Shown piece after piece: positions 1 through 64,000 of a DNA stretch of 64,000 bases (positions are counted from its first letter, which is position 1; the number at the start of each line of letters is the position of its first letter). The DNA lies in contig NZ_SMCO01000015.1 in NCBI RefSeq assembly GCF_004346685.1, positions 1 through 64,000 of the forward strand. Reading direction: 5' to 3'. The notes under the pieces were generated by a model. That model was not told the origin of the DNA. It saw only the letters and a program-made list of their open reading frames with translations, and ran no database searches. The stretch is from Sulfurirhabdus autotrophica (GTDB taxonomy: Bacteria; Pseudomonadota; Gammaproteobacteria; Burkholderiales; SMCO01). Both the position numbers and the translations under genes were made by a program.

Positions 1-118
1 TTGAACAATCGCCCCAGAAAACGACTTGGATATCAAACGCCCAATCAGGTATTCTTCGAATCAACAGGCCTTGCACTTCAAACTTGAATCCGCGAAAACA
101 AGTTAATTTTAGCACCAT
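1..118 (-). CDS. Possible 5' end of a divergent gene, cut by the window edge
   Basis: On the minus strand an ATG at 118 opens a frame with no stop to base 1, giving about 39 residues starting MVLKLTCFRGFKFEVQGLLI. I do not recognise the product. The ribosome-binding region before the ATG is weak (only GCTGAAAAAT). Because the fragment is short, the open frame could be chance. It would be divergent to earP, sharing the 119-187 spacer. Only the neighbouring sequence can settle whether it is a gene. Confidence 0.3.
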   Translation of the reverse strand, partial: MVLKLTCFRGFKFEVQGLLIRRIPDWAFDIQVVFWGDCS

Positions 119-187
119 ATTTTTCAGCGCTGACGTAAATCCAGCGCTTTCGAAGTTTGCGGGTATTTCGGCCAAGGGATAGCGTTA

Positions 188-1333
188 GTGAGTTCTGGTA
201 AATCATGGGATATTTTTTGTAACGTCATTGATAACTATGGCGATATTGGTGTCTGCTGGCGACTGGCTAGGCAATTATCTTTGGAGCACCAATTGCAAGT
301 ACGCCTGTGGGTGGATGATTTGGGGAGTCTCGCAAAAATATGTCCGGGCATTGATCCGTTTGCAGATATCCAGTTTTTCAAGGGTATTGAGGTTTGTCAC
401 TGGGTTGTCTCTTTTCCTGATGTGAATCCGGCGAATGTGGTGATTGAGGCCTTTGCCTGCAAGTTGCCAGAAAGTTATATCCAGAATATGGCCGGGCTTG
501 AAACCAAGCCTGTCTGGATTAATCTTGAGTATCTGAGCGCGGAAGACTGGGTTGCAGGCTGTCATGGTTTACCTTCGCAACATCCCCGACTGCCTTTGGT
601 GAAGTATTTCTTTTTCCCCGGCTTTAATGCTAAAACAGGGGGGGTATTGCTAGAACAAGGCTTGATTTCCAGGCGTAATCAGTTTCAGCAAGATAGCTTG
701 GCGCAGTCCAGATTCTGGGAATCTTTGGACGTTTCCCCTCGATGTACTGATGAAATCAGGGTTTCACTCTTTGGTTATGAGAATAGCGCTCTAGCCAGTT
801 TGTTTGATACCTGGGCCAATGGGTCGCAATCTGTATTTTGCCTGGTTCCGGAAGGCAAGATACTAAGCGATGTCACTCGTTATTTTGGTCTTAACGCATT
901 ACAGACGGGAGCTGCCAAAAAAAGCGGTAATCTGACTGTGCAAGTGCTTCCTTTCGTTGAACAGGCTCGCTATGACGAATTGCTCTGGGCTTGCGATTGT
1001 AACTTTGTTCGGGGTGAAGACTCATTCGTACGTGCGCAATGGGCAGCCAAACCGTTTGTCTGGCATATTTATCCTCAGGATGAAAATGCACATATGAAGA
1101 AACTTATGGCATTTCTTTCTGTCTATTCAAAAAATCTGCCTCAGGAAACTGCAACAGATTTAAGGCGGTTTTGGGAGGCATGGAACCGAGCAGCAGGGGC
1201 AGGTGATTTATGGCATGCTTTCTGGCAGCACAAAGCGCTGTTTGAGGCTCATGCAGGGCAGTGGGCTAACTGTTTGGCAGAAAACGGAGATTTGGCATTA
1301 AATTTAGTGCAATTTTGCAAAAGTAAGTTATAA
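188..1333 (+). CDS. earP: EF-P arginine rhamnosyltransferase EarP
   Basis: This GT-B fold glycosyltransferase moves rhamnose from dTDP-rhamnose onto a conserved arginine of elongation factor P, which helps ribosomes through polyproline stretches. The family signature is visible at the N-terminus, with Asp15 and Asp19 in the [15 protein letters not shown] segment, and as RGEDS at residues 275-279, which corresponds to the nucleotide-sugar site in characterised EarP proteins. At 381 residues it has the usual full length. The start is GTG at 188 with AAGGGA about eight bases upstream; there is no in-frame ATG near it. It lies 43 bases before efp, its substrate gene, which is the typical gene order. 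The cytoplasmic location follows from the family and from the lack of a signal peptide. Confidence 0.95.
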
Positions 1334-1376
1334 TTTCGGGTTTTATAACCCGCTTTCAGTAGGGCGCAGTGTACAT

Positions 1377-1937
1377 ATGAAAACAGCTAAGGAAATTCGT
1401 TCAGGTAACGTCATTATGATTGGCAATGACGCAATGGTTGTTCAAAAGGCCGATTTCAGTAAATCCGGACGCAATTCATCCGTGGTGAAAATGAAACTCA
1501 AGAATCTGCTTACAGGTTCACCAAGCGAGAATATCTATAATGCAGATGAGAAATTCGAACTGGTTGTGCTTGAACGCAAGGAAGTAACCTACTCTTACTA
1601 TGCAGAACCTTTGTACGTATTTGTGGATGATGAGTATAACCAGTACGAAGTTGAAGAAGACAACATGGTAGATGCACTCAACTATCTGGAAGATGGTTTA
1701 CCTTGTGGTGTGGTTTTCTACAACGACAAACCAATTTCAGTTGAATTGCCGAAATATGTTGTACGTGAAATTATCTACACAGAACCAGCTGTTCGTGGTG
1801 ATACATCCGGCAAGGTCATGAAGCCAGCCAAATTGGCTACCGGTTTTGAACTGCCTGTTGCCGCTTTCTGTGAAATTGGTGACAAGATCGAAATCGAAAC
1901 TGAAACAGGTGAATTTAAGCGACGCATTGCAGCTTAA
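1377..1937 (+). CDS. efp: Elongation factor P
   Basis: EF-P is a three-domain, tRNA-shaped protein that enters the ribosomal E site and relieves stalling at consecutive prolines. The product is 186 residues, the normal length. The tip loop of domain I reads [10 protein letters not shown] with Arg32 where lysine-type EF-Ps have lysine. Arg32 is the residue rhamnosylated by EarP in species that use this pathway, and earP is directly upstream, so the modification type can be read from the sequence. The two genes may be co-transcribed. A bidirectional stem-loop terminator follows at 1960-1990. No epmA or epmB type lysine-modification gene is nearby. Confidence 0.97.
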
Positions 1938-1959
1938 ATTACTGCTGCAAATTTAAAAT

Positions 1960-1990
1960 AAAAAAGGGACGCTACGCTGTCCCTTTTTTA
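1960..1990 (+). terminator. Bidirectional rho-independent terminator after efp
   Basis: A GGGAC/GTCCC stem with loop GCTACGCT is flanked by an A-run on the left and a T-run on the right. It therefore reads as a terminator for efp (plus strand) and for the convergent acyltransferase gene that ends at 2019 (minus strand). Confidence 0.88.
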
Positions 1991-2018
1991 TTTCAATAAT
2001 ACATAGTTAAGCTACAAG

Positions 2019-2798
2019 TTATATCTCGTCCTGATTTCCCTTCTTTGTTGGGGCTTCTACAAGTTTTTCAAGAAGATCTGCAACACTCGATTTGTCAAAA
2101 AAATATGTGTATAGCTGTTTAGGTATATCGTCAATCACCAAAGCTGTCGGTTGATTCAGGCTCTTCTCAACATGGTCTTTGGTCAGTCGAAGTAATACGG
2201 TAGGCATTGCTCTATTTGAATCCTTCTCTTTGCCAAACAACTCAAATCCAAATGCATTGTGAAAGAATAATTGACGGCGGTTACTGGTTTCAACAAGTAT
2301 ATCGGTACATCCGTGAATGCGGGTGGCGTAAAGATAGGCTATATGGAATAGTGAAGATAGCACGCGTTTTGAACGGATATTCTGATCCAGAGCAATCTGT
2401 GTGAATTCACATACACGATGTCCCCGCTGACGAAGCAGGTCCATCTCCCTTTTATATAAGACATCAGCAGCCAGCCCGGCAGGAGAGTCGATGCTAAGCG
2501 TGATAGTGCCGATGGCAGTTTCACCAAAAAACATGGAAAACGTAATTTTGTTAGGGTGACGATTAAAATTGGTTACCGTCGAATTGCCCCATACATAGGC
2601 TTGTTTTATCAGCAGCGTCGCCGTCTGACATTGATCGCTACTGCATGGTAATTTGAGTTTGATCAGTTGGGTGGATAGTATTTTTTCTGATTTGTCGAGC
2701 TGTTCTAACCCTGGCATGGAAAGCGGCATCAGTCGACCGGCTGCAATGGCAATAGAAGTGCTGGTCTGGCTAGTTTGGTCATGTTTAGAGCTTTGCAT
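2019..2798 (-). CDS. FeeM-like N-acyl amino acid synthase / GNAT-fold acyltransferase
   Basis: The 259-residue product resembles the FeeM-type N-acyl amino acid synthase domain, a GNAT-fold enzyme class that joins an acyl chain from acyl carrier protein to an amino acid. Family hallmarks are the TLSIDSPAGLAADVLYKREM stretch (about residues 100-120), then RVCEFTQIALD, a helix with AYLYA, and the end segment FFHNAFGFELFGKE. The first 40 residues are Ser/Thr/Gln-rich and probably disordered, and no signal peptide is seen. Related acyltransferases recur in exosortase/PEP-CTERM genomes, so a link with the surface system further along is possible but unproven. It stands alone, convergent to efp. 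The exact acyl substrate cannot be read from sequence. Confidence 0.72.
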   Translation of the reverse strand: MQSSKHDQTSQTSTSIAIAAGRLMPLSMPGLEQLDKSEKILSTQLIKLKLPCSSDQCQTATLLIKQAYVWGNSTVTNFNRHPNKITFSMFFGETAIGTITLSIDSPAGLAADVLYKREMDLLRQRGHRVCEFTQIALDQNIRSKRVLSSLFHIAYLYATRIHGCTDILVETSNRRQLFFHNAFGFELFGKEKDSNRAMPTVLLRLTKDHVEKSLNQPTALVIDDIPKQLYTYFFDKSSVADLLEKLVEAPTKKGNQDEI

Positions 2799-3031
2799 TT
2801 CGTGCTACTCCTGAATACTTACTTTATCTAGTGAGTTGCACAGAACGTGCCAGCTTTTATATAAAGGGATATTTTCCAGCAGGCGTATAGCATTTCGTGA
2901 AAAGTTGGGTAAGCAGGTATGTAGCGATACTTACCAAAATCGTATTAAGCTGACAATTATGGGCACATTGCTTGGTAAGTACTTGCCATGGTTAAGGTCG
3001 AAATTAATAACTGATGATCAATGCAGATTGT

Positions 3032-4645
3032 CTACTTTGGCCCAATCTGATGCATGATGTTGAGTGCCAGTGCTTCAGCTACCTTGATACCATCTACTGC
3101 AGCTGAAAGAATTCCGCCTGCATATCCCGCCCCTTCTCCAGTAGGGAAAAGGCCTTGGGTGTTTATACTTTGAAAATCATCATTGCGTTTGATGCGGATA
3201 GGTGAAGAAGTTCGGGTTTCAACGCCGGTCAGCACAGCGTCGTGCATGGCAAATCCCTTGATTTGTTTTTCAAAGGCGGGTAATGCTTCCCTGATGGCTT
3301 CTATCGCAAAATCTGGTAGTGCTGTACTGAGGTCTCCCAGGTGCACGCCAGGTGTATACGATGGCTGGACTGAACCAAATGCTGTTGAGGGTTTTCCGGC
3401 AATAAAGTCACCTACAAGCTGGCCGGGTGCCTGGTAGTTTCTTCCGCCCAATTCAAAAGCACGCTCTTCCCATTTTCGCTGGAAAGCCATTCCGGATAAC
3501 GGGTCGCCGGGATAATCTTCAGGGGTGATACCCACTACGATACCGCTGTTTGCGTTACGCTCATTACGTGAGTACTGGCTCATGCCATTTGTGACAACGC
3601 GACCTGGTTCAGAAGCAGCGGCCACCACAGTGCCACCGGGGCACATGCAGAAGCTGTAAACAGAGCGGCCATTTTTGCAATGATGCACGAGTTTATAATC
3701 TGCAGCACCCAGCAAAGGATTGCCCGCATATTTGCCAAAACGGCAATGATCTATCAGGGATTGAGGGTGTTCGACGCGGAAACCGATAGAAAAAGGTTTG
3801 GCTTCGATATACACCCCTTGATCATAGAGCATTTGAAATGTATCACGTGCGCTGTGGCCAATGGCAAGGATAATATTATTCGTGGCAATGCGTTTGCCGC
3901 TGGATAACACAACCCCGCTGACCTGCCCATTGTTGATATCAATATTATCGACTCTGCTTTGGAAGTGAATTTCACCTCCCAATGCTTCAATGGTAGCTCG
4001 CATTTTCTCTACAACACCGACTAATCTGAATGTTCCGATATGTGGTTTGCTGACATATAGAATTTCTGGTGGAGCGCCAGCTTTGACAAATTCGGTCAGC
4101 ACTTTCTTGCCGTAATGTTTCGGATCTTTGATCTGGCTGTGTAGCTTGCCATCGGAAAAAGTACCCGCACCACCTTCACCAAATTGCACGTTTGATTCCG
4201 GATTAAGTACGCCCTGCCGCCATAGAGCGAATGTATCTTTAGTGCGTTCCCGTACTGCTTTTCCCCGTTCCAGAATGATCGGGCGAAAACCCATTTGTGC
4301 AAGAATAAGGCCGGCAAAAATTCCCGCCGGACCCATGCCAATAACCACTGGGCGCGTGGTTAATTGCGCAGGTGCCTGAGTGACAAACTGGTATTGGGTA
4401 TCAGGTGTTAGCGAGAGGTGTTTGTCACTTTTAAGTCGTTTGAGTATGGCTTGTTCATCTTTAACTTCAACATCCAGGGTATAGATGAATGTGATATTGG
4501 ATAATTTACGGGCATCGAAACCGCGTCTGGTAATAGTGAAGCTGATAAGTTGATCTGCCGGGATACATAGCCGCGTAAGTATGGCATCCTTGATATCGGA
4601 TTCAGGGTGTTCAAGGGGGAGTTTAACTTCTGTTATTCGTAACAT
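3032..4645 (-). CDS. FAD-dependent dehydrogenase of the COG2509 family
   Basis: This is a large flavoprotein of the uncharacterised COG2509 group of NAD(P)/FAD-dependent oxidoreductases. The dinucleotide-binding site reads VIGMGPAGIFAGLILAQMGF about 100 residues from the start and is followed by ILERG. The family-specific NVQFGEGGAGTFSDGKL segment and a C-terminal FPTGEGAGYAGGILSAAVDG flavin-contact motif are present. The chosen start, ATG at 4645, gives MLRITEVKLPLEHP, the usual N-terminus of the family. An in-frame ATG at 4711 would add 22 residues and has GAGG only four bases upstream, so it remains possible. The substrate is unknown, and it is cytoplasmic by lack of a signal. Confidence 0.85.
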   Translation of the reverse strand: MLRITEVKLPLEHPESDIKDAILTRLCIPADQLISFTITRRGFDARKLSNITFIYTLDVEVKDEQAILKRLKSDKHLSLTPDTQYQFVTQAPAQLTTRPVVIGMGPAGIFAGLILAQMGFRPIILERGKAVRERTKDTFALWRQGVLNPESNVQFGEGGAGTFSDGKLHSQIKDPKHYGKKVLTEFVKAGAPPEILYVSKPHIGTFRLVGVVEKMRATIEALGGEIHFQSRVDNIDINNGQVSGVVLSSGKRIATNNIILAIGHSARDTFQMLYDQGVYIEAKPFSIGFRVEHPQSLIDHCRFGKYAGNPLLGAADYKLVHHCKNGRSVYSFCMCPGGTVVAAASEPGRVVTNGMSQYSRNERNANSGIVVGITPEDYPGDPLSGMAFQRKWEERAFELGGRNYQAPGQLVGDFIAGKPSTAFGSVQPSYTPGVHLGDLSTALPDFAIEAIREALPAFEKQIKGFAMHDAVLTGVETRTSSPIRIKRNDDFQSINTQGLFPTGEGAGYAGGILSAAVDGIKVAEALALNIMHQIGPK

Positions 4646-4869
4646 GCACAATATTCCAGATACATTAAGCTGTACAACCGTCAAGCAATGGTCATCAACC
4701 AAGATTCTCACATTTTACCTCAATGAGGTTGTTGAGGCATTAAAGACTGGAATAATGTGTGTTTGAGTAGTTGTTCTCAAGACATGCCGGGGGTATGATC
4801 ATAACTGACTGCTGCTTATTGGCGGAAGATAATGAGTAAAGATTTTATTTTTTCAGAGGGGAATCCACG

Positions 4870-5154
4870 ATGATACTTAGTCTTGTCCTCTCAACGATTG
4901 CTTTTTTTGTGGCTGCTTTTTATCTCAGGCGCTATCTGGATACGCAAGGAGTTAATAAGGGGTTTACACGTAGCGTGCTGGTATTTTTACTGGCTACTAT
5001 TGTTTCCATAGGTACTTCATCAGTAATAGATTTTATCAGCACTGCGTTAGAGGGTGAACAATCACAAGTGGCAAGTACAGACCCACTTCAAATAAGCAAT
5101 ATAAACCAGTTAATGCACTCGCTTTCTGCCGTTCAGGGACGTCAGGCGCAGTAG
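4870..5154 (+). CDS. Small two-helix membrane protein, unknown function
   Basis: This is a 94-residue protein with two predicted membrane helices (about residues 2-20 and 34-55) and a polar C-terminal tail of about 40 residues rich in Ser and Gln. A good ribosome-binding site, AGAGGGG, lies nine bases before the ATG, which supports a real gene. It precedes the phosphorylase-kinase-like gene by 68 bases on the same strand and may be co-transcribed with it. I recognise no family. Confidence 0.65.
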   Translation: MILSLVLSTIAFFVAAFYLRRYLDTQGVNKGFTRSVLVFLLATIVSIGTSSVIDFISTALEGEQSQVASTDPLQISNINQLMHSLSAVQGRQAQ

Positions 5155-5222
5155 GCTGGTTTCGGTTCTACTATTGAGGGCAGAGCATACAATGAAAAAT
5201 TTCAAAAAAGTATGGTACTTCT

Positions 5223-8200
5223 ATGGCTTTCAATAATTTCACTTTAGAAAAAGAAGGTGGTGAATCTTATGACGCTGAGCGTTATAAGCGAAAGGTTCTG
5301 CTCGAACAGTATTTTGAGCAGATTGATTCGGTTATTCTGTCTCGACAAAACCCCATAAGCGGTTTACTTCCTGCAAGTACCGCAATCACTGCCCATGGTG
5401 ATTATACGGATGCCTGGGTACGTGACAATGTCTATAGTATTCTCGCTGTATGGGGCCTGGCACTCGCGTACCGTCAATTGGACCACGATGATGGCAAGGG
5501 ATACCACTTGCAGCAGAGCGTTGTTAAGCTGATGAGGGGGTTGCTTGTTTCCATGATGAAGCAGGCAGACAAGGTTGAACGCTTCAAACACTCGCAACAT
5601 ACCGTTGATGCACTTCATGCGAAATATGATACCCAAACGGGAGATCCGGTTGTGGGCGATCAGGAGTGGGGGCATCTGCAGGTAGATGCAACTTCACTAT
5701 ACCTGTTGATGCTGGCACAAATGACCGCATCCGGTCTGCGTATTATTTTCACGATGGATGAAGTCAACTTCATCCAGAATCTTGTTTATTACATTGGTCG
5801 CGCCTATCGTACCCCTGATTATGGAATCTGGGAGCGGGGCAACAAAATCAACCACGGTATCGCTGAGCTTAATGCGAGTTCGGTAGGGATGGCCAAAGCC
5901 GCCCTGGAAGCGCTGAATGGGTTTAACGTATTTGGTGTGGAGGGTGGACAGGCCTCGGTTATTCATGTGGTGCCTGATGAAATAGCAAGGGCGCGCGTTA
6001 CCTTGTGGTTCTTGCTTCCAAGGGAGTCCAATTCCAAGGAAACCGATGCGGCGCTGCTAAGCATCATCGGATATCCAGCCTTTGCGATGGAAGATGCGAA
6101 ATTAGTTAAACGTACTCGCGATGTCATCCTGAGTAAACTGGGGGGGCGCTACGGCTGCAAGCGTTTTATGCTGGATGGCCACCAAACCATGCTGGAAGAT
6201 GCCAGCCGGCTGCATTATGAACCATCCGAACTGAAGCAATTTGAGCACATTGAGTCTGAATGGCCGTTGTTTTTTTCTTATCTGGTGCTGGATGGGCTGT
6301 TTCGTGGTGATGAAGACCAGGTCAAAGAGTACAGCGTCAAACTGGAGACGCTTTTTGTTGAACAGAACGGGCAGCGACTATTGCCGGAACTTTATTATGT
6401 GCCAGCTGACAAGGTAGAAGCAGAAAGAGAGCAGCCGCAAAGTCAGGAGCGGGTGCCTAATGATAATGTTCCACTGGTTTGGGCTCAGAGTTTGTACTGG
6501 CTTGGAGCATTGATTCAGGATGGATTGCTTACTCTGTCGGATATTGACCCACTCAACCGCCGAAGCCGCCTTGGATACAATCGCCAGGTAAGAGTGCTTG
6601 TCGCACCAATGGCTGAAAATGAGAAGGTGAAGTCTCAGCTCCAATCTCAGGGTATCCAAACTCAAACTTTGGATGAGGTGGCGCCATTTAAGGTAAGGCA
6701 AGCTGAAGATCTGGCCAGCGCTTTTTTACATGTGGGTAAGAATGCAAAGTTAGGCCTTACAGGCCGACCTATGCGCAGACCTCGCGGTTTAACAACAAGC
6801 CATGTATACATGTTACGTGGGGAAAAAGTCGTTTTTCTGCCACAATTCATGGATAAACGTAATTTTTATTTAACCCTTGATGATCGTCTTATGGTTGAGC
6901 GATTTACGGGTGAATTGGCTTATCTTGCCCGGCACTGGGATAGTGCCGGGAACCCGCTTATCGTATTGTTGATTGATGAATCCATGCTCACCGACGAGTC
7001 GGCGGACAGATTAATAAATTGCATGCGTGAAATGCAAACCGGAATGTGTAATGGTGTGGCAGTGCGTGTAGGGGCATTGACTGATCTGGCCAAAGTGGCG
7101 GGAAAAGAGAGAATAGATTATGTGCCTGAATTTGCTTTTTCACCTGCTGCCATCACCCCTGAGTTACCCCGATGCAGTCTGGTACGTCATGATCCGGAAC
7201 TGTGCCGGGTGCTGAGTGTACTTGAATTACCGGGATGGCAAGAAGAATTTGTGACAAAAGACGTGATTGTCCGTTTGTGGGCGAGCCGTAATTTACATGA
7301 ACAAATTGCATTGCTGAGTTTGTTGTGGAAAGAACTGGGGCCTGATGCCGAAATCGGCTCTTCTGATAGTCCATGCACCATTCGTCAGTTTGTTGCTGAA
7401 ATTTATGAGCTGGCTGGTGAAACGGATATATGGGCTGTCATTCGTCAAGCGGCAGGTTTGCTGGGCTTGCATGATGCGACTCTGGAAGATGCCGTTGTGA
7501 TTATTGTCGTACGACAAAAACAGCTGGCTGTGGGTCGGTCCTATAGCAGCAACACACTTATTTCAAAGCCCGAGTGCAATGCGGACATTTTGGAGAAAAT
7601 TGCGTTATCTTGCGGAGATGATGAGCGTGAGCGCATTTTGAATCAGGAAGTGATTTTGTATCTTGCCATGCTGATCAAGTCCGAAGCTTACTTGTTTGAG
7701 GGTATGCGTACCTTGCGCCCAGGTCATTTGTTACAACTGATAACCGGGCAGCTTGCTATGCAGCACGCAGTGCCACAGCATGCTGCATTCGATTATTTGG
7801 TAGGGCTGAGTCCGCATTCTTTGCTGGAAAACTTGCGTGAAGTACTCAGAAGTTATCAGGACATGGTCAAAGCATTGGCTAAAGTAGAATCCCTTAATGT
7901 TCATGGTGAGCCGGGTAGTCTTGCCTGGGTGCGATTTGATGCTGAAGATGACCCTTTAGAGTGTTCTGATACTCAGGCCTGGCGTGCCTGGCGAGAGTCA
8001 CACGGCGTGATGACGCGAGTACGAGAAGAATTGTTTGAAGATATCTGGAACGCACTTGAGCATTGCAAAGGGATCATCATTGGGGACAGGTTTAACCCCG
8101 GTAATTGCCTGGATAGCGAGGTGATTCATGGTCAGATGACAGCAGGGGAGCGTAATTTTGCATTTCTGGTGGATCATCTGCTAAACAATATTGCGGCTCC

Positions 8201-8510
8201 AGATTACCGTCATCTCACCATGGAAGCGCTATCTGCACTGACAACCATTATCAAGGCTAATCCGGAAATACATTTGGATGATTATATTGTGCTGGATGTG
8301 TTGATTGGATATGCAGTTAGGTTAACCTGGCTTGACATGCATCCGACAGATACAGAGATATACAATGAAAAGCGAAGTGATGCGTGGGCGTATTTTTACC
8401 AGTGCTCACCCCATCAGGTGGGTAATGCGATTATGGCAGCATTTGCCTTCCTGGTGAAGAATGGTCGAGAGGCTGATTTGGAACCTGCATTGCTCGAACA
8501 AGAGCAATAA
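5223..8510 (+). CDS. Glycoside hydrolase 15 / phosphorylase kinase alpha-beta-like protein
   Basis: The 1095-residue protein belongs to the bacterial relatives of the regulatory alpha/beta subunits of phosphorylase kinase, whose N-terminal half has a glucoamylase-like (GH15) six-hairpin fold. Visible signatures are DYTDAWVRDNVYSILAVWGL near residue 60, DYGIWERGNKINHGIAELNA near residue 200 and a long helical C-terminal half. There is no signal peptide, so it is expected in the cytoplasm. Whether it hydrolyses or only senses glucans is not known for the bacterial members. The ATG at 5223 has no strong ribosome-binding site, but a 14-codon ORF (5192-5236) overlaps the start and could couple translation. 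The gene is convergent with the response regulator at 8589. Confidence 0.82.
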   Translation: MAFNNFTLEKEGGESYDAERYKRKVLLEQYFEQIDSVILSRQNPISGLLPASTAITAHGDYTDAWVRDNVYSILAVWGLALAYRQLDHDDGKGYHLQQSVVKLMRGLLVSMMKQADKVERFKHSQHTVDALHAKYDTQTGDPVVGDQEWGHLQVDATSLYLLMLAQMTASGLRIIFTMDEVNFIQNLVYYIGRAYRTPDYGIWERGNKINHGIAELNASSVGMAKAALEALNGFNVFGVEGGQASVIHVVPDEIARARVTLWFLLPRESNSKETDAALLSIIGYPAFAMEDAKLVKRTRDVILSKLGGRYGCKRFMLDGHQTMLEDASRLHYEPSELKQFEHIESEWPLFFSYLVLDGLFRGDEDQVKEYSVKLETLFVEQNGQRLLPELYYVPADKVEAEREQPQSQERVPNDNVPLVWAQSLYWLGALIQDGLLTLSDIDPLNRRSRLGYNRQVRVLVAPMAENEKVKSQLQSQGIQTQTLDEVAPFKVRQAEDLASAFLHVGKNAKLGLTGRPMRRPRGLTTSHVYMLRGEKVVFLPQFMDKRNFYLTLDDRLMVERFTGELAYLARHWDSAGNPLIVLLIDESMLTDESADRLINCMREMQTGMCNGVAVRVGALTDLAKVAGKERIDYVPEFAFSPAAITPELPRCSLVRHDPELCRVLSVLELPGWQEEFVTKDVIVRLWASRNLHEQIALLSLLWKELGPDAEIGSSDSPCTIRQFVAEIYELAGETDIWAVIRQAAGLLGLHDATLEDAVVIIVVRQKQLAVGRSYSSNTLISKPECNADILEKIALSCGDDERERILNQEVILYLAMLIKSEAYLFEGMRTLRPGHLLQLITGQLAMQHAVPQHAAFDYLVGLSPHSLLENLREVLRSYQDMVKALAKVESLNVHGEPGSLAWVRFDAEDDPLECSDTQAWRAWRESHGVMTRVREELFEDIWNALEHCKGIIIGDRFNPGNCLDSEVIHGQMTAGERNFAFLVDHLLNNIAAPDYRHLTMEALSALTTIIKANPEIHLDDYIVLDVLIGYAVRLTWLDMHPTDTEIYNEKRSDAWAYFYQCSPHQVGNAIMAAFAFLVKNGREADLEPALLEQEQ

Positions 8511-8531
8511 CTGAAAGCCCGGGGCTTTCAG
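8511..8531 (+). terminator. Palindromic stem-loop between convergent genes
   Basis: The sequence CTGAAAG-CCCGGGG-CTTTCAG directly follows the stop codon of the phosphorylase-kinase-like gene and lies 58 bases from the end of the convergent regulator gene. It can form a strong stem but has no U-tract, so it may stop transcription weakly in both directions or protect 3' ends. Confidence 0.5.
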
Positions 8532-8588
8532 TGCAGTAGCCAGTTTGGCTAGAAGGTTAGATAAACTGAAATGAGTTTAATGTGCGGG

Positions 8589-10778
8589 CTAAAGCGATAA
8601 GATTTGCTGTTTAGGCGCTGCGCCATGCGTTGATCGCTCGTTTACCAGCAGTTTTGTGGCTTCTTCAACAGGTAACGGTTTGCTGAATAAAAAGCCTTGT
8701 ATCTCACCGCATTTGAGTGTTCTCAGAAAGTTCATCTGCTCTTCTTTTTCAACCCCTTCTGCAATCAATTCAAGTTTCAGACCGTCGGCCATTGAGCACA
8801 ATGCAGTAACAATCGAAGAGTTATTGGGATTTCCAGGCAGATCATGCACAAAGCAACGGTCAATCTTGATGGTATTAATAGGGAATTTCTTGATATATCC
8901 CAGTGATGAATAACCCGTCCCAAAGTCATCCAGAGCGATTCTGACGCCAAGTTTAGATAACTTTACCAACTTATCGTTGGTCATATTGATATCTCGCAGA
9001 ATGGTGCCTTCAGTAATCTCAAGTTCAAGAACATGACCAGGTAAGTCAAACTCTTGCAGTAACTCCGAAATATAATCAACAAAATTCGGTTGTTCGATTT
9101 GCTGGCTGGAAATATTGACAGCAACTCTTAGCGGGTGCAAATTCATTTTTTCCCAGATTTTTGCTTGCTTGCAAGCACTGCGCAGCACAAACTCGCCAAT
9201 GGGTACAATTAACCCGGTTTCTTCGGCAATAGGAATGAAATCATCAGGGGAAAGCATACCATGCAAAGGGGAACGCCATCTTATCAGTGCTTCCATTCCA
9301 GTGATGGTGTTGGCATGGGTCAGCACCTGAGGCTGGTAGTAAACGATAAATTCGTTTCTTTCCAAAGCCTTTCGCAGCAGATTTTCCAATGAGAGCTTTT
9401 CAGCAAATGAAACGTTCATTTCCTTGGCATAGAACTGGAAGCGGTTTCGTCCTTTGCCTTTGCTGTCATACATCGCAATGTCAGCATTTTTGATCAGTGT
9501 ATCAATGGATTCCCCGTCCGTAGGATAGATAGAAATTCCCACACTGATTGAAGCGTAAACTTCATGGTTTTCAATTTCAAAAGGGAGCGCAAGGGAATCG
9601 ACAATTTTGCTGGCAGCAGATTCGGCGTCTTCCCTGTCTTTAATCTGTGGCAATAAAATAGTGAACTCATCGCCACCCAGTCTGGCAAGGGTGTCGCCTT
9701 CTCTCAGACATTGTTTGAGCCGCGAAGCCACTTCAACCAGTAACAGATCACCAATTCCATGCCCAAGTGTGTCATTCACAACCTTGAACCGATCCAGATC
9801 CAGGAACATGACTGCAAACATATGGTTATTGCGCTTGGCTTGCGCCATAGCTAGTTCCATATGGTCTTTAAACATCATGCGGTTGGCCAGTCCGGTCAAA
9901 AGGTCATGATAGGCCTGGTAGTTAATCATTTGTTCCGCTTTTTTGCGCGGACTGACATCTTTTGCAACTCCGTATGTGCCTACATAACGTTGTGTTCCGC
10001 CAAGCTTGTCTTGTTCGTAAATACCAAAAGAGCTGAATTCGAGGGTAAGTAATTTGATTTCTTCACTATCGTCTTTGAACTCATTAAGGCATTTGACACG
10101 GATTTCCGTATTGCGTGTAGCGCGCTCCTCCGTCCTTTTTTCGTTCAGTGTGTAATTGGCGGTTTCCAGGTCTTCGTGGTATACGATATGAGAATAATGC
10201 TGGCCGATTAACTGTTCGGTTGGATACCCTAAAAGTGCTTCAGCACGGTCGTTCAGAAAATTAAAGCGACCTTCGGAATCCAATGTGTAAATAATGTCCG
10301 GGGAATTGTCTACAAGATAACGGTACCAGCGTTCTGATTGTTCCAGTTGTTGGACCAGATTTTCGTTTTCCTGTTCCAACTGTCTTTTCTTTAACGCGTT
10401 ATCAACTGTTTTGAGTAGTTCGTCAGGTTCGTAAGGTTTTCTGAGGAAACTATAAGCACCACGATGCAAAGCGCTGATTGCCGAGTCGATGGATGTGTCG
10501 CCACTGACGACAATGATGGAAATGTCGATCAGGCTCTCGATGATAAAATCCATTACATCATGGCCGGTTACCTCGGGCATAAACAAGTCGAGCAGGACCA
10601 GATCAAATTGAGCGAACTTCAGGAGTTCGATTGCTTCCTGTCCCCCATTGGCACTCGTTACCGAGTACCCCATTGAGGTTAAGAGCGACTTCAAACTGTT
10701 TAGTAGTCGTGGCTCATCATCCACAATCAAAATTTCAGGCGTACCAGTAGCGCTCCTGAAATTGATAACTTCCGTCAT
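8589..10778 (-). CDS. Response regulator with PAS, GGDEF and EAL domains
   Basis: This is a modular cyclic-di-GMP regulator. In order it has a receiver domain with acidic pocket VDDEP and phospho-acceptor Asp in LLDLFMPEVTG (residue 64), a coiled linker, a PAS domain (SERWYRYLVDNSPDIIY onward), a GGDEF domain with intact LGGDEF, and an EAL domain with intact GMEALIRW and the DDFGTGYSSLGYIKKFP loop. Both catalytic domains look active, so the protein could make and degrade cyclic-di-GMP. The start at 10778 is preferred because GGAGG lies nine bases upstream; the ATG three codons earlier (10787) abuts that site. The HDOD histidine kinase gene directly upstream on the same strand is the likely partner. 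Confidence 0.92.
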   Translation of the reverse strand: MTEVINFRSATGTPEILIVDDEPRLLNSLKSLLTSMGYSVTSANGGQEAIELLKFAQFDLVLLDLFMPEVTGHDVMDFIIESLIDISIIVVSGDTSIDSAISALHRGAYSFLRKPYEPDELLKTVDNALKKRQLEQENENLVQQLEQSERWYRYLVDNSPDIIYTLDSEGRFNFLNDRAEALLGYPTEQLIGQHYSHIVYHEDLETANYTLNEKRTEERATRNTEIRVKCLNEFKDDSEEIKLLTLEFSSFGIYEQDKLGGTQRYVGTYGVAKDVSPRKKAEQMINYQAYHDLLTGLANRMMFKDHMELAMAQAKRNNHMFAVMFLDLDRFKVVNDTLGHGIGDLLLVEVASRLKQCLREGDTLARLGGDEFTILLPQIKDREDAESAASKIVDSLALPFEIENHEVYASISVGISIYPTDGESIDTLIKNADIAMYDSKGKGRNRFQFYAKEMNVSFAEKLSLENLLRKALERNEFIVYYQPQVLTHANTITGMEALIRWRSPLHGMLSPDDFIPIAEETGLIVPIGEFVLRSACKQAKIWEKMNLHPLRVAVNISSQQIEQPNFVDYISELLQEFDLPGHVLELEITEGTILRDINMTNDKLVKLSKLGVRIALDDFGTGYSSLGYIKKFPINTIKIDRCFVHDLPGNPNNSSIVTALCSMADGLKLELIAEGVEKEEQMNFLRTLKCGEIQGFLFSKPLPVEEATKLLVNERSTHGAAPKQQILSL

Positions 10779-10893
10779 TTTTCCCATCCTCCCTGCGAGC
10801 AGGCTTTATTGCCCGTTCGCAATGTGCTTTATTACAAAGTAATACACTTAAAATTGGTATTACTACTCCGCAAAAACTGTTTTTATAATTATT

Positions 10894-13116
10894 TTAATTT
10901 ATTGGTATTAGTATGGTGAAAGTTGTACCTGATTTTATATCACTTTTACAGCTAATTTTACAATCCAGTTCATCTATGATGCTTTTAGTAATCGTGAGCC
11001 CCAAGCCGGCATGGCCTTTCCCCTTGGTTGTAGAAACAGGCTCAAACAGGTGGTCAAGGATTTCCTGCGGAATACCAGGCCCATTATCCTTGATAATGAT
11101 TTCACAATAATTAAATTTATTTTTAACCACATTGTTACGGCTTGAGATGAACAGTTGTCCGCCTCTGCTCATTGCCTCTACTGCGTTTTTGATAAGATTG
11201 ATCAGAACTTGTTTGAACTTGTTCTTGTCAGTCATGATGTGTGGCAGAGATGAGTCAAGATTTGACTCTACTTTGACTTGATTCGGTTCGAAAAGTGATT
11301 CCTGCATTATTCTGATCAGATCAAGGATGATGCCGTTGATATTTAACTCAGTCAGGTTGATCGCAGCATCAGTTGATTCGGTCAGTTGACGGATGATTTT
11401 GGCAACCCGGTCGATCTCTTCGTTTAGTATAAGCAAATCTTCTTGCGCGGGGTCCGCTTTATCCAGTTTTACACCCAGCGCTTTAATGTAGTTTTTCATG
11501 ATGCTTAAGGGATTGTTTGCTTCGTGAACAATCTGCCTTGCTTTGGCACGCGTTGCAGTCAGCGTTTCAAGCTCGATGAGTTTGGTTTGTTCGTCACGTG
11601 CATGGCAAGCCGCCAGAGAATGGGTAGCTTGTTGGGCGAAAGCGGTAAGAAGCTTGGTCTGTTTTTCCAATCGGGGAAGCTGCGATTTGTGAATACCAAA
11701 AATAGCGACCCCTGCCTGAGTCTGCCTTGAAGTCATGGGTATACAGAAAATCCCCTCTGCTCCAGACAGTCGAACAATTTGCTCATCAATTAATGAGAGG
11801 TTCCCCTCATCCTGATAACTGAAAGAGTTTTGCGGTGACTTGCTTAAAAGCGCATCGGCAAGCATATTCTTGCCTTTTTCAAGCGGCATAACCAATTCAT
11901 TAATCAGTTCGCTTTGGCCACCCATATTGTTGCCATAGATGATGTCGTATTCCTGGTCATAGAGGAAAAACATCGCATTTTGCAGGCCAAACAGGATATA
12001 AAAACTGCGTTGGATAGAAACCAGAGTGCTTTCTTGCGTAGCAATTCCGCAATTCAGGCTGGTTCCTTCTATAAGACTAATGTCCCTCACTTCCCGCGCT
12101 AACTGCAGTCGTTTCTGATTATCAACTTCAGATTTTGTAATTTTGGGTTCTTTAGAAGTAGTGACAGCTGCCGCTCGAAACTTTCTACGTTCTGACGCTT
12201 CCGCTGCGGGCAGAGCCTCCTGAAGCGGTTCTTCTTCAGTATTGGTATTGATGTCAATATCAAGGGACTGAGCAATAATGGCTACTTGTTCAGTAGCTGT
12301 TTGTAACATGCTTACAACGTCTTTTGCATCTATCCCAAGTAGCGATTCGGCGAGTGACACTCGATATTCCTGATCAAATTCATCAGAAGTTAAAACGTGT
12401 GCCAGCCGTGTGATTTTGATCAACGGGTGCGCATCTTGAATTCTTTCTTGTGGTTCATGATGATATAAAACGGCATCTGACATAAAAGAGCTCAGATTCC
12501 AGCTGTTGATAAGCCATGAACCCACTTCGTAATGGGTAATTCCCAGTTGCTTGGTTTCTAATAAACTAAATTCTGTTTCATTTTCAGATGAACCAAGCAG
12601 AGAAGCATATTGTTTAGGAAAGTTGCTCCAAAGCACCAACTGTCCAATGTCTAATAACAGGCCTGAAAGATAGGCTTCATCAGGGTAGGGGAAATTGACT
12701 TTGTGAGCAATCAGCTTGGCTAAAGTGGCTGAAGTCAGTGAGTTATACCAAAAGCGCTTAAGTGCGAATTCGGAGCTAAAGGTAATATTGCTGAAAACTT
12801 GCAGCACAGATGAACTGATTGCGATGGACTTAATTGCATCCAGACCAAGCAATATGAGCTTTTGTTCAAATACAGTAATTTTATGCGGTCTGAGATAATA
12901 GGCCGAATTAGCTGCGCCAAGCACCTTAGAGCTTAGCGCTGTATCTTTATTGATGATTTCCGCCAACGTCCTGAAAGATGAATTATCTCGGTTGCATGCT
13001 TCCAGCAATTTCAATAAAACATGAGGCAACGAAGGGAGATTCGTTACCTCAAGTCTTTCCAGTAATAGGGCGGAATTTTGATTCATAATATGATTTTTTA
13101 TAATATTATCAGTCAC
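10894..13116 (-). CDS. HDOD-domain sensor histidine kinase
   Basis: The 740-residue protein starts with an HDOD domain (residues about 15-250, including LPSLPHVLLKLLEA and LSGLLLDIGQLVLW). A GAF-like sensor region follows at about 340-500. It ends with a kinase module: an H-box VHEANNPLSIMKNYI with His531, an N-box NLIKNAVEAM, a G1 box IKDNGPGIP and a G2 box GHAGLGL. All key kinase residues are present. It has no clear membrane helix and so is probably a cytoplasmic sensor. The GTG start at 13116 and an ATG at 13086 both lack a clear ribosome-binding site. It lies 115 bases upstream of the REC-PAS-GGDEF-EAL gene on the same strand, suggesting a phosphorelay controlling cyclic-di-GMP. Confidence 0.9.
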   Translation of the reverse strand: MTDNIIKNHIMNQNSALLLERLEVTNLPSLPHVLLKLLEACNRDNSSFRTLAEIINKDTALSSKVLGAANSAYYLRPHKITVFEQKLILLGLDAIKSIAISSSVLQVFSNITFSSEFALKRFWYNSLTSATLAKLIAHKVNFPYPDEAYLSGLLLDIGQLVLWSNFPKQYASLLGSSENETEFSLLETKQLGITHYEVGSWLINSWNLSSFMSDAVLYHHEPQERIQDAHPLIKITRLAHVLTSDEFDQEYRVSLAESLLGIDAKDVVSMLQTATEQVAIIAQSLDIDINTNTEEEPLQEALPAAEASERRKFRAAAVTTSKEPKITKSEVDNQKRLQLAREVRDISLIEGTSLNCGIATQESTLVSIQRSFYILFGLQNAMFFLYDQEYDIIYGNNMGGQSELINELVMPLEKGKNMLADALLSKSPQNSFSYQDEGNLSLIDEQIVRLSGAEGIFCIPMTSRQTQAGVAIFGIHKSQLPRLEKQTKLLTAFAQQATHSLAACHARDEQTKLIELETLTATRAKARQIVHEANNPLSIMKNYIKALGVKLDKADPAQEDLLILNEEIDRVAKIIRQLTESTDAAINLTELNINGIILDLIRIMQESLFEPNQVKVESNLDSSLPHIMTDKNKFKQVLINLIKNAVEAMSRGGQLFISSRNNVVKNKFNYCEIIIKDNGPGIPQEILDHLFEPVSTTKGKGHAGLGLTITKSIIDELDCKISCKSDIKSGTTFTILIPIN

Positions 13117-13362
13117 TAGTCAACTAAATTCTGAGGGACTGCTTTAAGAAATGCATAAAGCATGCTCATTTAATTGAATATTAGTAATGGGTAAAATTTA
13201 TTGCTAACCTTTATTTATCGACTGAAGCAAGACATTCTTGAATGAAATATTCTGAAGTTTGGAGGTGAGCTGTGAATTTTTATGGAATGGGGCGTTTCTG
13301 GATATTGCTGACGTTGAATTTAAAATCGTGAACCGAGTGGTTATATTATTGAGTTGTATTTT

Positions 13363-13719
13363 TTACTTTTTAACCGTCCATCCTTGTTTTTTTAATTCTT
13401 CTATCAAGTTTAAGCAGTGATCACCTTGTATTTCAATAACACCTTCTTTAACAGTGCCACCGGTTCCACATTTTTTTTTAAGTTGTTTGCTGAGTTCAGT
13501 TAGTTCAGGTAATGCGAGTGGCAATCCAGTTATGACAGTAACGCCTTTGCCTTTCCGCCCCTTCGTTTCAAGGCTTACCCGAACAATTCCGTCGGTATCT
13601 ACGGGTGATTTATGTTGCTTGCAAATACAGTCGGCAACAGGTTGGCTACAGACTGGACACATCTTTCCATGTTCTGTTGAATAAACTAGTCCACCTGATC
13701 CGGAATTTTTTGATTTCAT
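13363..13719 (-). CDS. yciH: SUI1/eIF1-family translation factor YciH
   Basis: This 118-residue homologue of eukaryotic initiation factor eIF1 has a short N-terminal zinc-type cysteine cluster (CPVCSQPVADCIC) and the SUI1 domain with GRKGKGVTVITGL and the CGTGGTVKEGVIEIQGDH signature. Bacterial YciH influences start-site fidelity, but its full role is unsettled. It is 28 bases downstream of the VapC-like toxin gene on the same strand and could be read from the toxin-antitoxin promoter. Confidence 0.92.
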   Translation of the reverse strand: MKSKNSGSGGLVYSTEHGKMCPVCSQPVADCICKQHKSPVDTDGIVRVSLETKGRKGKGVTVITGLPLALPELTELSKQLKKKCGTGGTVKEGVIEIQGDHCLNLIEELKKQGWTVKK

Positions 13720-13747
13720 AGGACTTTTTTTCTCGCTTCAAGGAGAG

Positions 13748-14134
13748 TTAAATATGAATAATAGTGTCGCTATAGCGAGCAACAGTGTCATCGTGGGTGA
13801 TAAGTCGCATTGGCTCGACAAGTGCTTGGGCCACTAAAAGTCGGTCAAAAGGATCCTGGTGATGACCAGGGAGTTCCTCTATTGCTACAGCATGCTCCGG
13901 CTCAATTGGAAGAAATCGGTACCCTGCCTGTGAGAAGTAATCTAACGCATCTCTGCCAGAAACAGGCATATCGCGTCGTCCCAAGCTATGTTTGATGGAG
14001 ATTTCCCATATGCTGACAGAACTTATCCAGATTGTATTGCGCGCAGCCAGAATTAATTTTCGTGCTTTGTCAGATAAATTTGGATTGTCTGTGATGGCCC
14101 ACAAAGCCACGTGAGTATCTAGCAAAATATTCAA
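13748..14134 (-). CDS. VapC-family PIN-domain toxin
   Basis: A 128-residue PIN-domain ribonuclease of the VapC type. It carries the acidic residues that bind metal in the family: Asp6 in LLDTHVALW, the Glu of SVSIWEISIKHSLGR and the HHQDPFDRLLVAQA segment. These enzymes cut RNA, often tRNA or rRNA, when released from antitoxin. The start overlaps the stop of the upstream antitoxin gene by four bases (ATGA), the standard translational coupling for such pairs. No sign of decay is seen. Confidence 0.9.
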   Translation of the reverse strand: MNILLDTHVALWAITDNPNLSDKARKLILAARNTIWISSVSIWEISIKHSLGRRDMPVSGRDALDYFSQAGYRFLPIEPEHAVAIEELPGHHQDPFDRLLVAQALVEPMRLITHDDTVARYSDTIIHI

Positions 14135-14379
14135 GTTGCTGTACCACCAAGAAAAAGTTTCGCTACTTCGTCATTGCTTGCATCAATATCCGCAGGAATA
14201 TCAAATGTACCCTTGGCTATCCCAATTCGCAGACCGGGTAGAGCAGTATCTATTGGCACCAACTTTGCTGCCGGACGACCGTTTCTGGCGATAACGATTT
14301 CACGTTCATTTCCTTGCTCAATTGCTTCAACTAGGCGAGACAAGGTGGATTTTGCTTGCAACATATTTACCGAATGCAT
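14131..14379 (-). CDS. Phd/YefM-family antitoxin
   Basis: An 82-residue antitoxin with a Phd/YefM-type DNA-binding N-terminus (MLQAKSTLSRLVEAIEQG, then IVIARNGRPAAKLVPI) and a variable, flexible C-terminus that would wrap the toxin. AGGAG lies six bases before the ATG. It is first in the operon, as expected for the repressor of its own promoter, and overlaps vapC by four bases. Confidence 0.9.
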   Translation of the reverse strand: MHSVNMLQAKSTLSRLVEAIEQGNEREIVIARNGRPAAKLVPIDTALPGLRIGIAKGTFDIPADIDASNDEVAKLFLGGTAT

Positions 14380-14385
14380 AATTTT

Positions 14386-14425
14386 CTCCTAAATTATATA
14401 GGACTTAGTCTAGTCTAGCTAATAT
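14386..14425 (-). promoter_or_regulatory. Probable autoregulated promoter of the toxin-antitoxin pair
   Basis: Reading on the minus strand, a tandem repeat CTAGACTAGACTAAG lies immediately upstream of a TATAAT -10-like box and an AGGAG ribosome-binding site. Tandem or inverted repeats touching the -10 box are where Phd-type antitoxins usually bind. No convincing -35 was found at normal spacing. Confidence 0.45.
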
Positions 14426-14534
14426 AAAAAATCAATGTGTCTGTTATTTGAACGCAAGGATCCATATTCTAATCACAAGTCAAAATGCAATTATATTGAA
14501 TATTCAACAACAGCATTATTAAAGGAGGGTATGG

Positions 14535-14798
14535 ATGTCGCAATATGATAAAAAACCAGAGAGCAGTATCTGGGGACGTGGGTTGGGCATGATTGTATTG
14601 GGTATTTTATTTAGCCTTGCGGGTACTGTCTTGTTCGTGGTTGCTGTGTTTCAGTTTGTATGTGTGCTGGCAGGCAATGAGCCCAATACCCGATTACTTG
14701 TTTTTGGGCGTAGCTTGAGTGTCTATATACAACAACTCGTTGATTTTCAGACTTTCAACTCAGAAGTAAAACCATTCCCGTTTAGTGACTGGCCATAA
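14535..14798 (+). CDS. DUF4389 membrane protein
   Basis: This 87-residue protein matches the DUF4389 pattern: a polar N-terminus, a long hydrophobic stretch (about residues 17-48, GMIVLGILFSLAGTVLFVVA onward), then GRSLSVYIQQLVDFQTFNSE and a PFPFSDWP ending. AAAGGAGGG precedes the ATG at good spacing. It is an inner-membrane protein of unknown function, alone between the toxin-antitoxin pair and parE. Confidence 0.85.
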   Translation: MSQYDKKPESSIWGRGLGMIVLGILFSLAGTVLFVVAVFQFVCVLAGNEPNTRLLVFGRSLSVYIQQLVDFQTFNSEVKPFPFSDWP

Positions 14799-15007
14799 TA
14801 ATCCGTGGTGATGAAGGTGATAGTTAGCGAACACTATTGCCTTCATAGTGTTCCCAACGAAAACAGTAACTGAATTAATTTAAATTTGGACTTGGAGGTT
14901 TTGATTTGCGAGTTCTCGTGTTAAATTTGCCGAGGAGTGAATCAAAATTTAATCGCGTGGGTTAAAATAAGCCCAACTATAATCGCAACAAATGCAAACG
15001 AGTATTA

Positions 15008-16978
15008 ATGAGTAAGTCATATTCAGATTCTTCAATCCGCGTTTTACGTGGTTTAGAGCCGGTAAAACAGCGACCTGGAATGTATACACGCACGGACAAC
15101 CCGCTGCATATCATTACCGAAGTTGTTGATAATTCTGCCGATGAAGCCTTAGCCGGCTTTGCTAAAGTAATTGCCGTCCGTTTACACGCAGATAATTCGG
15201 TTTCTGTATCGGATGATGGTCGCGGTATCCCGGTTGGGATTCATCATGAAGAGGGGGTGCCAACCGTTGAGGTGGTGTTTACCCGATTACACGCAGGTGG
15301 AAAATTTGATAAAAAGGCAGGGGGGGCTTATCAGTTTTCTGGTGGGTTGCATGGCGTCGGTGTTTCTGTAACCAATGCCTTGTCTCATCGCCTTGAAGTG
15401 GAAGTCACTCGTGATGGTGGTGTGCACCGCATGGCTTTTGCCGGTGGGGATGTGGTTGAGCCGCTTGCCATGCTCCGCACTGCAGCAAAGCGCGCCTCCG
15501 GTACATCCGTACGCGTTTGGCCAGATGCCCAGTATTTCGATAGCGGAGAAATTCCCCCATCGCAATTAGAACGTGTGCTGAAAGCTAAAGCCGTTCTGCT
15601 ACCGGGCGTACTCGTTAAATTGGCCATCGAAGGTAAAGATGGGCAGCTTAAAGAAGAGAAAGAGTGGATCTATCAGGACGGCCTTTCAGACTATCTCAAG
15701 TCGCAATTATCTGAATATCTGATAGACGGCCTTTTCTGGAAATTATCCAAATATGCGCCAGCATCCCATGAAACGTTTGCCGAAGGCGAAGGTGCTGAGT
15801 GGGCCGTAGCGTGGACGGACGAAGGCTCAATCGTGCGCGAATCCTACGTTAATCTGATCCATACCCCATCAGGTGGTACCCACGAATCAGGCTTGCGCGA
15901 CGGCATATACAACGCCGTCAAGAGCTATATTGATCATCACAGCTTGCTACCCAAAGGAGTGAAACTCACGGCTGATGATGTGTTCAGTCGCGTTTCTTTT
16001 GTACTGTCGACCAAAATGCTGGACCCTCAATTTCAGGGGCAGACCAAAGATAGGTTGTCTTCGAGAGATGCATTGCGTTTAGTGACGGCTATGGTGCGCG
16101 ATCCTTTAGAGTTGTGGCTCAATGAACATCAGGAACAGGCAAAAAAGATTGCCGATTTCGCAATCAAGGCCGCTCAGGTAAGACAACGTGCAGGTCAGAA
16201 AATCGAAAAACGCAAGTCATCCGGCGTGGCAGTGCTACCAGGTAAATTGGCGGATTGCCAGTCAGATAACCTGGAAGAACGCGAACTCTTTCTGGTCGAG
16301 GGTGACTCAGCTGGCGGCTCTGCCAAGCAAGGTCGCAATAAAGACACACAGGCTATTCTGCCATTGCGTGGCAAGGTGCTGAATACTTGGGAGCATGAAG
16401 CAGACCGTATTTTTGCTAACAATGAAATCCATAATATCGCTGTAGCACTGGGGGTTGATCCTCATTCGCCTGACGATACGCCGGATATGTCCAATTTACG
16501 ATACGCCCGCGTGATTATTCTGGCGGATGCTGACGTGGATGGAAGCCATATACAGGTGTTGTTGCTCACGCTGTTTTACCGTCATTTTCCAGCATTGATA
16601 CGCGCAGGCAGGGTATGTGTCGCTCAGCCACCGTTGTATCGCGTAGATGTGCCAGCCCAAGGCAAGAATAAACCGGCACGTAAGTTTTATTGCCTGGACG
16701 ATGGTGAACTGGAAGTTACGCTGGACAGATTGCGATTGGAAAAAGTACGGGATGGATCGTGGCAAGTATCGCGCTTTAAAGGATTGGGTGAAATGAATCC
16801 GGTGCAGTTATGGGAAACCACCCTTAACCCCGATGCGAGGCATTTATTGACACTGCGTACCGACGATTTTACTGGCTACGTCCGTGAAGTATTTAATAAA
16901 CTGATGGCAAAATCCGAGGCTGCATCACGTAGAGCGTGGATGGAGGAAGCAGGCCATTTGGTTGAAGCTGATGAGTGA
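15008..16978 (+). CDS. parE: DNA topoisomerase IV subunit B
   Basis: ParE is the ATPase subunit of topoisomerase IV, which unlinks daughter chromosomes. The GHKL ATPase domain shows EVVDNSADEALAG, DDGRGIPVG and GGLHGVGVSVTNALS. The TOPRIM region shows LVEGDSAGGSAKQGRN, PLRGKVLN and DADVDGSHIQVLLL. At 656 residues it has ParE length, without the long GyrB insert. It is followed after 165 bases by parC. Confidence 0.96.
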   Translation: MSKSYSDSSIRVLRGLEPVKQRPGMYTRTDNPLHIITEVVDNSADEALAGFAKVIAVRLHADNSVSVSDDGRGIPVGIHHEEGVPTVEVVFTRLHAGGKFDKKAGGAYQFSGGLHGVGVSVTNALSHRLEVEVTRDGGVHRMAFAGGDVVEPLAMLRTAAKRASGTSVRVWPDAQYFDSGEIPPSQLERVLKAKAVLLPGVLVKLAIEGKDGQLKEEKEWIYQDGLSDYLKSQLSEYLIDGLFWKLSKYAPASHETFAEGEGAEWAVAWTDEGSIVRESYVNLIHTPSGGTHESGLRDGIYNAVKSYIDHHSLLPKGVKLTADDVFSRVSFVLSTKMLDPQFQGQTKDRLSSRDALRLVTAMVRDPLELWLNEHQEQAKKIADFAIKAAQVRQRAGQKIEKRKSSGVAVLPGKLADCQSDNLEERELFLVEGDSAGGSAKQGRNKDTQAILPLRGKVLNTWEHEADRIFANNEIHNIAVALGVDPHSPDDTPDMSNLRYARVIILADADVDGSHIQVLLLTLFYRHFPALIRAGRVCVAQPPLYRVDVPAQGKNKPARKFYCLDDGELEVTLDRLRLEKVRDGSWQVSRFKGLGEMNPVQLWETTLNPDARHLLTLRTDDFTGYVREVFNKLMAKSEAASRRAWMEEAGHLVEADE

Positions 16979-17062
16979 TGCTGTTTTTAATAGGCGCATC
17001 AATATTTTTAGCTGAAACACTGTCAGTCGATAAGCTCAAGTAATGACATAAGATAACAGAAG

Positions 17063-17100
17063 GTTCCCTCGCCCCTTGTGGGAGAGGGCAGGGACAGGGG
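17063..17100. repeat. REP-like GC-rich intergenic palindrome
   Basis: The stretch around CCCTCGCCCCTTGTGGGAGAGGG is a short imperfect palindrome in the parE-parC spacer. It looks like the dispersed intergenic repeats of the CCCTC...GAGGG type found in many Proteobacteria and differs in base composition from its surroundings. The apparent upstream GTG start of parC (17078) lies inside it. Confidence 0.6.
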
Positions 17101-17143
17101 GATTCTCCTCAAAACCCATTCCCACATGTATAGACTAAAGATT

Positions 17144-19558
17144 ATGAGTAATAAAATGAAGGATTCAATCGATAACAATACCCCGGATCTATTCGCAGAA
17201 CCGGAAGGCCTGCCTGATGCCCATTCAGATGTCGCTCTGGAAGAACCTGCGCAGCCACCTGTGCCGCCCATAATTACAGATGAACCAAACGGCGAAGAAC
17301 CGGATGAAGAACTGGCAGCCTATGCCAAATCAGCATATCTCGCTTATGCTATGGCCGTATCTAAATCTCGTGCGATCCCAGATGTGCGCGACGGACAAAA
17401 GCCGGTACAACGACGCATACTCTTCGCTATGCGCGAAATGGGCAACGAGTGGGACAAACCCCATAAAAAGTCAGCGCGTATCGTCGGTGATGTAATTGGT
17501 AAATACCACCCACATGGTGACAGTGCCGTATATGAAGCTGCAGTACGTATGGCACAAGATTTCTCGCTTCGCTATCCATTGATCGATGGTCAGGGAAACT
17601 TTGGTAGCTTGGACGGCGATTCTGCCGCTGCCATGCGTTACACTGAAATTCGTCTGACACCGATAGCTGAACTATTGCTCTCTGAGCTGGATCAGGGGAC
17701 AGTCAGTTTTCGGCAGAATTACGATGGCTCATTCCAGGAACCAACCGTATTGCCGGCTCGTTTGCCTTTCCTGTTACTGAACGGCGCGTCTGGCATTGGC
17801 GTGGGTATCGCCACTGAAGTTCCGTCACACAATCTACGAGAAGTCTGCGAAGTGGCTGCCCAGATGGTCGAAACTCCTTCGTTTACCGAAGCCCAGATGC
17901 TCGATATGATTCCAGGGCCGGATTTCCCGGGTGGTGGTCAGATTCTCTCCAGCGATCAGGATATTCGTAACGCTTATACCTCAGGTCGCGGATCGATTGC
18001 AGTCAGAGCGCGCTACATTTTCGAAGAAATGGCTCGCGGACAATGGCAGATGGTCATAACAGAGCTACCCCCTGGGGCTTCTGCTGCCAAGGTGCTGTCG
18101 GAAATTGAAACCCTCACCAATCCCCAGCCAAAAATGGGGAAAAAAACCATTGATCAAGGGCAAACACAGACAAAAACCTTGTTGTTGTCCTTGCTCGATA
18201 CTGCTCGTGATGAATCAGACAAAGAACAATCAGTCCGTATCGTGTTCGGACCCAAAAGCTCTCGAATCGACCGAGACGAATTCGCACGTACATTGCTAGC
18301 TTATACCAGTCTGGAAACCACCGTTTCCTTCAACTTGGTTCAGGTGGGACTAGACGGCAACCCGATGCAGAAATCGTTGTTCACGATTCTTACTGAGTGG
18401 TGCCAGTTCAGGGTGGCTACGGTTGAAAAACGTCTGAAATTCAGATTAGGGAAAGTCAATGACCGTATCCATATTTTGGAAGGTAGACACATTGTCTTCC
18501 TGAATATTGATGAAGTGATCCGGATAATTCGTCAGTCCGATGAGCCAAAGTCAGCCCTGATAGAGCGATTCGCGCTTTCTGACAGGCAAGCCGATGACAT
18601 CCTTGAAATACGCCTGCGCCAGTTATCGAGACTGGAAGGCATCAAGATCGAGCAAGAAATAGCCGAACTGATGAAAGAACGTACAAAGCTGGAAGCCATA
18701 CTAGCCAGTCCAGCTAAAATGAGAACTCTGGTAGCTAAAGAAATCCGTGAAGATACCAAGAAATTTGGCGATGATCGGCGCACATTGATTCAGACAGAAA
18801 AGCGCGCCTCGTTATCCGAAGCCGCAGTTTTGGACGAGCCAGTCACAATTATCCTCTCCGAAAAAGGCTGGCTAAGACAACGTCAGGGGCACGGCATAGA
18901 TATTGCCACATTATCCTTCAAAGAGGGCGATAAACTCTTCGCCTCAATAGAGTGTCGATCACCAGATTCGCTCATTCTGCTTAGCTCAGATGGTCGTTCC
19001 TTCACGCTGATCGCGTCACAAATCCCCGGTGGAAAAGGGGATGGTGTGCCAGCTCCTTCGGTGGTTGGCATACAGGCAGGCACCAGTATCGTCAGCATCA
19101 TGACCGGCCAACCAGAAGACAGAGTATTGCTATCAAATTCTGGCGGTTATGGTTTCGTCACCAAAATATCCGAAATGCTCACGCGCCAGAAAGCGGGAAA
19201 ACTGCTCATGACACTTGAGGAAGGTGAGAAAGTTTTACCCCCAGTATTGCTACCAAGTGGATCTCTTGAATTACAGCGTTATGTAGCTTGCGTATCCAGC
19301 AGTGATAAGTTGCTTGTGTTCCCGTTAGGTGAAGTCAAAGAAATACCTAAAGGCAGAGGTGTGATATTGATGGGTTTGAGTAATCAGGAATCTTTAAAGC
19401 TGGTTTGTGTTTTTGAAGATTTACTTACTGCAAAAGGTGTCAGGAGAGGTAGGTCGATTGAGGAAGCGCCATTATTTGAAATAGGCAAACGTGCACGCAA
19501 GGGAAGTCTGCTTAATTTGAAGGTAGAAGGGTTGTACGCAACCACCGTGTCTAAATGA
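17144..19558 (+). CDS. parC: DNA topoisomerase IV subunit A
   Basis: ParC is the DNA-cleaving subunit of topoisomerase IV. It carries the conserved [17 protein letters not shown] helix, [20 protein letters not shown] and the catalytic tyrosine Tyr166 in [13 protein letters not shown]. The C-terminal beta-propeller is present but without a GyrA box. The frame is open back to GTG at 17078, but that start falls in a repetitive palindrome. ATG at 17144 gives an acidic N-terminal tail ([17 protein letters not shown]) and 804 residues and is preferred. The pairing with parE upstream supports the call. Confidence 0.95.
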
Positions 19559-19617
19559 GTTGCTTTCAACCGATCTCTTTGCAAATAAATTGATATTTTA
19601 GCGTATAGGTATGTGAG

Positions 19618-20526
19618 TTAAGGAAAGTAAGTTAAAGTCGGTTGCAGCGTGATAGTGTTGCCGCTTATATCGTAAACTTGAGCGCTTATGATGCTGAAAG
19701 CTGGCGAACCGGAAAGACCGCGGGGGTGTACTATAAAAAACTGTAGGTAGCGTGGGTCAATCCCTTGAGGTGCGATGATATCAACGTAAAGCTTTTGTCC
19801 ATCTTGATGCCAGTAAACCATTCGTTGAGTTTTACCAAAAGCGTCTGGTGTGGTCGAGCTTTTTCGCACTTCAGATTCAGGCACATAAATATTAAGGTCG
19901 TTTGGATTTAAGATGGTTTTGTCGAAGTCAATTATCATCGAAACGGCCCCAATAAGAGTGGTGCCGCTGAATTTCACTTTTGCGTTTGGTGCGGGTTCTA
20001 GTTTGCTAAAGTCAGCGGAAACACTACCACTACTGACTTGGTGCTTGAATTGATCGGAGTTTCCATTGCCAGAAATAATTTCCAACCCAACGTTGAAAGG
20101 GTTGCTTGCCCCAGAGCTATTATCGCTAATACCATTAAGTGCAACCGTTAAGCTGCCTTGCCCCGAAGCTACCCCCAATGGTAAGTCAGTTACTAACATG
20201 GTTTGTAGGGGTTCATGACCAAAAATCCAAGAGACATAACTATCTAAATAAGATGAATAGTGCTGTCCATATGCACGGCCATCTGTACGGAGATTAAATA
20301 CAGACCGAACTAGACCCAGAGCTTTTAAATCCCAGTTCTGACCGTTAGCATCTTTAAAAGAGACGCTGACATTGTCTTTGCGTGCATTTTCAGACCCGCC
20401 AATCATTAGGGATATAGTGTCTCCAGGCCGTGCTATTCCCGGAAAAGTATTAAGGCTTGTGCAGCCGACAAAAAAAGTAGAGGCACACAAAGCAAATACC
20501 CCAAGTAATTGGGTCAAATATTTCAT
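19618..20526 (-). CDS. Outer-membrane lipoprotein, possibly cohesin-like
   Basis: A 302-residue lipoprotein: the signal peptide ends in the lipobox FVGC with lipidated Cys22, followed by Thr-Ser, which fits outer-membrane sorting. The mature part is beta-rich. Two segments resemble cohesin strands, PGDTISLMIGG near residue 34 and IGAVSMIIDFDKTILNPNDL near residues 190-210. It starts 10 bases after the subtilisin gene, whose C-terminus looks like a dockerin, so the two may bind each other. The cohesin reading is my inference; no catalytic motif is visible. It is convergent with parC. Confidence 0.7.
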   Translation of the reverse strand: MKYLTQLLGVFALCASTFFVGCTSLNTFPGIARPGDTISLMIGGSENARKDNVSVSFKDANGQNWDLKALGLVRSVFNLRTDGRAYGQHYSSYLDSYVSWIFGHEPLQTMLVTDLPLGVASGQGSLTVALNGISDNSSGASNPFNVGLEIISGNGNSDQFKHQVSSGSVSADFSKLEPAPNAKVKFSGTTLIGAVSMIIDFDKTILNPNDLNIYVPESEVRKSSTTPDAFGKTQRMVYWHQDGQKLYVDIIAPQGIDPRYLQFFIVHPRGLSGSPAFSIISAQVYDISGNTITLQPTLTYFP

Positions 20527-20536
20527 AAATTTCTCT

Positions 20537-22372
20537 TTAAAATCCTAGCAATCGCCGCATGAGTAAAACATCCCTTATGTCCAACACTCCATCATTGTTC
20601 ATATCAGCTAGTAATTTCTCTCTTATTGTAGGTGTGTCCAGCCCTTCTACGAAACGAGTTAATATTAGCAAGTCAGAGATATTTACTTTGCCGTCAGGTG
20701 CACCTTTTGGCGAAATATCACCCTTGTTTGAAACAGTAGGATTAGTGCCATAAGTGAATATCTCTGCCCAATCAGATAAGCCATCTCCATCGGTGTCTGC
20801 GTTAATCGGGGAAGTACCATAAAATAACTCGTCATCATGATTGAGTCCATCGCCGTCAGCGTCAAGACTAATCCGCCCAAACCCTGTTCGGAAATCAAAG
20901 CCAGCAGTGCTGATATCTTTAACGGCAGCTTGAATTGTTGCTCTCAACTGGGGTGGGGTCATGTTGGGGTTTTTGGCCAGCAGTAGAGCTGCGGCCCCAG
21001 CTACGTGGGGTGAGGCTGCAGAAGTGCCAGCAAAAGAACTTGTAAGAGATGTCTGTACCCTGTTAGGTGCGGATATTTCAGGTTTTGGATTGCCATTGGT
21101 TGTGGGGCCTTCTGAGCTGAAATATTCAACTGAGTCGTTAAGGTCTACAGCCCCAACGCCTAACACATTAGCGCAGTCAGCTGGTTGTAGAAGGCTGCTG
21201 GCTGGCGTGAATTTACCTAATTCTGGACCTGTAGAAAATAGCGTTAGAGGCAAATTCGTAGTTGATGAACTTACTTTTTTTACAACGATATAGTATGTCC
21301 CGTTTGAAGGCGGCGTGTAATCTATAGACTCATATGGATAGGGGAAATAGGATGGACCGCTCCCTGATTGCTTATTTTGAGAAGAAGCGACTAACGTGCC
21401 GCCATTATCCGGATTCCCATTATAAAGGTAAAGATTGTAATCCACTTTTGTTGATGGGTATGCATCCCAGTTAAGTATCAGCGATACTGGGAATCCGGCA
21501 GAAAGGATAATTGTGTTGAAGTTTTGACCTGTTGAAAACTCATGCCGTAAGTCGTTGTTTATGTCAGTAAAGGTGCCAAGATAATGTGCGGCGCGAGCAT
21601 TTCCCATGGCATTTACCCACTGAATTCCTTTGCTATCAGCGCTATTGGCTGTGGTGCAAATAGAACCAGTGCCGTCATAAAATGCCGCACCAAACCAAGC
21701 AACAGAATGGTTAATAACTCGTACGCCAGCAGCTGCCATGTCATTTAAAGCTTGAGAAAGCTGAACTTCAGTACTGATTTTTGCAAGATAGAGGGAAGCA
21801 CCAGGTGCCATCTCGTGGACGATCTCAGCCACATTTGTACCGTGATCAATTCCTCCTGTTCCTGTACCTGTATAGTCAATAATACTTAAATTGGAGGGTA
21901 AGTCCCCTGAAGCCTGAGCGGTGGATAAACTGGCAAATCCAAGGTCAATGATGCCAATTTTAATCCCCGCGCCCGAATTGCCAATAGCTTGCATATCAGC
22001 TGCACCCGTTTTAGCTACGCCTTGTCCAGTGACGGAAACCGCTTCGTGATGGTAGGGAAATCGAGCCAAGGTTGTTGATGGGAGACGCGAGAGTAGTTTA
22101 GTTAACTTGCCGGCCGGGATGGAAATCTCATGTAATCGTCCTTGATTATAGCGTACCACTCCACCTTGCGCTTCTACATCAGTCGCAAGCAGAGTATCTG
22201 TTTCAAGAATGATAGTAACGGGTTTTGACGCCAACGCAGGAATGTTGGAAACACGATTCACATGCTCGCTTACCCTACCTTCGATCATGGCGCCAGTCTC
22301 TATAGGAGGGGCGGCAAAGGAAATAGTAGTGGCAAAAAACCCTGCCAATGAAATGTAAGTTATGTTTTTCAG
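20537..22372 (-). CDS. Secreted subtilisin-family (S8) protease with TSP3-like and dockerin-like C-terminus
   Basis: This is a secreted serine protease with an intact triad: Asp143 in IGIIDLGF, His177 in GIDHGTNVAEI and Ser451 in GTSAASPHVAGAAALLL. After the catalytic domain come calcium-binding DADGDGLNHDDE and DTDGDGLSDWAEIF repeats (thrombospondin type 3 style), then two dockerin-like loops (GDISPKGAPDGKVNISDLLI and DMNNDGVLDIRDVLLMRRLL). The start is unusual. The first standard start codon, TTG at 22348, would cut the signal peptide. A CTG at 22372, six bases after GAGGAG, gives KNITYISLAGFFATTISFA, a complete signal peptide, so CTG is preferred. The lipoprotein gene follows 10 bases later. 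Confidence 0.88.
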   Translation of the reverse strand: MKNITYISLAGFFATTISFAAPPIETGAMIEGRVSEHVNRVSNIPALASKPVTIILETDTLLATDVEAQGGVVRYNQGRLHEISIPAGKLTKLLSRLPSTTLARFPYHHEAVSVTGQGVAKTGAADMQAIGNSGAGIKIGIIDLGFASLSTAQASGDLPSNLSIIDYTGTGTGGIDHGTNVAEIVHEMAPGASLYLAKISTEVQLSQALNDMAAAGVRVINHSVAWFGAAFYDGTGSICTTANSADSKGIQWVNAMGNARAAHYLGTFTDINNDLRHEFSTGQNFNTIILSAGFPVSLILNWDAYPSTKVDYNLYLYNGNPDNGGTLVASSQNKQSGSGPSYFPYPYESIDYTPPSNGTYYIVVKKVSSSTTNLPLTLFSTGPELGKFTPASSLLQPADCANVLGVGAVDLNDSVEYFSSEGPTTNGNPKPEISAPNRVQTSLTSSFAGTSAASPHVAGAAALLLAKNPNMTPPQLRATIQAAVKDISTAGFDFRTGFGRISLDADGDGLNHDDELFYGTSPINADTDGDGLSDWAEIFTYGTNPTVSNKGDISPKGAPDGKVNISDLLILTRFVEGLDTPTIREKLLADMNNDGVLDIRDVLLMRRLLGF

Positions 22373-22742
22373 CTATGTCTCCTCAAGCTGAGAAATGTTC
22401 TATTAGGGATGGAACATTAGGTTTTTAGAGAAATATATTATTATATGATTATAAATTAGCTGAATTATCTACCTATTTCAGTTTCATGGGCAATAAAAAT
22501 TAAATTTCGAGTAGCAAAATTGCATTATTTTTTTGTTAAAAAACGATATTTGATTGTACGTGGTTAAAGATAACCCATGATGATTTTGTTAAATATTAGC
22601 AATTGTTTAAACAATTAAATATAGTGAAATATATAGTAAAAACAAAATGTTAATTGTATTTTAAGATATTGGCTAGTTGTTTCAGTGGAGGTTTCTGCGT
22701 TAGTAATTATTGCAATTTTAATGGTGAGTTTGCTGATAAAAA
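22373..22742. other. AT-rich divergent spacer, no gene seen
   Basis: This is the left part of the very AT-rich spacer between the protease (minus strand) and the periplasmic protein gene (plus strand). I see no ORF with a ribosome-binding site and no RNA gene. The protease promoter must lie here. The rest of the spacer carries the upstream sites and sigma-54 promoter listed separately. Confidence 0.6.
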
Positions 22743-22759
22743 TGTCGAAAATTTTTACA
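22743..22759 (+). promoter_or_regulatory. Upstream activator site 1A (TGTCG-N6-TTTACA)
   Basis: The 17-bp element TGTCGAAAATTTTTACA is the distal one of two copies before the sigma-54 promoter at 22966. The same element occurs twice before each of two other sigma-54 promoters in this window. It is probably the binding site of an enhancer-binding protein; PrsR, the regulator of PEP-CTERM systems, is the obvious candidate. Confidence 0.75.
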
Positions 22760-22875
22760 ATCTAATATTCAAAATGAATAATTTTTATATTTAATATTAT
22801 CAATCCGTTGGCTATTATATTTAATATTTTTGATTCAGAATATTTGATAAGTTTATCAAATATTAACTCAAAATT

Positions 22876-22892
22876 TGTCGAAAAATTTTACA
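22876..22892 (+). promoter_or_regulatory. Upstream activator site 1B (TGTCG-N6-TTTACA)
   Basis: TGTCGAAAAATTTTACA is the proximal copy, starting 90 bases before the -24 box at 22966. It is identical in all 17 bases to the site at 39677. Confidence 0.78.
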
Positions 22893-22965
22893 TATTTTTG
22901 CAAAAGTATACTTTTTTAAAAAATATGGTTAGCTAATGTAATGATATTTTGTGACAAAATTATTA

Positions 22966-22982
22966 TGGTACAGAATTTGCTA
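22966..22982 (+). promoter_or_regulatory. Sigma-54 promoter for the periplasmic protein gene
   Basis: TGGTAC-AGAAT-TTGCTA matches the -24/-12 consensus, with the GG and GC doublets 12 bases apart. It lies about 250 bases upstream of the ATG at 23235, leaving a long leader. Two TGTCG-N6-TTTACA sites precede it. Confidence 0.8.
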
Positions 22983-23234
22983 GATTGTTTGGAGTGCTTA
23001 GTAATAAAATACTAATCAAATTAAGTGCACACATACTAAAAACAAAATGGCTTATTAGTATTGGAGATGAAACCTATAACTTGATATTTTTTTCTATGTT
23101 TAAACTTATTCAATGCAAATAATTTAAAATTTAATAGGGTGTTGTTTTTTTTTTTGTGGCTTGCGTTTTTATGTGTTCGTATTAAAGTTAGTTTTTATGC
23201 GGTATTTTATTTTAATAACTGGAGGGGATTTATT

Positions 23235-24116
23235 ATGATTAGAAACATTAAAAAAATATTGGTGATGGTTGCCATGATGGCTTGGGTGCCATTCGCCTTT
23301 GCAATGTCCCCTTACATTAAGGGTAATAGTTTGGCAGCAGGAGACATTAACAGTGTAATGTCGCAGGCAGAGACAAAGTTGAAAGCCGCTGGTTTTAACG
23401 TAATAGGCGCATACCAGCCTAAAGGTATTTCCGATAGCGGCGTAGTTGTAGTCACTGATAAAGCCATTCTGGATACCATTGCAAAAATTGGTGGTGACGT
23501 AATTGTTGGTGCCGGCATTCGTGTGGGTGTGAAATCAGACGGCACATTATCTTATATGAATCCAGAGTATTGGTATCGTGCCTATTTCCGCAAAAATTAC
23601 GATGCAAACCAAGCGCCAGTAAAAGCTTTGCAAGCACATCTGAAAGAAGCTCTGGGTGCAGGTGAACAGTTTGGTGGTGAAGTAGATCAAGCTAGCTTGG
23701 CAAAATATCACTATATGTTTGGAATGGAATACTTTGATGACAATCGTGATTTAGTTGCACACGAAAGTTTTGAAAAGGCAGTAGAAACTATTCGTACAAA
23801 TTTGGCTAAAGGTGCGGGTAATGCTACTAAGGTGTACGAAGTAATCATGCCTGAGAAGAAAATTGCCGTTTTTGGCGTTGCAATGAATGACCAGAAAACC
23901 GGTGACGGCGTTTGGGTAAATAAAATTGAAGGATCAGATAATATCGCTGCGTTGCCCTATGAAGTTTTCGTTGTAGGTAATCAGACACAAGCGTTATATG
24001 CACGCTATCGCATTGCCCTTGGATGGTCGTCACTTAAAATGACCAGTTTCGGTAAGATCATGGCAACTCCAGGTAATATTAAATCTACCTTGAAAACAGT
24101 AGCTGGTATTGAATAA
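23235..24116 (+). CDS. Secreted periplasmic protein, unknown function
   Basis: The product is 293 residues with a clear Sec signal peptide (MIRNIKKILVMVAMMAWVPF, cut after AFA). The mature protein has no membrane anchor or sorting tail, so it is probably periplasmic. The segment after the signal (AETKLKAAGFNVIGAYQPKG, later VVVVTDKAILDTIAKIGG) has a weak DUF302-like flavour, but I cannot confirm a family. ATG at 23235 is chosen because GGAGGGG lies seven bases upstream; the frame extends back to 23139 without one. The gene is under the sigma-54 promoter at 22966 and ends at a terminator at 24161. Confidence 0.82.
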   Translation: MIRNIKKILVMVAMMAWVPFAFAMSPYIKGNSLAAGDINSVMSQAETKLKAAGFNVIGAYQPKGISDSGVVVVTDKAILDTIAKIGGDVIVGAGIRVGVKSDGTLSYMNPEYWYRAYFRKNYDANQAPVKALQAHLKEALGAGEQFGGEVDQASLAKYHYMFGMEYFDDNRDLVAHESFEKAVETIRTNLAKGAGNATKVYEVIMPEKKIAVFGVAMNDQKTGDGVWVNKIEGSDNIAALPYEVFVVGNQTQALYARYRIALGWSSLKMTSFGKIMATPGNIKSTLKTVAGIE

Positions 24117-24160
24117 GGCTCACGGGACGATTAGTAAATAATGACTGTTTGAAAATATGA

Positions 24161-24200
24161 AGCAGCATGGCGGGTATTTCTGTCATGCTGCTTTTGTATT
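24161..24200 (+). terminator. Rho-independent terminator
   Basis: An AGCAGCATG/CATGCTGCT stem of nine pairs is followed by a TTTTGTATTTTT run. It separates the periplasmic protein gene from the FadL-type gene. Confidence 0.85.
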
Positions 24201-24314
24201 TTTGAAGATTAATAACATCAGTAATCTCTAATTTTGTAATTTCTGTAACTTTCTTCAGAATTTGAATGAAGATTTAGAGGTTTTAGTAAGACATATGTTA
24301 GGTGGAGGAAAAGC

Positions 24315-25691
24315 ATGAGGATTAAATCCAAACGTTTGTTAACAGTGGCAGCAATTGCAGGATTGCTTATTGCGCCTATTAATGCGCTGGCAACGAACGG
24401 TTATTTCATGATCGGCTTTGGTGCTGGTTCGACTGGTATGGGTGGTATTGGTGTTACATCTCCTCAAGACTCCATGTGTGTAGGTGGAAATCCAGCATGT
24501 TTAGGAGAATTTATAAGCCCGCAGTTTGATATGGGTGCCGGAATTATAAAAGCTGAGAGGTATTCTGGCACTAATATTATGGGGGCAGGCGATGTTGCTA
24601 AGTTTGGCCCAAATGGTGTGACAGTATGGAGTGACGTCAACACATATCTTTTACCCGGGATGGGGTTCGTTTTTCCATTTACAGAGCAATTGTCTATCGG
24701 AATTGCTGCGCTTGGTAACGGAGGGGCTGGTACAAATTACAAAACTAACTTTTTTTCAGGTACAAATGATCGATTAGGGGTTGACCTTGTTCAATTGATT
24801 GTGCCAATTACTGCTGCCTATAAACTTGACGCGACGCATACAATAGGTGCTTCTATCGTGCCTGCGAGCCAACGCTTTAGAGCGAATGGTTTGCATAGTT
24901 TTGATGCATTTTCGTCAGATAAAGAGCATTTAACTGATAATGGTCATGATTATGTGAATGGTTTGGGAGTGCGTTTTGGTTGGACAGGTCATTTTTTTGA
25001 TAATAAGCTCACTTTAGGTGCGACTTATGCATCTAAAGTGTATATGGCAAAATTTGAAAAATATAAAGGGTTGTTTGCTGAACAAGGTACTTTTGATATC
25101 CCGGAAAATTATGCTGTAGGAATTGCAATTAAGCCAATTGAAAATTTGACTGTAGCGCTTGATGTGCAACAAATTTTATACTCGGGTGTCTCTTCAGTTG
25201 GTAATCGTGGGCCAACCCCAACCGTACTTGGCGTAACTTCATGTGACCAAACGCAACCAGTAACCGCTAACAATTGTGGTGGTACATCGCTAGGTGCTGA
25301 CAATGGTGCTGGCTTCGGGTGGAAGGATCAAACCGTATACAAGCTGGGTGTGGCTTACAATAACGCATTTCCAAGCTTGGTGGGAGCAAATAAATTAACC
25401 CTTCGTGCTGGCGTGAATTACGGCAAAACGCCAATTCAGCAAGATCAACTGTTATTTAGTTTACTTGCACCGGCTGCTAGTGAGTGGCATTACACCGCTG
25501 GCTTTACCTATAGTTTGGGTGATCAATCCATAATGGGTTTTGGTAGCGAAGGATTAATTTCGGGAGCCTGGACGCATGCGCCGATGGTAAGAATGTCTGG
25601 CCCGGTAATTGGCACGTCAGGTGAATTTGGTATTGCTCAATTTGGCATGCGAATGAATATTTTTGAGCTTGCTTATACCTTAAAATTCTAG
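24315..25691 (+). CDS. FadL/OmpP1/TodX-family outer-membrane transporter
   Basis: A 458-residue beta-barrel of the FadL family, which carries fatty acids or other hydrophobic molecules across the outer membrane. After a signal peptide (cleavage after NALA) the mature protein begins TNGYFMIGFGAGSTGMGGIG, the N-terminal plug pattern of the family. The C-terminus ends FELAYTLKF, with the terminal Phe needed for barrel insertion. Two cysteine-bearing loops (CVGGNPAC and CDQTQPVTANNC) suggest disulfides. GGTGGAGGAAAAGC precedes the ATG. The substrate is unknown. Confidence 0.9.
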   Translation: MRIKSKRLLTVAAIAGLLIAPINALATNGYFMIGFGAGSTGMGGIGVTSPQDSMCVGGNPACLGEFISPQFDMGAGIIKAERYSGTNIMGAGDVAKFGPNGVTVWSDVNTYLLPGMGFVFPFTEQLSIGIAALGNGGAGTNYKTNFFSGTNDRLGVDLVQLIVPITAAYKLDATHTIGASIVPASQRFRANGLHSFDAFSSDKEHLTDNGHDYVNGLGVRFGWTGHFFDNKLTLGATYASKVYMAKFEKYKGLFAEQGTFDIPENYAVGIAIKPIENLTVALDVQQILYSGVSSVGNRGPTPTVLGVTSCDQTQPVTANNCGGTSLGADNGAGFGWKDQTVYKLGVAYNNAFPSLVGANKLTLRAGVNYGKTPIQQDQLLFSLLAPAASEWHYTAGFTYSLGDQSIMGFGSEGLISGAWTHAPMVRMSGPVIGTSGEFGIAQFGMRMNIFELAYTLKF

Positions 25692-25831
25692 GATGAAGAA
25701 ACTCATTATGTAGCAAAAGAAAATGAGTAGATCCAGAAATTTATGGTTGTAAAAATTGCGTTGTTTGGCAAGTGAGGTTGATAGTGCTCCCTTGCTCAGG
25801 ACGTTACAGATAATTCAGTACGGAGAGGGTA

Positions 25832-27370
25832 ATGAAAAAAACTTTAATCAGCCTGTCGCTAACCGCGTTATTTAGCGCAGGTATGGCACAAGCGGTCGGT
25901 TACACACCAACTGTTACCACCGTTGGTAACAACTTCACTATGGTTAGTGCCGCAAATGGTCTTACCGGAGGCACCAATGATGTAACTTTCACTTGGGATG
26001 GTACCTATCGTGGGGCTGTCGTGACAGACGGCAGTAATAACGCTACTTTGTCTTCTCCTACCGCATTTGCCGGTAAAAAATGGACCGCACACCATGTGAA
26101 CGTCTATGGACCGGGCACCTATACTTTTAATACAGGTTGTGCATCGGGTGGCGTTGCTAGTACTACTTTCAATCCTTCATGCGGAACTGGTCCTTCTTAC
26201 ACGCTAACCGTACCTGCCGGTAAGGTGGGTGCGCATATGCTGTTTGACTGGTCGACCAGCACTGATATCGATGTAGTGTTAGTGTGGGAAATGAACAACT
26301 CTTGGGCTGGCACTGGTACCGCATCGGCGTTTAATGCAGGGGGAACAAACACGGTCAATACTGTGTGGAATGGTGTTTCTGCGGACGCTGATGGTGACGG
26401 ATGGAACGGTGCCAAGATGATCGATGGTCCATTTGTTGGTCAAAGTGCAAATTTCAGCGTGAATGGAATCTCATCTGCAACCCCAGTAGTGTCGACAAAT
26501 AATCCAACTGGTGCGAGCGTAGGAACAGGAGCTACAGTTGTAGTTGATTTTAATCAGGCAATGAATCCTGCAACACTGACCACTACATCCTTTACAGTGA
26601 AAGCTGGGGGGGTTGGGGCAACAGTCTGTGGTGGGGCGATTGTTGCAAGTAATAGCAATAAAACCTTTACTTGCACGCCTACAGCATTAGCCGCAAGTAC
26701 AGCTTATACGGCGACGATCACTACAGCAGCAACAAGCGCAGCTGGTTTTACGTTGGCAACTAACTATACCTGGAACTTTACAACGGGGGCGGCTGCAAGC
26801 ACCCTGGCACTATCAGCAACAGGTACTGCCGGTACAACGACTGTAACAATTCCGGGGGGCAATGGAAGTTTAGCTTCGGTAGGGCTTTTAAACGCTTCGC
26901 AAGTTAATGCGACACCACCTGCAGGTCTAACGTTCAACGAAGGATTGGTTAATTATAAGATTACGGGAGTTGGTGCAGGTTCAACCGTACCGGTGACAAT
27001 AACTTTCCCAGCTAGTATTGTTGGGAAAACGCTTTACAAGGTGAATAGTTCTGCTGTTACCCCCGTGTACACAGCGATTCCTGAAGCTGCGTTTACCCGA
27101 AATGGTAATGGAACAACAATCACTATGAATGTCACGGATTGTACTGTTGGTCCGTGCGCAGGATATGATACAAATGCTACAGCAGGCATAATTGAAGACC
27201 CAATCGGGGCAGGTGCTCCCGTAGCTGCTGCAACTGTCAGTACCTTAAGTAGTCCTGGTGCATCTGGAGGGGGTTGTACTATTAATCACGAAAAATCAGA
27301 TTTAAGTTTGATTGTGGTGTTATTTGCTAGCTTGGGCTATCTGAGCTGGAGGCGCAAAGCCAATAATTAA
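25832..27370 (+). CDS. Secreted multidomain protein with choice-of-anchor U domain and JDVT-CTERM-like tail
   Basis: This is a 512-residue surface protein. A signal peptide is cut after AQA. Residues about 22-210 form a passenger domain that is paralogous to nearly all of the protein at 30730. About 212-318 is an SbsA/Big_5-type Ig-like domain ending TNYTWNFTTG. About 335-465 matches the choice-of-anchor U pattern (VPVTITFPASIVGKTLYKVN and the CTVGPCAGYD turn). The end is GGGCTINHEKSDLSLIVVLF, a helix, then RRK, which fits the JDVT-CTERM sorting signal with its single Cys. The matching protease class is MrtJ, and a similar gene lies at 47794. GGAGAGGG precedes the ATG, and a terminator follows. 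Confidence 0.85.
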   Translation: MKKTLISLSLTALFSAGMAQAVGYTPTVTTVGNNFTMVSAANGLTGGTNDVTFTWDGTYRGAVVTDGSNNATLSSPTAFAGKKWTAHHVNVYGPGTYTFNTGCASGGVASTTFNPSCGTGPSYTLTVPAGKVGAHMLFDWSTSTDIDVVLVWEMNNSWAGTGTASAFNAGGTNTVNTVWNGVSADADGDGWNGAKMIDGPFVGQSANFSVNGISSATPVVSTNNPTGASVGTGATVVVDFNQAMNPATLTTTSFTVKAGGVGATVCGGAIVASNSNKTFTCTPTALAASTAYTATITTAATSAAGFTLATNYTWNFTTGAAASTLALSATGTAGTTTVTIPGGNGSLASVGLLNASQVNATPPAGLTFNEGLVNYKITGVGAGSTVPVTITFPASIVGKTLYKVNSSAVTPVYTAIPEAAFTRNGNGTTITMNVTDCTVGPCAGYDTNATAGIIEDPIGAGAPVAAATVSTLSSPGASGGGCTINHEKSDLSLIVVLFASLGYLSWRRKANN

Positions 27371-27390
27371 CATCTTTGTTTCATGGAAGT

Positions 27391-27424
27391 AAAAAATGCC
27401 CCTTTAATATAAGGGGCATTTTTC
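27391..27424 (+). terminator. Rho-independent terminator
   Basis: An AAAATGCCCCTT/AAGGGGCATTTT stem with a T-run lies 20 bases after the JDVT-tail gene. Confidence 0.92.
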
Positions 27425-28238
27425 GTAAATCTGCCTAGACTATAAAAAAATCACAGTTTAATCGCGTTTGACGCGAGCCAACGTATTGTTGTTGTGAGGT
27501 TGATTTGCAGAATCATGGGCATTTTGGCATGTGCGGCTAGATTATATTGCTTGGCGCAGGGTCTTAAAGTATTGGTGATGTATTGTTTGCCAAACCTATT
27601 ACGCAGCCACCTGAAATTCTCTATTTGATTATAATCAATTGTGTAGCAGTATCGTTACAGGTTAATTGGTGTTAGAACTTCATCCTTATATTTTGATTCC
27701 ACTCCCCCCAACGTTCGTTGGCGCATTGTACTAAAAATTTCCAAAGCGCACCTTCTAATAGAATAAGCAATACTTGAATTACCTCATTATAGAATTCAAG
27801 GGCAAAAAACTGGCAGCTTAGTCAGAGTTGATGAATGATGTAAGCAGTAGGCTATAGCGCCACACAATACAGATTAACTGAGCTGTTCTTATATCTAGTG
27901 AATACAGTGTGTATTTTTAGACCCGGTAAATAATGCATATCAAAAGTAAAACAGACTGATTTAAAGAAAGGATTAGCAAAATAAGATAGTAATATTATTT
28001 AAAAACAATTTACTAAATCGTGGGTGGCTCAGTTGTCTTGTATTTAATTTATGTAGTAATGAAGGAGTTGAGGCGAATTTTAAGTCAAATGCGTAGGGTA
28101 AAGCTGTTAAAAGGGGTGAATTTATTTGCAAAAAAACTGAAATGTTTGCAATTTTCAAGGGGGAAAGCTATCTGGTTGGCTGAGGCTAGATATTTTTATA
28201 GAAAACATAACTGATTGAAATAAAGAAAATATTGGAAT
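27425..28238. other. Long spacer with no recognisable gene
   Basis: This is about 800 bases without a supported gene on either strand. The longest frames (for example 28020-28214) lack ribosome-binding sites and protein-like composition. A CCAACG-TT-CGTTGG repeat sits at 27708-27721. The first half has higher GC than the second and may be decayed coding DNA or a transposon remnant, but no family could be read. Confidence 0.5.
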
Positions 28239-28255
28239 TGTCGGAAATATTTACA
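28239..28255 (+). promoter_or_regulatory. Upstream activator site 2A (TGTCG-N6-TTTACA)
   Basis: TGTCGGAAATATTTACA is the distal copy before the sigma-54 promoter at 28540. Its right half also forms a perfect inverted repeat with TGTAAATATTT at 28264-28274, which could allow a dimer to bind. Confidence 0.72.
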
Positions 28256-28435
28256 CAATTGATTGTAAATATTTATGTTTATATTCATTATGTTATGATT
28301 TGACAGGTGTTTGTGGTAAATCAATATAAATAAATTAAATAATTATTTCTCCTTTTAAATCAAAGTGGTTATGTAACGTTTGAAAAAAAATTTAAGGTAA
28401 GATCAACCTTGGTAGCATGAATAATAATTAATGTA

Positions 28436-28452
28436 TGTCGGTAATCTTTACA
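28436..28452 (+). promoter_or_regulatory. Upstream activator site 2B (TGTCG-N6-TTTACA)
   Basis: TGTCGGTAATCTTTACA is the proximal copy, starting 104 bases before the -24 box at 28540. It is the most divergent copy in its centre but keeps both conserved ends. Confidence 0.72.
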
Positions 28453-28539
28453 AGATAAATCATATTTATATATATTAATATATGAATTAAACGTACTAAC
28501 TATATGATTTTATATAAATTAATATAATATTATAAATTC

Positions 28540-28556
28540 TGGCACAGTGTTTGCTT
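28540..28556 (+). promoter_or_regulatory. Sigma-54 promoter for the CTERM protein genes
   Basis: TGGCAC-AGTGT-TTGCTT is an essentially perfect -24/-12 element, 133 bases before the ATG at 28689. With its two upstream sites it probably drives 28689 and perhaps the next two genes. Confidence 0.88.
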
Positions 28557-28688
28557 TGTATGAATTGCGGAGTAAGTGGTAGGAATGTACTGCACGTATC
28601 CATTCATTTGGTACCGCAATTTAAAGACAGGGAAGTGGATTTATTGGCGCTTATTTATAAGCAAATAACAACTGGACGGAGTTAAAAA

Positions 28689-29360
28689 ATGATTAACATG
28701 AAAAAAACAGTATTAGCTGCTGCAGTATTGATGTCTATGGGTGCTGGAGCAACTGCTGCTCAAGCGGCGGTTACAGACTTTTCTTTTAACGGTGTTTTTG
28801 TGATGTTTGACGGTTACGACCCAACCTTCAGCAACCCAGCTGATGTGGTTAATAATGGAAATGGTATCGCTGGTGATCCAGTTACAGGTGCGATGCACAT
28901 GGACTTTGGTACAGGTGCTGGTACAGCTACCATGACTGGTCAGCCATTTTTTGGTTCTGATTGGTTTGCACGAAATATCGTCATGCAAGCTGGACCTACA
29001 GGTGTTGTGACCACTATGATGTTTGACTGGGGTTCAACCGTTGGGGCAAGCACCAGTTGGGCTGCGCCAGGTGCTACGGATAACACGGGTGCCAATTACA
29101 CTCCTGGCACATGCGGTGTGACCAACTGTGATATTCCTGTGACTGTAACGTTTAGCATGACCCCGATTGATCCGATGCACTTTCAAGTAACTACAATTGA
29201 TAGTTCAATGCCAGCTGGTCCGTTTGCTGGTTTTCAACCAACCTTTAATGGTGTAGCAACCGTTGTTCCTTCAGCTGTGCCAGTGCCAGCTGCTGCTTGG
29301 TTGTTAGGTTCTGGTCTGCTTGGTTTGGTTGGTGTTGCACGTCGCCGTAAAGCAGCTTAA
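28689..29360 (+). CDS. VPLPA/PEP-CTERM-type sorted surface protein
   Basis: A 223-residue secreted protein. The signal peptide (MINMKKTVLAAAVLMSMGAG) is cut after AQA. The Gly- and Asn-rich passenger begins AVTDFSFNGVFVMFDGY and contains a CGVTNC pair. It ends AVPVPAAAWLLGSGLLGLVG followed by a basic cluster, the VPLPA variant of the PEP-CTERM signal read by exosortases. Such tails are cleaved at the inner membrane before the protein goes to the cell surface or matrix. GGAG precedes the ATG at about ten bases. It is under the sigma-54 promoter at 28540. The passenger family is not recognised. Confidence 0.88.
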   Translation: MINMKKTVLAAAVLMSMGAGATAAQAAVTDFSFNGVFVMFDGYDPTFSNPADVVNNGNGIAGDPVTGAMHMDFGTGAGTATMTGQPFFGSDWFARNIVMQAGPTGVVTTMMFDWGSTVGASTSWAAPGATDNTGANYTPGTCGVTNCDIPVTVTFSMTPIDPMHFQVTTIDSSMPAGPFAGFQPTFNGVATVVPSAVPVPAAAWLLGSGLLGLVGVARRRKAA

Positions 29361-29400
29361 TTCTGTAAGCTGTTCTTAAAAGCTAATTAGAGCTTTTAAT

Positions 29401-29426
29401 GGGGTTGTGCTGTATTGCACAACCCC
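29401..29426 (+). terminator. Intergenic stem-loop, possible attenuator or processing site
   Basis: GGGGTTGTGC-TGTATT-GCACAACCCC is a perfect ten-pair stem between two CTERM genes. No U-tract follows, so it may reduce rather than stop read-through, or protect the upstream mRNA and set unequal expression of the two genes. Confidence 0.55.
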
Positions 29427-29451
29427 AATATCCAATAAGTTTGAGGATAAA

Positions 29452-30660
29452 ATGAATAAATCATCTATTAGTATAGTTTCATTAGCTGCATTAGCTGCGC
29501 TAGCTGCGTTAGAAGGGACGGCAACTGCGGCGACCCCAACAACATGGGTGTCTAACTATGATATTAATTCTGCTCAAACAACTATTAAATTTAATGATTG
29601 GGGTTATACACCGATTGCAGGTGTAAACGCAAATACTTACCAAATTGGCCCCGGGTTTGACTCGTCCCGGATTGGTCAGATTCAGCATGTTGTCACCACA
29701 GGACCGGACGGAATAACTCCGGACCCAGGTCATACTGTATACCAGGATTTTAACGAGCAAAACCCTCCCTTCACCAATGCAAATATGGATAGTGCGGTGA
29801 ATTTCTACAAGTGGGGTTATACCACAGTAGCTGGCAGCACCTTCAACAACATGCAGATCGATAAGGCTGGTAATTATCATGTTGCTCAAAACGATATGAA
29901 ATTTCAGTTTTATGACAGCTTTAAATATAGCGATAAGACGGGGGCTAATCCGAATTCGACCTATGATACAAGTATTAATTTTCAACCCTATGCGGTTTCT
30001 GATGCAAAGGGATGGTGTGGTTCGGTAATGAGTTCCAATCCGGATAGCCTAGAGAAGATGGCTGGTCAAGTGACTTTTGATTTTGCATTTGATGCTTACT
30101 TATCTAACAATTTTCAGGGGGGTGGCCCTGGTGTGACGGGAAACCCGAATTCGGCAATTCAAATTGTGCCGGGCTTTGTTATGCGTAGCTATGGTGACTA
30201 CGAAGTGAGCTACACCGAAGACGGTTATTCAACCACATATTATGGTAGCGCAGTTGCTAACAACATCAATCCAGTGACAGGTTTGCCTGATCCCGCTTAC
30301 CATGACAAAGTTTCTTTTCTCGGTGCCGGGGTTGTGCCTAACGGTGTATGGATTAAGATTAATCAGATCAGACCTGATGGGAGTTGGGATTATTCCGTAG
30401 CTGCAACACAGGGCGCGGATGGCACGGTAGACGGCGAAGCACGGTCAGATGGTACGGTTTGGCACTTTAACGCTTTCGGTGGCTATGCATTCCTGATGCG
30501 CGCTGACGGAATGCGTATTCTTGATTACGTAAACCCTACGGGTCATTCGGATTATGTAACAACGACAAGTGCTGTGCCGCTACCTGCAGCTGCATGGTTG
30601 TTGGGTTCTGGTTTGTTTGGTTTGTTTGGTGTCACACGTAATAGGAAACAAGTGTTTTAA
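29452..30660 (+). CDS. VPLPA/PEP-CTERM-type sorted surface protein
   Basis: A 402-residue secreted protein with an Ala-rich signal peptide (ISIVSLAALAALAALEGTAT) and a C-terminal AVPLPAAAWLLGSGLFGLFG, then basic residues. The mature part begins TPTTWVSNYDINSAQTTIKF and is rich in aromatic residues and Asn, with no catalytic motif visible. ATG at 29452 is used because GAGGA lies just upstream; the frame reaches back to 29407, but that start falls inside the stem-loop. It is probably co-transcribed with 28689, with the stem-loop between them modulating its level. Confidence 0.85.
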   Translation: MNKSSISIVSLAALAALAALEGTATAATPTTWVSNYDINSAQTTIKFNDWGYTPIAGVNANTYQIGPGFDSSRIGQIQHVVTTGPDGITPDPGHTVYQDFNEQNPPFTNANMDSAVNFYKWGYTTVAGSTFNNMQIDKAGNYHVAQNDMKFQFYDSFKYSDKTGANPNSTYDTSINFQPYAVSDAKGWCGSVMSSNPDSLEKMAGQVTFDFAFDAYLSNNFQGGGPGVTGNPNSAIQIVPGFVMRSYGDYEVSYTEDGYSTTYYGSAVANNINPVTGLPDPAYHDKVSFLGAGVVPNGVWIKINQIRPDGSWDYSVAATQGADGTVDGEARSDGTVWHFNAFGGYAFLMRADGMRILDYVNPTGHSDYVTTTSAVPLPAAAWLLGSGLFGLFGVTRNRKQVF

Positions 30661-30729
30661 AGGGGGCAAAGTTGCCTCATGTAGTTGTTCATTTGCAATG
30701 TTTTTATATAATTAATTGGAGGATTTGAA

Positions 30730-31485
30730 ATGATTAGTATGAAAAAAACAGTTTTGGGTGCAGCTCTGGCGATTGCTTTTAGTGCAGGCGCGGCACAAGC
30801 TGCTTATACACCGATAGTAACCACCACTGGTAATAACTTTACTATGGTAAGTGCTTCTAACGGACTAACTGGTGGTACGAATGATGTTACATTCTCTTGG
30901 GATGGTACATTCAAAACATCAGTTGTGACAGATGGTTCCTACAATGCAACCTTGTCTTCTCCTACCGCCTTCAGCGGTAAGAAATGGACAGCACATAATG
31001 TAAATATTTATGGCGCTGGTACCTATACGTTTGATACTGGTTGTGCAACTGGTAATCCTTCTTGCGGTACAGGCCCTAGTTACACTATGACTGTTGGCGC
31101 AGGTCAAGTTGGTGCACACATGCTTTTTGACTGGTCAACAAGTGCAAATATCGACGTCGTCGTATTGTGGGATATGAATAATTCATGGGCCGGAACAGGT
31201 ACAACTTCTGCTTTCTGTGCAGGTACAGGGGCAAATTGTGCTGGGGTAGGTAACTCTGTTACAACGATTTGGAACGGTGTGTCTATCGATACCAATATGG
31301 ATCCTGATAACTATAGTGGTACCAAGATGATTGATGGTCCATTTGTTGGTCAAAGTGCAAACTTTAACATCAACGGTATTCATGCTCAACCATCTGCTGT
31401 ACCTGTTCCTGCTGCTGCATGGTTGCTGGGATCTGGTTTAGTTGGTTTGGTTAGTGTGGCACGTCGCAGAAAGGTTGTTGCTTAA
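30730..31485 (+). CDS. VPLPA/PEP-CTERM-type surface protein, paralogue of the 25832 passenger domain
   Basis: A 251-residue secreted protein with a signal peptide cut after AQA. Almost the whole mature part aligns with residues 22-210 of the protein at 25832: YTPIVTTTGNNFTMVSA, NGLTGGTNDVTFSWDGTF, GAHMLFDWSTSANIDVVVLW, KMIDGPFVGQSANF. It lacks the Ig and anchor-U domains and instead ends AVPVPAAAWLLGSGLVGLVS plus RRRK, a VPLPA-type tail. One passenger domain is therefore carried on two different C-terminal sorting signals. GGAGG lies before the ATG. A strong terminator follows at 31530. Confidence 0.88.
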   Translation: MISMKKTVLGAALAIAFSAGAAQAAYTPIVTTTGNNFTMVSASNGLTGGTNDVTFSWDGTFKTSVVTDGSYNATLSSPTAFSGKKWTAHNVNIYGAGTYTFDTGCATGNPSCGTGPSYTMTVGAGQVGAHMLFDWSTSANIDVVVLWDMNNSWAGTGTTSAFCAGTGANCAGVGNSVTTIWNGVSIDTNMDPDNYSGTKMIDGPFVGQSANFNINGIHAQPSAVPVPAAAWLLGSGLVGLVSVARRRKVVA

Positions 31486-31529
31486 GATGTGATAATGGCA
31501 TGTAATTGTAAGTAACGCATGTCAAATTC

Positions 31530-31570
31530 AATAAGGGGTCGGTGAGTCATTCCGATCCCTTATTTTTTTG
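31530..31570 (+). terminator. Rho-independent terminator
   Basis: An AATAAGGGGTCGG/CCGATCCCTTATT stem with a following T-run closes the CTERM gene group. Confidence 0.92.
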
Positions 31571-31764
31571 TATTTTATTCAATATTTTTTACATAACATT
31601 ATGTTATTCTAGGTAAAAGAGTTAAGTGAGTAATATATTCGGTTATAGAAATAAATTTTTATTGATGAATGATTAAAAAATGTAAAGTCATCTGATGCTG
31701 TTACTTCAATATAGTTTGGATGCTAATTATTAAATATAATAGTATTAGGAGCATTGAATAAAGC

Positions 31765-33636
31765 ATGCCCAATAAGCAATCTGTTAAGGCGTTGGTTCAA
31801 AGTGGGAAATGGGAAGAGGCTAAAATTGAGTGTGTAACTTTTTGCCAGTTAAACCAGAAGGATGCAGAGGCATGGTTTTTATTAGGTGTTATTTATGGAC
31901 AACTTAATAATTTTGTTGAAGCTGAGAAATGTTGTAATAGAGTAATAACCTTAAGTCCATCCGTCCCTGTTGCACATTTTAATCTAGGTATATCCTTGCA
32001 AAAGCTTGGTCGGTATGATCAGGCTGCTAAATCGTTCCGAAGAGCCATATCTCTTAACCCTCTGTATGCAGAAGCGCATAATGAACTGGGCGCAGTGTTA
32101 CATCTAGGTCGGTACGAACTTGACAAAGTGGCAGATTGCTATCGGCAAGCCCTTGCCTTAAAGCCTGAATATGCAGAAGCGCATTACAATTTGGGTGCGG
32201 CGCTAAGAGATATGAAGTTGATTGTGGATGCTGAGGCGCATTTTAAGAATGCTATAAGGCTGAGGCCCGGCATGATTGTGGCTTATGTTGCCTTAGGTCA
32301 GATGTATATGTCAGTAGGTTATCTAGATGAGGCTTTTTCAATTTATAAGGAAGCTTTGCTGCTTCATCCCAATGAACCAGATTTAAATTTTCAGTTTGCG
32401 ATAGTTCAAATGGCCATGGGGCAAAATCAAGATGCGCTTGAATCTTTTCAACACGTATTGAATTTGAATCCTGGAAATCCTGCAGTATGTTCAAACATAG
32501 CTAAGCTGTTAGAACGTGAAGGGAAATATGATAAGGGATATGACCTGCTGCGACCATTTCTTGCAAGTGAGGCCCCGGATGCTGAAGTCGTTCTTGCTTA
32601 TGCAACTTTGGCTAAGCACTTAGGTCACCAGAGTCAAGCTATTGAGTTGATGGAGCGTACTTTGAAGCAGCGAACTTCGGTTGAACAATGCAAACTGTTG
32701 CATTTTGCTTTAGGCAAGCTTTGTGATGAAGCACAGAATTATGAGGTAGCTTTTTCTCATTGGGAAGAGGCAAACGGACAAGACAATAAGAAGTTTGATC
32801 TGCAACAAAATGTGCAATTGTTTGCGGATTTAAAATCAGTATTTACTGTGGAAAAAGTCTCAAGACGACCTATTGCTTCAAATAAATCTGCTTTGCCTGT
32901 ATTTATAGTGGGTATGCCTCGCTCAGGTACCAGTCTGGTTGAGCAGATTCTTGCAAGCCATCCTGAAGTGTATGGTGCTGGTGAACTGCATCATATAGGA
33001 AATATTATCAATGTGTTGCCAAATGGTTTGAAGAGTAAAATGCGTTATCCATTTTGTATTGAAGATATGGGGGCTGAGCAAGCTGATATTTATGCAAATC
33101 GACACTTGGAAAGATTGCAGCAGTTTTCTGCAAAGGTTAGCCGTGTGACGGATAAAATGCCCCATAATTTCCGTCACTTGGGCTTGATCGATATGCTGTT
33201 TCCAGGTTCGAGAGTTATACATTGCCTGCGTGATCCGATTGATACTTGTTTATCGATATACTCCTTACCTTTCGGTGTAAACCATGCCTATGCAGCTGAC
33301 CTTGATCAATTAGGCGCATATTACAAACAATATCAAAGTTTGATGATGCATTGGAAAGAGAACTTACGTATTCCCATTATGGAAGTTCGGTATGAGGATA
33401 TCATTGCCAATCAGGAAGAAATGACTCGCAAGATGGTTGATTTTTGTGAACTCAATTGGGATGAGCGATGCTTGCAGTTTCATGAAGTCGATCGGGTTGT
33501 AACGACGCCAAGTTATGATCAGGTTAGGCGCCCCATTTACAACCAATCAGTGGCTCGTTGGAAAAATTACAAACGACATTTGGGGCCGCTTATTGATGCA
33601 TTGGGTATGGAAGAAAGTGGAGCGCTAGATCAGTAG
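31765..33636 (+). CDS. TPR-repeat sulfotransferase
   Basis: The 623-residue product has about ten tetratricopeptide repeats (residues 1-340, with repeats such as DAEAWFLLGVIYGQLNNFVE and PEYAEAHYNLGAALRD) followed by a sulfotransferase domain. The PAPS 5'-phosphosulfate loop is VGMPRSGTSLVEQIL near residue 385, and the 3'-phosphate strand is HCLRDPIDTCLSIY near residue 485. Both are intact. The TPR array probably holds a protein acceptor, which suggests sulfation of a polypeptide or glycan. There is no signal peptide, so it acts in the cytoplasm. It heads a run of modification genes placed between CTERM genes. Confidence 0.9.
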   Translation: MPNKQSVKALVQSGKWEEAKIECVTFCQLNQKDAEAWFLLGVIYGQLNNFVEAEKCCNRVITLSPSVPVAHFNLGISLQKLGRYDQAAKSFRRAISLNPLYAEAHNELGAVLHLGRYELDKVADCYRQALALKPEYAEAHYNLGAALRDMKLIVDAEAHFKNAIRLRPGMIVAYVALGQMYMSVGYLDEAFSIYKEALLLHPNEPDLNFQFAIVQMAMGQNQDALESFQHVLNLNPGNPAVCSNIAKLLEREGKYDKGYDLLRPFLASEAPDAEVVLAYATLAKHLGHQSQAIELMERTLKQRTSVEQCKLLHFALGKLCDEAQNYEVAFSHWEEANGQDNKKFDLQQNVQLFADLKSVFTVEKVSRRPIASNKSALPVFIVGMPRSGTSLVEQILASHPEVYGAGELHHIGNIINVLPNGLKSKMRYPFCIEDMGAEQADIYANRHLERLQQFSAKVSRVTDKMPHNFRHLGLIDMLFPGSRVIHCLRDPIDTCLSIYSLPFGVNHAYAADLDQLGAYYKQYQSLMMHWKENLRIPIMEVRYEDIIANQEEMTRKMVDFCELNWDERCLQFHEVDRVVTTPSYDQVRRPIYNQSVARWKNYKRHLGPLIDALGMEESGALDQ

Positions 33637-33818
33637 CCTAGTTTATAAATATGCTGGATTTTATAGAATACTGCGCTATCCAATTGACTTTCTTATGTAT
33701 TTTATTCAGCGATATCTAATAATTATGCCTCAATTTAATTTTCATAATTGTTTGTTTTTGTTATTTATTAAGGTTTGATAGTTGTTGTTTTTTAGCAAAG
33801 GTTAAGATATTAAAAATT

Positions 33819-35870
33819 ATGAGTAATCAACAAGGCCACTTGCCTGAAGTTAAGGAGCTATTAAAAATCGGGCGCTATGATGATGCTGAACGACTGTTGA
33901 GAGATATTTGTGTAGATTCCAATGTGAATGCTGAAAGCTGGTTTTTATTAGGGGCGCTTTCAGGCATGCGAAGCGATGCCATTGGTGCGGAATGTAATTT
34001 CCGTAAGGCGCTTTCGCTTGATGCTAGTTTGCTTCAAGCGAAATTTAATTTGGGGATTGCTTTACGTGATCAGGGTCGGTTTGATGAGGCTTGCCTCGAA
34101 TTTCAAGAGCTTGTTACCAAACAACCCCAGCATGCAGATGCCTTTAATGCTCTTGGTTATGTATATATGCGCATAGAAAATCTTGACGAAGCGGAACGTT
34201 GTTTTCGCTCCGCACTGGCAGTCAACAACATGTTTCCGGATGCATTGACGAATCTTGGTAATGTTCTTGCATCCCGCCAACGTATAGAAGAGGCAATTGA
34301 ATATCATCGTCGTGCACTTATTGTAGCGCCTACTCATGAAGGTGCTGCAATCAATCTAGGTGGTGCACTTTTAATATTGGGACGCTTTGAAGAGGCGATC
34401 GTCGCATTCAAGCAGGCTATTGCCACTAATCCCGAAAATGTCGATGCGTATGTTCAGCTTGGCTCAACACTTAATCATATGGGTAACCGGAAAGGGGCGG
34501 AACAAGCATTTCGTCAAGCACTTCAATGTTCTCCTGAGCATGATGAGGCGCGATACTTTCTAGCAGCCTTGGGTAATGGCGATCGTCCCCAGACCGCTCC
34601 GTCTCAGTATGTTTCAAAGCTATTCGATGGTTACGCTGAAACCTTCGATGCTGAGTTGGTTGGAAAGCTCCAATATCGAATTCCTGAAATGCTTTTTGGT
34701 GCGGTATCCGCGGAGATTGCTGAAAGGCGGGATCTGGATGTGCTGGATCTTGGTTGCGGTACCGGTTTATGTGGATTGTTATTTAAACACTTTTCACGCA
34801 CGCTAGCTGGTGTAGATCTATCATCAAAAATGTTGGCAAAAGCTAATTCCAGAGCGGTTTACGATGAATTGGAGGCTGGAGAATTAACTGCTGCGTTGCA
34901 TAGGCGTGTAGGAGTGCTTGATGTTGTGTTAGCTGCAGATGTATTTATTTATGTTGGCGATCTCTCATCTGTATTTGAAGCAGTTGCAAAGGCGCTACGT
35001 ATCAAGGGTGTTTTTGCGTTTTCTGTAGAGAGTGCAAGGACTGAAGAAGATGAGGGATATGTGCTCCGTAGCACAGGCCGCTATGCTCACGCTCAGTCTT
35101 ATATCATTCAGCTCGCGCATCGCTTTAAATTTGATATAGCTTCGGTTGAGGATTTATGTATTCGCATGGATGACGATCAGCCTGTCAACGGTTCGATCTA
35201 TGTTTTACGACAGTCGGCATCATCACAGATGTTGGTAGAAGATTATTCTGAGCATCTGATTGCAGTAAAGGATGTTGTGTCGCGTACGCCTGAAGCTACA
35301 CAGGTAACGGCAAAAAGAAATTACGAATCGTTTCTAGCAGCCATTCCTCTTGAAGTTCATCGACGAGAAGAAAAGCTGCCTGCTGAGCTGAAAAAAATGA
35401 ATGCGAAACCCATGGTTAAGCTGGCAACTATCCGTAAATCAGTGGAAACCCTGTTTAGTTATGCTGAAAGTTACGTTGCTTGCAGGAAAGGGTGTGCATT
35501 CTGCTGTCATCAAGCAGTAGATATTTCCAGGCTGGAGGCAGAGTATATACAGGAAAAAACTGGGGTTAAGTATACTCAGGTAACTAAGCCATCAAGGCGT
35601 GATCCACTTGGCTTTTCTGAGAAAACGCCTTGTCCTTTTCTTAAACATGGTTCGTGCTCAATTTATGAGCACCGTCCACTGATTTGTCGAATTGCGGTAA
35701 ACCTGGATAGTGATCCATATTGGTGTGAATTCGAAAATTGGCATAAACCTGGTGGCGCAGTTCCTAAGCCATCATTTCGTTCAATACACACTGCATATAC
35801 CGATCTGAATGAAAAGGTTGGTAGCATTAAGGCGGATATTCGTGATTTTTTTCCGATTGTGCCAGATTAG
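33819..35870 (+). CDS. TPR-methyltransferase-cysteine cluster fusion protein
   Basis: A 683-residue three-part protein. Residues about 1-250 are TPR repeats (for example NAESWFLLGALSGMRSDAIG). About 290-470 is a SAM-dependent methyltransferase with motif I VLDLGCGTGLCGLLF and post-I Asp in LAGVDLSSKML. Residues about 545-650 are a YkgJ-type cysteine cluster domain with CRKGCAFCC, then CPFLKHGSCSIYEHRPLICR. The cysteine domain is thought to bind iron or zinc. All three parts are in one frame with no break. The combination suggests methylation of a protein substrate, with a metal domain added. I do not know a characterised protein with this exact order. Confidence 0.88.
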   Translation: MSNQQGHLPEVKELLKIGRYDDAERLLRDICVDSNVNAESWFLLGALSGMRSDAIGAECNFRKALSLDASLLQAKFNLGIALRDQGRFDEACLEFQELVTKQPQHADAFNALGYVYMRIENLDEAERCFRSALAVNNMFPDALTNLGNVLASRQRIEEAIEYHRRALIVAPTHEGAAINLGGALLILGRFEEAIVAFKQAIATNPENVDAYVQLGSTLNHMGNRKGAEQAFRQALQCSPEHDEARYFLAALGNGDRPQTAPSQYVSKLFDGYAETFDAELVGKLQYRIPEMLFGAVSAEIAERRDLDVLDLGCGTGLCGLLFKHFSRTLAGVDLSSKMLAKANSRAVYDELEAGELTAALHRRVGVLDVVLAADVFIYVGDLSSVFEAVAKALRIKGVFAFSVESARTEEDEGYVLRSTGRYAHAQSYIIQLAHRFKFDIASVEDLCIRMDDDQPVNGSIYVLRQSASSQMLVEDYSEHLIAVKDVVSRTPEATQVTAKRNYESFLAAIPLEVHRREEKLPAELKKMNAKPMVKLATIRKSVETLFSYAESYVACRKGCAFCCHQAVDISRLEAEYIQEKTGVKYTQVTKPSRRDPLGFSEKTPCPFLKHGSCSIYEHRPLICRIAVNLDSDPYWCEFENWHKPGGAVPKPSFRSIHTAYTDLNEKVGSIKADIRDFFPIVPD

Positions 35871-36001
35871 CGTTATCCAAAATATTTTAAATTGGATCGG
35901 TGATATTTCAATCCATGTTAATTAGCACAGCCATTAGCTACATGGATTTTGGTTTCTGGTGGAAATATAAATAGATTTTTTTCATTTTCAAGGAAAGTTT
36001 A

Positions 36002-36922
36002 GTGAATCAGATTAATAGAATTAGAGATGAGAACGATCCGCAAACTTTTCCTGCTCCAAGGCAGATAATGACTCGTGAATCGGCAGATATGATAGTTTCA
36101 AAGGCTCTTGACAAGTGGAAGTTGGGGTCTAAGGAGGATGCGCAGCGAGTTGCAGCTACTCTTGAAAAAGAATTTCCTGATCAGGCAAGTCCCAATGATT
36201 TCTGGCATTCACAATCCTCAGGGGCATTTAGGGATTTTTTTGTTTGGGGGCATAACCATGATTTCGGTTGTGGAATTACTCGACTTGGTGCTATGGATGC
36301 CAGGCATCAGGAAATAACATCAGAGGCAATACAATATGGAATGCTTCCCCAAACGCTTGAAGGTAAACAAGTTTTAGATGTTGGATGCTGGTCAGGGGGG
36401 GATCTTCTGGTATTGGCAGGCCTCGGTGGCCAAGTCACTGCAATGGAAGAGCATCCTGTTGCTTCTAGAGCTACGCGTCGTCTTGTTGAACTCTTGGGAT
36501 TAGATACGCCTGTGGTAGTAGAAAGTTTGTATGCTGATAGGCAAGAATGGGCAGGGCGATTTGATTACGCATATTGCTCTGGAGTAATTTATCATGTTAC
36601 TGATCCGATGCTTTTGCTGCGAATTTTATTTGCTTACCTTAAACCTGGGGGGGAAGTGTTTCTTGAAACCAAGGCGACTACCGGCGAGGGAAGTGTCTGT
36701 AGTTATTCAGGCACTGTCGAAAAAGGTTGGAACTGGTATGCACCTAACGAAACAGCATTAGGTCGATGGTTGGTGGATGTTGGATTTGATACTCAATCTG
36801 TACGTGTTTATAGACGGGCTAATGGGCGTTTGCTGGCTTATGGTCGCAAAACTGAAGCCTGTGCTTTGCGTGAGACGGCGGGATTCTCACGACCTGGTAG
36901 CTGGTTAGAAGGAGTAATCTGA
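36002..36922 (+). CDS. CmoB-like SAM-dependent methyltransferase
   Basis: A 306-residue class I methyltransferase. Motif I is VLDVGCWSGGDLLVLAGLG, with Trp inside the glycine loop as in CmoB-like and sugar or lipid methyltransferases. Later motifs are YCSGVIYHVTDPMLLLRILF and LKPGGEVFLETKA. It is not tRNA carboxymethyltransferase CmoB itself, because its N-terminus differs and it sits in a surface-modification cluster. GTG at 36002 is preceded by AAGGAAAG. The next gene starts two bases after its stop, so both are surely co-translated. Confidence 0.82.
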   Translation: MNQINRIRDENDPQTFPAPRQIMTRESADMIVSKALDKWKLGSKEDAQRVAATLEKEFPDQASPNDFWHSQSSGAFRDFFVWGHNHDFGCGITRLGAMDARHQEITSEAIQYGMLPQTLEGKQVLDVGCWSGGDLLVLAGLGGQVTAMEEHPVASRATRRLVELLGLDTPVVVESLYADRQEWAGRFDYAYCSGVIYHVTDPMLLLRILFAYLKPGGEVFLETKATTGEGSVCSYSGTVEKGWNWYAPNETALGRWLVDVGFDTQSVRVYRRANGRLLAYGRKTEACALRETAGFSRPGSWLEGVI

Positions 36923-36924
36923 AG

Positions 36925-37461
36925 GTGAAATTGCATCTAGGGTGTGGCTCTCGTTACATACCGGGATTTGTGCATGTAGACGCTCAGTCAGCTCCACATG
37001 TGGATATTGTCGGACCCGTGGAACAGTTGCCTATGGGCGACGATAGCGTTTCCTTGATTTATGCTAGCCATATTCTTGAGCACTTTGACCGGAGCGAATA
37101 TAAGTCCGTACTTAAGGAATGGTTCAGGGTGCTAAAACAAGGTGGCATATTGCGGTTATCGGTTCCGGACTTTGCAGCATGTGCGGCTGTCTATTATGAA
37201 AATGGGTTGGCAGATGGTCTTAGCGGTCTGGTCGGTTTGATAGTCGGTGGACAACGGAATGATTATGACTATCATAAGATGATTTTCGACGAAAAATTCT
37301 TGGAGCGTGCTCTCCTTGATATTGGTTTTCAGGAAGTTCGCCCCTGGGATTGGCGGGCCACAGAGCATGCTGAAATAGATGATTATTCTCAGGCTTATAT
37401 ACCACATCTAGAAAAAAGGGATGGCAGATTGATGAGTCTTAATCTTGAAGCAGTTAAATAA
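36925..37461 (+). CDS. Small SAM-dependent methyltransferase (COG4627-like)
   Basis: A 178-residue methyltransferase beginning directly with the SAM-binding strand MKLHLGCGSRYIPGFVHVDA, as in the COG4627 group often found in polysaccharide clusters. Other motifs are DSVSLIYASHILEHFDRSEY and VLKQGGILRLSVPDF. It lacks an N-terminal cap domain. Start is GTG, two bases after the previous stop, which suggests translational coupling. It probably methylates a sugar or a carrier-bound intermediate, but this is inference. Confidence 0.85.
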   Translation: MKLHLGCGSRYIPGFVHVDAQSAPHVDIVGPVEQLPMGDDSVSLIYASHILEHFDRSEYKSVLKEWFRVLKQGGILRLSVPDFAACAAVYYENGLADGLSGLVGLIVGGQRNDYDYHKMIFDEKFLERALLDIGFQEVRPWDWRATEHAEIDDYSQAYIPHLEKRDGRLMSLNLEAVK

Positions 37462-37692
37462 CTTTAATAGCACAATTTTCCACAATTTAAAAGATATCGA
37501 AATAATCGTTGGATCACTCCCTTAAGTATATGTTCTTCTGAAAATTGCGAATGAGTAGTCTTTAGTTCATGCTATTTTTAAGTATGTTTTTAAAACAATA
37601 GCCGAATTATAACTTATGGCTGATCGTGGTTAACAAAACCCCTTTTTAACCTTGAAAATGCTCAAAATTTTTAACTAAACTCTAATGGCATC

Positions 37693-39564
37693 ATGGTAAA
37701 AAAAAATATACTGACTCACTCCAAAATGAAAAAAGTTGCGGAGCATGTCCAGCGAGGGGCTTTTGCTGAGGCAAAGACGCTTCTTGAGCAGGTTTGTAAA
37801 GTTGATCGTGTTGATGCTGAAGCTTGGTTTATGCTGGGTGTAGTAAATTGGAAATTGGAGCTTCCTGATGAGGCACTGACATGCTTGCACTTGGCAGTTA
37901 GGCTCCGCCCCGATCATGCCCTCAGTCATTACAATTTAGGTACCATCTTTCGTGCCCAAGGGCGGTTGGAGGATGCAGTGCAGTCATTTGGGGAAGTATT
38001 GCGTCTTGATCCCAGCCAAATGGCAACCTATGAAACATTAAAAGCGATATTGCTGGAACTGGATAGGGCTGAGGATGCTGCGCGGTGTCATCTAGAGATG
38101 CTGAAGCGTTATCCACTCAATGCAGATACCTATGCAAGCAAAGGCTCGATGCTTCATATTCTCAGCAGGCTTGAGGAGGCGGCTGATTGTTATCGAAAGG
38201 CATTGCAACTCAAACCAGGTAGTGCTTCACTGCATGATAGTCTGGCAAGCGCTTTGTGTGTACAGGGTCAATATAAAGAGGCAATTGAGAATCACCGGAT
38301 TGCATTGCAACTCGATCCGGGGAACTATCAGTTCCATTCCAATTTTTTGCTAACCTTGCAGTACTCGCCGGGAATTGATTCAGCAGAAATCTTTGATGAG
38401 CATTGTAGTGCGGCCAAAGCCTATGCATTCAAGCCTATTAAAGAGGTGGTTTATGCCAATAAAAGTGAGCCAGAGCGGCGTCTTCGGGTAGGTTATGTAT
38501 CGTCGGATTTTAGATTGCACTCGGTCGCTTTTTTCCTGGAGCCGCTTTTGGAAGCTCATGATGCAAATCACATCGAAATTTTTTGTTATTCTGGAGTGTC
38601 GCACCCAGATGTCATGACGCACCGTATGCAAAATATTGCGCACCATTGGCGGGATATTAGTAGTTTGTCGGATGAACAGGTGGCAGCTATGGTGAACTCA
38701 GACGGTATAGATATTCTGGTGGATTTGGCAGGCTACACTGGTGGTTGCCGCTTGGGTTTGTTTGCACAAAAGCCGGCGCCATTACAGGTGAGTTGGTTGG
38801 GGTATTTGGACACAACCGGCCTCGAAACAATGGATTATCGCCTAACAGATTCGTTTGTTGATTCTCACGGTCGAGATTCGTTTTATGTGGAGTCGCTGAT
38901 TCGATTGCCTGGTTGCTTCCTTTGCTATAAGCCTTTTCAGAATGCTCCGGAAGTAGCTATGCTTCCAGCCCTTGGAAATAACTTTGTGACCTTCGGATCG
39001 TTTAATGCGTTACCAAAGATCAATGAAGAAGTAGTTGCGTTATGGGGGGGGGTTCTAAACGCTGTTCCTCGTTCAAGGTTGTTCATAAAAAGCTCAGCTC
39101 TTACAGATAGAGCTACGTCAGAGCGATATTATAATTTGTTTGAATCGCAAGGTGTCGGGCGAGATCGAGTTGAATTAATTGGTCATACTGTGACTCAGCA
39201 AGAACATCTGGACCTTTACAAGCGAATTGATATTGCTTTGGATACATTTCCATATAACGGTGCTACAACTACTTGCGAAGCGTTGTGGATGGGGGTGCCT
39301 GTAATAACCTTGGCTGGAGTGAGAAACTCCAGTCGAATGGGGCTGAGTCTGTTAAATTCAGTGGGGATGCAGGGCTGGATTGCGGAAACACCAGAGCAAT
39401 ATCTAGAGATAGCAGTGAAAATGTCAGCTGATCTATCAAATCTTTCTGGACTAAGGAGTGGGTTGCGTGAACGCGTGGCTACATCGCCCTTAACTGATGG
39501 AAAATCGTTTGCAAAAAAAATAGAAAATGTTTATCGGGAAATATGGTGTAAATGGTGCGCTTAA
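37693..39564 (+). CDS. TPR-repeat O-GlcNAc transferase (SPINDLY/OGT-like)
   Basis: A 623-residue protein: TPR repeats in residues about 1-230, then a complete GT41-type catalytic region. Hallmarks are LRVGYVSSDFRLHSVAFFLE, IDILVDLAGYTGGCRLGLFA, APLQVSWLGYLDTTGL, FVTFGSFNALPKINEEVVAL and the nucleotide-sugar site ALDTFPYNGATTTCEALWMG. Bacterial members put sugar on Ser/Thr of proteins in the cytoplasm. Its TPR N-terminus closely resembles those of the sulfotransferase and methyltransferase fusions nearby (DAEAWFMLGV here, DAEAWFLLGV there), so the three may share a substrate or an origin. Confidence 0.9.
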   Translation: MVKKNILTHSKMKKVAEHVQRGAFAEAKTLLEQVCKVDRVDAEAWFMLGVVNWKLELPDEALTCLHLAVRLRPDHALSHYNLGTIFRAQGRLEDAVQSFGEVLRLDPSQMATYETLKAILLELDRAEDAARCHLEMLKRYPLNADTYASKGSMLHILSRLEEAADCYRKALQLKPGSASLHDSLASALCVQGQYKEAIENHRIALQLDPGNYQFHSNFLLTLQYSPGIDSAEIFDEHCSAAKAYAFKPIKEVVYANKSEPERRLRVGYVSSDFRLHSVAFFLEPLLEAHDANHIEIFCYSGVSHPDVMTHRMQNIAHHWRDISSLSDEQVAAMVNSDGIDILVDLAGYTGGCRLGLFAQKPAPLQVSWLGYLDTTGLETMDYRLTDSFVDSHGRDSFYVESLIRLPGCFLCYKPFQNAPEVAMLPALGNNFVTFGSFNALPKINEEVVALWGGVLNAVPRSRLFIKSSALTDRATSERYYNLFESQGVGRDRVELIGHTVTQQEHLDLYKRIDIALDTFPYNGATTTCEALWMGVPVITLAGVRNSSRMGLSLLNSVGMQGWIAETPEQYLEIAVKMSADLSNLSGLRSGLRERVATSPLTDGKSFAKKIENVYREIWCKWCA

Positions 39565-39612
39565 CTAGTTTCATAAACTTAAGTTTGAATATTTACTTAG
39601 CATGAATTTTGT

Positions 39613-39651
39613 GCCAAAGTGATTTGCTGGTTAAGTCCACGGCACTTTGGC
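39613..39651. repeat. Nine-pair inverted repeat after the OGT gene
   Basis: GCCAAAGTG and CACTTTGGC are separated by 21 bases, 49 bases after the OGT stop. No U-tract follows. It could be a weak terminator or an mRNA 3' end structure. Confidence 0.45.
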
Positions 39652-39676
39652 GCTTATGAGAGACGAAAAAACTGTT

Positions 39677-39693
39677 TGTCGAAAAATTTTACA
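39677..39693 (+). promoter_or_regulatory. Upstream activator site 3A (TGTCG-N6-TTTACA)
   Basis: TGTCGAAAAATTTTACA is the distal copy before the sigma-54 promoter at 39984 and is identical in all 17 bases to the site at 22876, 16.8 kb away. Confidence 0.78.
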
Positions 39694-39893
39694 TCTATTT
39701 TGTAGATAAAAAGACTATTTTCTTGCTGCTTTAAGGATGCTAGAAAGTGATGTTATGCGTGATATTTGAAGGTGAAAGTAAAAAAATCTTGTATTTACTG
39801 GGTTGCGTTGATTTAAATTTTTAATTTTGCTGTCTGATATTGCGCTTTGTAAAAAGTTATGGATTTTATTTCGAGTATATAAACGCATTAAAA

Positions 39894-39910
39894 TGTCGAA
39901 ATAATTTACA
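39894..39910 (+). promoter_or_regulatory. Upstream activator site 3B (TGTCG-N6-TTTACA)
   Basis: TGTCGAAATAATTTACA is the proximal copy, starting 90 bases before the -24 box at 39984, the same distance as at the 22966 promoter. Confidence 0.78.
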
Positions 39911-39983
39911 CATTAATGCGAATAAATTCAAAATTATGACAAAGGGTAATGTAACTCAATGAAATTAAATAAGTAGTATTTTC

Positions 39984-40000
39984 TGGTACGAAAATTGCTT
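39984..40000 (+). promoter_or_regulatory. Sigma-54 promoter for the 40122 CTERM gene
   Basis: TGGTAC-GAAAA-TTGCTT is a good -24/-12 element, about 120 bases before the ATG at 40122. Between 39565 and 40121 no gene is seen; the stretch holds this promoter, its two upstream sites and the inverted repeat at 39613. Confidence 0.85.
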
Positions 40001-40121
40001 AAATAATTATTAAGTAAATATTATCTGGTATTAAAGTGCTAGGTTAATGTAGATATATGGAACATTAATGCTAACAATAATTGTTAAACGGTAGTTGAAA
40101 ATTAACTGGGGATTGAGGAAG

Positions 40122-40967
40122 ATGGAGAATATTAAATTCTTAAGTAAGCGTAGATTGGCTTTGGTGTCTATGTTGGCAGCATATGTAGGACTAAGTGCAA
40201 ATGCTCAAGCATCAGCCTATGCTGTTTCCACTAATACAATTTCTAATTTTGGAATGACATTTTCTCCAACATCCAGTTTTTCAGCCTTTACGTTTTCATC
40301 TGATGCTGCCACTTTAGGTAGCACAGGTAATGGCAATGCTGCAACAATGAATGCGCCTGCTGTTTGTATTGGTTGTAGTTATTCGGACTCCTATTTTTCA
40401 CATGGTATGAGTGCAACCGAATATTCTTATGGTGATGCACGAATTACTAACGCTAACGTATTGTTAGGTTCTGGTGGAGCATCTACGATTGGTGAATCAT
40501 CAATAAACAATGGTACTGGCTCGGGTTATGGAAATAACACGATGGTAGGCTTCTTTTCAATAAGTGCACCAACCAGTATTGGTATTAACTTTGATGCTAC
40601 ACCTTTCTTGTTAACTCAACTTGCAGCCGGGGGATTGGCCTCTACTGCCAATATCAGTACGACTGTTACAATTAGAGATAGTAACAATGTTACTGTTTTT
40701 TCTTGGGCACCAAATGGTAAGTTGGATGGTTCCGAAACAGCTGATACCTACGATCTAAATTGGGGGATCGGTCAGGGAGGCAGTTTTACTGGATCGGCGG
40801 GACATTTCTCTAATTCTGTTACGTTGAATAATAGTGGTTTTTATACTTTGAATATTGCAATGAATAACTCCGTATTTGTTAGTGCAGTACCTGTGCCAGC
40901 AGCATTATGGTTGATGGGCTCTGGATTGGTTGGGTTGGTGGGGTTCGCGCGTCGCAGGGCTATCTAG
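40122..40967 (+). CDS. VPLPA/PEP-CTERM-type surface protein
   Basis: A 281-residue secreted protein with signal peptide (RRLALVSMLAAYVGLSANAQ) and a tail AVPVPAALWLMGSGLVGLVG plus RRR. The passenger is rich in Ser, Thr and Asn and aligns with the following gene product: SISAPTSIGINFDATPFLL, VFSWAPNGKLDGSETADTYD, GFYTLNIAMNNSVFVSA. The function of the passenger is unknown. ATG at 40122 is chosen because the longer frame would need a TTG at 40095. It is controlled by the paired-site sigma-54 promoter. Confidence 0.86.
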   Translation: MENIKFLSKRRLALVSMLAAYVGLSANAQASAYAVSTNTISNFGMTFSPTSSFSAFTFSSDAATLGSTGNGNAATMNAPAVCIGCSYSDSYFSHGMSATEYSYGDARITNANVLLGSGGASTIGESSINNGTGSGYGNNTMVGFFSISAPTSIGINFDATPFLLTQLAAGGLASTANISTTVTIRDSNNVTVFSWAPNGKLDGSETADTYDLNWGIGQGGSFTGSAGHFSNSVTLNNSGFYTLNIAMNNSVFVSAVPVPAALWLMGSGLVGLVGFARRRAI

Positions 40968-41114
40968 TGCAAAGTTAAGTCTAATAATTTAGCGCAAGCT
41001 TTGTGATTTGCATAATTTAGTTTGAATGCTGTGTGCTGAGAATATAAAAAAATTAGGTAGCGGAAAAGTATACCAATTTTAAAGGGTGCGTCATAAAGAC
41101 GCTCAATAAATAAT

Positions 41115-41867
41115 ATGTTAATTGAACAAAAAAAAACAATGTCGATTGGTAGGGGTGCATTATTAGCCTTTGCAATTATGGGTGTTTGTAGTCAGGCGGA
41201 AGCTGGTGCAATTGCTTCATCCAATACTACACTTTCCAATTTTGCAATAGGTTTCTCTAGTCCGAATTCTATCTCTTTTAATGGGTTTTCTGGTGGAAAT
41301 GCTTCTATTACGGCGCCACCAGGTCCATTTGGAGGTGCAGTTTCTAGTGCACAAGTGTCGGGTAATGGAGCAAGTACCGGAACTAATACTTGGGTTGGGA
41401 CTTTTTTTGTTAATACCCCAACCTCTGTTTCGTTTAGCTTTTCAGCGGATTCAAATCTAGTAGCGAGCCTGACTCCGGGAGGTGTGGTTTCTGCTGCCAA
41501 CCTTTTTATGACGATTAGTATCAACGATCTTTTGGCTAACACTTCTGCATTTTCATGGGCGCCTAATGGTTTAGTGGGTGGGATTGTGGGTGGGGTCGAA
41601 ACGTCAGATGCTTTTGATCTTAATTATGGAATAACTCAGTTTGGTTCTTTAGGAACTACTTCTTTCCAATCCGGAAATGGATTGTTTGCTGCAAATAGTT
41701 CATTGTTGAACCCTGGGTTTTACTTGATGAATATTTCAATGTCTAATTCGGCATTCGTATCTTCGGGAGGGTTGCCGGTTGCTTCAGTGCCAGAGCCTTC
41801 GGTTTTATGGTTGGTCGGTGTTGGTTTCCTCGGTTTTCTAATTGCTCGCCGTAGGTGCTGGTATTAA
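41115..41867 (+). CDS. PEP-CTERM surface protein, paralogue of 40122
   Basis: A 250-residue secreted protein. Its passenger aligns with the preceding gene product (TPTSVSFSFSADSNLVASL, FSWAPNGLVGG, NPGFYLMNISMSNSAFVS). Its tail is the classical SVPEPSVLWLVGVGFLGFLI plus RRR, with Glu in the PEP motif, unlike the VPVPA tail of its neighbour. The start codon has no good ribosome-binding site; ATG at 41139 is an alternative. It lies 147 bases after the neighbour's stop without its own visible sigma-54 promoter, so it may be read through from 39984. Confidence 0.84.
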   Translation: MLIEQKKTMSIGRGALLAFAIMGVCSQAEAGAIASSNTTLSNFAIGFSSPNSISFNGFSGGNASITAPPGPFGGAVSSAQVSGNGASTGTNTWVGTFFVNTPTSVSFSFSADSNLVASLTPGGVVSAANLFMTISINDLLANTSAFSWAPNGLVGGIVGGVETSDAFDLNYGITQFGSLGTTSFQSGNGLFAANSSLLNPGFYLMNISMSNSAFVSSGGLPVASVPEPSVLWLVGVGFLGFLIARRRCWY

Positions 41868-41901
41868 GTGAATGCAAGTCAGTTACACTTATTGATAATT
41901 A

Positions 41902-41928
41902 GCCAGCATAAATTGCTGGCTTTTTTAT
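41902..41928 (+). terminator. Rho-independent terminator
   Basis: A GCCAGCA-TAAAT-TGCTGGC stem followed by TTTTTTA separates the CTERM pair from the type II secretion operon. Confidence 0.92.
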
Positions 41929-42121
41929 TTGGTTAAAGCTTAAGAAGATTTAACCTGTTGTTATATAGTTGGATATCTGATTTTTCAATGTGGTATTCAG
42001 TAATGTTTTACGTTACCTTGATCGTATTTCTAAATATAACGTAAATATACACTTTGTTGCAGTTTCACTTTCTGTGAAATTATTTGGTATTAAATAACTA
42101 TATACGGTATTCTTTCGTGAC

Positions 42122-42961
42122 ATGTCAGGTATGCAGGATTTAAATATATTGTTTCGAAATTATTTTCAAGCGCGTGGGGTTTTATTGTTATCAGGCGGGT
42201 TAGTCGTTTTGTTGTGCTGGTTTTTGGCGCAGTGGACGTGGCTAGTTATAACTCCAAAAACTCATGGGGTTTCGTTTGAAAAATTGATTTTTTCTGCTCA
42301 GGACTCTGTGAACGTGATCATCTCAAGCCAACTATATGGAGGAGTGGGTTATTCACATGCTGACGGGACTTTAACACTATCTAATTATAAATTACATGGT
42401 GTATATTCGGCAAATGATTCGCAGCTAGCCTTTGCTATCATAGCGGTGGATGGTAAACCTGACCAACCCTTTCTGGTTGGGGATGAAATTTCGCAATCAT
42501 CGTTTCTTAATGCGGTTTATCCCGATTATGTGGAGATTCGTAGGCAGGGTAAGTTGGAACGTTTGGATTTGGATATAAAATTTTTAAGCCAGAGCGTGGA
42601 TGCTGCTGATGCAACTGAATTTAATTTAAATGTGCGTTCTGAAGGTGCTGGCAACTTTTCATTTTCACGTAAAGAATTAACGAAGGCTTTGCAAAACCCA
42701 AAACAATTGAAAGTATTAGGCAATTTGGCCAAGCCTCCGCATGGATCAGGTATAGCTGTAAATACTGCGCCAAAAGGTAGCTTAGCTCAGAAATTAGGGT
42801 TGCAGCAAGGGGACTTGATTTTAGCGGTGAACGGTCAAGTTGCCTCTAATATGGGAATAATAAATCAGCTTTATCAGCAATTGAATGAGATCGGTCAGGT
42901 GAAATTACAGTGTCTGCGTAATGGTCAGACGCTTTATATGAATTATACGGTTCAACAATAA
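42122..42961 (+). CDS. gspC: Type II secretion protein GspC
   Basis: GspC is the inner-membrane clamp that contacts the secretin GspD. The 279-residue product has one membrane helix (about residues 20-42), the homology region (residues about 75-160, LYGGVGYSHADGTLTLSNYK onward) and a C-terminal PDZ-like domain (GSGIAVNTAPKGSLAQKLGL, then GDLILAVNGQ). It is first in an operon in the usual order. The ATG at 42122 lacks a strong ribosome-binding site, and the ATG three codons later is possible. Confidence 0.9.
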   Translation: MSGMQDLNILFRNYFQARGVLLLSGGLVVLLCWFLAQWTWLVITPKTHGVSFEKLIFSAQDSVNVIISSQLYGGVGYSHADGTLTLSNYKLHGVYSANDSQLAFAIIAVDGKPDQPFLVGDEISQSSFLNAVYPDYVEIRRQGKLERLDLDIKFLSQSVDAADATEFNLNVRSEGAGNFSFSRKELTKALQNPKQLKVLGNLAKPPHGSGIAVNTAPKGSLAQKLGLQQGDLILAVNGQVASNMGIINQLYQQLNEIGQVKLQCLRNGQTLYMNYTVQQ

Positions 42962-42981
42962 TTCGAAGGGCAGGGAGGAGT

Positions 42982-45030
42982 ATGAGGTTTACATCTAGTA
43001 GTATTTGGTCTGTTGTTGGATTGATTTTAAGCAGTTTATTGGTATTTCCATCGTTTGCTGAAGATGAGCAGGTTACGCTGAATTTTGTTAACGCAGATAT
43101 AGATTCGGTTGTGAAAGCAGTTGGTGTGATCACAGGAAAGAATTTTGTTATTGATCCACGCGTCAAAGGAACAATCAATATTGTTTCCTCTAAACCTGTA
43201 CCACGCAATCTGACATATCAGATTTTGTTATCAGCCCTACGTTTGCAAGGATTCGCAGCGGTAGAAGGCCAGGGCGTTGTTAAGATTCTTCCTGAGGCTG
43301 ACGCGAAACAAAACTTTAGTGTGACAACTGGAAAAACATTAACGACCAGTGGTGATAAGATCGTCACACAAGTCTATCCACTTCAATATGAGTCAGCGGC
43401 ACAATTAGTCCCCGTGCTTCGTCCATTGATTGGCCCCAATAATTCTATTTCTGCTTATCCCAACACAAATACCTTGGTGATTACAGATTACGCTGACAAC
43501 ATTAAACGCATCAATAAGATAATCGATTCAATTGACCAGCCAAGTGGCAGTGAATTGACCATTATCAAATTGCAATATGCATCTGCTTTGGATATGGCAC
43601 AGCAGCTCAGTCGCTTGATAAGTGAGGGTCCTGGGGTGCCAGCGGCACCTGGTGCACAAGCTGGTGCGGGGCAGCAATTTGTTGTTTCGGCTGATGTACG
43701 TAGCAATAGTTTGCTTATTCGCTCCAGTAATCCTGCACAGTTAACTCGTTTGCGCAGTTTGGTGACTCAAATGGATGTGCCGACAAGTGAGTCAGGAAAT
43801 ATGCATGTAGTGTATTTGCGTAATGCTGAAGCAGGGAAGTTGGCGGAAACGCTACGTGCCGTTCTATCCGGTGAGGTAAAGAGTGCTCAGGTTGCAGGTG
43901 CGGTTGCAGGGCAACCGGGGTTGCCTCAGACCTCTCTTGGGACTGGGATTATTCAGGCGGATACGGCTACTAACTCGCTCATTATTACAGCGCCAGATAA
44001 TGTTTATAATTCGCTGCGTTCTGTTATTGATAAGCTGGATGCCAGGCGAGCGCAGGTTTTTGTTGAAGCATTAATCGCTGAAATAACGATGGATAAAGCG
44101 GCTGAATTTGGTATTCAGTGGCAAGCCCCGCTCGGAAGTGGTGGCAATAATAGTGCAGTAGTAGCCGGGGTGAACTTTGGATCGGGTGGTTCTAACATTG
44201 CCAGTTTGTCTACCGGAACTGTGTTGCCATCTGCCGGTTTGAATTTGGGTTTACTGCAAAGGTTGACGATTGGTGGTAAGGAAATTGTTGGGTTAACCGC
44301 TTTGGCGCGTGCCCTTGAATCCGATGTCAATGCGAATATCCTCTCCACCCCAAATCTGTTGACGATGGATAATGAAGAAGCAAAAATCGTTATTGGTAAG
44401 AATGTGCCGTTTATTACGGGTAGTTATGCCCAAGCGGCATCATCGACTGGTGGAGCGGTTACAGTTAACCCTTTCCAGACAATTGAACGAAAAGATGTGG
44501 GATTAACGCTAAAGATAAAACCGCAAGTAGCTGAGGGCGGGACGGTAAAATTGCAGATTTTGCAGGAGGCTTCTAGTATTCAGGATACGACCAACCAGGC
44601 TGGTATTATCACTAATAAGCGCTCTATTGAATCAACGGTGTTGGTGAATGATGGTCAAACGATTGTATTGGGTGGTTTGATTCAGGATGATGTTCAGGAT
44701 GGGGTGGATAAGGTGCCTGGTTTAGGTGATATTCCGGTTTTTGGTAGTTTGTTTAAGTACGAAAAACGTAAACATGTGAAAACCAATTTGATGGTTTTTA
44801 TCAGACCAATAATTATACGAAATGCCATTGCATCTGACTCATTGACTGGTGATCGGTATGATTATATCCGTAATGTTCAAGGGCAGTCAAAATTGAAATC
44901 GCATTTGTTCTTGCCGGATATTGCTAATCCTCAGCTACCTGAACGCAAGGTAAACCAAGTTGCTGTCGAAGGTGAACAAACTGGGGTGATCAAGGGTGCA
45001 GATGTGCCAAAAATTGAGGTAATTCATTAG
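42982..45030 (+). CDS. gspD: Type II secretion secretin GspD
   Basis: GspD forms the outer-membrane gate of the secretion system. The 682-residue protein has a signal peptide cut near SFA, the N0 domain (VTLNFVNADIDSVVKAVGVI), N1-N3 domains with a Gly/Ala-rich loop (GVPAAPGAQAGAGQQF) and the C-terminal secretin domain (ILSTPNLLTMDNEEAKIVIG; STVLVNDGQTIVLGGLIQDD). GGGAGGAGT before the ATG is a very strong ribosome-binding site. The length and all domains are normal. Confidence 0.96.
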   Translation: MRFTSSSIWSVVGLILSSLLVFPSFAEDEQVTLNFVNADIDSVVKAVGVITGKNFVIDPRVKGTINIVSSKPVPRNLTYQILLSALRLQGFAAVEGQGVVKILPEADAKQNFSVTTGKTLTTSGDKIVTQVYPLQYESAAQLVPVLRPLIGPNNSISAYPNTNTLVITDYADNIKRINKIIDSIDQPSGSELTIIKLQYASALDMAQQLSRLISEGPGVPAAPGAQAGAGQQFVVSADVRSNSLLIRSSNPAQLTRLRSLVTQMDVPTSESGNMHVVYLRNAEAGKLAETLRAVLSGEVKSAQVAGAVAGQPGLPQTSLGTGIIQADTATNSLIITAPDNVYNSLRSVIDKLDARRAQVFVEALIAEITMDKAAEFGIQWQAPLGSGGNNSAVVAGVNFGSGGSNIASLSTGTVLPSAGLNLGLLQRLTIGGKEIVGLTALARALESDVNANILSTPNLLTMDNEEAKIVIGKNVPFITGSYAQAASSTGGAVTVNPFQTIERKDVGLTLKIKPQVAEGGTVKLQILQEASSIQDTTNQAGIITNKRSIESTVLVNDGQTIVLGGLIQDDVQDGVDKVPGLGDIPVFGSLFKYEKRKHVKTNLMVFIRPIIIRNAIASDSLTGDRYDYIRNVQGQSKLKSHLFLPDIANPQLPERKVNQVAVEGEQTGVIKGADVPKIEVIH

Positions 45031-45081
45031 GGGTACACTTGGCTCTAGTGACCTCAAGACTTATTCCATCATTTTATATCT

Positions 45082-46593
45082 ATGCTGAATCAAAATTTAT
45101 CCACTCCTGATCCCAAGGTAACTGGACTGCTTCCTTATCATATTGCCAAGAGTAAAGGTGTGATAGCAGTCCGCCAGATTGGCTATGAAATCGAAGTGTG
45201 GGTGAGGGATGGCTTGCAGGCTGAAACGCTGGCTGAGACCCGCAGAATTCTAGGAAAGCCGCTGCATCCTGTAGTGTTGGAGCCGGCAGTTTTTGAGCAA
45301 TGTCTTACGTTAGCCTATGCTCGCCCGGATGACCATGCTGCCCGTTTAATGGGGGATATGGAGCAGGATTTTGATCTTCAGCAACTTTCACAGGATTTGC
45401 CGGTAATCGGCGATTTGTTGGAAGCAGAAGATAATGCACCGATTATCCGACTGATTAATGCCTTGCTGACTCAGGCGTTGCGGGAAAATGCTTCAGATAT
45501 ACATATTGAGCCTTACGAAACCAGATCGGTTGTGCGCTTTCGGGTAGATGGTGTGTTGCGCGATGTGATAGAGCCTCAACGTTCTTTGCACGCTGCAGTA
45601 GTGTCGCGGGTAAAGGTGATGTCGCAACTGGATATTTCTGAAAAACGCCTGCCGCAGGATGGCCGCATTACGCTGAAAATTGCGGGTCGGCCCGTTGATG
45701 TGCGCGTTTCCACCCTGCCTACTGGACATGGTGAGCGTGTTGTATTGCGTTTGCTTGACAAGCAACATGGCAGACTCAATCTTGATGGCTTGGGAATGGG
45801 CGCATCAACGATGGATGGGCTTGATCGGCTCATTCATCAGCAGCATGGTATTGTGCTGGTCACCGGTCCTACAGGCTCAGGTAAAACAACCACGCTTTAC
45901 GCTGCGCTTTCACGTCTGGATGCTGCGACGCGTAACATCATGACAGTAGAAGATCCCATTGAATATGATCTTGATGGGGTAGGGCAGACACAGGTCAATG
46001 CGCGCATCGACATGACTTTTGCACGGGCATTGCGTGCGATTCTGCGCCAGGATCCGGATGTGATCATGATTGGTGAGATTCGAGATCTTGAAACGGCGCA
46101 GATAGCTGTACAGGCTAGCCTGACTGGGCACTTGGTATTGGCAACACTACACACTAACGATGCGGCAGGAGCGGTAACGCGTCTGATTGATATGGGGGTA
46201 GAGCCTTTCTTGCTTGCGTCCAGTCTGTTGGGGGTTTTGGCGCAACGTCTGGTTAGGCGAACTTGCCCTGAGTGCCGTAACGCATATACGCCCGATGCAA
46301 CTGAACTAAACATGCTGAACTTACCAAACCCACCAAGCACTTTGTTTACCGCGACCGGATGCCCGAGTTGCAATATGACTGGTTATAGAGGGCGGACTGG
46401 TATATACGAATTACTGAGTGTAGATGCTAATTTAAGGCGAATGATCCACGATGGAGAATCTGAGCAGTCCTTGCGTGATTACGCATTGAAGTCTGATTTA
46501 ATCAGCTTGCGTCAGGATGGGATGCGCTGGGTGGTAACTGGAGATACAACGCTCGAAGAGGTGTTGCGCGTGGCGAGAGATGTCCGGATTTAG
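45082..46593 (+). CDS. gspE: Type II secretion ATPase GspE
   Basis: GspE is the cytoplasmic hexameric ATPase that drives the pseudopilus. The 503-residue protein has the Walker A GPTGSGKTTTLYAAL near residue 262, the Asp box VEDPIEYDLDGVGQTQVN, Walker B IMIGEIRDLETAQIAV, the His box LATLHTNDA and the zinc-binding tetracysteine motif (CPEC near residue 395, CPSC near residue 427). All are intact. gspF overlaps its end by 14 bases. Confidence 0.96.
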   Translation: MLNQNLSTPDPKVTGLLPYHIAKSKGVIAVRQIGYEIEVWVRDGLQAETLAETRRILGKPLHPVVLEPAVFEQCLTLAYARPDDHAARLMGDMEQDFDLQQLSQDLPVIGDLLEAEDNAPIIRLINALLTQALRENASDIHIEPYETRSVVRFRVDGVLRDVIEPQRSLHAAVVSRVKVMSQLDISEKRLPQDGRITLKIAGRPVDVRVSTLPTGHGERVVLRLLDKQHGRLNLDGLGMGASTMDGLDRLIHQQHGIVLVTGPTGSGKTTTLYAALSRLDAATRNIMTVEDPIEYDLDGVGQTQVNARIDMTFARALRAILRQDPDVIMIGEIRDLETAQIAVQASLTGHLVLATLHTNDAAGAVTRLIDMGVEPFLLASSLLGVLAQRLVRRTCPECRNAYTPDATELNMLNLPNPPSTLFTATGCPSCNMTGYRGRTGIYELLSVDANLRRMIHDGESEQSLRDYALKSDLISLRQDGMRWVVTGDTTLEEVLRVARDVRI

Positions 46594-47794
46594 ATACGAA
46601 GCAGTTGATTCTGAAGGTAGATCCAGAACTGGGGTGCTCGAAGCGGATACCCCTCGGCAAGTTCGCTTGAATTTGCGTGAACAGGGTTTAATTGCAGTTA
46701 GCGTTGAAGCACTTTCTGAAAAAGCAGCATCTCAAGGGAGAAGGTGGCAGTTAAGGCGTGGGTTGCCACTTTCAGAACTGAGTTTGCTGACAAGGCAATT
46801 ATCAACTTTACTGAACGCCGGACTGACAATTGATCAAACATTGAATGCTTTGATTGAACAGACGGAATCGCAGTACCAACGGCAAGTTCTAGCCGGTGTG
46901 CGCAGCGAAATATTGGCTGGCCATACCTTGGCTCGGGCTATGTCCCAATACCCTACAGTATTTCCAGAACTTTATCAGACCCTTGTGCAAAGCGGGGAAC
47001 AATCAGGCCAGTTGAGCCGTGTATTGTTGCGTTTGGCAGATTACATGGAAGACCGGTATGCGCTTCGGCAAAAAGTAGTGCTGGCCTTTATTTATCCTGC
47101 TGTGGTGACATTTGTGGCAATTGCCGTTGTTGCAGGATTGCTTACCTATGTGGTTCCCCAAGTAGTCAATGTTTTTCTGAATACCAATCAGCCTTTACCC
47201 TGGTTAACTCGTGCTTTGATGGGTTTAAGTTCATTTTTGCGTAGTACCTGGTTTATCTGGATTGCAATTATAGTCATTGGAACTTGGGGAGGTCGGAAAG
47301 CTTTAAAACGCCCTGATATACGTTACCGTTTCCATTCCTGGTTGTTGAAACTGCCGCTAGTTGGCAGGTTGATCCGCGGCTTGAATACTGCGCGTCTTGC
47401 CAGCACATTGGCTATTCTGGTTGGCAGCGGTGTGCCATTGTTAACTGCATTGCAGGCTGGGGTGGGAGTGTTAAACAGTTATCCGATGCGAAGTGCGTTG
47501 GAAGAGGTAGTAAGCCGAGTAAGAGAAGGGGGGAGCTTAAGCCGTTCTTTAGCACGTACTAAAATGTTTCCACCGGTGATGATCCATCTTATTGCCAGTG
47601 GGGAGGCCAGTGGCAAACTGGATCAGATGTTAGAGCGTATTGCTACACAGCAGACGCAGGAGATGCAAAGTCGTGTGGCCACGCTTACTGGATTGATGGA
47701 ACCCCTGTTGATATTGTTGATGGGAGGGGTAGTGCTGGTAATTGTATTGGCAATTCTGCTGCCAATATTTGAAATGAATCAACTGGTACACTAA
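46580..47794 (+). CDS. gspF: Type II secretion inner-membrane platform GspF
   Basis: GspF is the polytopic platform that couples the ATPase to the pseudopilus. The 404-residue protein begins MSGFRYEAVDSEGRSRTGVL, typical for the family. It contains the two duplicated GspF domains (LTRQLSTLLNAGLTIDQTLN; ASTLAILVGSGVPLLTALQA) and three membrane helices. It overlaps gspE by 14 bases, and its stop overlaps the start of the protease gene by one base. Confidence 0.95.
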   Translation: MSGFRYEAVDSEGRSRTGVLEADTPRQVRLNLREQGLIAVSVEALSEKAASQGRRWQLRRGLPLSELSLLTRQLSTLLNAGLTIDQTLNALIEQTESQYQRQVLAGVRSEILAGHTLARAMSQYPTVFPELYQTLVQSGEQSGQLSRVLLRLADYMEDRYALRQKVVLAFIYPAVVTFVAIAVVAGLLTYVVPQVVNVFLNTNQPLPWLTRALMGLSSFLRSTWFIWIAIIVIGTWGGRKALKRPDIRYRFHSWLLKLPLVGRLIRGLNTARLASTLAILVGSGVPLLTALQAGVGVLNSYPMRSALEEVVSRVREGGSLSRSLARTKMFPPVMIHLIASGEASGKLDQMLERIATQQTQEMQSRVATLTGLMEPLLILLMGGVVLVIVLAILLPIFEMNQLVH

Positions 47795-48276
47795 TGTATA
47801 AAGCGGTGCTTGCAGATGCGGGGCTAACTGGGTATCGACCATTTTTCCGAGATATTCAATTTTTATTGGCGTTATTGGTTGGTGTTTTTGTATGGTTCGA
47901 GATGTGGTTTCTTTCATCGAACTTGCTGCCTGTTTTTTTGGTTCAAAACAGTTTTATTTTCTTTCTTTCTGTAGTGTTATGGCAGCCATTTTTAGAGGAA
48001 TTGCTATTTAGAGGGGTAGTTCAGGGGCAATTCAGGTTACATAACTGGGGCAAGGAAAAGCGCTGGGGAATAACGCGAGCGAATTTGTTTGCCTCGCTAT
48101 TATTTGTACTCGTCCATTTTATTTATCATTCGCCACTTTGGGCTATTGCAGTTTTTTTCCCTTCGCTTGTGTTTGGGTATTTTCGGGATAAATATGGCAG
48201 CATTTATGCCGCGTTGGCGTTGCATGTATTTTATAACGCGGGCTATTTTTTGCTAGGGTTATTGAAAATGGTTTGA
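47794..48276 (+). CDS. mrtJ: CPBP-family glutamic intramembrane protease, MrtJ-like
   Basis: A 160-residue membrane protein with about four helices and all CPBP active-site motifs: Glu68-Glu69 and Arg73 in EELLFRG, His108 in LFVLVHF, and His144 and Asn148 in LHVFYN. Such short CPBP proteases include MrtJ, the enzyme assigned to JDVT-CTERM tails, and a protein with such a tail is at 25832. The gene is not a standard type II secretion gene, yet it starts one base inside the end of gspF and is followed by gspG, so it is made together with the secretion machine. Its assignment as MrtJ rests on size, motifs and context. It could instead process another secreted class. Confidence 0.75.
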   Translation: MYKAVLADAGLTGYRPFFRDIQFLLALLVGVFVWFEMWFLSSNLLPVFLVQNSFIFFLSVVLWQPFLEELLFRGVVQGQFRLHNWGKEKRWGITRANLFASLLFVLVHFIYHSPLWAIAVFFPSLVFGYFRDKYGSIYAALALHVFYNAGYFLLGLLKMV

Positions 48277-48327
48277 GGTGGAAATAATTTGGGTTCGGAA
48301 TCGAAAACTAATGTCTGGAGTTAAAAA

Positions 48328-48777
48328 ATGTTGAGTAAGTATCACGCGAAGAAGAAAGCGCTGCAGAGTGGTTTTACCCTTATTGAGATTATGATTGTAG
48401 TGGTTATTCTGGGAATTCTCGCGGCATTGATTGTGCCTAAGGTCATGGGGCGGCCTGATGAAGCGCGGATTGTTGCTGCCAAACAGGATGTTGCTGCATT
48501 GATGCAGGCACTTAAACTTTATCGGTTGGATAATATTTCATACCCAACGACAGATCAGGGCTTGCAGGCGTTAGTGGTTAAACCCGCGAGTGCGCCGGTC
48601 CCTCCAAACTGGAAATTAGGTGGATATTTGGATCGGCTTCCTAAAGATCCGTGGGGACATGACTATCAATACCTAAGTCCTGGCATCAGAGGGGAAATCG
48701 ACGTGTTCAGCTTGGGTGCGGATGGCGCGCCAGGCGGCGAGGGGAATGATGCTGATGTGGGTTCCTGGAGTCAGTAA
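48328..48777 (+). CDS. gspG: Type II secretion major pseudopilin GspG
   Basis: GspG is the main subunit of the pseudopilus. The 149-residue preprotein has a basic leader and a prepilin peptidase site SG/FTLIEIMIVVVILGIL with Glu5 of the mature form. The body has the family segments GRPDEARIVAAKQDVAALMQ and NISYPTTDQGLQALV, and the calcium-site end LGADGAPGGEGNDADVGSWS. GGAG precedes the ATG by eight bases. The prepilin peptidase itself is not in the window. Confidence 0.97.
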   Translation: MLSKYHAKKKALQSGFTLIEIMIVVVILGILAALIVPKVMGRPDEARIVAAKQDVAALMQALKLYRLDNISYPTTDQGLQALVVKPASAPVPPNWKLGGYLDRLPKDPWGHDYQYLSPGIRGEIDVFSLGADGAPGGEGNDADVGSWSQ

Positions 48778-49285
48778 TCGCGTATTTTCTGCTGGCATGC
48801 CTAACCTGAAATCAAAACGACAGGCTGGTTTTACGCTTGTAGAAATTTTGATTGTGCTTGTCATTATCGGGATTACGGTAGGTTTGATTAGCGTGAATTT
48901 CATGCCTGACGATAAACAAAAATTGATGGATGAGGTCAGAAAGCTCTCTTTGCTGATAGAGCAGGCACATGATGAAGCGATAGTGAGTGGAAGAGAAATT
49001 GCGTTGTCGTTAGACGGTGACAAGTATCAGTTTTGGCGCAAAGATGAATATGGCAAATGGGTGCAATTTACGAATGATGACTTGTTCCGTGAACGATTGT
49101 TGGGATCCGAAATAAAGCTTTCGGAACTGAGTATTAATTCAGCCAAAGTTGTTGCGAATGAGCGTTTGATTTTTTCCCCAGCAGGAATGAGCGCGCCATT
49201 CAGCATCAATTTAGAATTAAAAGGGCATCATATGTGGATCACTTCTGACAGTCAGGGAAAGATAGCCTTGAAGAGCGATGAATAA
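48755..49285 (+). CDS. gspH: Type II secretion minor pseudopilin GspH
   Basis: A minor pseudopilin of the tip complex. The prepilin site is QAG/FTLVEILIVLVIIGITVG, and the mature body contains LIEQAHDEAIVSGREIALSL. Start choice is uncertain. ATG at 48755 lies ten bases after GAGGGG and overlaps gspG by 23 bases, giving a 25-residue leader. ATG at 48797 gives a shorter, typical leader but has no ribosome-binding site. The frame is open back to 48716. Confidence 0.9.
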   Translation: MWVPGVSNRVFSAGMPNLKSKRQAGFTLVEILIVLVIIGITVGLISVNFMPDDKQKLMDEVRKLSLLIEQAHDEAIVSGREIALSLDGDKYQFWRKDEYGKWVQFTNDDLFRERLLGSEIKLSELSINSAKVVANERLIFSPAGMSAPFSINLELKGHHMWITSDSQGKIALKSDE

Positions 49286-49646
49286 ACAGGCAGGGTTTAC
49301 CTTACTGGAAGTGTTGATCGCGTTAGCAATTCTGGCCATTGCAATGGCGGCGGTTGCGCGCGCATCCATGCAAATGACTGACAGTTCCAATGAACTTAAG
49401 CGTAGATTGTTGGCAAGTTGGGTTGTTGATAATCGCTTGGCTGAGCATATGGCCCGGTCTGAATGGCCTCCAGTTGGATTAAGTAATGGTATGGAAGACC
49501 AGGCAGGATTGTCACTACGCTGGGAAGAAAATGTTTCAAATTCACCTAATATTGCATTTAGACGCGTCGAAATAAAGGTTTACGCAGGTGTTGATAAACA
49601 AGCCTTGGCTCAGTTGGTGGGTTATCTAGGTAGAGGTAAAGAGTAA
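49278..49646 (+). CDS. gspI: Type II secretion minor pseudopilin GspI
   Basis: A 122-residue minor pseudopilin that seeds the tip of the pseudopilus with GspJ and GspK. The leader is very short: MNKQAG/FTLLEVLIALAIL. The body has the usual NRLAEHMARSEWPPVG segment. It overlaps gspH by eight bases, which implies translational coupling. Confidence 0.95.
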   Translation: MNKQAGFTLLEVLIALAILAIAMAAVARASMQMTDSSNELKRRLLASWVVDNRLAEHMARSEWPPVGLSNGMEDQAGLSLRWEENVSNSPNIAFRRVEIKVYAGVDKQALAQLVGYLGRGKE

Positions 49647-50312
49647 ATGGTATTTTGGAGTTTAGCTGCGCAAAGCAAGGAAAAAGTTACTCATCAGAGC
49701 AATAAATGCGCCAATGTTTACACCATTTCTGGCTTTACGCTGCTCGAGTTGCTGGTTGCAATAGCCATATTTTCTGTTATGTCAGTGGTAGCATATAGGG
49801 GATTAAACGCGACGCTGGAGACACGTGCACATTTATTGGACGATAACCGAAAATGGCGTGAACTATCTTTATTTTTTGCTCAAATGAAAGATAGTCTGAC
49901 AAATGTAGTCAATCGTCCAGTTCGTAATAATAATAATGATCTAGTGCTGCCAGCATTTGCAGGAAAACCCGAAGTGATTGGTGAGGATGACGCTCAACTG
50001 GTATTTACCCGGATAGGTTTGCCTGGGCAACTAGGAAGCTTAGGGGGCTTGCAACGATATGGTTATCGTTTGCGTGAACATAATATTGAACAATTGGTCT
50101 GGCCGGTTTTGGATCAGGCTCCACGCACTCAACCTGCAGTTTTTCAGGTGTTGCCCCATGTAACCAGCTTTGTGATGCGCTATTTAGATAAGCAGGGGAA
50201 ATGGCAATCAAAGTGGCCAGTATTAGGGCAGAATGATGTTGCGCCGCAGGCAGTAGAGATTCGGGTTGGTTTGCAATCTGGTGAGCAAATAGTGCGGTTA
50301 TTTGCGCTATGA
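49647..50312 (+). CDS. gspJ: Type II secretion minor pseudopilin GspJ
   Basis: A 221-residue minor pseudopilin. The leader is long (about 29 residues, MVFWSLAAQSKEKVTHQSNK onward), ending ISG/FTLLELLVAIAIFSVMS. The body shows the family pattern AYRGLNATLETR and RYGYRLREHNIEQLVWP. The start codon directly abuts the gspI stop. gspK overlaps its end by four bases. Confidence 0.93.
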   Translation: MVFWSLAAQSKEKVTHQSNKCANVYTISGFTLLELLVAIAIFSVMSVVAYRGLNATLETRAHLLDDNRKWRELSLFFAQMKDSLTNVVNRPVRNNNNDLVLPAFAGKPEVIGEDDAQLVFTRIGLPGQLGSLGGLQRYGYRLREHNIEQLVWPVLDQAPRTQPAVFQVLPHVTSFVMRYLDKQGKWQSKWPVLGQNDVAPQAVEIRVGLQSGEQIVRLFAL

Positions 50313-51253
50313 TTTTGTTCAAACCTTCAGCCAGTAAAGTCGGGGAGAGTGGCATCGCAATCATTACGGTGATACTGATTGTCGCATTGGCTTCCAGCGT
50401 AGCGGCATTTATGGCGTGGCAACAACAAATCTGGATCAGACAGGTGGAAAATTTAAGGGACCAAGCCCAGGCACAGGCAATTTCCCGTGCAGCAATTGAT
50501 TGGGCACGCGCAATTTTAGCTGATGATGCACGTAATAATAATGTAGATTATCTGGGGGAAAAGTGGGCAACGGTACTGGCGCCAATACCGGTTGAAAATG
50601 GCCAGGTAACCGGAAGCATCACAGACCAACAGGGATTATTTAACCTGAATAATGTGGTCCGTAATGGTGCAGTGAGTCCACCAGATTTGGCTATTTTCAA
50701 ACGCCTACTAAATCAACTCAAACTTTCGACAGATTTGGCAAATGCAGTAGTGGACTGGATAGATTTAAATTCTGATGTAACCTCGCCCGGTGGAGCAGAA
50801 GACATGGATTACCTGGCACTGGATATACCTTATCGTTCAGCAAACCAGAATCTGACCGATCTTAATGATTTGTTACGGATAAAAGGATTTGACCGGGGGA
50901 TTGTTGATCGTTTAAGTCCCTTTGTAACGGTATTACCCGAGCCAACACAAGTGAATGTGAATACAGCACCAGCAGAAGTGCTGCTTGCGCTGTTTGAGGA
51001 TTTATCTTCAGAAGATGTAAAAGCCCTTGTAAACAAAAGGAAGTCTGAGCATTATGTAAACCAGGCTGATTTTAGGGCGCAACTGCCGGCTACAAAAGTT
51101 GGGCAAATCAATGATAATATTTTCAGTGTAAGCAGCCGGTATTTTATGGTAACAAGTTTGGCAAATTTTGGTCGAGCTCAGGCTGGTTATAAGGCATTGT
51201 TAATGCGACAAGGTGACGTTTGGCCCGCTGTAGTATGGAAAAAAACTAACTAA
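50309..51253 (+). CDS. gspK: Type II secretion minor pseudopilin GspK
   Basis: GspK caps the pseudopilus. The 314-residue protein has a prepilin-like start (GESGIAIITVILIVALASSV) without the usual Phe and Glu5, as is normal for GspK, then GQVTGSITDQQGLFNLNNV and the helix-hairpin-helix-like region with VNVNTAPAEVLLALFEDLSS. It overlaps gspJ by four bases. Confidence 0.95.
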   Translation: MILFKPSASKVGESGIAIITVILIVALASSVAAFMAWQQQIWIRQVENLRDQAQAQAISRAAIDWARAILADDARNNNVDYLGEKWATVLAPIPVENGQVTGSITDQQGLFNLNNVVRNGAVSPPDLAIFKRLLNQLKLSTDLANAVVDWIDLNSDVTSPGGAEDMDYLALDIPYRSANQNLTDLNDLLRIKGFDRGIVDRLSPFVTVLPEPTQVNVNTAPAEVLLALFEDLSSEDVKALVNKRKSEHYVNQADFRAQLPATKVGQINDNIFSVSSRYFMVTSLANFGRAQAGYKALLMRQGDVWPAVVWKKTN

Positions 51254-51257
51254 AATT

Positions 51258-52574
51258 ATGGGGCAACATTTGTCACTTTTACAGATATATATACCAGAGC
51301 ATTTTGCGGAAAATACTGTCGCCACCATTGTTCAGTCTACTGGTGGGTCAGAATCTGAAGTTGGTGTTGAAAGTAGCGATAAATCACTGTGTCAATGGGT
51401 TCTGCGAGATACACAGGGCAGAATCGTTCATCGAGGAGATAGTCCCCTTTCGGCCATACCAAAAGCCGATAATGTTCAGGTGGTTGTACCTGCAAGTATG
51501 GTGTTATTAGCGCAAGTGCGTGTGCCAACGCGAAATCGACGGAAAATGCTGCAATTGCTCCCTTATGCAGTTGAAGAAAAACTGATGTACGATCCTGACG
51601 CCATTCATGTTGCAGCGGGCCCCCAATTGCTTAATGGCGAAACGGTTGTGGCATTGATTGATAAAGGCTGGATGAAGCGAGTATTGAGTGAGTTACAGAG
51701 CAATGGACTGTTACCTCGCCAAATGTTGCCTGAAACGCTTCTCCCCTGTGTGAGCCCTGGTAAATGGACAATGGTGTGGAATGGTCGTGAAGGGTTTGTA
51801 CGTAAAGATAGCGTCTCTGGCTCATCTATAGATGGTGGCAATCTGGAAACTCCCCCACTTGGTTTAATGCTTGCGGTTAAAGAAGCTGCAGCCAAAGGAA
51901 ACGCCCCGCAGAAAATCAGGTTGCAGCTTACAAAGGGAGCTGAAATGCCCAGCTTGGAAAGTTGGGCGACTAAACTTGATGTGGCAGTTTCTTTGGAGCC
52001 AATTTGGGAATGGTATTCAGCTACAGATAAGCTGGACAAAGGGATCAATCTGCTGCAAGGAGAATTTGCTCCGGCAGGCTTCAATTCTGATTGGCTGACT
52101 AAATATAAACTGCCTTTAATTCTTGCAGGTCTTATCTTGTTATTGCAGTTTGGCGGTGGGATAACTGAGTGGTCTATTCTTACCTATCAAAAGCATCAAT
52201 TGGAAAATCAGATCCAACAATTTTTTCATCAAGCGTTCCCTGAAGCTAAGGTTATTGTGGATGCGCCATTACAAATGCAACGAAATCTTGCACAGTTAAG
52301 GCATGCCAAAGGGTTGTCTGACCCGACAGACTTTTTGCCAATGCTGGCGAAAGTGGTGCCATTGCTTTCGCAGTCAGGTATGGTGATAGCTCAGGATTTG
52401 CAGTATGATAACGGCATCCTAAAAATAAGCTTGCAGTTAAAAGCCTCACAAACCGCCGAACAAATACGTAGCAGGTTTCAAAATGCGGGTGTGAAAATGG
52501 AGGTAGAAAAGATTGAAGTCCTCAAATCAGGTGGAATAATTGCGCATCTGATTGTTAAAGGGGGCGTTTCATGA
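51258..52574 (+). CDS. gspL: Type II secretion inner-membrane protein GspL
   Basis: GspL links the ATPase GspE to the membrane platform. The 438-residue protein has an actin-like cytoplasmic domain (VQVVVPASMVLLAQVRVPTR; LLPYAVEEKLMYDPDAIHVA), one membrane helix near residue 290 (LPLILAGLILLLQFGGGI) and a periplasmic ferredoxin-like domain. gspM overlaps its end by four bases. Confidence 0.94.
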   Translation: MGQHLSLLQIYIPEHFAENTVATIVQSTGGSESEVGVESSDKSLCQWVLRDTQGRIVHRGDSPLSAIPKADNVQVVVPASMVLLAQVRVPTRNRRKMLQLLPYAVEEKLMYDPDAIHVAAGPQLLNGETVVALIDKGWMKRVLSELQSNGLLPRQMLPETLLPCVSPGKWTMVWNGREGFVRKDSVSGSSIDGGNLETPPLGLMLAVKEAAAKGNAPQKIRLQLTKGAEMPSLESWATKLDVAVSLEPIWEWYSATDKLDKGINLLQGEFAPAGFNSDWLTKYKLPLILAGLILLLQFGGGITEWSILTYQKHQLENQIQQFFHQAFPEAKVIVDAPLQMQRNLAQLRHAKGLSDPTDFLPMLAKVVPLLSQSGMVIAQDLQYDNGILKISLQLKASQTAEQIRSRFQNAGVKMEVEKIEVLKSGGIIAHLIVKGGVS

Positions 52575-53071
52575 GCGACAAAATACAGATGTACTGGAAA
52601 TCACTGCCTTTGCGTGAGCGCTGGCTGCTTGGTGTTGGATTTTTCGCGCTATTTACTGTCATTTTAGTGTTTTACATTTGGCAACCGATGAATCAGGCGC
52701 GTTATAAGTTACGAGCAAATTTGCCACAACTCAAAGCAAATGCGCAGCAGATGCAATTAAATGCCTTAGAGGTCGCCAGGATAAAATCACTTCCGGTTGT
52801 AGCACCATTGCCTATTGGCAATGTTAAGGAAGTGTTAGAACATTCAGCGGAGAAGTTTAATTTAATGAACGAACGCACGTTCATCAATGTTGATAGCGCT
52901 GGACGCATTAGCATTGAGATGGAGAATGTTTCTTTTGATGGATGGATAAAGTGGTTGGGTAATTTGCAGGAACAAAACCGAATTCTGGTTGAAAGTTGCC
53001 TTATTGAAGGGGTAGCTCAGCCAGGCTTGGTGAAGGTGAAAGCCAAATTGCTGGTGAAGGTTGCCGGATGA
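52571..53071 (+). CDS. gspM: Type II secretion protein GspM
   Basis: GspM is the small partner of GspL. The 166-residue protein has an N-terminal LRERWLLGVGFFALFTVILV helix near residues 14-36 and a periplasmic ferredoxin-like domain. It overlaps gspL and gspN by four bases each. Confidence 0.92.
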   Translation: MSDKIQMYWKSLPLRERWLLGVGFFALFTVILVFYIWQPMNQARYKLRANLPQLKANAQQMQLNALEVARIKSLPVVAPLPIGNVKEVLEHSAEKFNLMNERTFINVDSAGRISIEMENVSFDGWIKWLGNLQEQNRILVESCLIEGVAQPGLVKVKAKLLVKVAG

Positions 53072-53862
53072 CTTTTGGTAAAACGGTTGAACGCAGTAAG
53101 CACCTAAAATATTTATTTGCAGGCTTAGTCTTGTATGTTTTCTTTTTAATTGTAACTGCGCCAGCCAGTCTGATGGAATGGTTGTTACCAAGACTGTCAA
53201 ACGGTAGGTTAGAAATCACACAGTCTGAAGGCGGCTTTTGGCATGGCAAAGCACAGCAGGTTGTGCTCAAAAAAAATGATAGTAGCCAGAGGCAGCTTGG
53301 TAGTTTGGAATGGGAAATACTTTTGTTGCCAATGTTTAAAATGGAATTGGCAACAAAAATAGCACTTGAAAATGGCCAAAATAAATCGCAGGGTGTTGTT
53401 GCAAAAAGCTTTGGAACGTTCCATATTAGTAATATGAATAGCATTTTACCTATTGAAGTACTGGCAGATTTTATGCCGGCTTGGCAAATGTGGAAACCTG
53501 AAGGTGAACTGATATTTAAAGCAAAAGACTTTTCTATTGGAAAAAAATTGGCGGGTGAAGCAATGGTTGAGTGGAGAAATGCTTCTGTAAGCTTGAGTCG
53601 TATAAACCCTTTAGGTAGTTATCATATGGATCTTCAGGGAGATAATAGTGTTTCCAAGATTCGATTATCTACCCTGTCCGGCTTGCTGCGTATAGCGGGA
53701 GAAGGTGAATGGTCAAGTGATAGGGGTATTGAGTTTCGAGGAACAGCACAGGCAGAACCAGCAAGAAAAGCAGAATTAGAGGATTTGCTAAAATTAATGG
53801 GTAAGGAGCAGAGGAATGGTGCTTACCAGATTGAAATCTCACAAATGCAAAAACCAAAATAG
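53068..53862 (+). CDS. gspN: Type II secretion protein GspN
   Basis: The last gene of the secretion operon. The 264-residue product has an N-terminal membrane helix (YLFAGLVLYVFFLIVTAPAS) and the GspN pattern RLEITQSEGGFWHGKAQQVV with a long beta-rich periplasmic part. GspN is found only in some type II systems, and its role is not fixed. It overlaps gspM by four bases. A 136-base AT-rich spacer separates it from the polysaccharide export gene. Confidence 0.9.
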   Translation: MTFGKTVERSKHLKYLFAGLVLYVFFLIVTAPASLMEWLLPRLSNGRLEITQSEGGFWHGKAQQVVLKKNDSSQRQLGSLEWEILLLPMFKMELATKIALENGQNKSQGVVAKSFGTFHISNMNSILPIEVLADFMPAWQMWKPEGELIFKAKDFSIGKKLAGEAMVEWRNASVSLSRINPLGSYHMDLQGDNSVSKIRLSTLSGLLRIAGEGEWSSDRGIEFRGTAQAEPARKAELEDLLKLMGKEQRNGAYQIEISQMQKPK

Positions 53863-53998
53863 TGCATTCAGTTTCAAGTGTTTTGAACAGATATTATTTT
53901 ATTGATTTGAAAAGCAAGAGAAAAATAGTATATTTGTACCAACTGTAAGGCATTTTTGTCATAATTTAACAATAAATTTGTTTTAAAATAAGGTCCTA

Positions 53999-54616
53999 AT
54001 GATGAAATTTAATAATATTTTGACTATTCCAGTTTTTATTTTAGGCTTGCTGATAAGCAGTGTTTCTCAGGCAGAAAAAGTTATTGAGCAGGTGCCATCT
54101 GATACGCCAAAAGCTGAAGCAGGGATTGTCGATCAGGGATACCAGATTGGGCCTGAAGATGTGCTATCGATTTCTGTCTGGAAAGAAGAAGGTCTTAAAG
54201 CTGAAGTATTAGTTAGGCCAGACGGGGGGTTGTCTTTTCCTCTGGTAGGAGAAGTTCAAGCGCAAGGGAAGACCACAGAACAAATTCAGAAAGAAATTAC
54301 TGCGCGGCTTGAAAAATTCATTCCTGACCCTGTAGTATCGGTTTCGGTACTGAAAGTGGTTGGTAACAAAATTTATGTAATTGGAAAAGTAAATAAGCCG
54401 GGTGAGTATCCGGCTGGTCGCTATGTTGATGTTTTACAAGCGCTAAGTATGGCGGGAGGGTTAACGCCATTTGCTGCAGAGAACGATATAAAGGTGTTAC
54501 GTAAAGAAAACGGTAAGGATTTGGTTTTACCCTTTCGATATTCACAAGTCCAAAAAGGACAAGAACTAGATCAGAATATTATGCTTCAAAGTGGGGATGT
54601 GGTTGTGGTTCCATGA
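53999..54616 (+). CDS. Polysaccharide export protein of the exosortase-associated type
   Basis: A 205-residue periplasmic/outer-membrane export protein (Poly_export plus SLBB domains). The signal peptide is cut after SQA. The export domain includes GYQIGPEDVLSISVWKEEGL and RPDGGLSFPLVGEVQAQGKT. The SLBB part is KIYVIGKVNKPGEYPAGRYV, then VLQALSMAGGLTPFA. No lipobox is seen, unlike Wza. It is the short form found in EpsE-like and XrtA-linked exopolysaccharide loci. ATG at 54002 is an equally likely start. Confidence 0.9.
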   Translation: MMKFNNILTIPVFILGLLISSVSQAEKVIEQVPSDTPKAEAGIVDQGYQIGPEDVLSISVWKEEGLKAEVLVRPDGGLSFPLVGEVQAQGKTTEQIQKEITARLEKFIPDPVVSVSVLKVVGNKIYVIGKVNKPGEYPAGRYVDVLQALSMAGGLTPFAAENDIKVLRKENGKDLVLPFRYSQVQKGQELDQNIMLQSGDVVVVP

Positions 54617-54666
54617 AATTTCAAGTGTTGCTTACATCTAGAAAAGAATAATTAGAGGATCTTATT

Positions 54667-55905
54667 TTGAATCTTTTTTTTGTTACAAAAAAGAGTTTTG
54701 TGTCGTGTAGCACTTCATTGTTGATGCTGCTTCCTTTGGTTTCGTTGGCAGCAGAATGGTCGGCAGAGCCTTCTGTAAGCCTAAAGGAAGAGTATAACGA
54801 TAATATTCACCTTACAATGGTAAAGCACCCTTCAGTTACTGCTACTACACTTTCGCCATCTGTTAAATTTAATTATGCTACTGAGATTTCTAATGTCAGT
54901 GGAGGCGCGACATTAAGTGCCAATAAATACTCAGGCGAGCAGGGATTGGACAGGGTTGATCAATTTTATACCTTGTCTTCAAACTATAAAACTGAGCGGA
55001 GTATTTTTGGTTTGAATGCTAACTACACGAAAAGCTTCGCTTCTCAATATGACAACATCGCAACTGGCTCACTTATTCGGCGTACCGATTCAAATATTGC
55101 GCCTTCATGGATTTGGTCGTTATCTGAAAAAAATGCTTTACGCCTTGATTATCAATTATCGCAAGTTAAGTATGATAGTGGCACGGATTATAAGGTAAAT
55201 ACAGCAACATTCAGCCTGATACAACAATATACTGAAAGAGATAAACTTATATTTCAAACTTATAATCAGAAGACTGACATAAATAGTGGCGTGGTGAAAT
55301 CGGATTCTTATGGATTGAGTGGTGGTGTTACACACGACTTTTCAGAAACTTTAAGCGGTTCATTAACTATTGGTGGGTACACAGTAAAAACAACGACAAT
55401 CACCGGAACTCAATTATGTCCTTCATATAGTTTGGGATTTAATGGTAGCGGATTCTTTATTTATTGTGGTCAACCGTTAGTCACTGTTTTTTCAACATCT
55501 GAATCAAGAAATCGTGGTATGTCTTTTGATATGTCACTGAACAAACAATTTGAAACTGCAAATTTAACAGCGCAATACAGCAGAAAATTACAACCTGGTG
55601 ATAATACCTTGGTAGAGACTGATCAGGCGACTTTGATTTTGACCGATAAATGGTCACCTTTGGTATCAGGATCAATTAGCTCTTTCATTTTGCGTAGTAG
55701 AAATAAAGGCGGTGTTCTAGCAAATAATAGGAGATATTATACAGTATCTCCTAGCCTGAGTTGGCGTTTGTCAGAATCGTGGGTTTTAGACACAGGGTAC
55801 CGATATGAAAGAAATGAATATGAACAAACAAATTTTAGCGCTTCAGCAAATTCGGTATTTGCGCAAATAAAGTATGATTGGCCAAAATTTGCTATATCCC
55901 GTTAA
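54667..55905 (+). CDS. Outer-membrane beta-barrel protein of the exopolysaccharide locus
   Basis: A 412-residue protein with a signal peptide cut near SLA and a mature part with many alternating strands (WSAEPSVSLKEEYNDNIHLT; SWRLSESWVLDTGYRYERNE), resembling the TIGR03016-type outer-membrane proteins of PEP-CTERM exopolysaccharide loci. The start is TTG at 54667, with GAGGA seven bases upstream; no ATG fits the signal peptide. It probably forms the outer-membrane part of the export path together with the export protein just upstream. Confidence 0.82.
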   Translation: MNLFFVTKKSFVSCSTSLLMLLPLVSLAAEWSAEPSVSLKEEYNDNIHLTMVKHPSVTATTLSPSVKFNYATEISNVSGGATLSANKYSGEQGLDRVDQFYTLSSNYKTERSIFGLNANYTKSFASQYDNIATGSLIRRTDSNIAPSWIWSLSEKNALRLDYQLSQVKYDSGTDYKVNTATFSLIQQYTERDKLIFQTYNQKTDINSGVVKSDSYGLSGGVTHDFSETLSGSLTIGGYTVKTTTITGTQLCPSYSLGFNGSGFFIYCGQPLVTVFSTSESRNRGMSFDMSLNKQFETANLTAQYSRKLQPGDNTLVETDQATLILTDKWSPLVSGSISSFILRSRNKGGVLANNRRYYTVSPSLSWRLSESWVLDTGYRYERNEYEQTNFSASANSVFAQIKYDWPKFAISR

Positions 55906-56043
55906 TTGAAATAAGCCATTCCATTTTCAGTATATAAATTTTTTTGGTTGTGGATAGCGAGCATGAAATTGTAGTAAATGAATTTTGGTGAACCATGAAG
56001 TAGATAATTTTAGTTTAATTATGCTAGTAGGAATGAACTAAAA

Positions 56044-56061
56044 TTTGACATATATGTCAAA
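56044..56061. promoter_or_regulatory. Perfect 18-bp palindrome TTTGACATATATGTCAAA
   Basis: This exact inverted repeat, followed shortly by another TGACA half site (CTGACAGA), lies 75 bases upstream of the -24 box at 56136. It is probably a dimeric activator or repressor site for the exopolysaccharide operon and is unrelated in sequence to the TGTCG-N6-TTTACA sites. Confidence 0.65.
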
Positions 56062-56135
56062 AAACTGACAGAAATAGCCATAAAAAAATATTAAAATTTG
56101 TATTTATTTGAAGCTTTTTGGAGTTACTAAGGGCA

Positions 56136-56152
56136 TGGTCTGATTTTTGCTT
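56136..56152 (+). promoter_or_regulatory. Sigma-54-like promoter of the chain-length/kinase operon
   Basis: TGGTCT-GATTT-TTGCTT keeps the GG and GC doublets 12 bases apart, with a weaker -24 half than the other three. It lies 94 bases before the ATG at 56246. Confidence 0.65.
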
Positions 56153-56245
56153 TATTTAGAGTTCAAGCTTTAATAGCGATTTGATTAATACTTTATTTTG
56201 TAAGCTTCAGATGAATTAAATGATGAGAAATAATAAAGAGGAAAC

Positions 56246-57988
56246 ATGGAAGAGCAAACAAAAGATCTGAAGGATTACCTGGTAGCATTGCGTCGTCGAA
56301 AAAAACAAATTTTTATTGTGGTGGGTGTACTAATGCTAGCCAGCGTTTTACTGGCATTTTTACTTCCACCAGTTTACCGGTCAACCGCTACTATTCTAAT
56401 TGAAGAACAGGAAATCCCACCAGAACTTGTGCGGTCAACTATTACTAGTTTTGCTGATCAGCGAATTCAGGTTATCAGTCAAACTGTGATGACACGTGCT
56501 AATTTGATGGGAATTGTAGATAAGTACAAATTATATGCCTCAAAGCGTGAACACGATACGACAGAAGAAATTCTTGAACGTATGCGCAAAGACATAAAAA
56601 TGAATATTGTTAGTGCTGATGTAATTGATCGGCGCAGTGGTATGAAGACAACAGCCACAATCGCATTTACTCTGGCATTTGATGGAGAAACAGCTGAGGG
56701 GGCCCAGAAAGTAGCAAGTGAATTAACTTCATTATACCTTAGTGAAAATTTAAAAACTCGAAAAGAAAAATCAGCAGAAACCTCTACATTTCTATCGGAA
56801 GAAGTTACCAAGTTAAGTCGTCATATATCTGAAACAGAAGCTAAGTTAGCAGATTTCAAGTCGAAGAATGTGGGGCGATTGCCGGAATTAGTGACATTAA
56901 ACATGCAACTACGTGACCGTACCGATTCAGAAATTATGGATGTTGGACGGCAAATTAGTGCCGGGGAAGAAAGGAAGTTTTATTTAGAAGGTCAGTTAGC
57001 GCAAATAAAGCCCAATACTCCAATGATGTCAACTTCAGGTGATCGAATTTTAGATCAAGATGAACGTCTAAAGTCATTGCAATCACAATATGACAGTCTT
57101 TCTGGTGTGTATTCAGCGAAGCATCCTGACGTGGTTAAAATGCGCCGCGAGATTGAATCTCTTAAAAAAGCAACTGGTGGGGGTGTTGATACTCAAGAGC
57201 AGGCTAAGCAATTGACACGTCTTCGCGCTGATTTGGCGATGATGAATGAAAAATACTCAGAAGATCATCCTGATGTTATTAAGTTAAAAAAATCTATCGC
57301 CTCTTTAGAAGAGTCTTATAAAAAAGCGATGGCTGCTGGAGAAACGCCTAAATTTAAGAAACCAGAAAACCCAGCATATATATCTTTGCAATCACAACTT
57401 GAATCTGTAAACAGCGATTTAAATTCGTTAAAAAGAAAATTGGCTGATTTGAAAGCAAAAATGAATTCATATGAAACACTTTTGCAGCAAACGCCGCAGG
57501 TTGAACAAGAATATTTATTATTAAGTCGTGACCATGAAAATTCTGTGCATCGTTATCAAGAGTTAAAAGCCAAACAGATGGAAGCTCAAGTGGCGCAAGA
57601 ATTAGAAAAAGATAGCAAAGGTGAGCGTTTTTCATTAATTGATCCCGCACAGCTTCCTGAAAAACCTCATAGTCCGAATCGCCCTGCTATTTTTCTTTTG
57701 GGATTTATTTTATCACTGGGAGGGGGGGTGGCATATGCGGGTGTGCTTGAAAGCATGGATAGTTCAGTTAAGGGGTCTAAATCCTTAACTGGGCTGTTGA
57801 ATGCCCCATTACTTTCGGTAATACCTTATATTGAAAATTCGGAAGATAGGCGTAAAAAAACAAAAGTCAATTCACTGGTCATTTTGGGTGTGATATCGAG
57901 TATTGCTGTCATTTTACTTTTGGTACATTTTTTATGGGTACCGCTAGATGTTTTGTGGTACCGAATTCTCAGAAAAATGGATATTTGA
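56246..57988 (+). CDS. Exopolysaccharide chain-length determinant (Wzz/GNVR family)
   Basis: An inner-membrane co-polymerase that sets polysaccharide chain length. The 580-residue protein has a first helix at about 18-40 (IFIVVGVLMLASVLLAFLLP), the Wzz domain, a long periplasmic coiled coil (about 170-440), the conserved end EQEYLLLSRDHENSVHRYQE and a second membrane region near 480-575. It is longer than usual. The extra length contains a tandem duplication, YSAKHPDVVKMRREIESLKK and YSEDHPDVIKLKKSIASLEE, about 40 residues apart. It is first after the sigma-54-like promoter. Confidence 0.9.
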   Translation: MEEQTKDLKDYLVALRRRKKQIFIVVGVLMLASVLLAFLLPPVYRSTATILIEEQEIPPELVRSTITSFADQRIQVISQTVMTRANLMGIVDKYKLYASKREHDTTEEILERMRKDIKMNIVSADVIDRRSGMKTTATIAFTLAFDGETAEGAQKVASELTSLYLSENLKTRKEKSAETSTFLSEEVTKLSRHISETEAKLADFKSKNVGRLPELVTLNMQLRDRTDSEIMDVGRQISAGEERKFYLEGQLAQIKPNTPMMSTSGDRILDQDERLKSLQSQYDSLSGVYSAKHPDVVKMRREIESLKKATGGGVDTQEQAKQLTRLRADLAMMNEKYSEDHPDVIKLKKSIASLEESYKKAMAAGETPKFKKPENPAYISLQSQLESVNSDLNSLKRKLADLKAKMNSYETLLQQTPQVEQEYLLLSRDHENSVHRYQELKAKQMEAQVAQELEKDSKGERFSLIDPAQLPEKPHSPNRPAIFLLGFILSLGGGVAYAGVLESMDSSVKGSKSLTGLLNAPLLSVIPYIENSEDRRKKTKVNSLVILGVISSIAVILLLVHFLWVPLDVLWYRILRKMDI

Positions 57989-58012
57989 CAGTAAATTTTA
58001 GTTGAGGGTGAT

Positions 58013-58876
58013 ATGGAACGAATTAGAGAAGCATTAGAAAGAGCACGTGGTGAGCGGGCAAAAACCGGATTAGGGTTTGGAGGCTCTAAAGGCAATGTTC
58101 ATTCAATAATGAAAGTTCCTGAAGTTATTGAACGTATTCAATATACCCAGACTAAATCCATTGATGTGCCAAAAAAACTTTTGCGTGAGAATCGTATTGT
58201 CAGTGGCTTTGACCAAGGTAGCTATACAGATGCGTTCAAGTTATTAAGTACTCAAGTTTTACAGAAAATGAGGACTAATAACTGGAATGTATTAGCCGTG
58301 ACAAGTCCGGGTGAAAATGAAGGTAAAAGTCTTACAGCTATTAACTTGGCAATCAGCATTGCTCAGGAAGTGGATCAGACGGTTTTATTGGTAGATGCGG
58401 ATTTGCGTCATCCTAGTGTAGATAAAATGTTTGGCCTTAAACCTAAAGTGGGGCTGAGTGATTATCTAATGTCAGACACACCATTGGAAGAAATGTTAAT
58501 TCATCCAGGTATTGGTGGTTTCGTAATACTACCAGGTGGTAAACCACTACAGAATTCATCTGAAATGTTACGCTCACCCAAAATGGTACGACTCGTAAAG
58601 GAATTAAAAAGCCGCTATCCATCACGTATTGTCATTTTTGATCTGCCCCCTCTTTTATCTGCGGCTGATGCTTTGGCCTTTGCACCGTTTGTTGATGCCG
58701 CTCTCTTGGTGGTTGAAGAAGCTAAATCCAAGACTGAAGATATCACTCGTGCTGCGAGCTTGTTGGGTTCAACTCACCTGATTGGCACCGTGCTAAACAA
58801 ATCTCTTGAGCCCGATACAATCATTGATAAGTCGGCTGGTATTCTTAAACAATTGTTTAAGAAAAAGGGACATTAA
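58013..58876 (+). CDS. CpsD/BY-kinase-family ATPase of the exopolysaccharide locus
   Basis: A 287-residue bacterial tyrosine-kinase-fold protein. Walker A is SPGENEGKSLTAINLA, Walker A' is VLLVDADLRHPSVDKMFGL and Walker B is IVIFDLPPLLSAADALA. It begins with the RIREALERAR helix that contacts the neighbouring subunit. It lacks the C-terminal tyrosine cluster normally autophosphorylated by these kinases, ending ILKQLFKKKGH. It probably works with the chain-length protein just upstream (24 bases), as in XrtA-linked loci. Confidence 0.9.
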   Translation: MERIREALERARGERAKTGLGFGGSKGNVHSIMKVPEVIERIQYTQTKSIDVPKKLLRENRIVSGFDQGSYTDAFKLLSTQVLQKMRTNNWNVLAVTSPGENEGKSLTAINLAISIAQEVDQTVLLVDADLRHPSVDKMFGLKPKVGLSDYLMSDTPLEEMLIHPGIGGFVILPGGKPLQNSSEMLRSPKMVRLVKELKSRYPSRIVIFDLPPLLSAADALAFAPFVDAALLVVEEAKSKTEDITRAASLLGSTHLIGTVLNKSLEPDTIIDKSAGILKQLFKKKGH

Positions 58877-58878
58877 TT

Positions 58879-59997
58879 ATGTATGAGGAGTTTTACGGAT
58901 TTCGGGAAAAGCCTTTCTCGATAATTCCGGACCCAAGTTTTCTGTACTTTAGCCCTAAACACCGCATGGCCTTCGATTTGCTGGAATATGGGTTGATGAA
59001 TCAGGCTGGTTTTAATGTAATCACAGGGGAAATCGGAACGGGTAAAACCACCTTGATCAGGCATTTGCTAAGCCAAATGGGATCGGATCTGAATGTTGGT
59101 TTGATTTCCAATACACACCGATCTTTTGGTGAACTGTTGCAATGGATATTGTTTGCATTCAATCTGGATTATAAAGGTAAAGAAAAGGTTGAAATGTTCC
59201 ATACATTTCTCGATTTTTTAGTGCTGCAATATAGTCAGAATAAACGCACAGTACTTATCGTTGATGAGGCACAAAATATGCCTGCTGAAACATTAGAAGA
59301 GTTGCGCATGTTATCCAACGTAAATGCGGATAAAGATCAAGTGCTTCAAGTTATTCTAGTCGGTCAGGCAGGTTTGCGTGATACGTTGCGTCGCCCTGAA
59401 CTTGAGCAGTTTGCTCAGCGAATTGCTGTTGACTATCATCTTGAGCCACTGGATGAGGAAGAAACTAAAACTTACATACATCACAGGATAAGTATTGCAG
59501 GTGGGGGTGATCCCGATGTATTTGATGATGCAGCCTGTGAAGCGGTATTTCAGCATAGCCATGGTGTGCCCCGATTAATCAATTTATTGTGCGATACTGC
59601 GCTGGTTTACGGATTTGCTGAACAGAAGAAACAAGTCGGTGCGCAAATGGTTCATGATGTGGCTGGAGATAAACTAAAAGGTGGGATATTTCCATCTCAG
59701 GAAAAAAAAAATTGCAGCTTTCTGTTAGCGAATTTGGATCAAGAAATTATTACTGCGCTTGAGGGGCGGTTAACTGCAGAGGATGCGGAAGATCATGTAA
59801 ATGGAAATGGGGCAAAACTCTCATCTGCAATTACATCTAGTGAAATTGAGTTGGCAAATTATTTGAAAAGTTCACATTTCAAAAAGGTAGATGTAGACGT
59901 TATAAAATATCTAAAAACTGTTCACAACGATCTGTATATAAGACTTAAATCCGCTGTACATTCGTGTAAAAAAAATAAAAATACAAACAATAACTAA
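58879..59997 (+). CDS. ExeA-like AAA ATPase of the exopolysaccharide/exosortase locus
   Basis: A 372-residue AAA ATPase like the one regularly found in XrtA/PEP-CTERM loci and related to ExeA. It starts MYEEFYGFREKPFSIIPDPS. Walker A is GEIGTGKTTLIRHLL, Walker B is TVLIVDEAQNMPAETLEELR and sensor-type segments are LVGQAGLRDTL and GVPRLINLLCDTALVYGFAE. A C-terminal extension of about 90 residues, rich in Asn and Lys, follows. It starts two bases after the previous stop. Confidence 0.9.
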   Translation: MYEEFYGFREKPFSIIPDPSFLYFSPKHRMAFDLLEYGLMNQAGFNVITGEIGTGKTTLIRHLLSQMGSDLNVGLISNTHRSFGELLQWILFAFNLDYKGKEKVEMFHTFLDFLVLQYSQNKRTVLIVDEAQNMPAETLEELRMLSNVNADKDQVLQVILVGQAGLRDTLRRPELEQFAQRIAVDYHLEPLDEEETKTYIHHRISIAGGGDPDVFDDAACEAVFQHSHGVPRLINLLCDTALVYGFAEQKKQVGAQMVHDVAGDKLKGGIFPSQEKKNCSFLLANLDQEIITALEGRLTAEDAEDHVNGNGAKLSSAITSSEIELANYLKSSHFKKVDVDVIKYLKTVHNDLYIRLKSAVHSCKKNKNTNNN

Positions 59998-60187
59998 TAA
60001 ATTGCGAAAAGGGAAGGAATGCTCATATTGTCACAGGGGCAGCAATATTTAATGACCCTTCGGTGCTCAAAATAGCTGTAAATTATCCTCCAATATATTG
60101 CAGTAGATAAGTACACTCTTAGATTGTACGATTAGAAATATGCATCTGCATAATTTGAGCATGTTAAATATGGTGGGACTTTAAAAT

Positions 60188-61396
60188 ATGGCGGATTTCA
60201 ATAAAACAATCTGCGTGATTGGATTAGGTTACATTGGTTTACCTACTGCATCTTTACTCGGTACCAAGGGATACCAAGTTTATGGTGTTGATACTTCTGC
60301 GCATGTAGTTGACACCATTAATCAGGGGAAAATTCACATCGTTGAACCTGATCTGGACATTCTGGTGAAATCAGCAGTACAAGCAGGTAATCTGTGTGCT
60401 GGCTTGCAGCCAAAAGAAGCTGATATTTTCATCATTGCCGTTCCTACGCCCTTTAAAGGTGATCACGAGCCTGATTTATCCTATGTGGAGGCAGCGACTC
60501 AAATGATCGCGCCCTATGTCAAACCGGGTAATCTGGTTATTCTGGAATCAACTAGTCCAGTTGGTACGACCGATGGCGTGGTTGCCAAAATACTGCGTGA
60601 TGCAGGCCATGATGTGGACAAGGATGTATTTGTAGTGCATTGCCCGGAAAGGGTTCTACCTGGCAGGATTTTAACTGAATTAGTAGAAAACGACCGCATC
60701 ATCGGTGGTATCAATGAATTGGCAACGCAAATGGCAATTGAGTTTTACCAGACATTTGTTCGGGGTGAAGTGTTAGCCACAGATTCACGCACCGCGGAAA
60801 TGACCAAACTCACAGAAAATTCTTTTCGCGACGTCAATATCGCATTTGCCAACGAACTCTCATTGATTTGTGACAAAGAAGGCATTAATGTTTGGAATCT
60901 TATCGCGCTGGCAAATCGCCACCCGCGGGTCAATATTCTAAATCCAGGTCCTGGCGTTGGTGGGCATTGTATTGCGGTGGACCCCTGGTTTATTGTGGCT
61001 CGTGCGCCGGAACAGGCGCGTCTCATACGTACCGCTCGCGAGGTGAATGATCATAAGCCAGAGTGGGTAATCGCGAAAGTAAAATCAAGTGCCGACAAAT
61101 TCAAACATCCCGTGATCGGGTGTCTGGGATTGTCGTTCAAGGCTGACGTAGATGATCTGCGTGAATCGCCCTCAGTAGAAATTGTTCGCAAGTTGATCAA
61201 AGCAAACGTTGGTGAAATTTTGATTTCTGAACCCACATTATCGAAGCATTCCGAATTTAACTTGTTGCCCTATGAAGAAGTGGTGGCTAAATCGGACATT
61301 GTTCTTCTACTTGTGGATCACAAGCAATTCCGAAAACTCAAGGCCGCTGACCTGAAAGAGAAAATTCTGATTGATACGCGCGGGATTATTGCGTGA
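60188..61396 (+). CDS. wecC: UDP-N-acetyl-D-mannosamine dehydrogenase
   Basis: This enzyme oxidises UDP-ManNAc to UDP-ManNAcA with NAD. The 402-residue protein has the NAD site VIGLGYIGLPTASLLG, the family stretch LTENSFRDVNIAFANELSLI, the catalytic Cys261 in GVGGHCIAVDPWF and the C-terminal GLSFKADVDDLRESPSVEIV. wecB overlaps its end by four bases, so the two steps from UDP-GlcNAc to UDP-ManNAcA are made together, presumably as a sugar donor for the exopolysaccharide. Confidence 0.94.
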   Translation: MADFNKTICVIGLGYIGLPTASLLGTKGYQVYGVDTSAHVVDTINQGKIHIVEPDLDILVKSAVQAGNLCAGLQPKEADIFIIAVPTPFKGDHEPDLSYVEAATQMIAPYVKPGNLVILESTSPVGTTDGVVAKILRDAGHDVDKDVFVVHCPERVLPGRILTELVENDRIIGGINELATQMAIEFYQTFVRGEVLATDSRTAEMTKLTENSFRDVNIAFANELSLICDKEGINVWNLIALANRHPRVNILNPGPGVGGHCIAVDPWFIVARAPEQARLIRTAREVNDHKPEWVIAKVKSSADKFKHPVIGCLGLSFKADVDDLRESPSVEIVRKLIKANVGEILISEPTLSKHSEFNLLPYEEVVAKSDIVLLLVDHKQFRKLKAADLKEKILIDTRGIIA

Positions 61397-62538
61397 CATT
61401 GCGCCTTCTAAGTGTCTTTGGTACGCGACCTGAGGCGATTAAGATGGCGCCTGTAGTGTTGGGGTTAGCGCGTGCAGAAGGTATTGAATCCAAGGTGTGT
61501 GTGACAGCACAGCACCGTGAAATGCTGGATCAAGTGCTGGATTTGTTCAATATCAAGCCTGACTATGATCTTAATTTGATGGCACCTGGCCAGGATTTGT
61601 TTGATATCACGGCGCGTTGCCTTTTGAGTTTGCGTGATGTGTTCCGTCAGGATCGGCCAGATGTGGTATTAGTGCATGGAGATACAACTACCTGTTTTGC
61701 CGCAGCACTGGCCGCATTTTATGAAAACATCCCAGTCGGTCATGTTGAAGCCGGCCTGCGCACTGGGGACTTGCGTGCGCCATTTCCGGAAGAAGCTAAC
61801 CGTTCACTGGTAGGCCGGATTGCTACATATCATTTTGCGCCCACAGAAGGTTCCCGCCGTAATCTGTTGGCAGAAGGGGTTCCTGCAGATCAAATATGGG
61901 TTACCGGTAACACGGTTATCGATGCCCTTCTGATAGTGCGCGATATGGTAAGTGCCTATGAAGACAACCACTGGCACGAACATTTTGGCGATAAGGTGTA
62001 CGGCCATATAGTTGATCCAGAGCGAAAGTTGATTTTGATTACAGGTCATCGCCGTGAAAACTTTGGGCAGGGCTTCGTAGACCTGTGTACAGCTATCCGC
62101 GATCTGGCTAATAAACATCCAGATTGGGACCTGCTGTATCCAGTGCATCTAAATCCAAATGTTCGCAAACCGGTTTTTGATATTCTTGCCGGATTGGAAA
62201 ACGTCATGTTGATTGAACCGGAAGATTACGCGCCATTTGTATGGTTGATGGATCATTCGGATATGATTCTTACCGATTCTGGCGGTATTCAGGAAGAGGG
62301 GCCGGCTCTTGGTAAGCCGGTATTAGTGATGAGAAATGTTACAGAACGCCCAGAAGCAGTTGAAGCGGGAACGGTGATGTTGGTTGGTACTGACCGCGAT
62401 AAAATTGTCACTGGTGTGGAGCAAGTGATGCTCGACAGGGATACATACATTGCTATGTCTCATGCGCACAATCCTTATGGAGATGGAAATGCTGTACCAC
62501 GTATTATTGAAGCATTACGGGGGCTTCAATTGGGTTGA
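61393..62538 (+). CDS. wecB: UDP-N-acetylglucosamine 2-epimerase (non-hydrolysing)
   Basis: Converts UDP-GlcNAc to UDP-ManNAc. The 381-residue protein starts with SVFGTRPEAIKMAPVVLGLA and has VHGDTTTCFAAALAAFYENI, VGHVEAGLRTGDLRAPFPEE, LITGHRRENFGQGF and LTDSGGIQEEGPALGKPVLV, all standard for the family. The start is GTG within the stop of wecC. It supplies the substrate of WecC. Confidence 0.95.
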   Translation: MTLRLLSVFGTRPEAIKMAPVVLGLARAEGIESKVCVTAQHREMLDQVLDLFNIKPDYDLNLMAPGQDLFDITARCLLSLRDVFRQDRPDVVLVHGDTTTCFAAALAAFYENIPVGHVEAGLRTGDLRAPFPEEANRSLVGRIATYHFAPTEGSRRNLLAEGVPADQIWVTGNTVIDALLIVRDMVSAYEDNHWHEHFGDKVYGHIVDPERKLILITGHRRENFGQGFVDLCTAIRDLANKHPDWDLLYPVHLNPNVRKPVFDILAGLENVMLIEPEDYAPFVWLMDHSDMILTDSGGIQEEGPALGKPVLVMRNVTERPEAVEAGTVMLVGTDRDKIVTGVEQVMLDRDTYIAMSHAHNPYGDGNAVPRIIEALRGLQLG

Positions 62539-62632
62539 GTAAATGAATACCATTCGCCCTGGTCTTGTCAATGAGTGAATAAAAAAAATGACAAAGTAAT
62601 AATAAAAAAGATTTGGGGCTGCGCCTTACACC

Positions 62633-62655
62633 GTGACGATATCGCTTATCGTCAC
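62633..62655. repeat. Eight-pair hairpin between wecB and galE
   Basis: GTGACGAT-ATCGCTT-ATCGTCAC forms a perfect stem with a seven-base loop, 36 bases before the galE start. No U-tract follows, so it may be an mRNA structure or operator rather than a terminator. Confidence 0.45.
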
Positions 62656-62690
62656 ATGGTGGCGAACAAAGTAAATGGGGGACGAAAAAA

Positions 62691-63719
62691 ATGTCTGAAA
62701 ATCGAAAAATTCTAATTACAGGTGGAGCCGGTTACATTGGCTCTCACACTTGTCTGGTTTTGCTGGAAGCGGGATTAGAAGTCGCTGTGGTAGACAATCT
62801 ATGTAACAGTTCGCGTGAAGCCCTGCGCCGCGTAGAAACAATTACCGGGAAAAAAGTATCATTTTATGACGCTGATGTTCGTGATGCAGAAGCACTTCCC
62901 CCTATTTTCGAAGCAGAAAAGCCTCAAGCTGTCATTCATTTTGCCGGTTTAAAAGCGGTGGGTGAATCGGTAGAGAAGCCACTTGAATACTACGATACAA
63001 ATATAAGCGGTACGTTAACTTTGCTCGAAGCCATGCGCGCAGCAGATGTTCGGCAGATCGTCTTCAGTTCATCCGCTACAGTCTATGGTAATCCCGCCAC
63101 AGTGCCGATCCACGAAGATTTTCCACTTTCAGCTACAAACCCTTACGGTCGTTCCAAGTTGATCATCGAAGACGTCATGCGCGACCTTGTGCTCTCGGAT
63201 CCTTCGTGGAAGGTAGCATTGTTGCGCTACTTCAATCCTGTGGGTGCACACGAAAGTGGCCTGATCGGCGAAGATCCAAACGGTATTCCAAATAATTTGA
63301 TGCCTTTTGTATCTCAAGTTGCTGTGGGGCGACGGCCGCATTTGAGTATTTTTGGTGGCGATTATCCCACCCCTGATGGGACCGGTGTGCGCGATTATAT
63401 CCATGTGGTAGACCTCGCAAAGGGTCACTGGGCAGCGCTACAAGCTTTGAAAGGTTGGGAAGGCAACCAGCCACTCACGGTTAATCTGGGAACTGGTCAA
63501 GGGTACTCAGTACTGGATATGGTCCGTGCTTTCGAAAAAGCCAGTTGTCGCAATGTGCCATATAAAATTGTTGAAAGACGTTCTGGTGATATCGCAGCGT
63601 GCTACGCTGCCCCAGCATTAGCCGAACGCTTGCTTGGTTGGAAGGCGGAATTTGGTGTAGATAAAATGTGTGAAGATACTTGGCGATGGCAAGTAAATAA
63701 TCCGAAAGGATATGCATAA
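62691..63719 (+). CDS. galE: UDP-glucose 4-epimerase
   Basis: A short-chain dehydrogenase-type epimerase that interconverts UDP-Glc and UDP-Gal, or the N-acetyl forms. The 342-residue protein has the NAD site [20 protein letters not shown], the Ser segment [17 protein letters not shown] and Tyr152 with Lys156 in [12 protein letters not shown]. The end, [20 protein letters not shown] and [11 protein letters not shown], is typical GalE. It probably provides sugar donors for the polysaccharide. Confidence 0.95.
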
Positions 63720-63792
63720 TGTCAGAATGTAATCCTTTTGCTTATGTAGCTTCTAAGGGTGAGTTGGCAGTTTTCGACCTGAGCCATTAATT

Positions 63793-64000
63793 GTGTTTAA
63801 GAGTAAAGAAAAATTTTTGGAAGTTGTTGTGTCACTCTTTGTATTGGCTTTGTCGTACCCCTCTTGCTTTGCTGAGTCAAATCTCGAACAACTATCTGTT
63901 TCGCCCCAACCAACAATAATTTTCCCCAAAACGAGTCTTGGTCCCGAAGAGCTTGCAGTGATTGTCAACGATGCCGATCCCTTAAGTGTGGAAATCGCGC
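63793..64000 (+). CDS. TIGR03790-like secreted protein, 5' end only
   Basis: GTG at 63793 opens a frame that runs off the window. It encodes a signal peptide (KFLEVVVSLFVLALSYPSCF, cut near FAE) and then LGPEELAVIVNDADPLSVEI. The latter resembles the start of TIGR03790, a family of unknown function confined to genomes that have exosortases. The ribosome-binding site is weak. If correct, the exosortase-related region continues to the right of the window. Confidence 0.65.
   Translation, partial: MFKSKEKFLEVVVSLFVLALSYPSCFAESNLEQLSVSPQPTIIFPKTSLGPEELAVIVNDADPLSVEIA

Follow-up and report, generated by a model that had tools for sequence, protein, structure and literature searches.

An intramembrane protease gene of the MrtJ family within type II secretion operons of Sulfurirhabdus autotrophica and other bacteria suggests a link between JDVT-CTERM tail cleavage and type II secretion

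The DNA analysed here, referred to as the window, is a stretch of 64,000 nucleotides from Sulfurirhabdus autotrophica (contig NZ_SMCO01000015.1, positions 1 to 64,000). It carries a complete gsp operon for a type II secretion system (T2SS) on the forward strand (42122-53862), running from gspC to gspN, with the protease gene mrtJ between gspF and gspG, and the gene of a putative substrate further upstream. The features are as follows.

25832-27370, forward strand: candidate substrate with Big_5 and choice-of-anchor U domains, a JDVT-CTERM tail and, judged by eye, a signal-peptide-like N terminus
30730-31485, forward strand: paralogue of the first ~220 residues of the candidate substrate, with a VPLPA/PEP-CTERM tail (TIGR03370, 30.3 bits, cut-off 25.35)
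41901-41921, forward strand: terminator-like hairpin 5′ of gspC (stem of 8 pairs, T run)
42122-42961, forward strand: gspC-like, first gene of the operon (NF041515, 66.9 bits, cut-off 150; TIGR01713, 56.6 bits, cut-off 101.6; both below cut-off)
42982-45030, forward strand: gspD, secretin (TIGR02517, 619.9 bits, cut-off 351.35)
45082-46593, forward strand: gspE, ATPase (TIGR02533, 721.3 bits, cut-off 630.25)
46580-47794, forward strand: gspF (TIGR02120, 511.6 bits, cut-off 424), its stop codon overlapping the mrtJ start by one base
47794-48276, forward strand: mrtJ, JDVT-CTERM system glutamic-type intramembrane protease, 160 amino acids (NF033192, 111.7 bits, cut-off 75)
48328-48777, forward strand: gspG, major pseudopilin (TIGR01710, 191.2 bits, cut-off 88.85)
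48794-51253, forward strand: gspH, gspI, gspJ and gspK, minor pseudopilins (each above its NCBIfam cut-off)
51258-53862, forward strand: gspL, gspM and gspN (TIGR01709, 250 bits, cut-off 65; Pfam T2SSM 100.9 and T2SSN 110.3 bits, above cut-off)

The products of gspD through gspL scored above NCBIfam cut-offs and those of gspM and gspN above Pfam cut-offs; the gspC-like product stayed below its own, and its identity rests on position and on blastp matches to the gspC of relatives. Terminator-like sites were not more frequent in the region than expected by chance (10 observed vs 12.1 in shuffled sequence). The gspF-gspG interval was free of such sites on the forward strand, and between mrtJ and gspG we found neither a forward-strand terminator-like site nor a stable RNA fold. 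Behind gspN, at 53999-55905, lie two genes whose products best match TIGR03027 and TIGR03016 (each below its cut-off), namely a polysaccharide-export protein and an outer membrane protein associated with PEP-CTERM; because of these two genes, the T2SS of the window may border an exosortase-type exopolysaccharide locus. Two more GspG-family genes exist elsewhere in this genome (C2:72126 and C2:182754; 180 bits, above cut-off), each adjoining a GspF-like gene that scored below cut-off, in the order G-F.

A preliminary description of this DNA had proposed a 160-residue MrtJ-like protease between gspF and gspG, starting one base inside gspF and possessing every catalytic residue, and each of these points was borne out. 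The open reading frame is present, and its ATG (47794-47796) begins on the last base of the gspF stop codon TAA (47792-47794). Its product was the sole match to NF033192 in the genome (E 0.001), and was matched also by the Pfam Rce1-like family (64.2 bits, cut-off 22.4). The catalytic signature of the CPBP family consists of EExxxR, a His and HxxxN; correspondingly placed Glu68, Glu69, Arg73, His108, His144 and Asn148 were invariant in an alignment of 16 MrtJ proteins. A different CPBP family that fits the protein better, which would have argued against the assignment, was looked for and not found: all eight further NCBIfam models listed for the protein fell below their own cut-offs, among them those of the myxosortases MrtX (35.9 bits, cut-off 180), MrtC (51.3, cut-off 195) and MrtP (58.8, cut-off 250). 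The AlphaFold2 model was largely helical (mean pLDDT 92.2); a Foldseek search against the PDB returned nothing at E 0.001, the best match being SpdC (TM 0.51, E 1.5). At the identical site, three genomes of another family (G014, G242 and G272) encode MrtJ with 59–61% identity, and there the one-base overlap with gspF recurs as TGATG. The dN/dS ratio of mrtJ was 0.10–0.12 against G272 and G242, with dS near saturation, was not computable against G014, and amounted to 0.22–0.43 among the close relatives themselves. Thus, same-site copies in another family and low dN/dS identify mrtJ as a real gene and not a chance reading frame. Cleavage of JDVT tails is the activity predicted for its product.

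The substrate candidate at 25832, also named in the preliminary description, was upheld by its score against the JDVT-CTERM model (NF033191, 39.9 bits, cut-off 27; tail at 27260-27361). Its tail combines the invariant Cys motif, a hydrophobic stretch and an Arg-rich end; in an alignment of 10 JDVT tails, G-G-C, D and R-R were invariant. The genome encodes two JDVT proteins above cut-off, this one (C15:27260) and a protein of the choice-of-anchor O family (279.1 bits) on contig C10 (C10:79533), so one protease would serve at least two tails. Some 15 kb separate the gene at 25832 from gspC, and mrtJ begins roughly 20 kb downstream of it. The separation from gspC, together with the location of the second JDVT gene on another contig, was counted against the idea that tail cleavage is coupled to type II secretion. 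Upstream of gspC, G242 has a homologue of 25832 with the same tail, and the block 5′ of gspC, consisting of the JDVT gene and PEP-CTERM-type genes, is common to G242 and the window. In the window, the PEP-CTERM-type proteins between the JDVT gene and gspC are encoded at 28689-29360, 29407-30660, 40095-40967 and 41115-41867; those at 28689, 40095 and 41115 exceeded a PEP-CTERM-related cut-off, and 29407 came just under that for VPLPA (24.0 vs 25.35 bits). At the corresponding site of G242, three proteins with VPVPA tails (by eye) follow the JDVT gene. The products of 30730 and 25832 are identical in 155 of 231 aligned columns (67%); with paralogous exported domains and unlike tails (JDVT-CTERM vs VPLPA/PEP-CTERM) at one locus, they form a natural tail-swap pair.

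The family of the window genome has no other genome in our sample of the order, which comprised 399 genomes. As at most 18 candidates per genome were scored for JDVT tails, the JDVT counts for the order are lower bounds; for G014, G194, G242 and G272 every candidate was rescored, with unchanged outcome. MrtJ was above cut-off in 15 of the 399 genomes, JDVT in at least 15 and both in at least 13 (Fisher p about 1e-20, relatedness ignored). MrtJ occurred without JDVT above cut-off in G014 and in G194 (JDVT 22.6 bits only), and JDVT without MrtJ above cut-off in G040 and G388. Five of the 15 MrtJ-positive genomes, belonging to three families (f1, f15 and f17), have mrtJ in the gspF-gspG gap: the window genome (G000), G014, G242, G272 and G016. 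For the other 10, no gsp gene was seen beside mrtJ within the 7 to 20 kb covered, in some cases limited by the contig end, and this, too, was counted against coupling.

JDVT genes themselves were found in or next to gsp operons. The gap of G016 holds a JDVT-tailed subtilase together with mrtJ; its tail reached 28 bits in two scorings, above the cut-off of 27, and 24.1 bits, below it, in another. In G026, the gap is occupied by the genes of a subtilase with a JDVT tail (30.1 bits) and of a protein of 115 residues, another JDVT gene follows gspN, and mrtJ resides on another contig; the same operon has an nSTAND1 NTPase gene between gspH and gspI (L165:11066-13561). G032 and G077, which share a genus code, carry a JDVT gene divergent from gspC at a distance of about 900 bases, an interval that may contain a 188-residue open reading frame of no known family. 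A further subtilase near gsp genes, that of G031, lacks a JDVT tail and was left out of the count. Altogether, 5 of the 32 JDVT genes counted above cut-off in the order (a lower-bound count) lie in or adjoin a gsp operon. A crude null model that allows 14 junctions among 3,500 genes, with the gene number assumed and the test picked post hoc, puts the probability of this at about 2e-7, or 3e-4 if the cases are taken as three lineages.

For comparison, we inspected 20 further GspF regions, 15 from genomes without MrtJ above cut-off (G003, G004, G021, G022, G023, G028, G029, G031, G033, G036, G053, G055, G057, G151 and G388) and five from MrtJ-positive genomes with mrtJ elsewhere (G101, G119, G158, G263 and G322). 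In ten of these, gspF was followed by gspG (G004, G021, G022, G031, G033, G053, G119, G151, G158 and G388), in G033 with a reversed gspC-like gene in between; blastp and the tail pattern detected neither mrtJ nor a JDVT gene in the ten gaps. The remaining ten had a different gene order or lacked gspG in the region examined. GspF was above cut-off in 13 of the 15 MrtJ-positive genomes vs 13 of 30 comparison genomes from the order that have neither marker (p 0.006), the latter being a non-random pick and the two MrtJ-positive misses being 86–87% complete. The operons of the window, G016, G026, G032 and G242 possess gspN, but since control operons frequently have it as well (blastp), gspN does not single out the mrtJ- or JDVT-linked operons.

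Beyond the order, a scan of named genomes yielded 80 loci, of which 35, entered by tblastn and in part checked against the MrtJ cut-off, were taken further. A JDVT protein above cut-off was present in 30 of these 35 genomes, and mrtJ was seen inside gsp genes only in L086 and L101, several flanks being short; L086 is the genome of G016, with identical gsp genes. In Rhodoferax L110, a JDVT gene is divergent from gspG (178.7 bits), about 8 kb from mrtJ. Three apparent associations were discarded: in Rhodoferax L109, blastp had wrongly labelled a type IV pilin encoded near mrtJ as "GspG", and in G490 and G485 the mrtJ neighbours matched as "GspE" are ATPases of the pilus type (PilT family in the one case tested, 501 bits).

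The locus L101 belongs to Zetaproteobacterium NORP31 (G399) and shows the order gspC-D-E-F, a gene for a 227-residue protein, mrtJ, a gene for a YidD-like protein, gspG and gspH. Its GspD, GspE and GspG exceeded NCBIfam cut-offs, GspF reached 391.8 bits against 424, and gspC passed Pfam T2SSC. By blastp, G450 has the same gene set, with gspC beyond the contig end. The membrane-like 227-residue protein and the YidD-like protein (PF01809) flanking mrtJ in these two gaps (L101:5624-7103 and L219:4351-5809) are an observation of their own; the former matched neither Pfam nor NCBIfam. Across this Zetaproteobacteria class, MrtJ was above cut-off in 21 of 78 genomes, being gap-located in two (G399 and G450), and JDVT was above cut-off in only 13 of the 21 and in none of the other eight, which was likewise counted against coupling. 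In one of the 21, G442, a JDVT tail, mrtJ and gspC (Pfam T2SSC 62.4 bits; NCBIfam 145.1 vs 150) are consecutive on the same strand, the JDVT gene being truncated by the contig end; triosephosphate isomerase is encoded next to gspC, and no further gsp gene was present within the 17 kb examined.

The expectation that a protease gene in the gap is always accompanied by JDVT tails did not hold. Three of the seven genomes with mrtJ in the gap, G014 (52 of 52 candidates scored), G399 (18 of 18) and G450 (13 of 13), gave no JDVT protein above cut-off, and at the place where the window and G242 carry the block with the JDVT gene upstream of gspC, this block was not found in G014. Because of these three genomes, and because most MrtJ genes were not seen adjoining gsp genes, a strict coupling rule fails. 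Since gap-located mrtJ persists there with all candidates scored, and G014 is without the upstream block, in these genomes mrtJ either outlasts its known substrate, or has another target, or the tail has diverged below the cut-off. The same three genomes speak for an explanation in which MrtJ at this site, in place of JDVT tails or in addition to them, processes or removes a part of the T2SS or some other membrane protein. We consider this very improbable, as the sequence falls within the MrtJ equivalog model, whose members closely track JDVT tails in the order, and as G242 and G272, which share the genus code of G014, retain a JDVT protein.

The further expectation that this protease never occurs without type II secretion came close to holding. 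Of 50 genomes carrying an MrtJ locus (35 from other lineages and 15 of the order, with G016 counted twice), 47 had GspG above cut-off, the misses being G072, G194 and G401. In the family of one Sulfurovum genome (G420), MrtJ was above cut-off in 23 of 175 genomes, and GspG in 22 of these 23 vs 121 of the 152 others (one-sided p 0.048); the misses keep the expectation from holding strictly, and the genomes of this family without MrtJ are mostly GspG-positive too. G401, where MrtJ and four JDVT proteins were found and GspG was not above cut-off, was counted against coupling. It would fit a situation in which MrtJ acts on JDVT proteins that stay in the inner membrane or periplasm, the T2SS serving other cargo, and the literature searched yielded no localisation of a JDVT protein. 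Such retention appears rather improbable given the near-constant presence of GspG in these two sets and the resemblance of the gap-encoded JDVT subtilases to secreted proteases.

In the MrtJ tree, from which L049 (the second MrtJ of G263, without a blastp hit) and L086 (the same genome as L041) were omitted, gap-located copies occupy three places, requiring 3 changes (3–3 across bootstrap trees). An AU test did not reject a single clade of all gap-located MrtJ (p 0.115), nor the pairwise groupings of the window group with G016 (0.259), the window group with Zetaproteobacteria (0.216) or G016 with Zetaproteobacteria (0.227). As the tree gives three places yet no joint clade is rejected, a repeated origin of the arrangement across lineages is favoured without being shown; differing gap companions and a gspF identity of 36% between the Zetaproteobacterium and the window likewise speak for it. 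The unrejected single clade would suit a passenger gene that entered once or a few times and uses the gsp promoter, with JDVT proteins independent of this T2SS. In line with this, most MrtJ genes were not seen with gsp neighbours, and in the three Sulfurovum-family genomes where a single contig carries both MrtJ and GspG, the two are >300 kb apart (in the remaining MrtJ-positive members, GspG is on a different contig or its position was not listed). We nevertheless judge mere co-location unlikely. A passenger protease does not account for JDVT genes that themselves sit in or beside gsp operons, within the order more often than the rough post hoc null predicts, and at differing junctions: in the gap in two families, divergent from gspC in one genus, beside gspG in L110 and with mrtJ and gspC in G442. 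In addition, T2SS dependence has been published for two sister tail systems.

Directly established are the gene identities, the gene order, the overlap, the conserved placement and the linkage of JDVT genes and mrtJ to gsp genes in several lineages. On the basis of gene order and of published sister systems, the best reading is that mrtJ is probably a co-translated member of the gsp operon and couples tail cleavage to delivery by the T2SS, as the preliminary description had suggested; the arrangement supports this without proving it, and the recurrence of mrtJ and JDVT genes in or beside gsp operons has to be weighed against the three genomes with mrtJ in the gap and no JDVT protein above cut-off. 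Coupling is supported because MrtJ and JDVT are both above cut-off, co-occur, and both recur in or beside gsp operons, because GspG accompanies MrtJ in nearly all of the 50 genomes, and also because MYXO-CTERM proteins need the T2SS for the surface step and MrtX, a relative of MrtJ, cleaves MYXO-CTERM, according to PMC11980579. In the proposed sequence of events, mrtJ would be translated together with its gsp neighbours; by analogy, the JDVT protein would be exported by Sec, be held in the membrane by its tail and probably be lipidated at the tail Cys, after which MrtJ would cleave the tail and the T2SS would carry the cleaved protein outward, so that the lipid anchor would end up outside. Placing mrtJ in the gsp operon would match the supply of the protease with that of the export machinery. 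More tentatively, some bacteria might possess a sorting-enabled T2SS in which MrtJ is a true accessory at the GspF/GspC platform, passing lipid-anchored, tail-cleaved cargo straight to the pseudopilus, the gap having been filled more than once by a module of protease, cargo or both; we regard this as possible and not as probable.

The route by which C-terminally tailed proteins leave the inner membrane and reach the surface is an unsettled question. The presence within gsp operons of a protease gene and, in G016 and G026, of the gene of a tailed protein provides a genetic handle on it, with a single operon, a single protease, a substrate that can be named and, as a built-in control, a close paralogue with a different tail. 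With this arrangement, it can be tested directly whether tail cutting and type II secretion are linked as proposed.

The MrtJ enzyme family itself is already known, and its neighbourhood has been described, in PMC11980579, as a pair in which the MrtJ gene is joined by a single JDVT gene. The window shares the protease family and the tail, both above curated cut-offs, and differs in that mrtJ lies inside a gsp operon, the substrate gene is distant, and two JDVT proteins accompany one MrtJ. The main text of PMC11980579 does not contain the words gsp or operon, and we found no earlier report of mrtJ in gsp operons; the original description of MrtJ lay outside the search, so that an earlier report is possible, and the gsp-operon context is apparently a new as well as a real and conserved arrangement. 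The nearest published counterpart is MrtX/MYXO-CTERM of Myxococcus xanthus, likewise with a glutamic intramembrane protease, an invariant-Cys tail and a surface step that needs the T2SS: according to PMC11980579, cleavage of the MYXO-CTERM tail by MrtX depends on the Cys, lipidation of the Cys being itself a hypothesis in that work. MrtJ of the window differs from MrtX, the match at 35.9 bits (cut-off 180) being limited to the C-terminal part of MrtX. Surface delivery through the T2SS is reported for MYXO-CTERM and GlyGly-CTERM proteins (PMC11980579; PMC6219818). The rhombosortase/GlyGly-CTERM system (VesB of Vibrio cholerae) is alike in joining a tail-cleaving intramembrane protease to T2SS export to the surface and differs in its serine rhomboid protease and its tail; a 2011 paper states that there was no evidence of rhombosortase marking any T2SS subclass (PMC3237569). 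Finally, in Acinetobacter baumannii, GspN is reported to be needed for surface lipoproteins (PMC12802150). There, as proposed here, a T2SS brings lipid-anchored proteins to the surface, and the window operon has gspN as well; the Acinetobacter lipoproteins differ, according to the same source, in having an N-terminal anchor and following the ordinary lipoprotein pathway.
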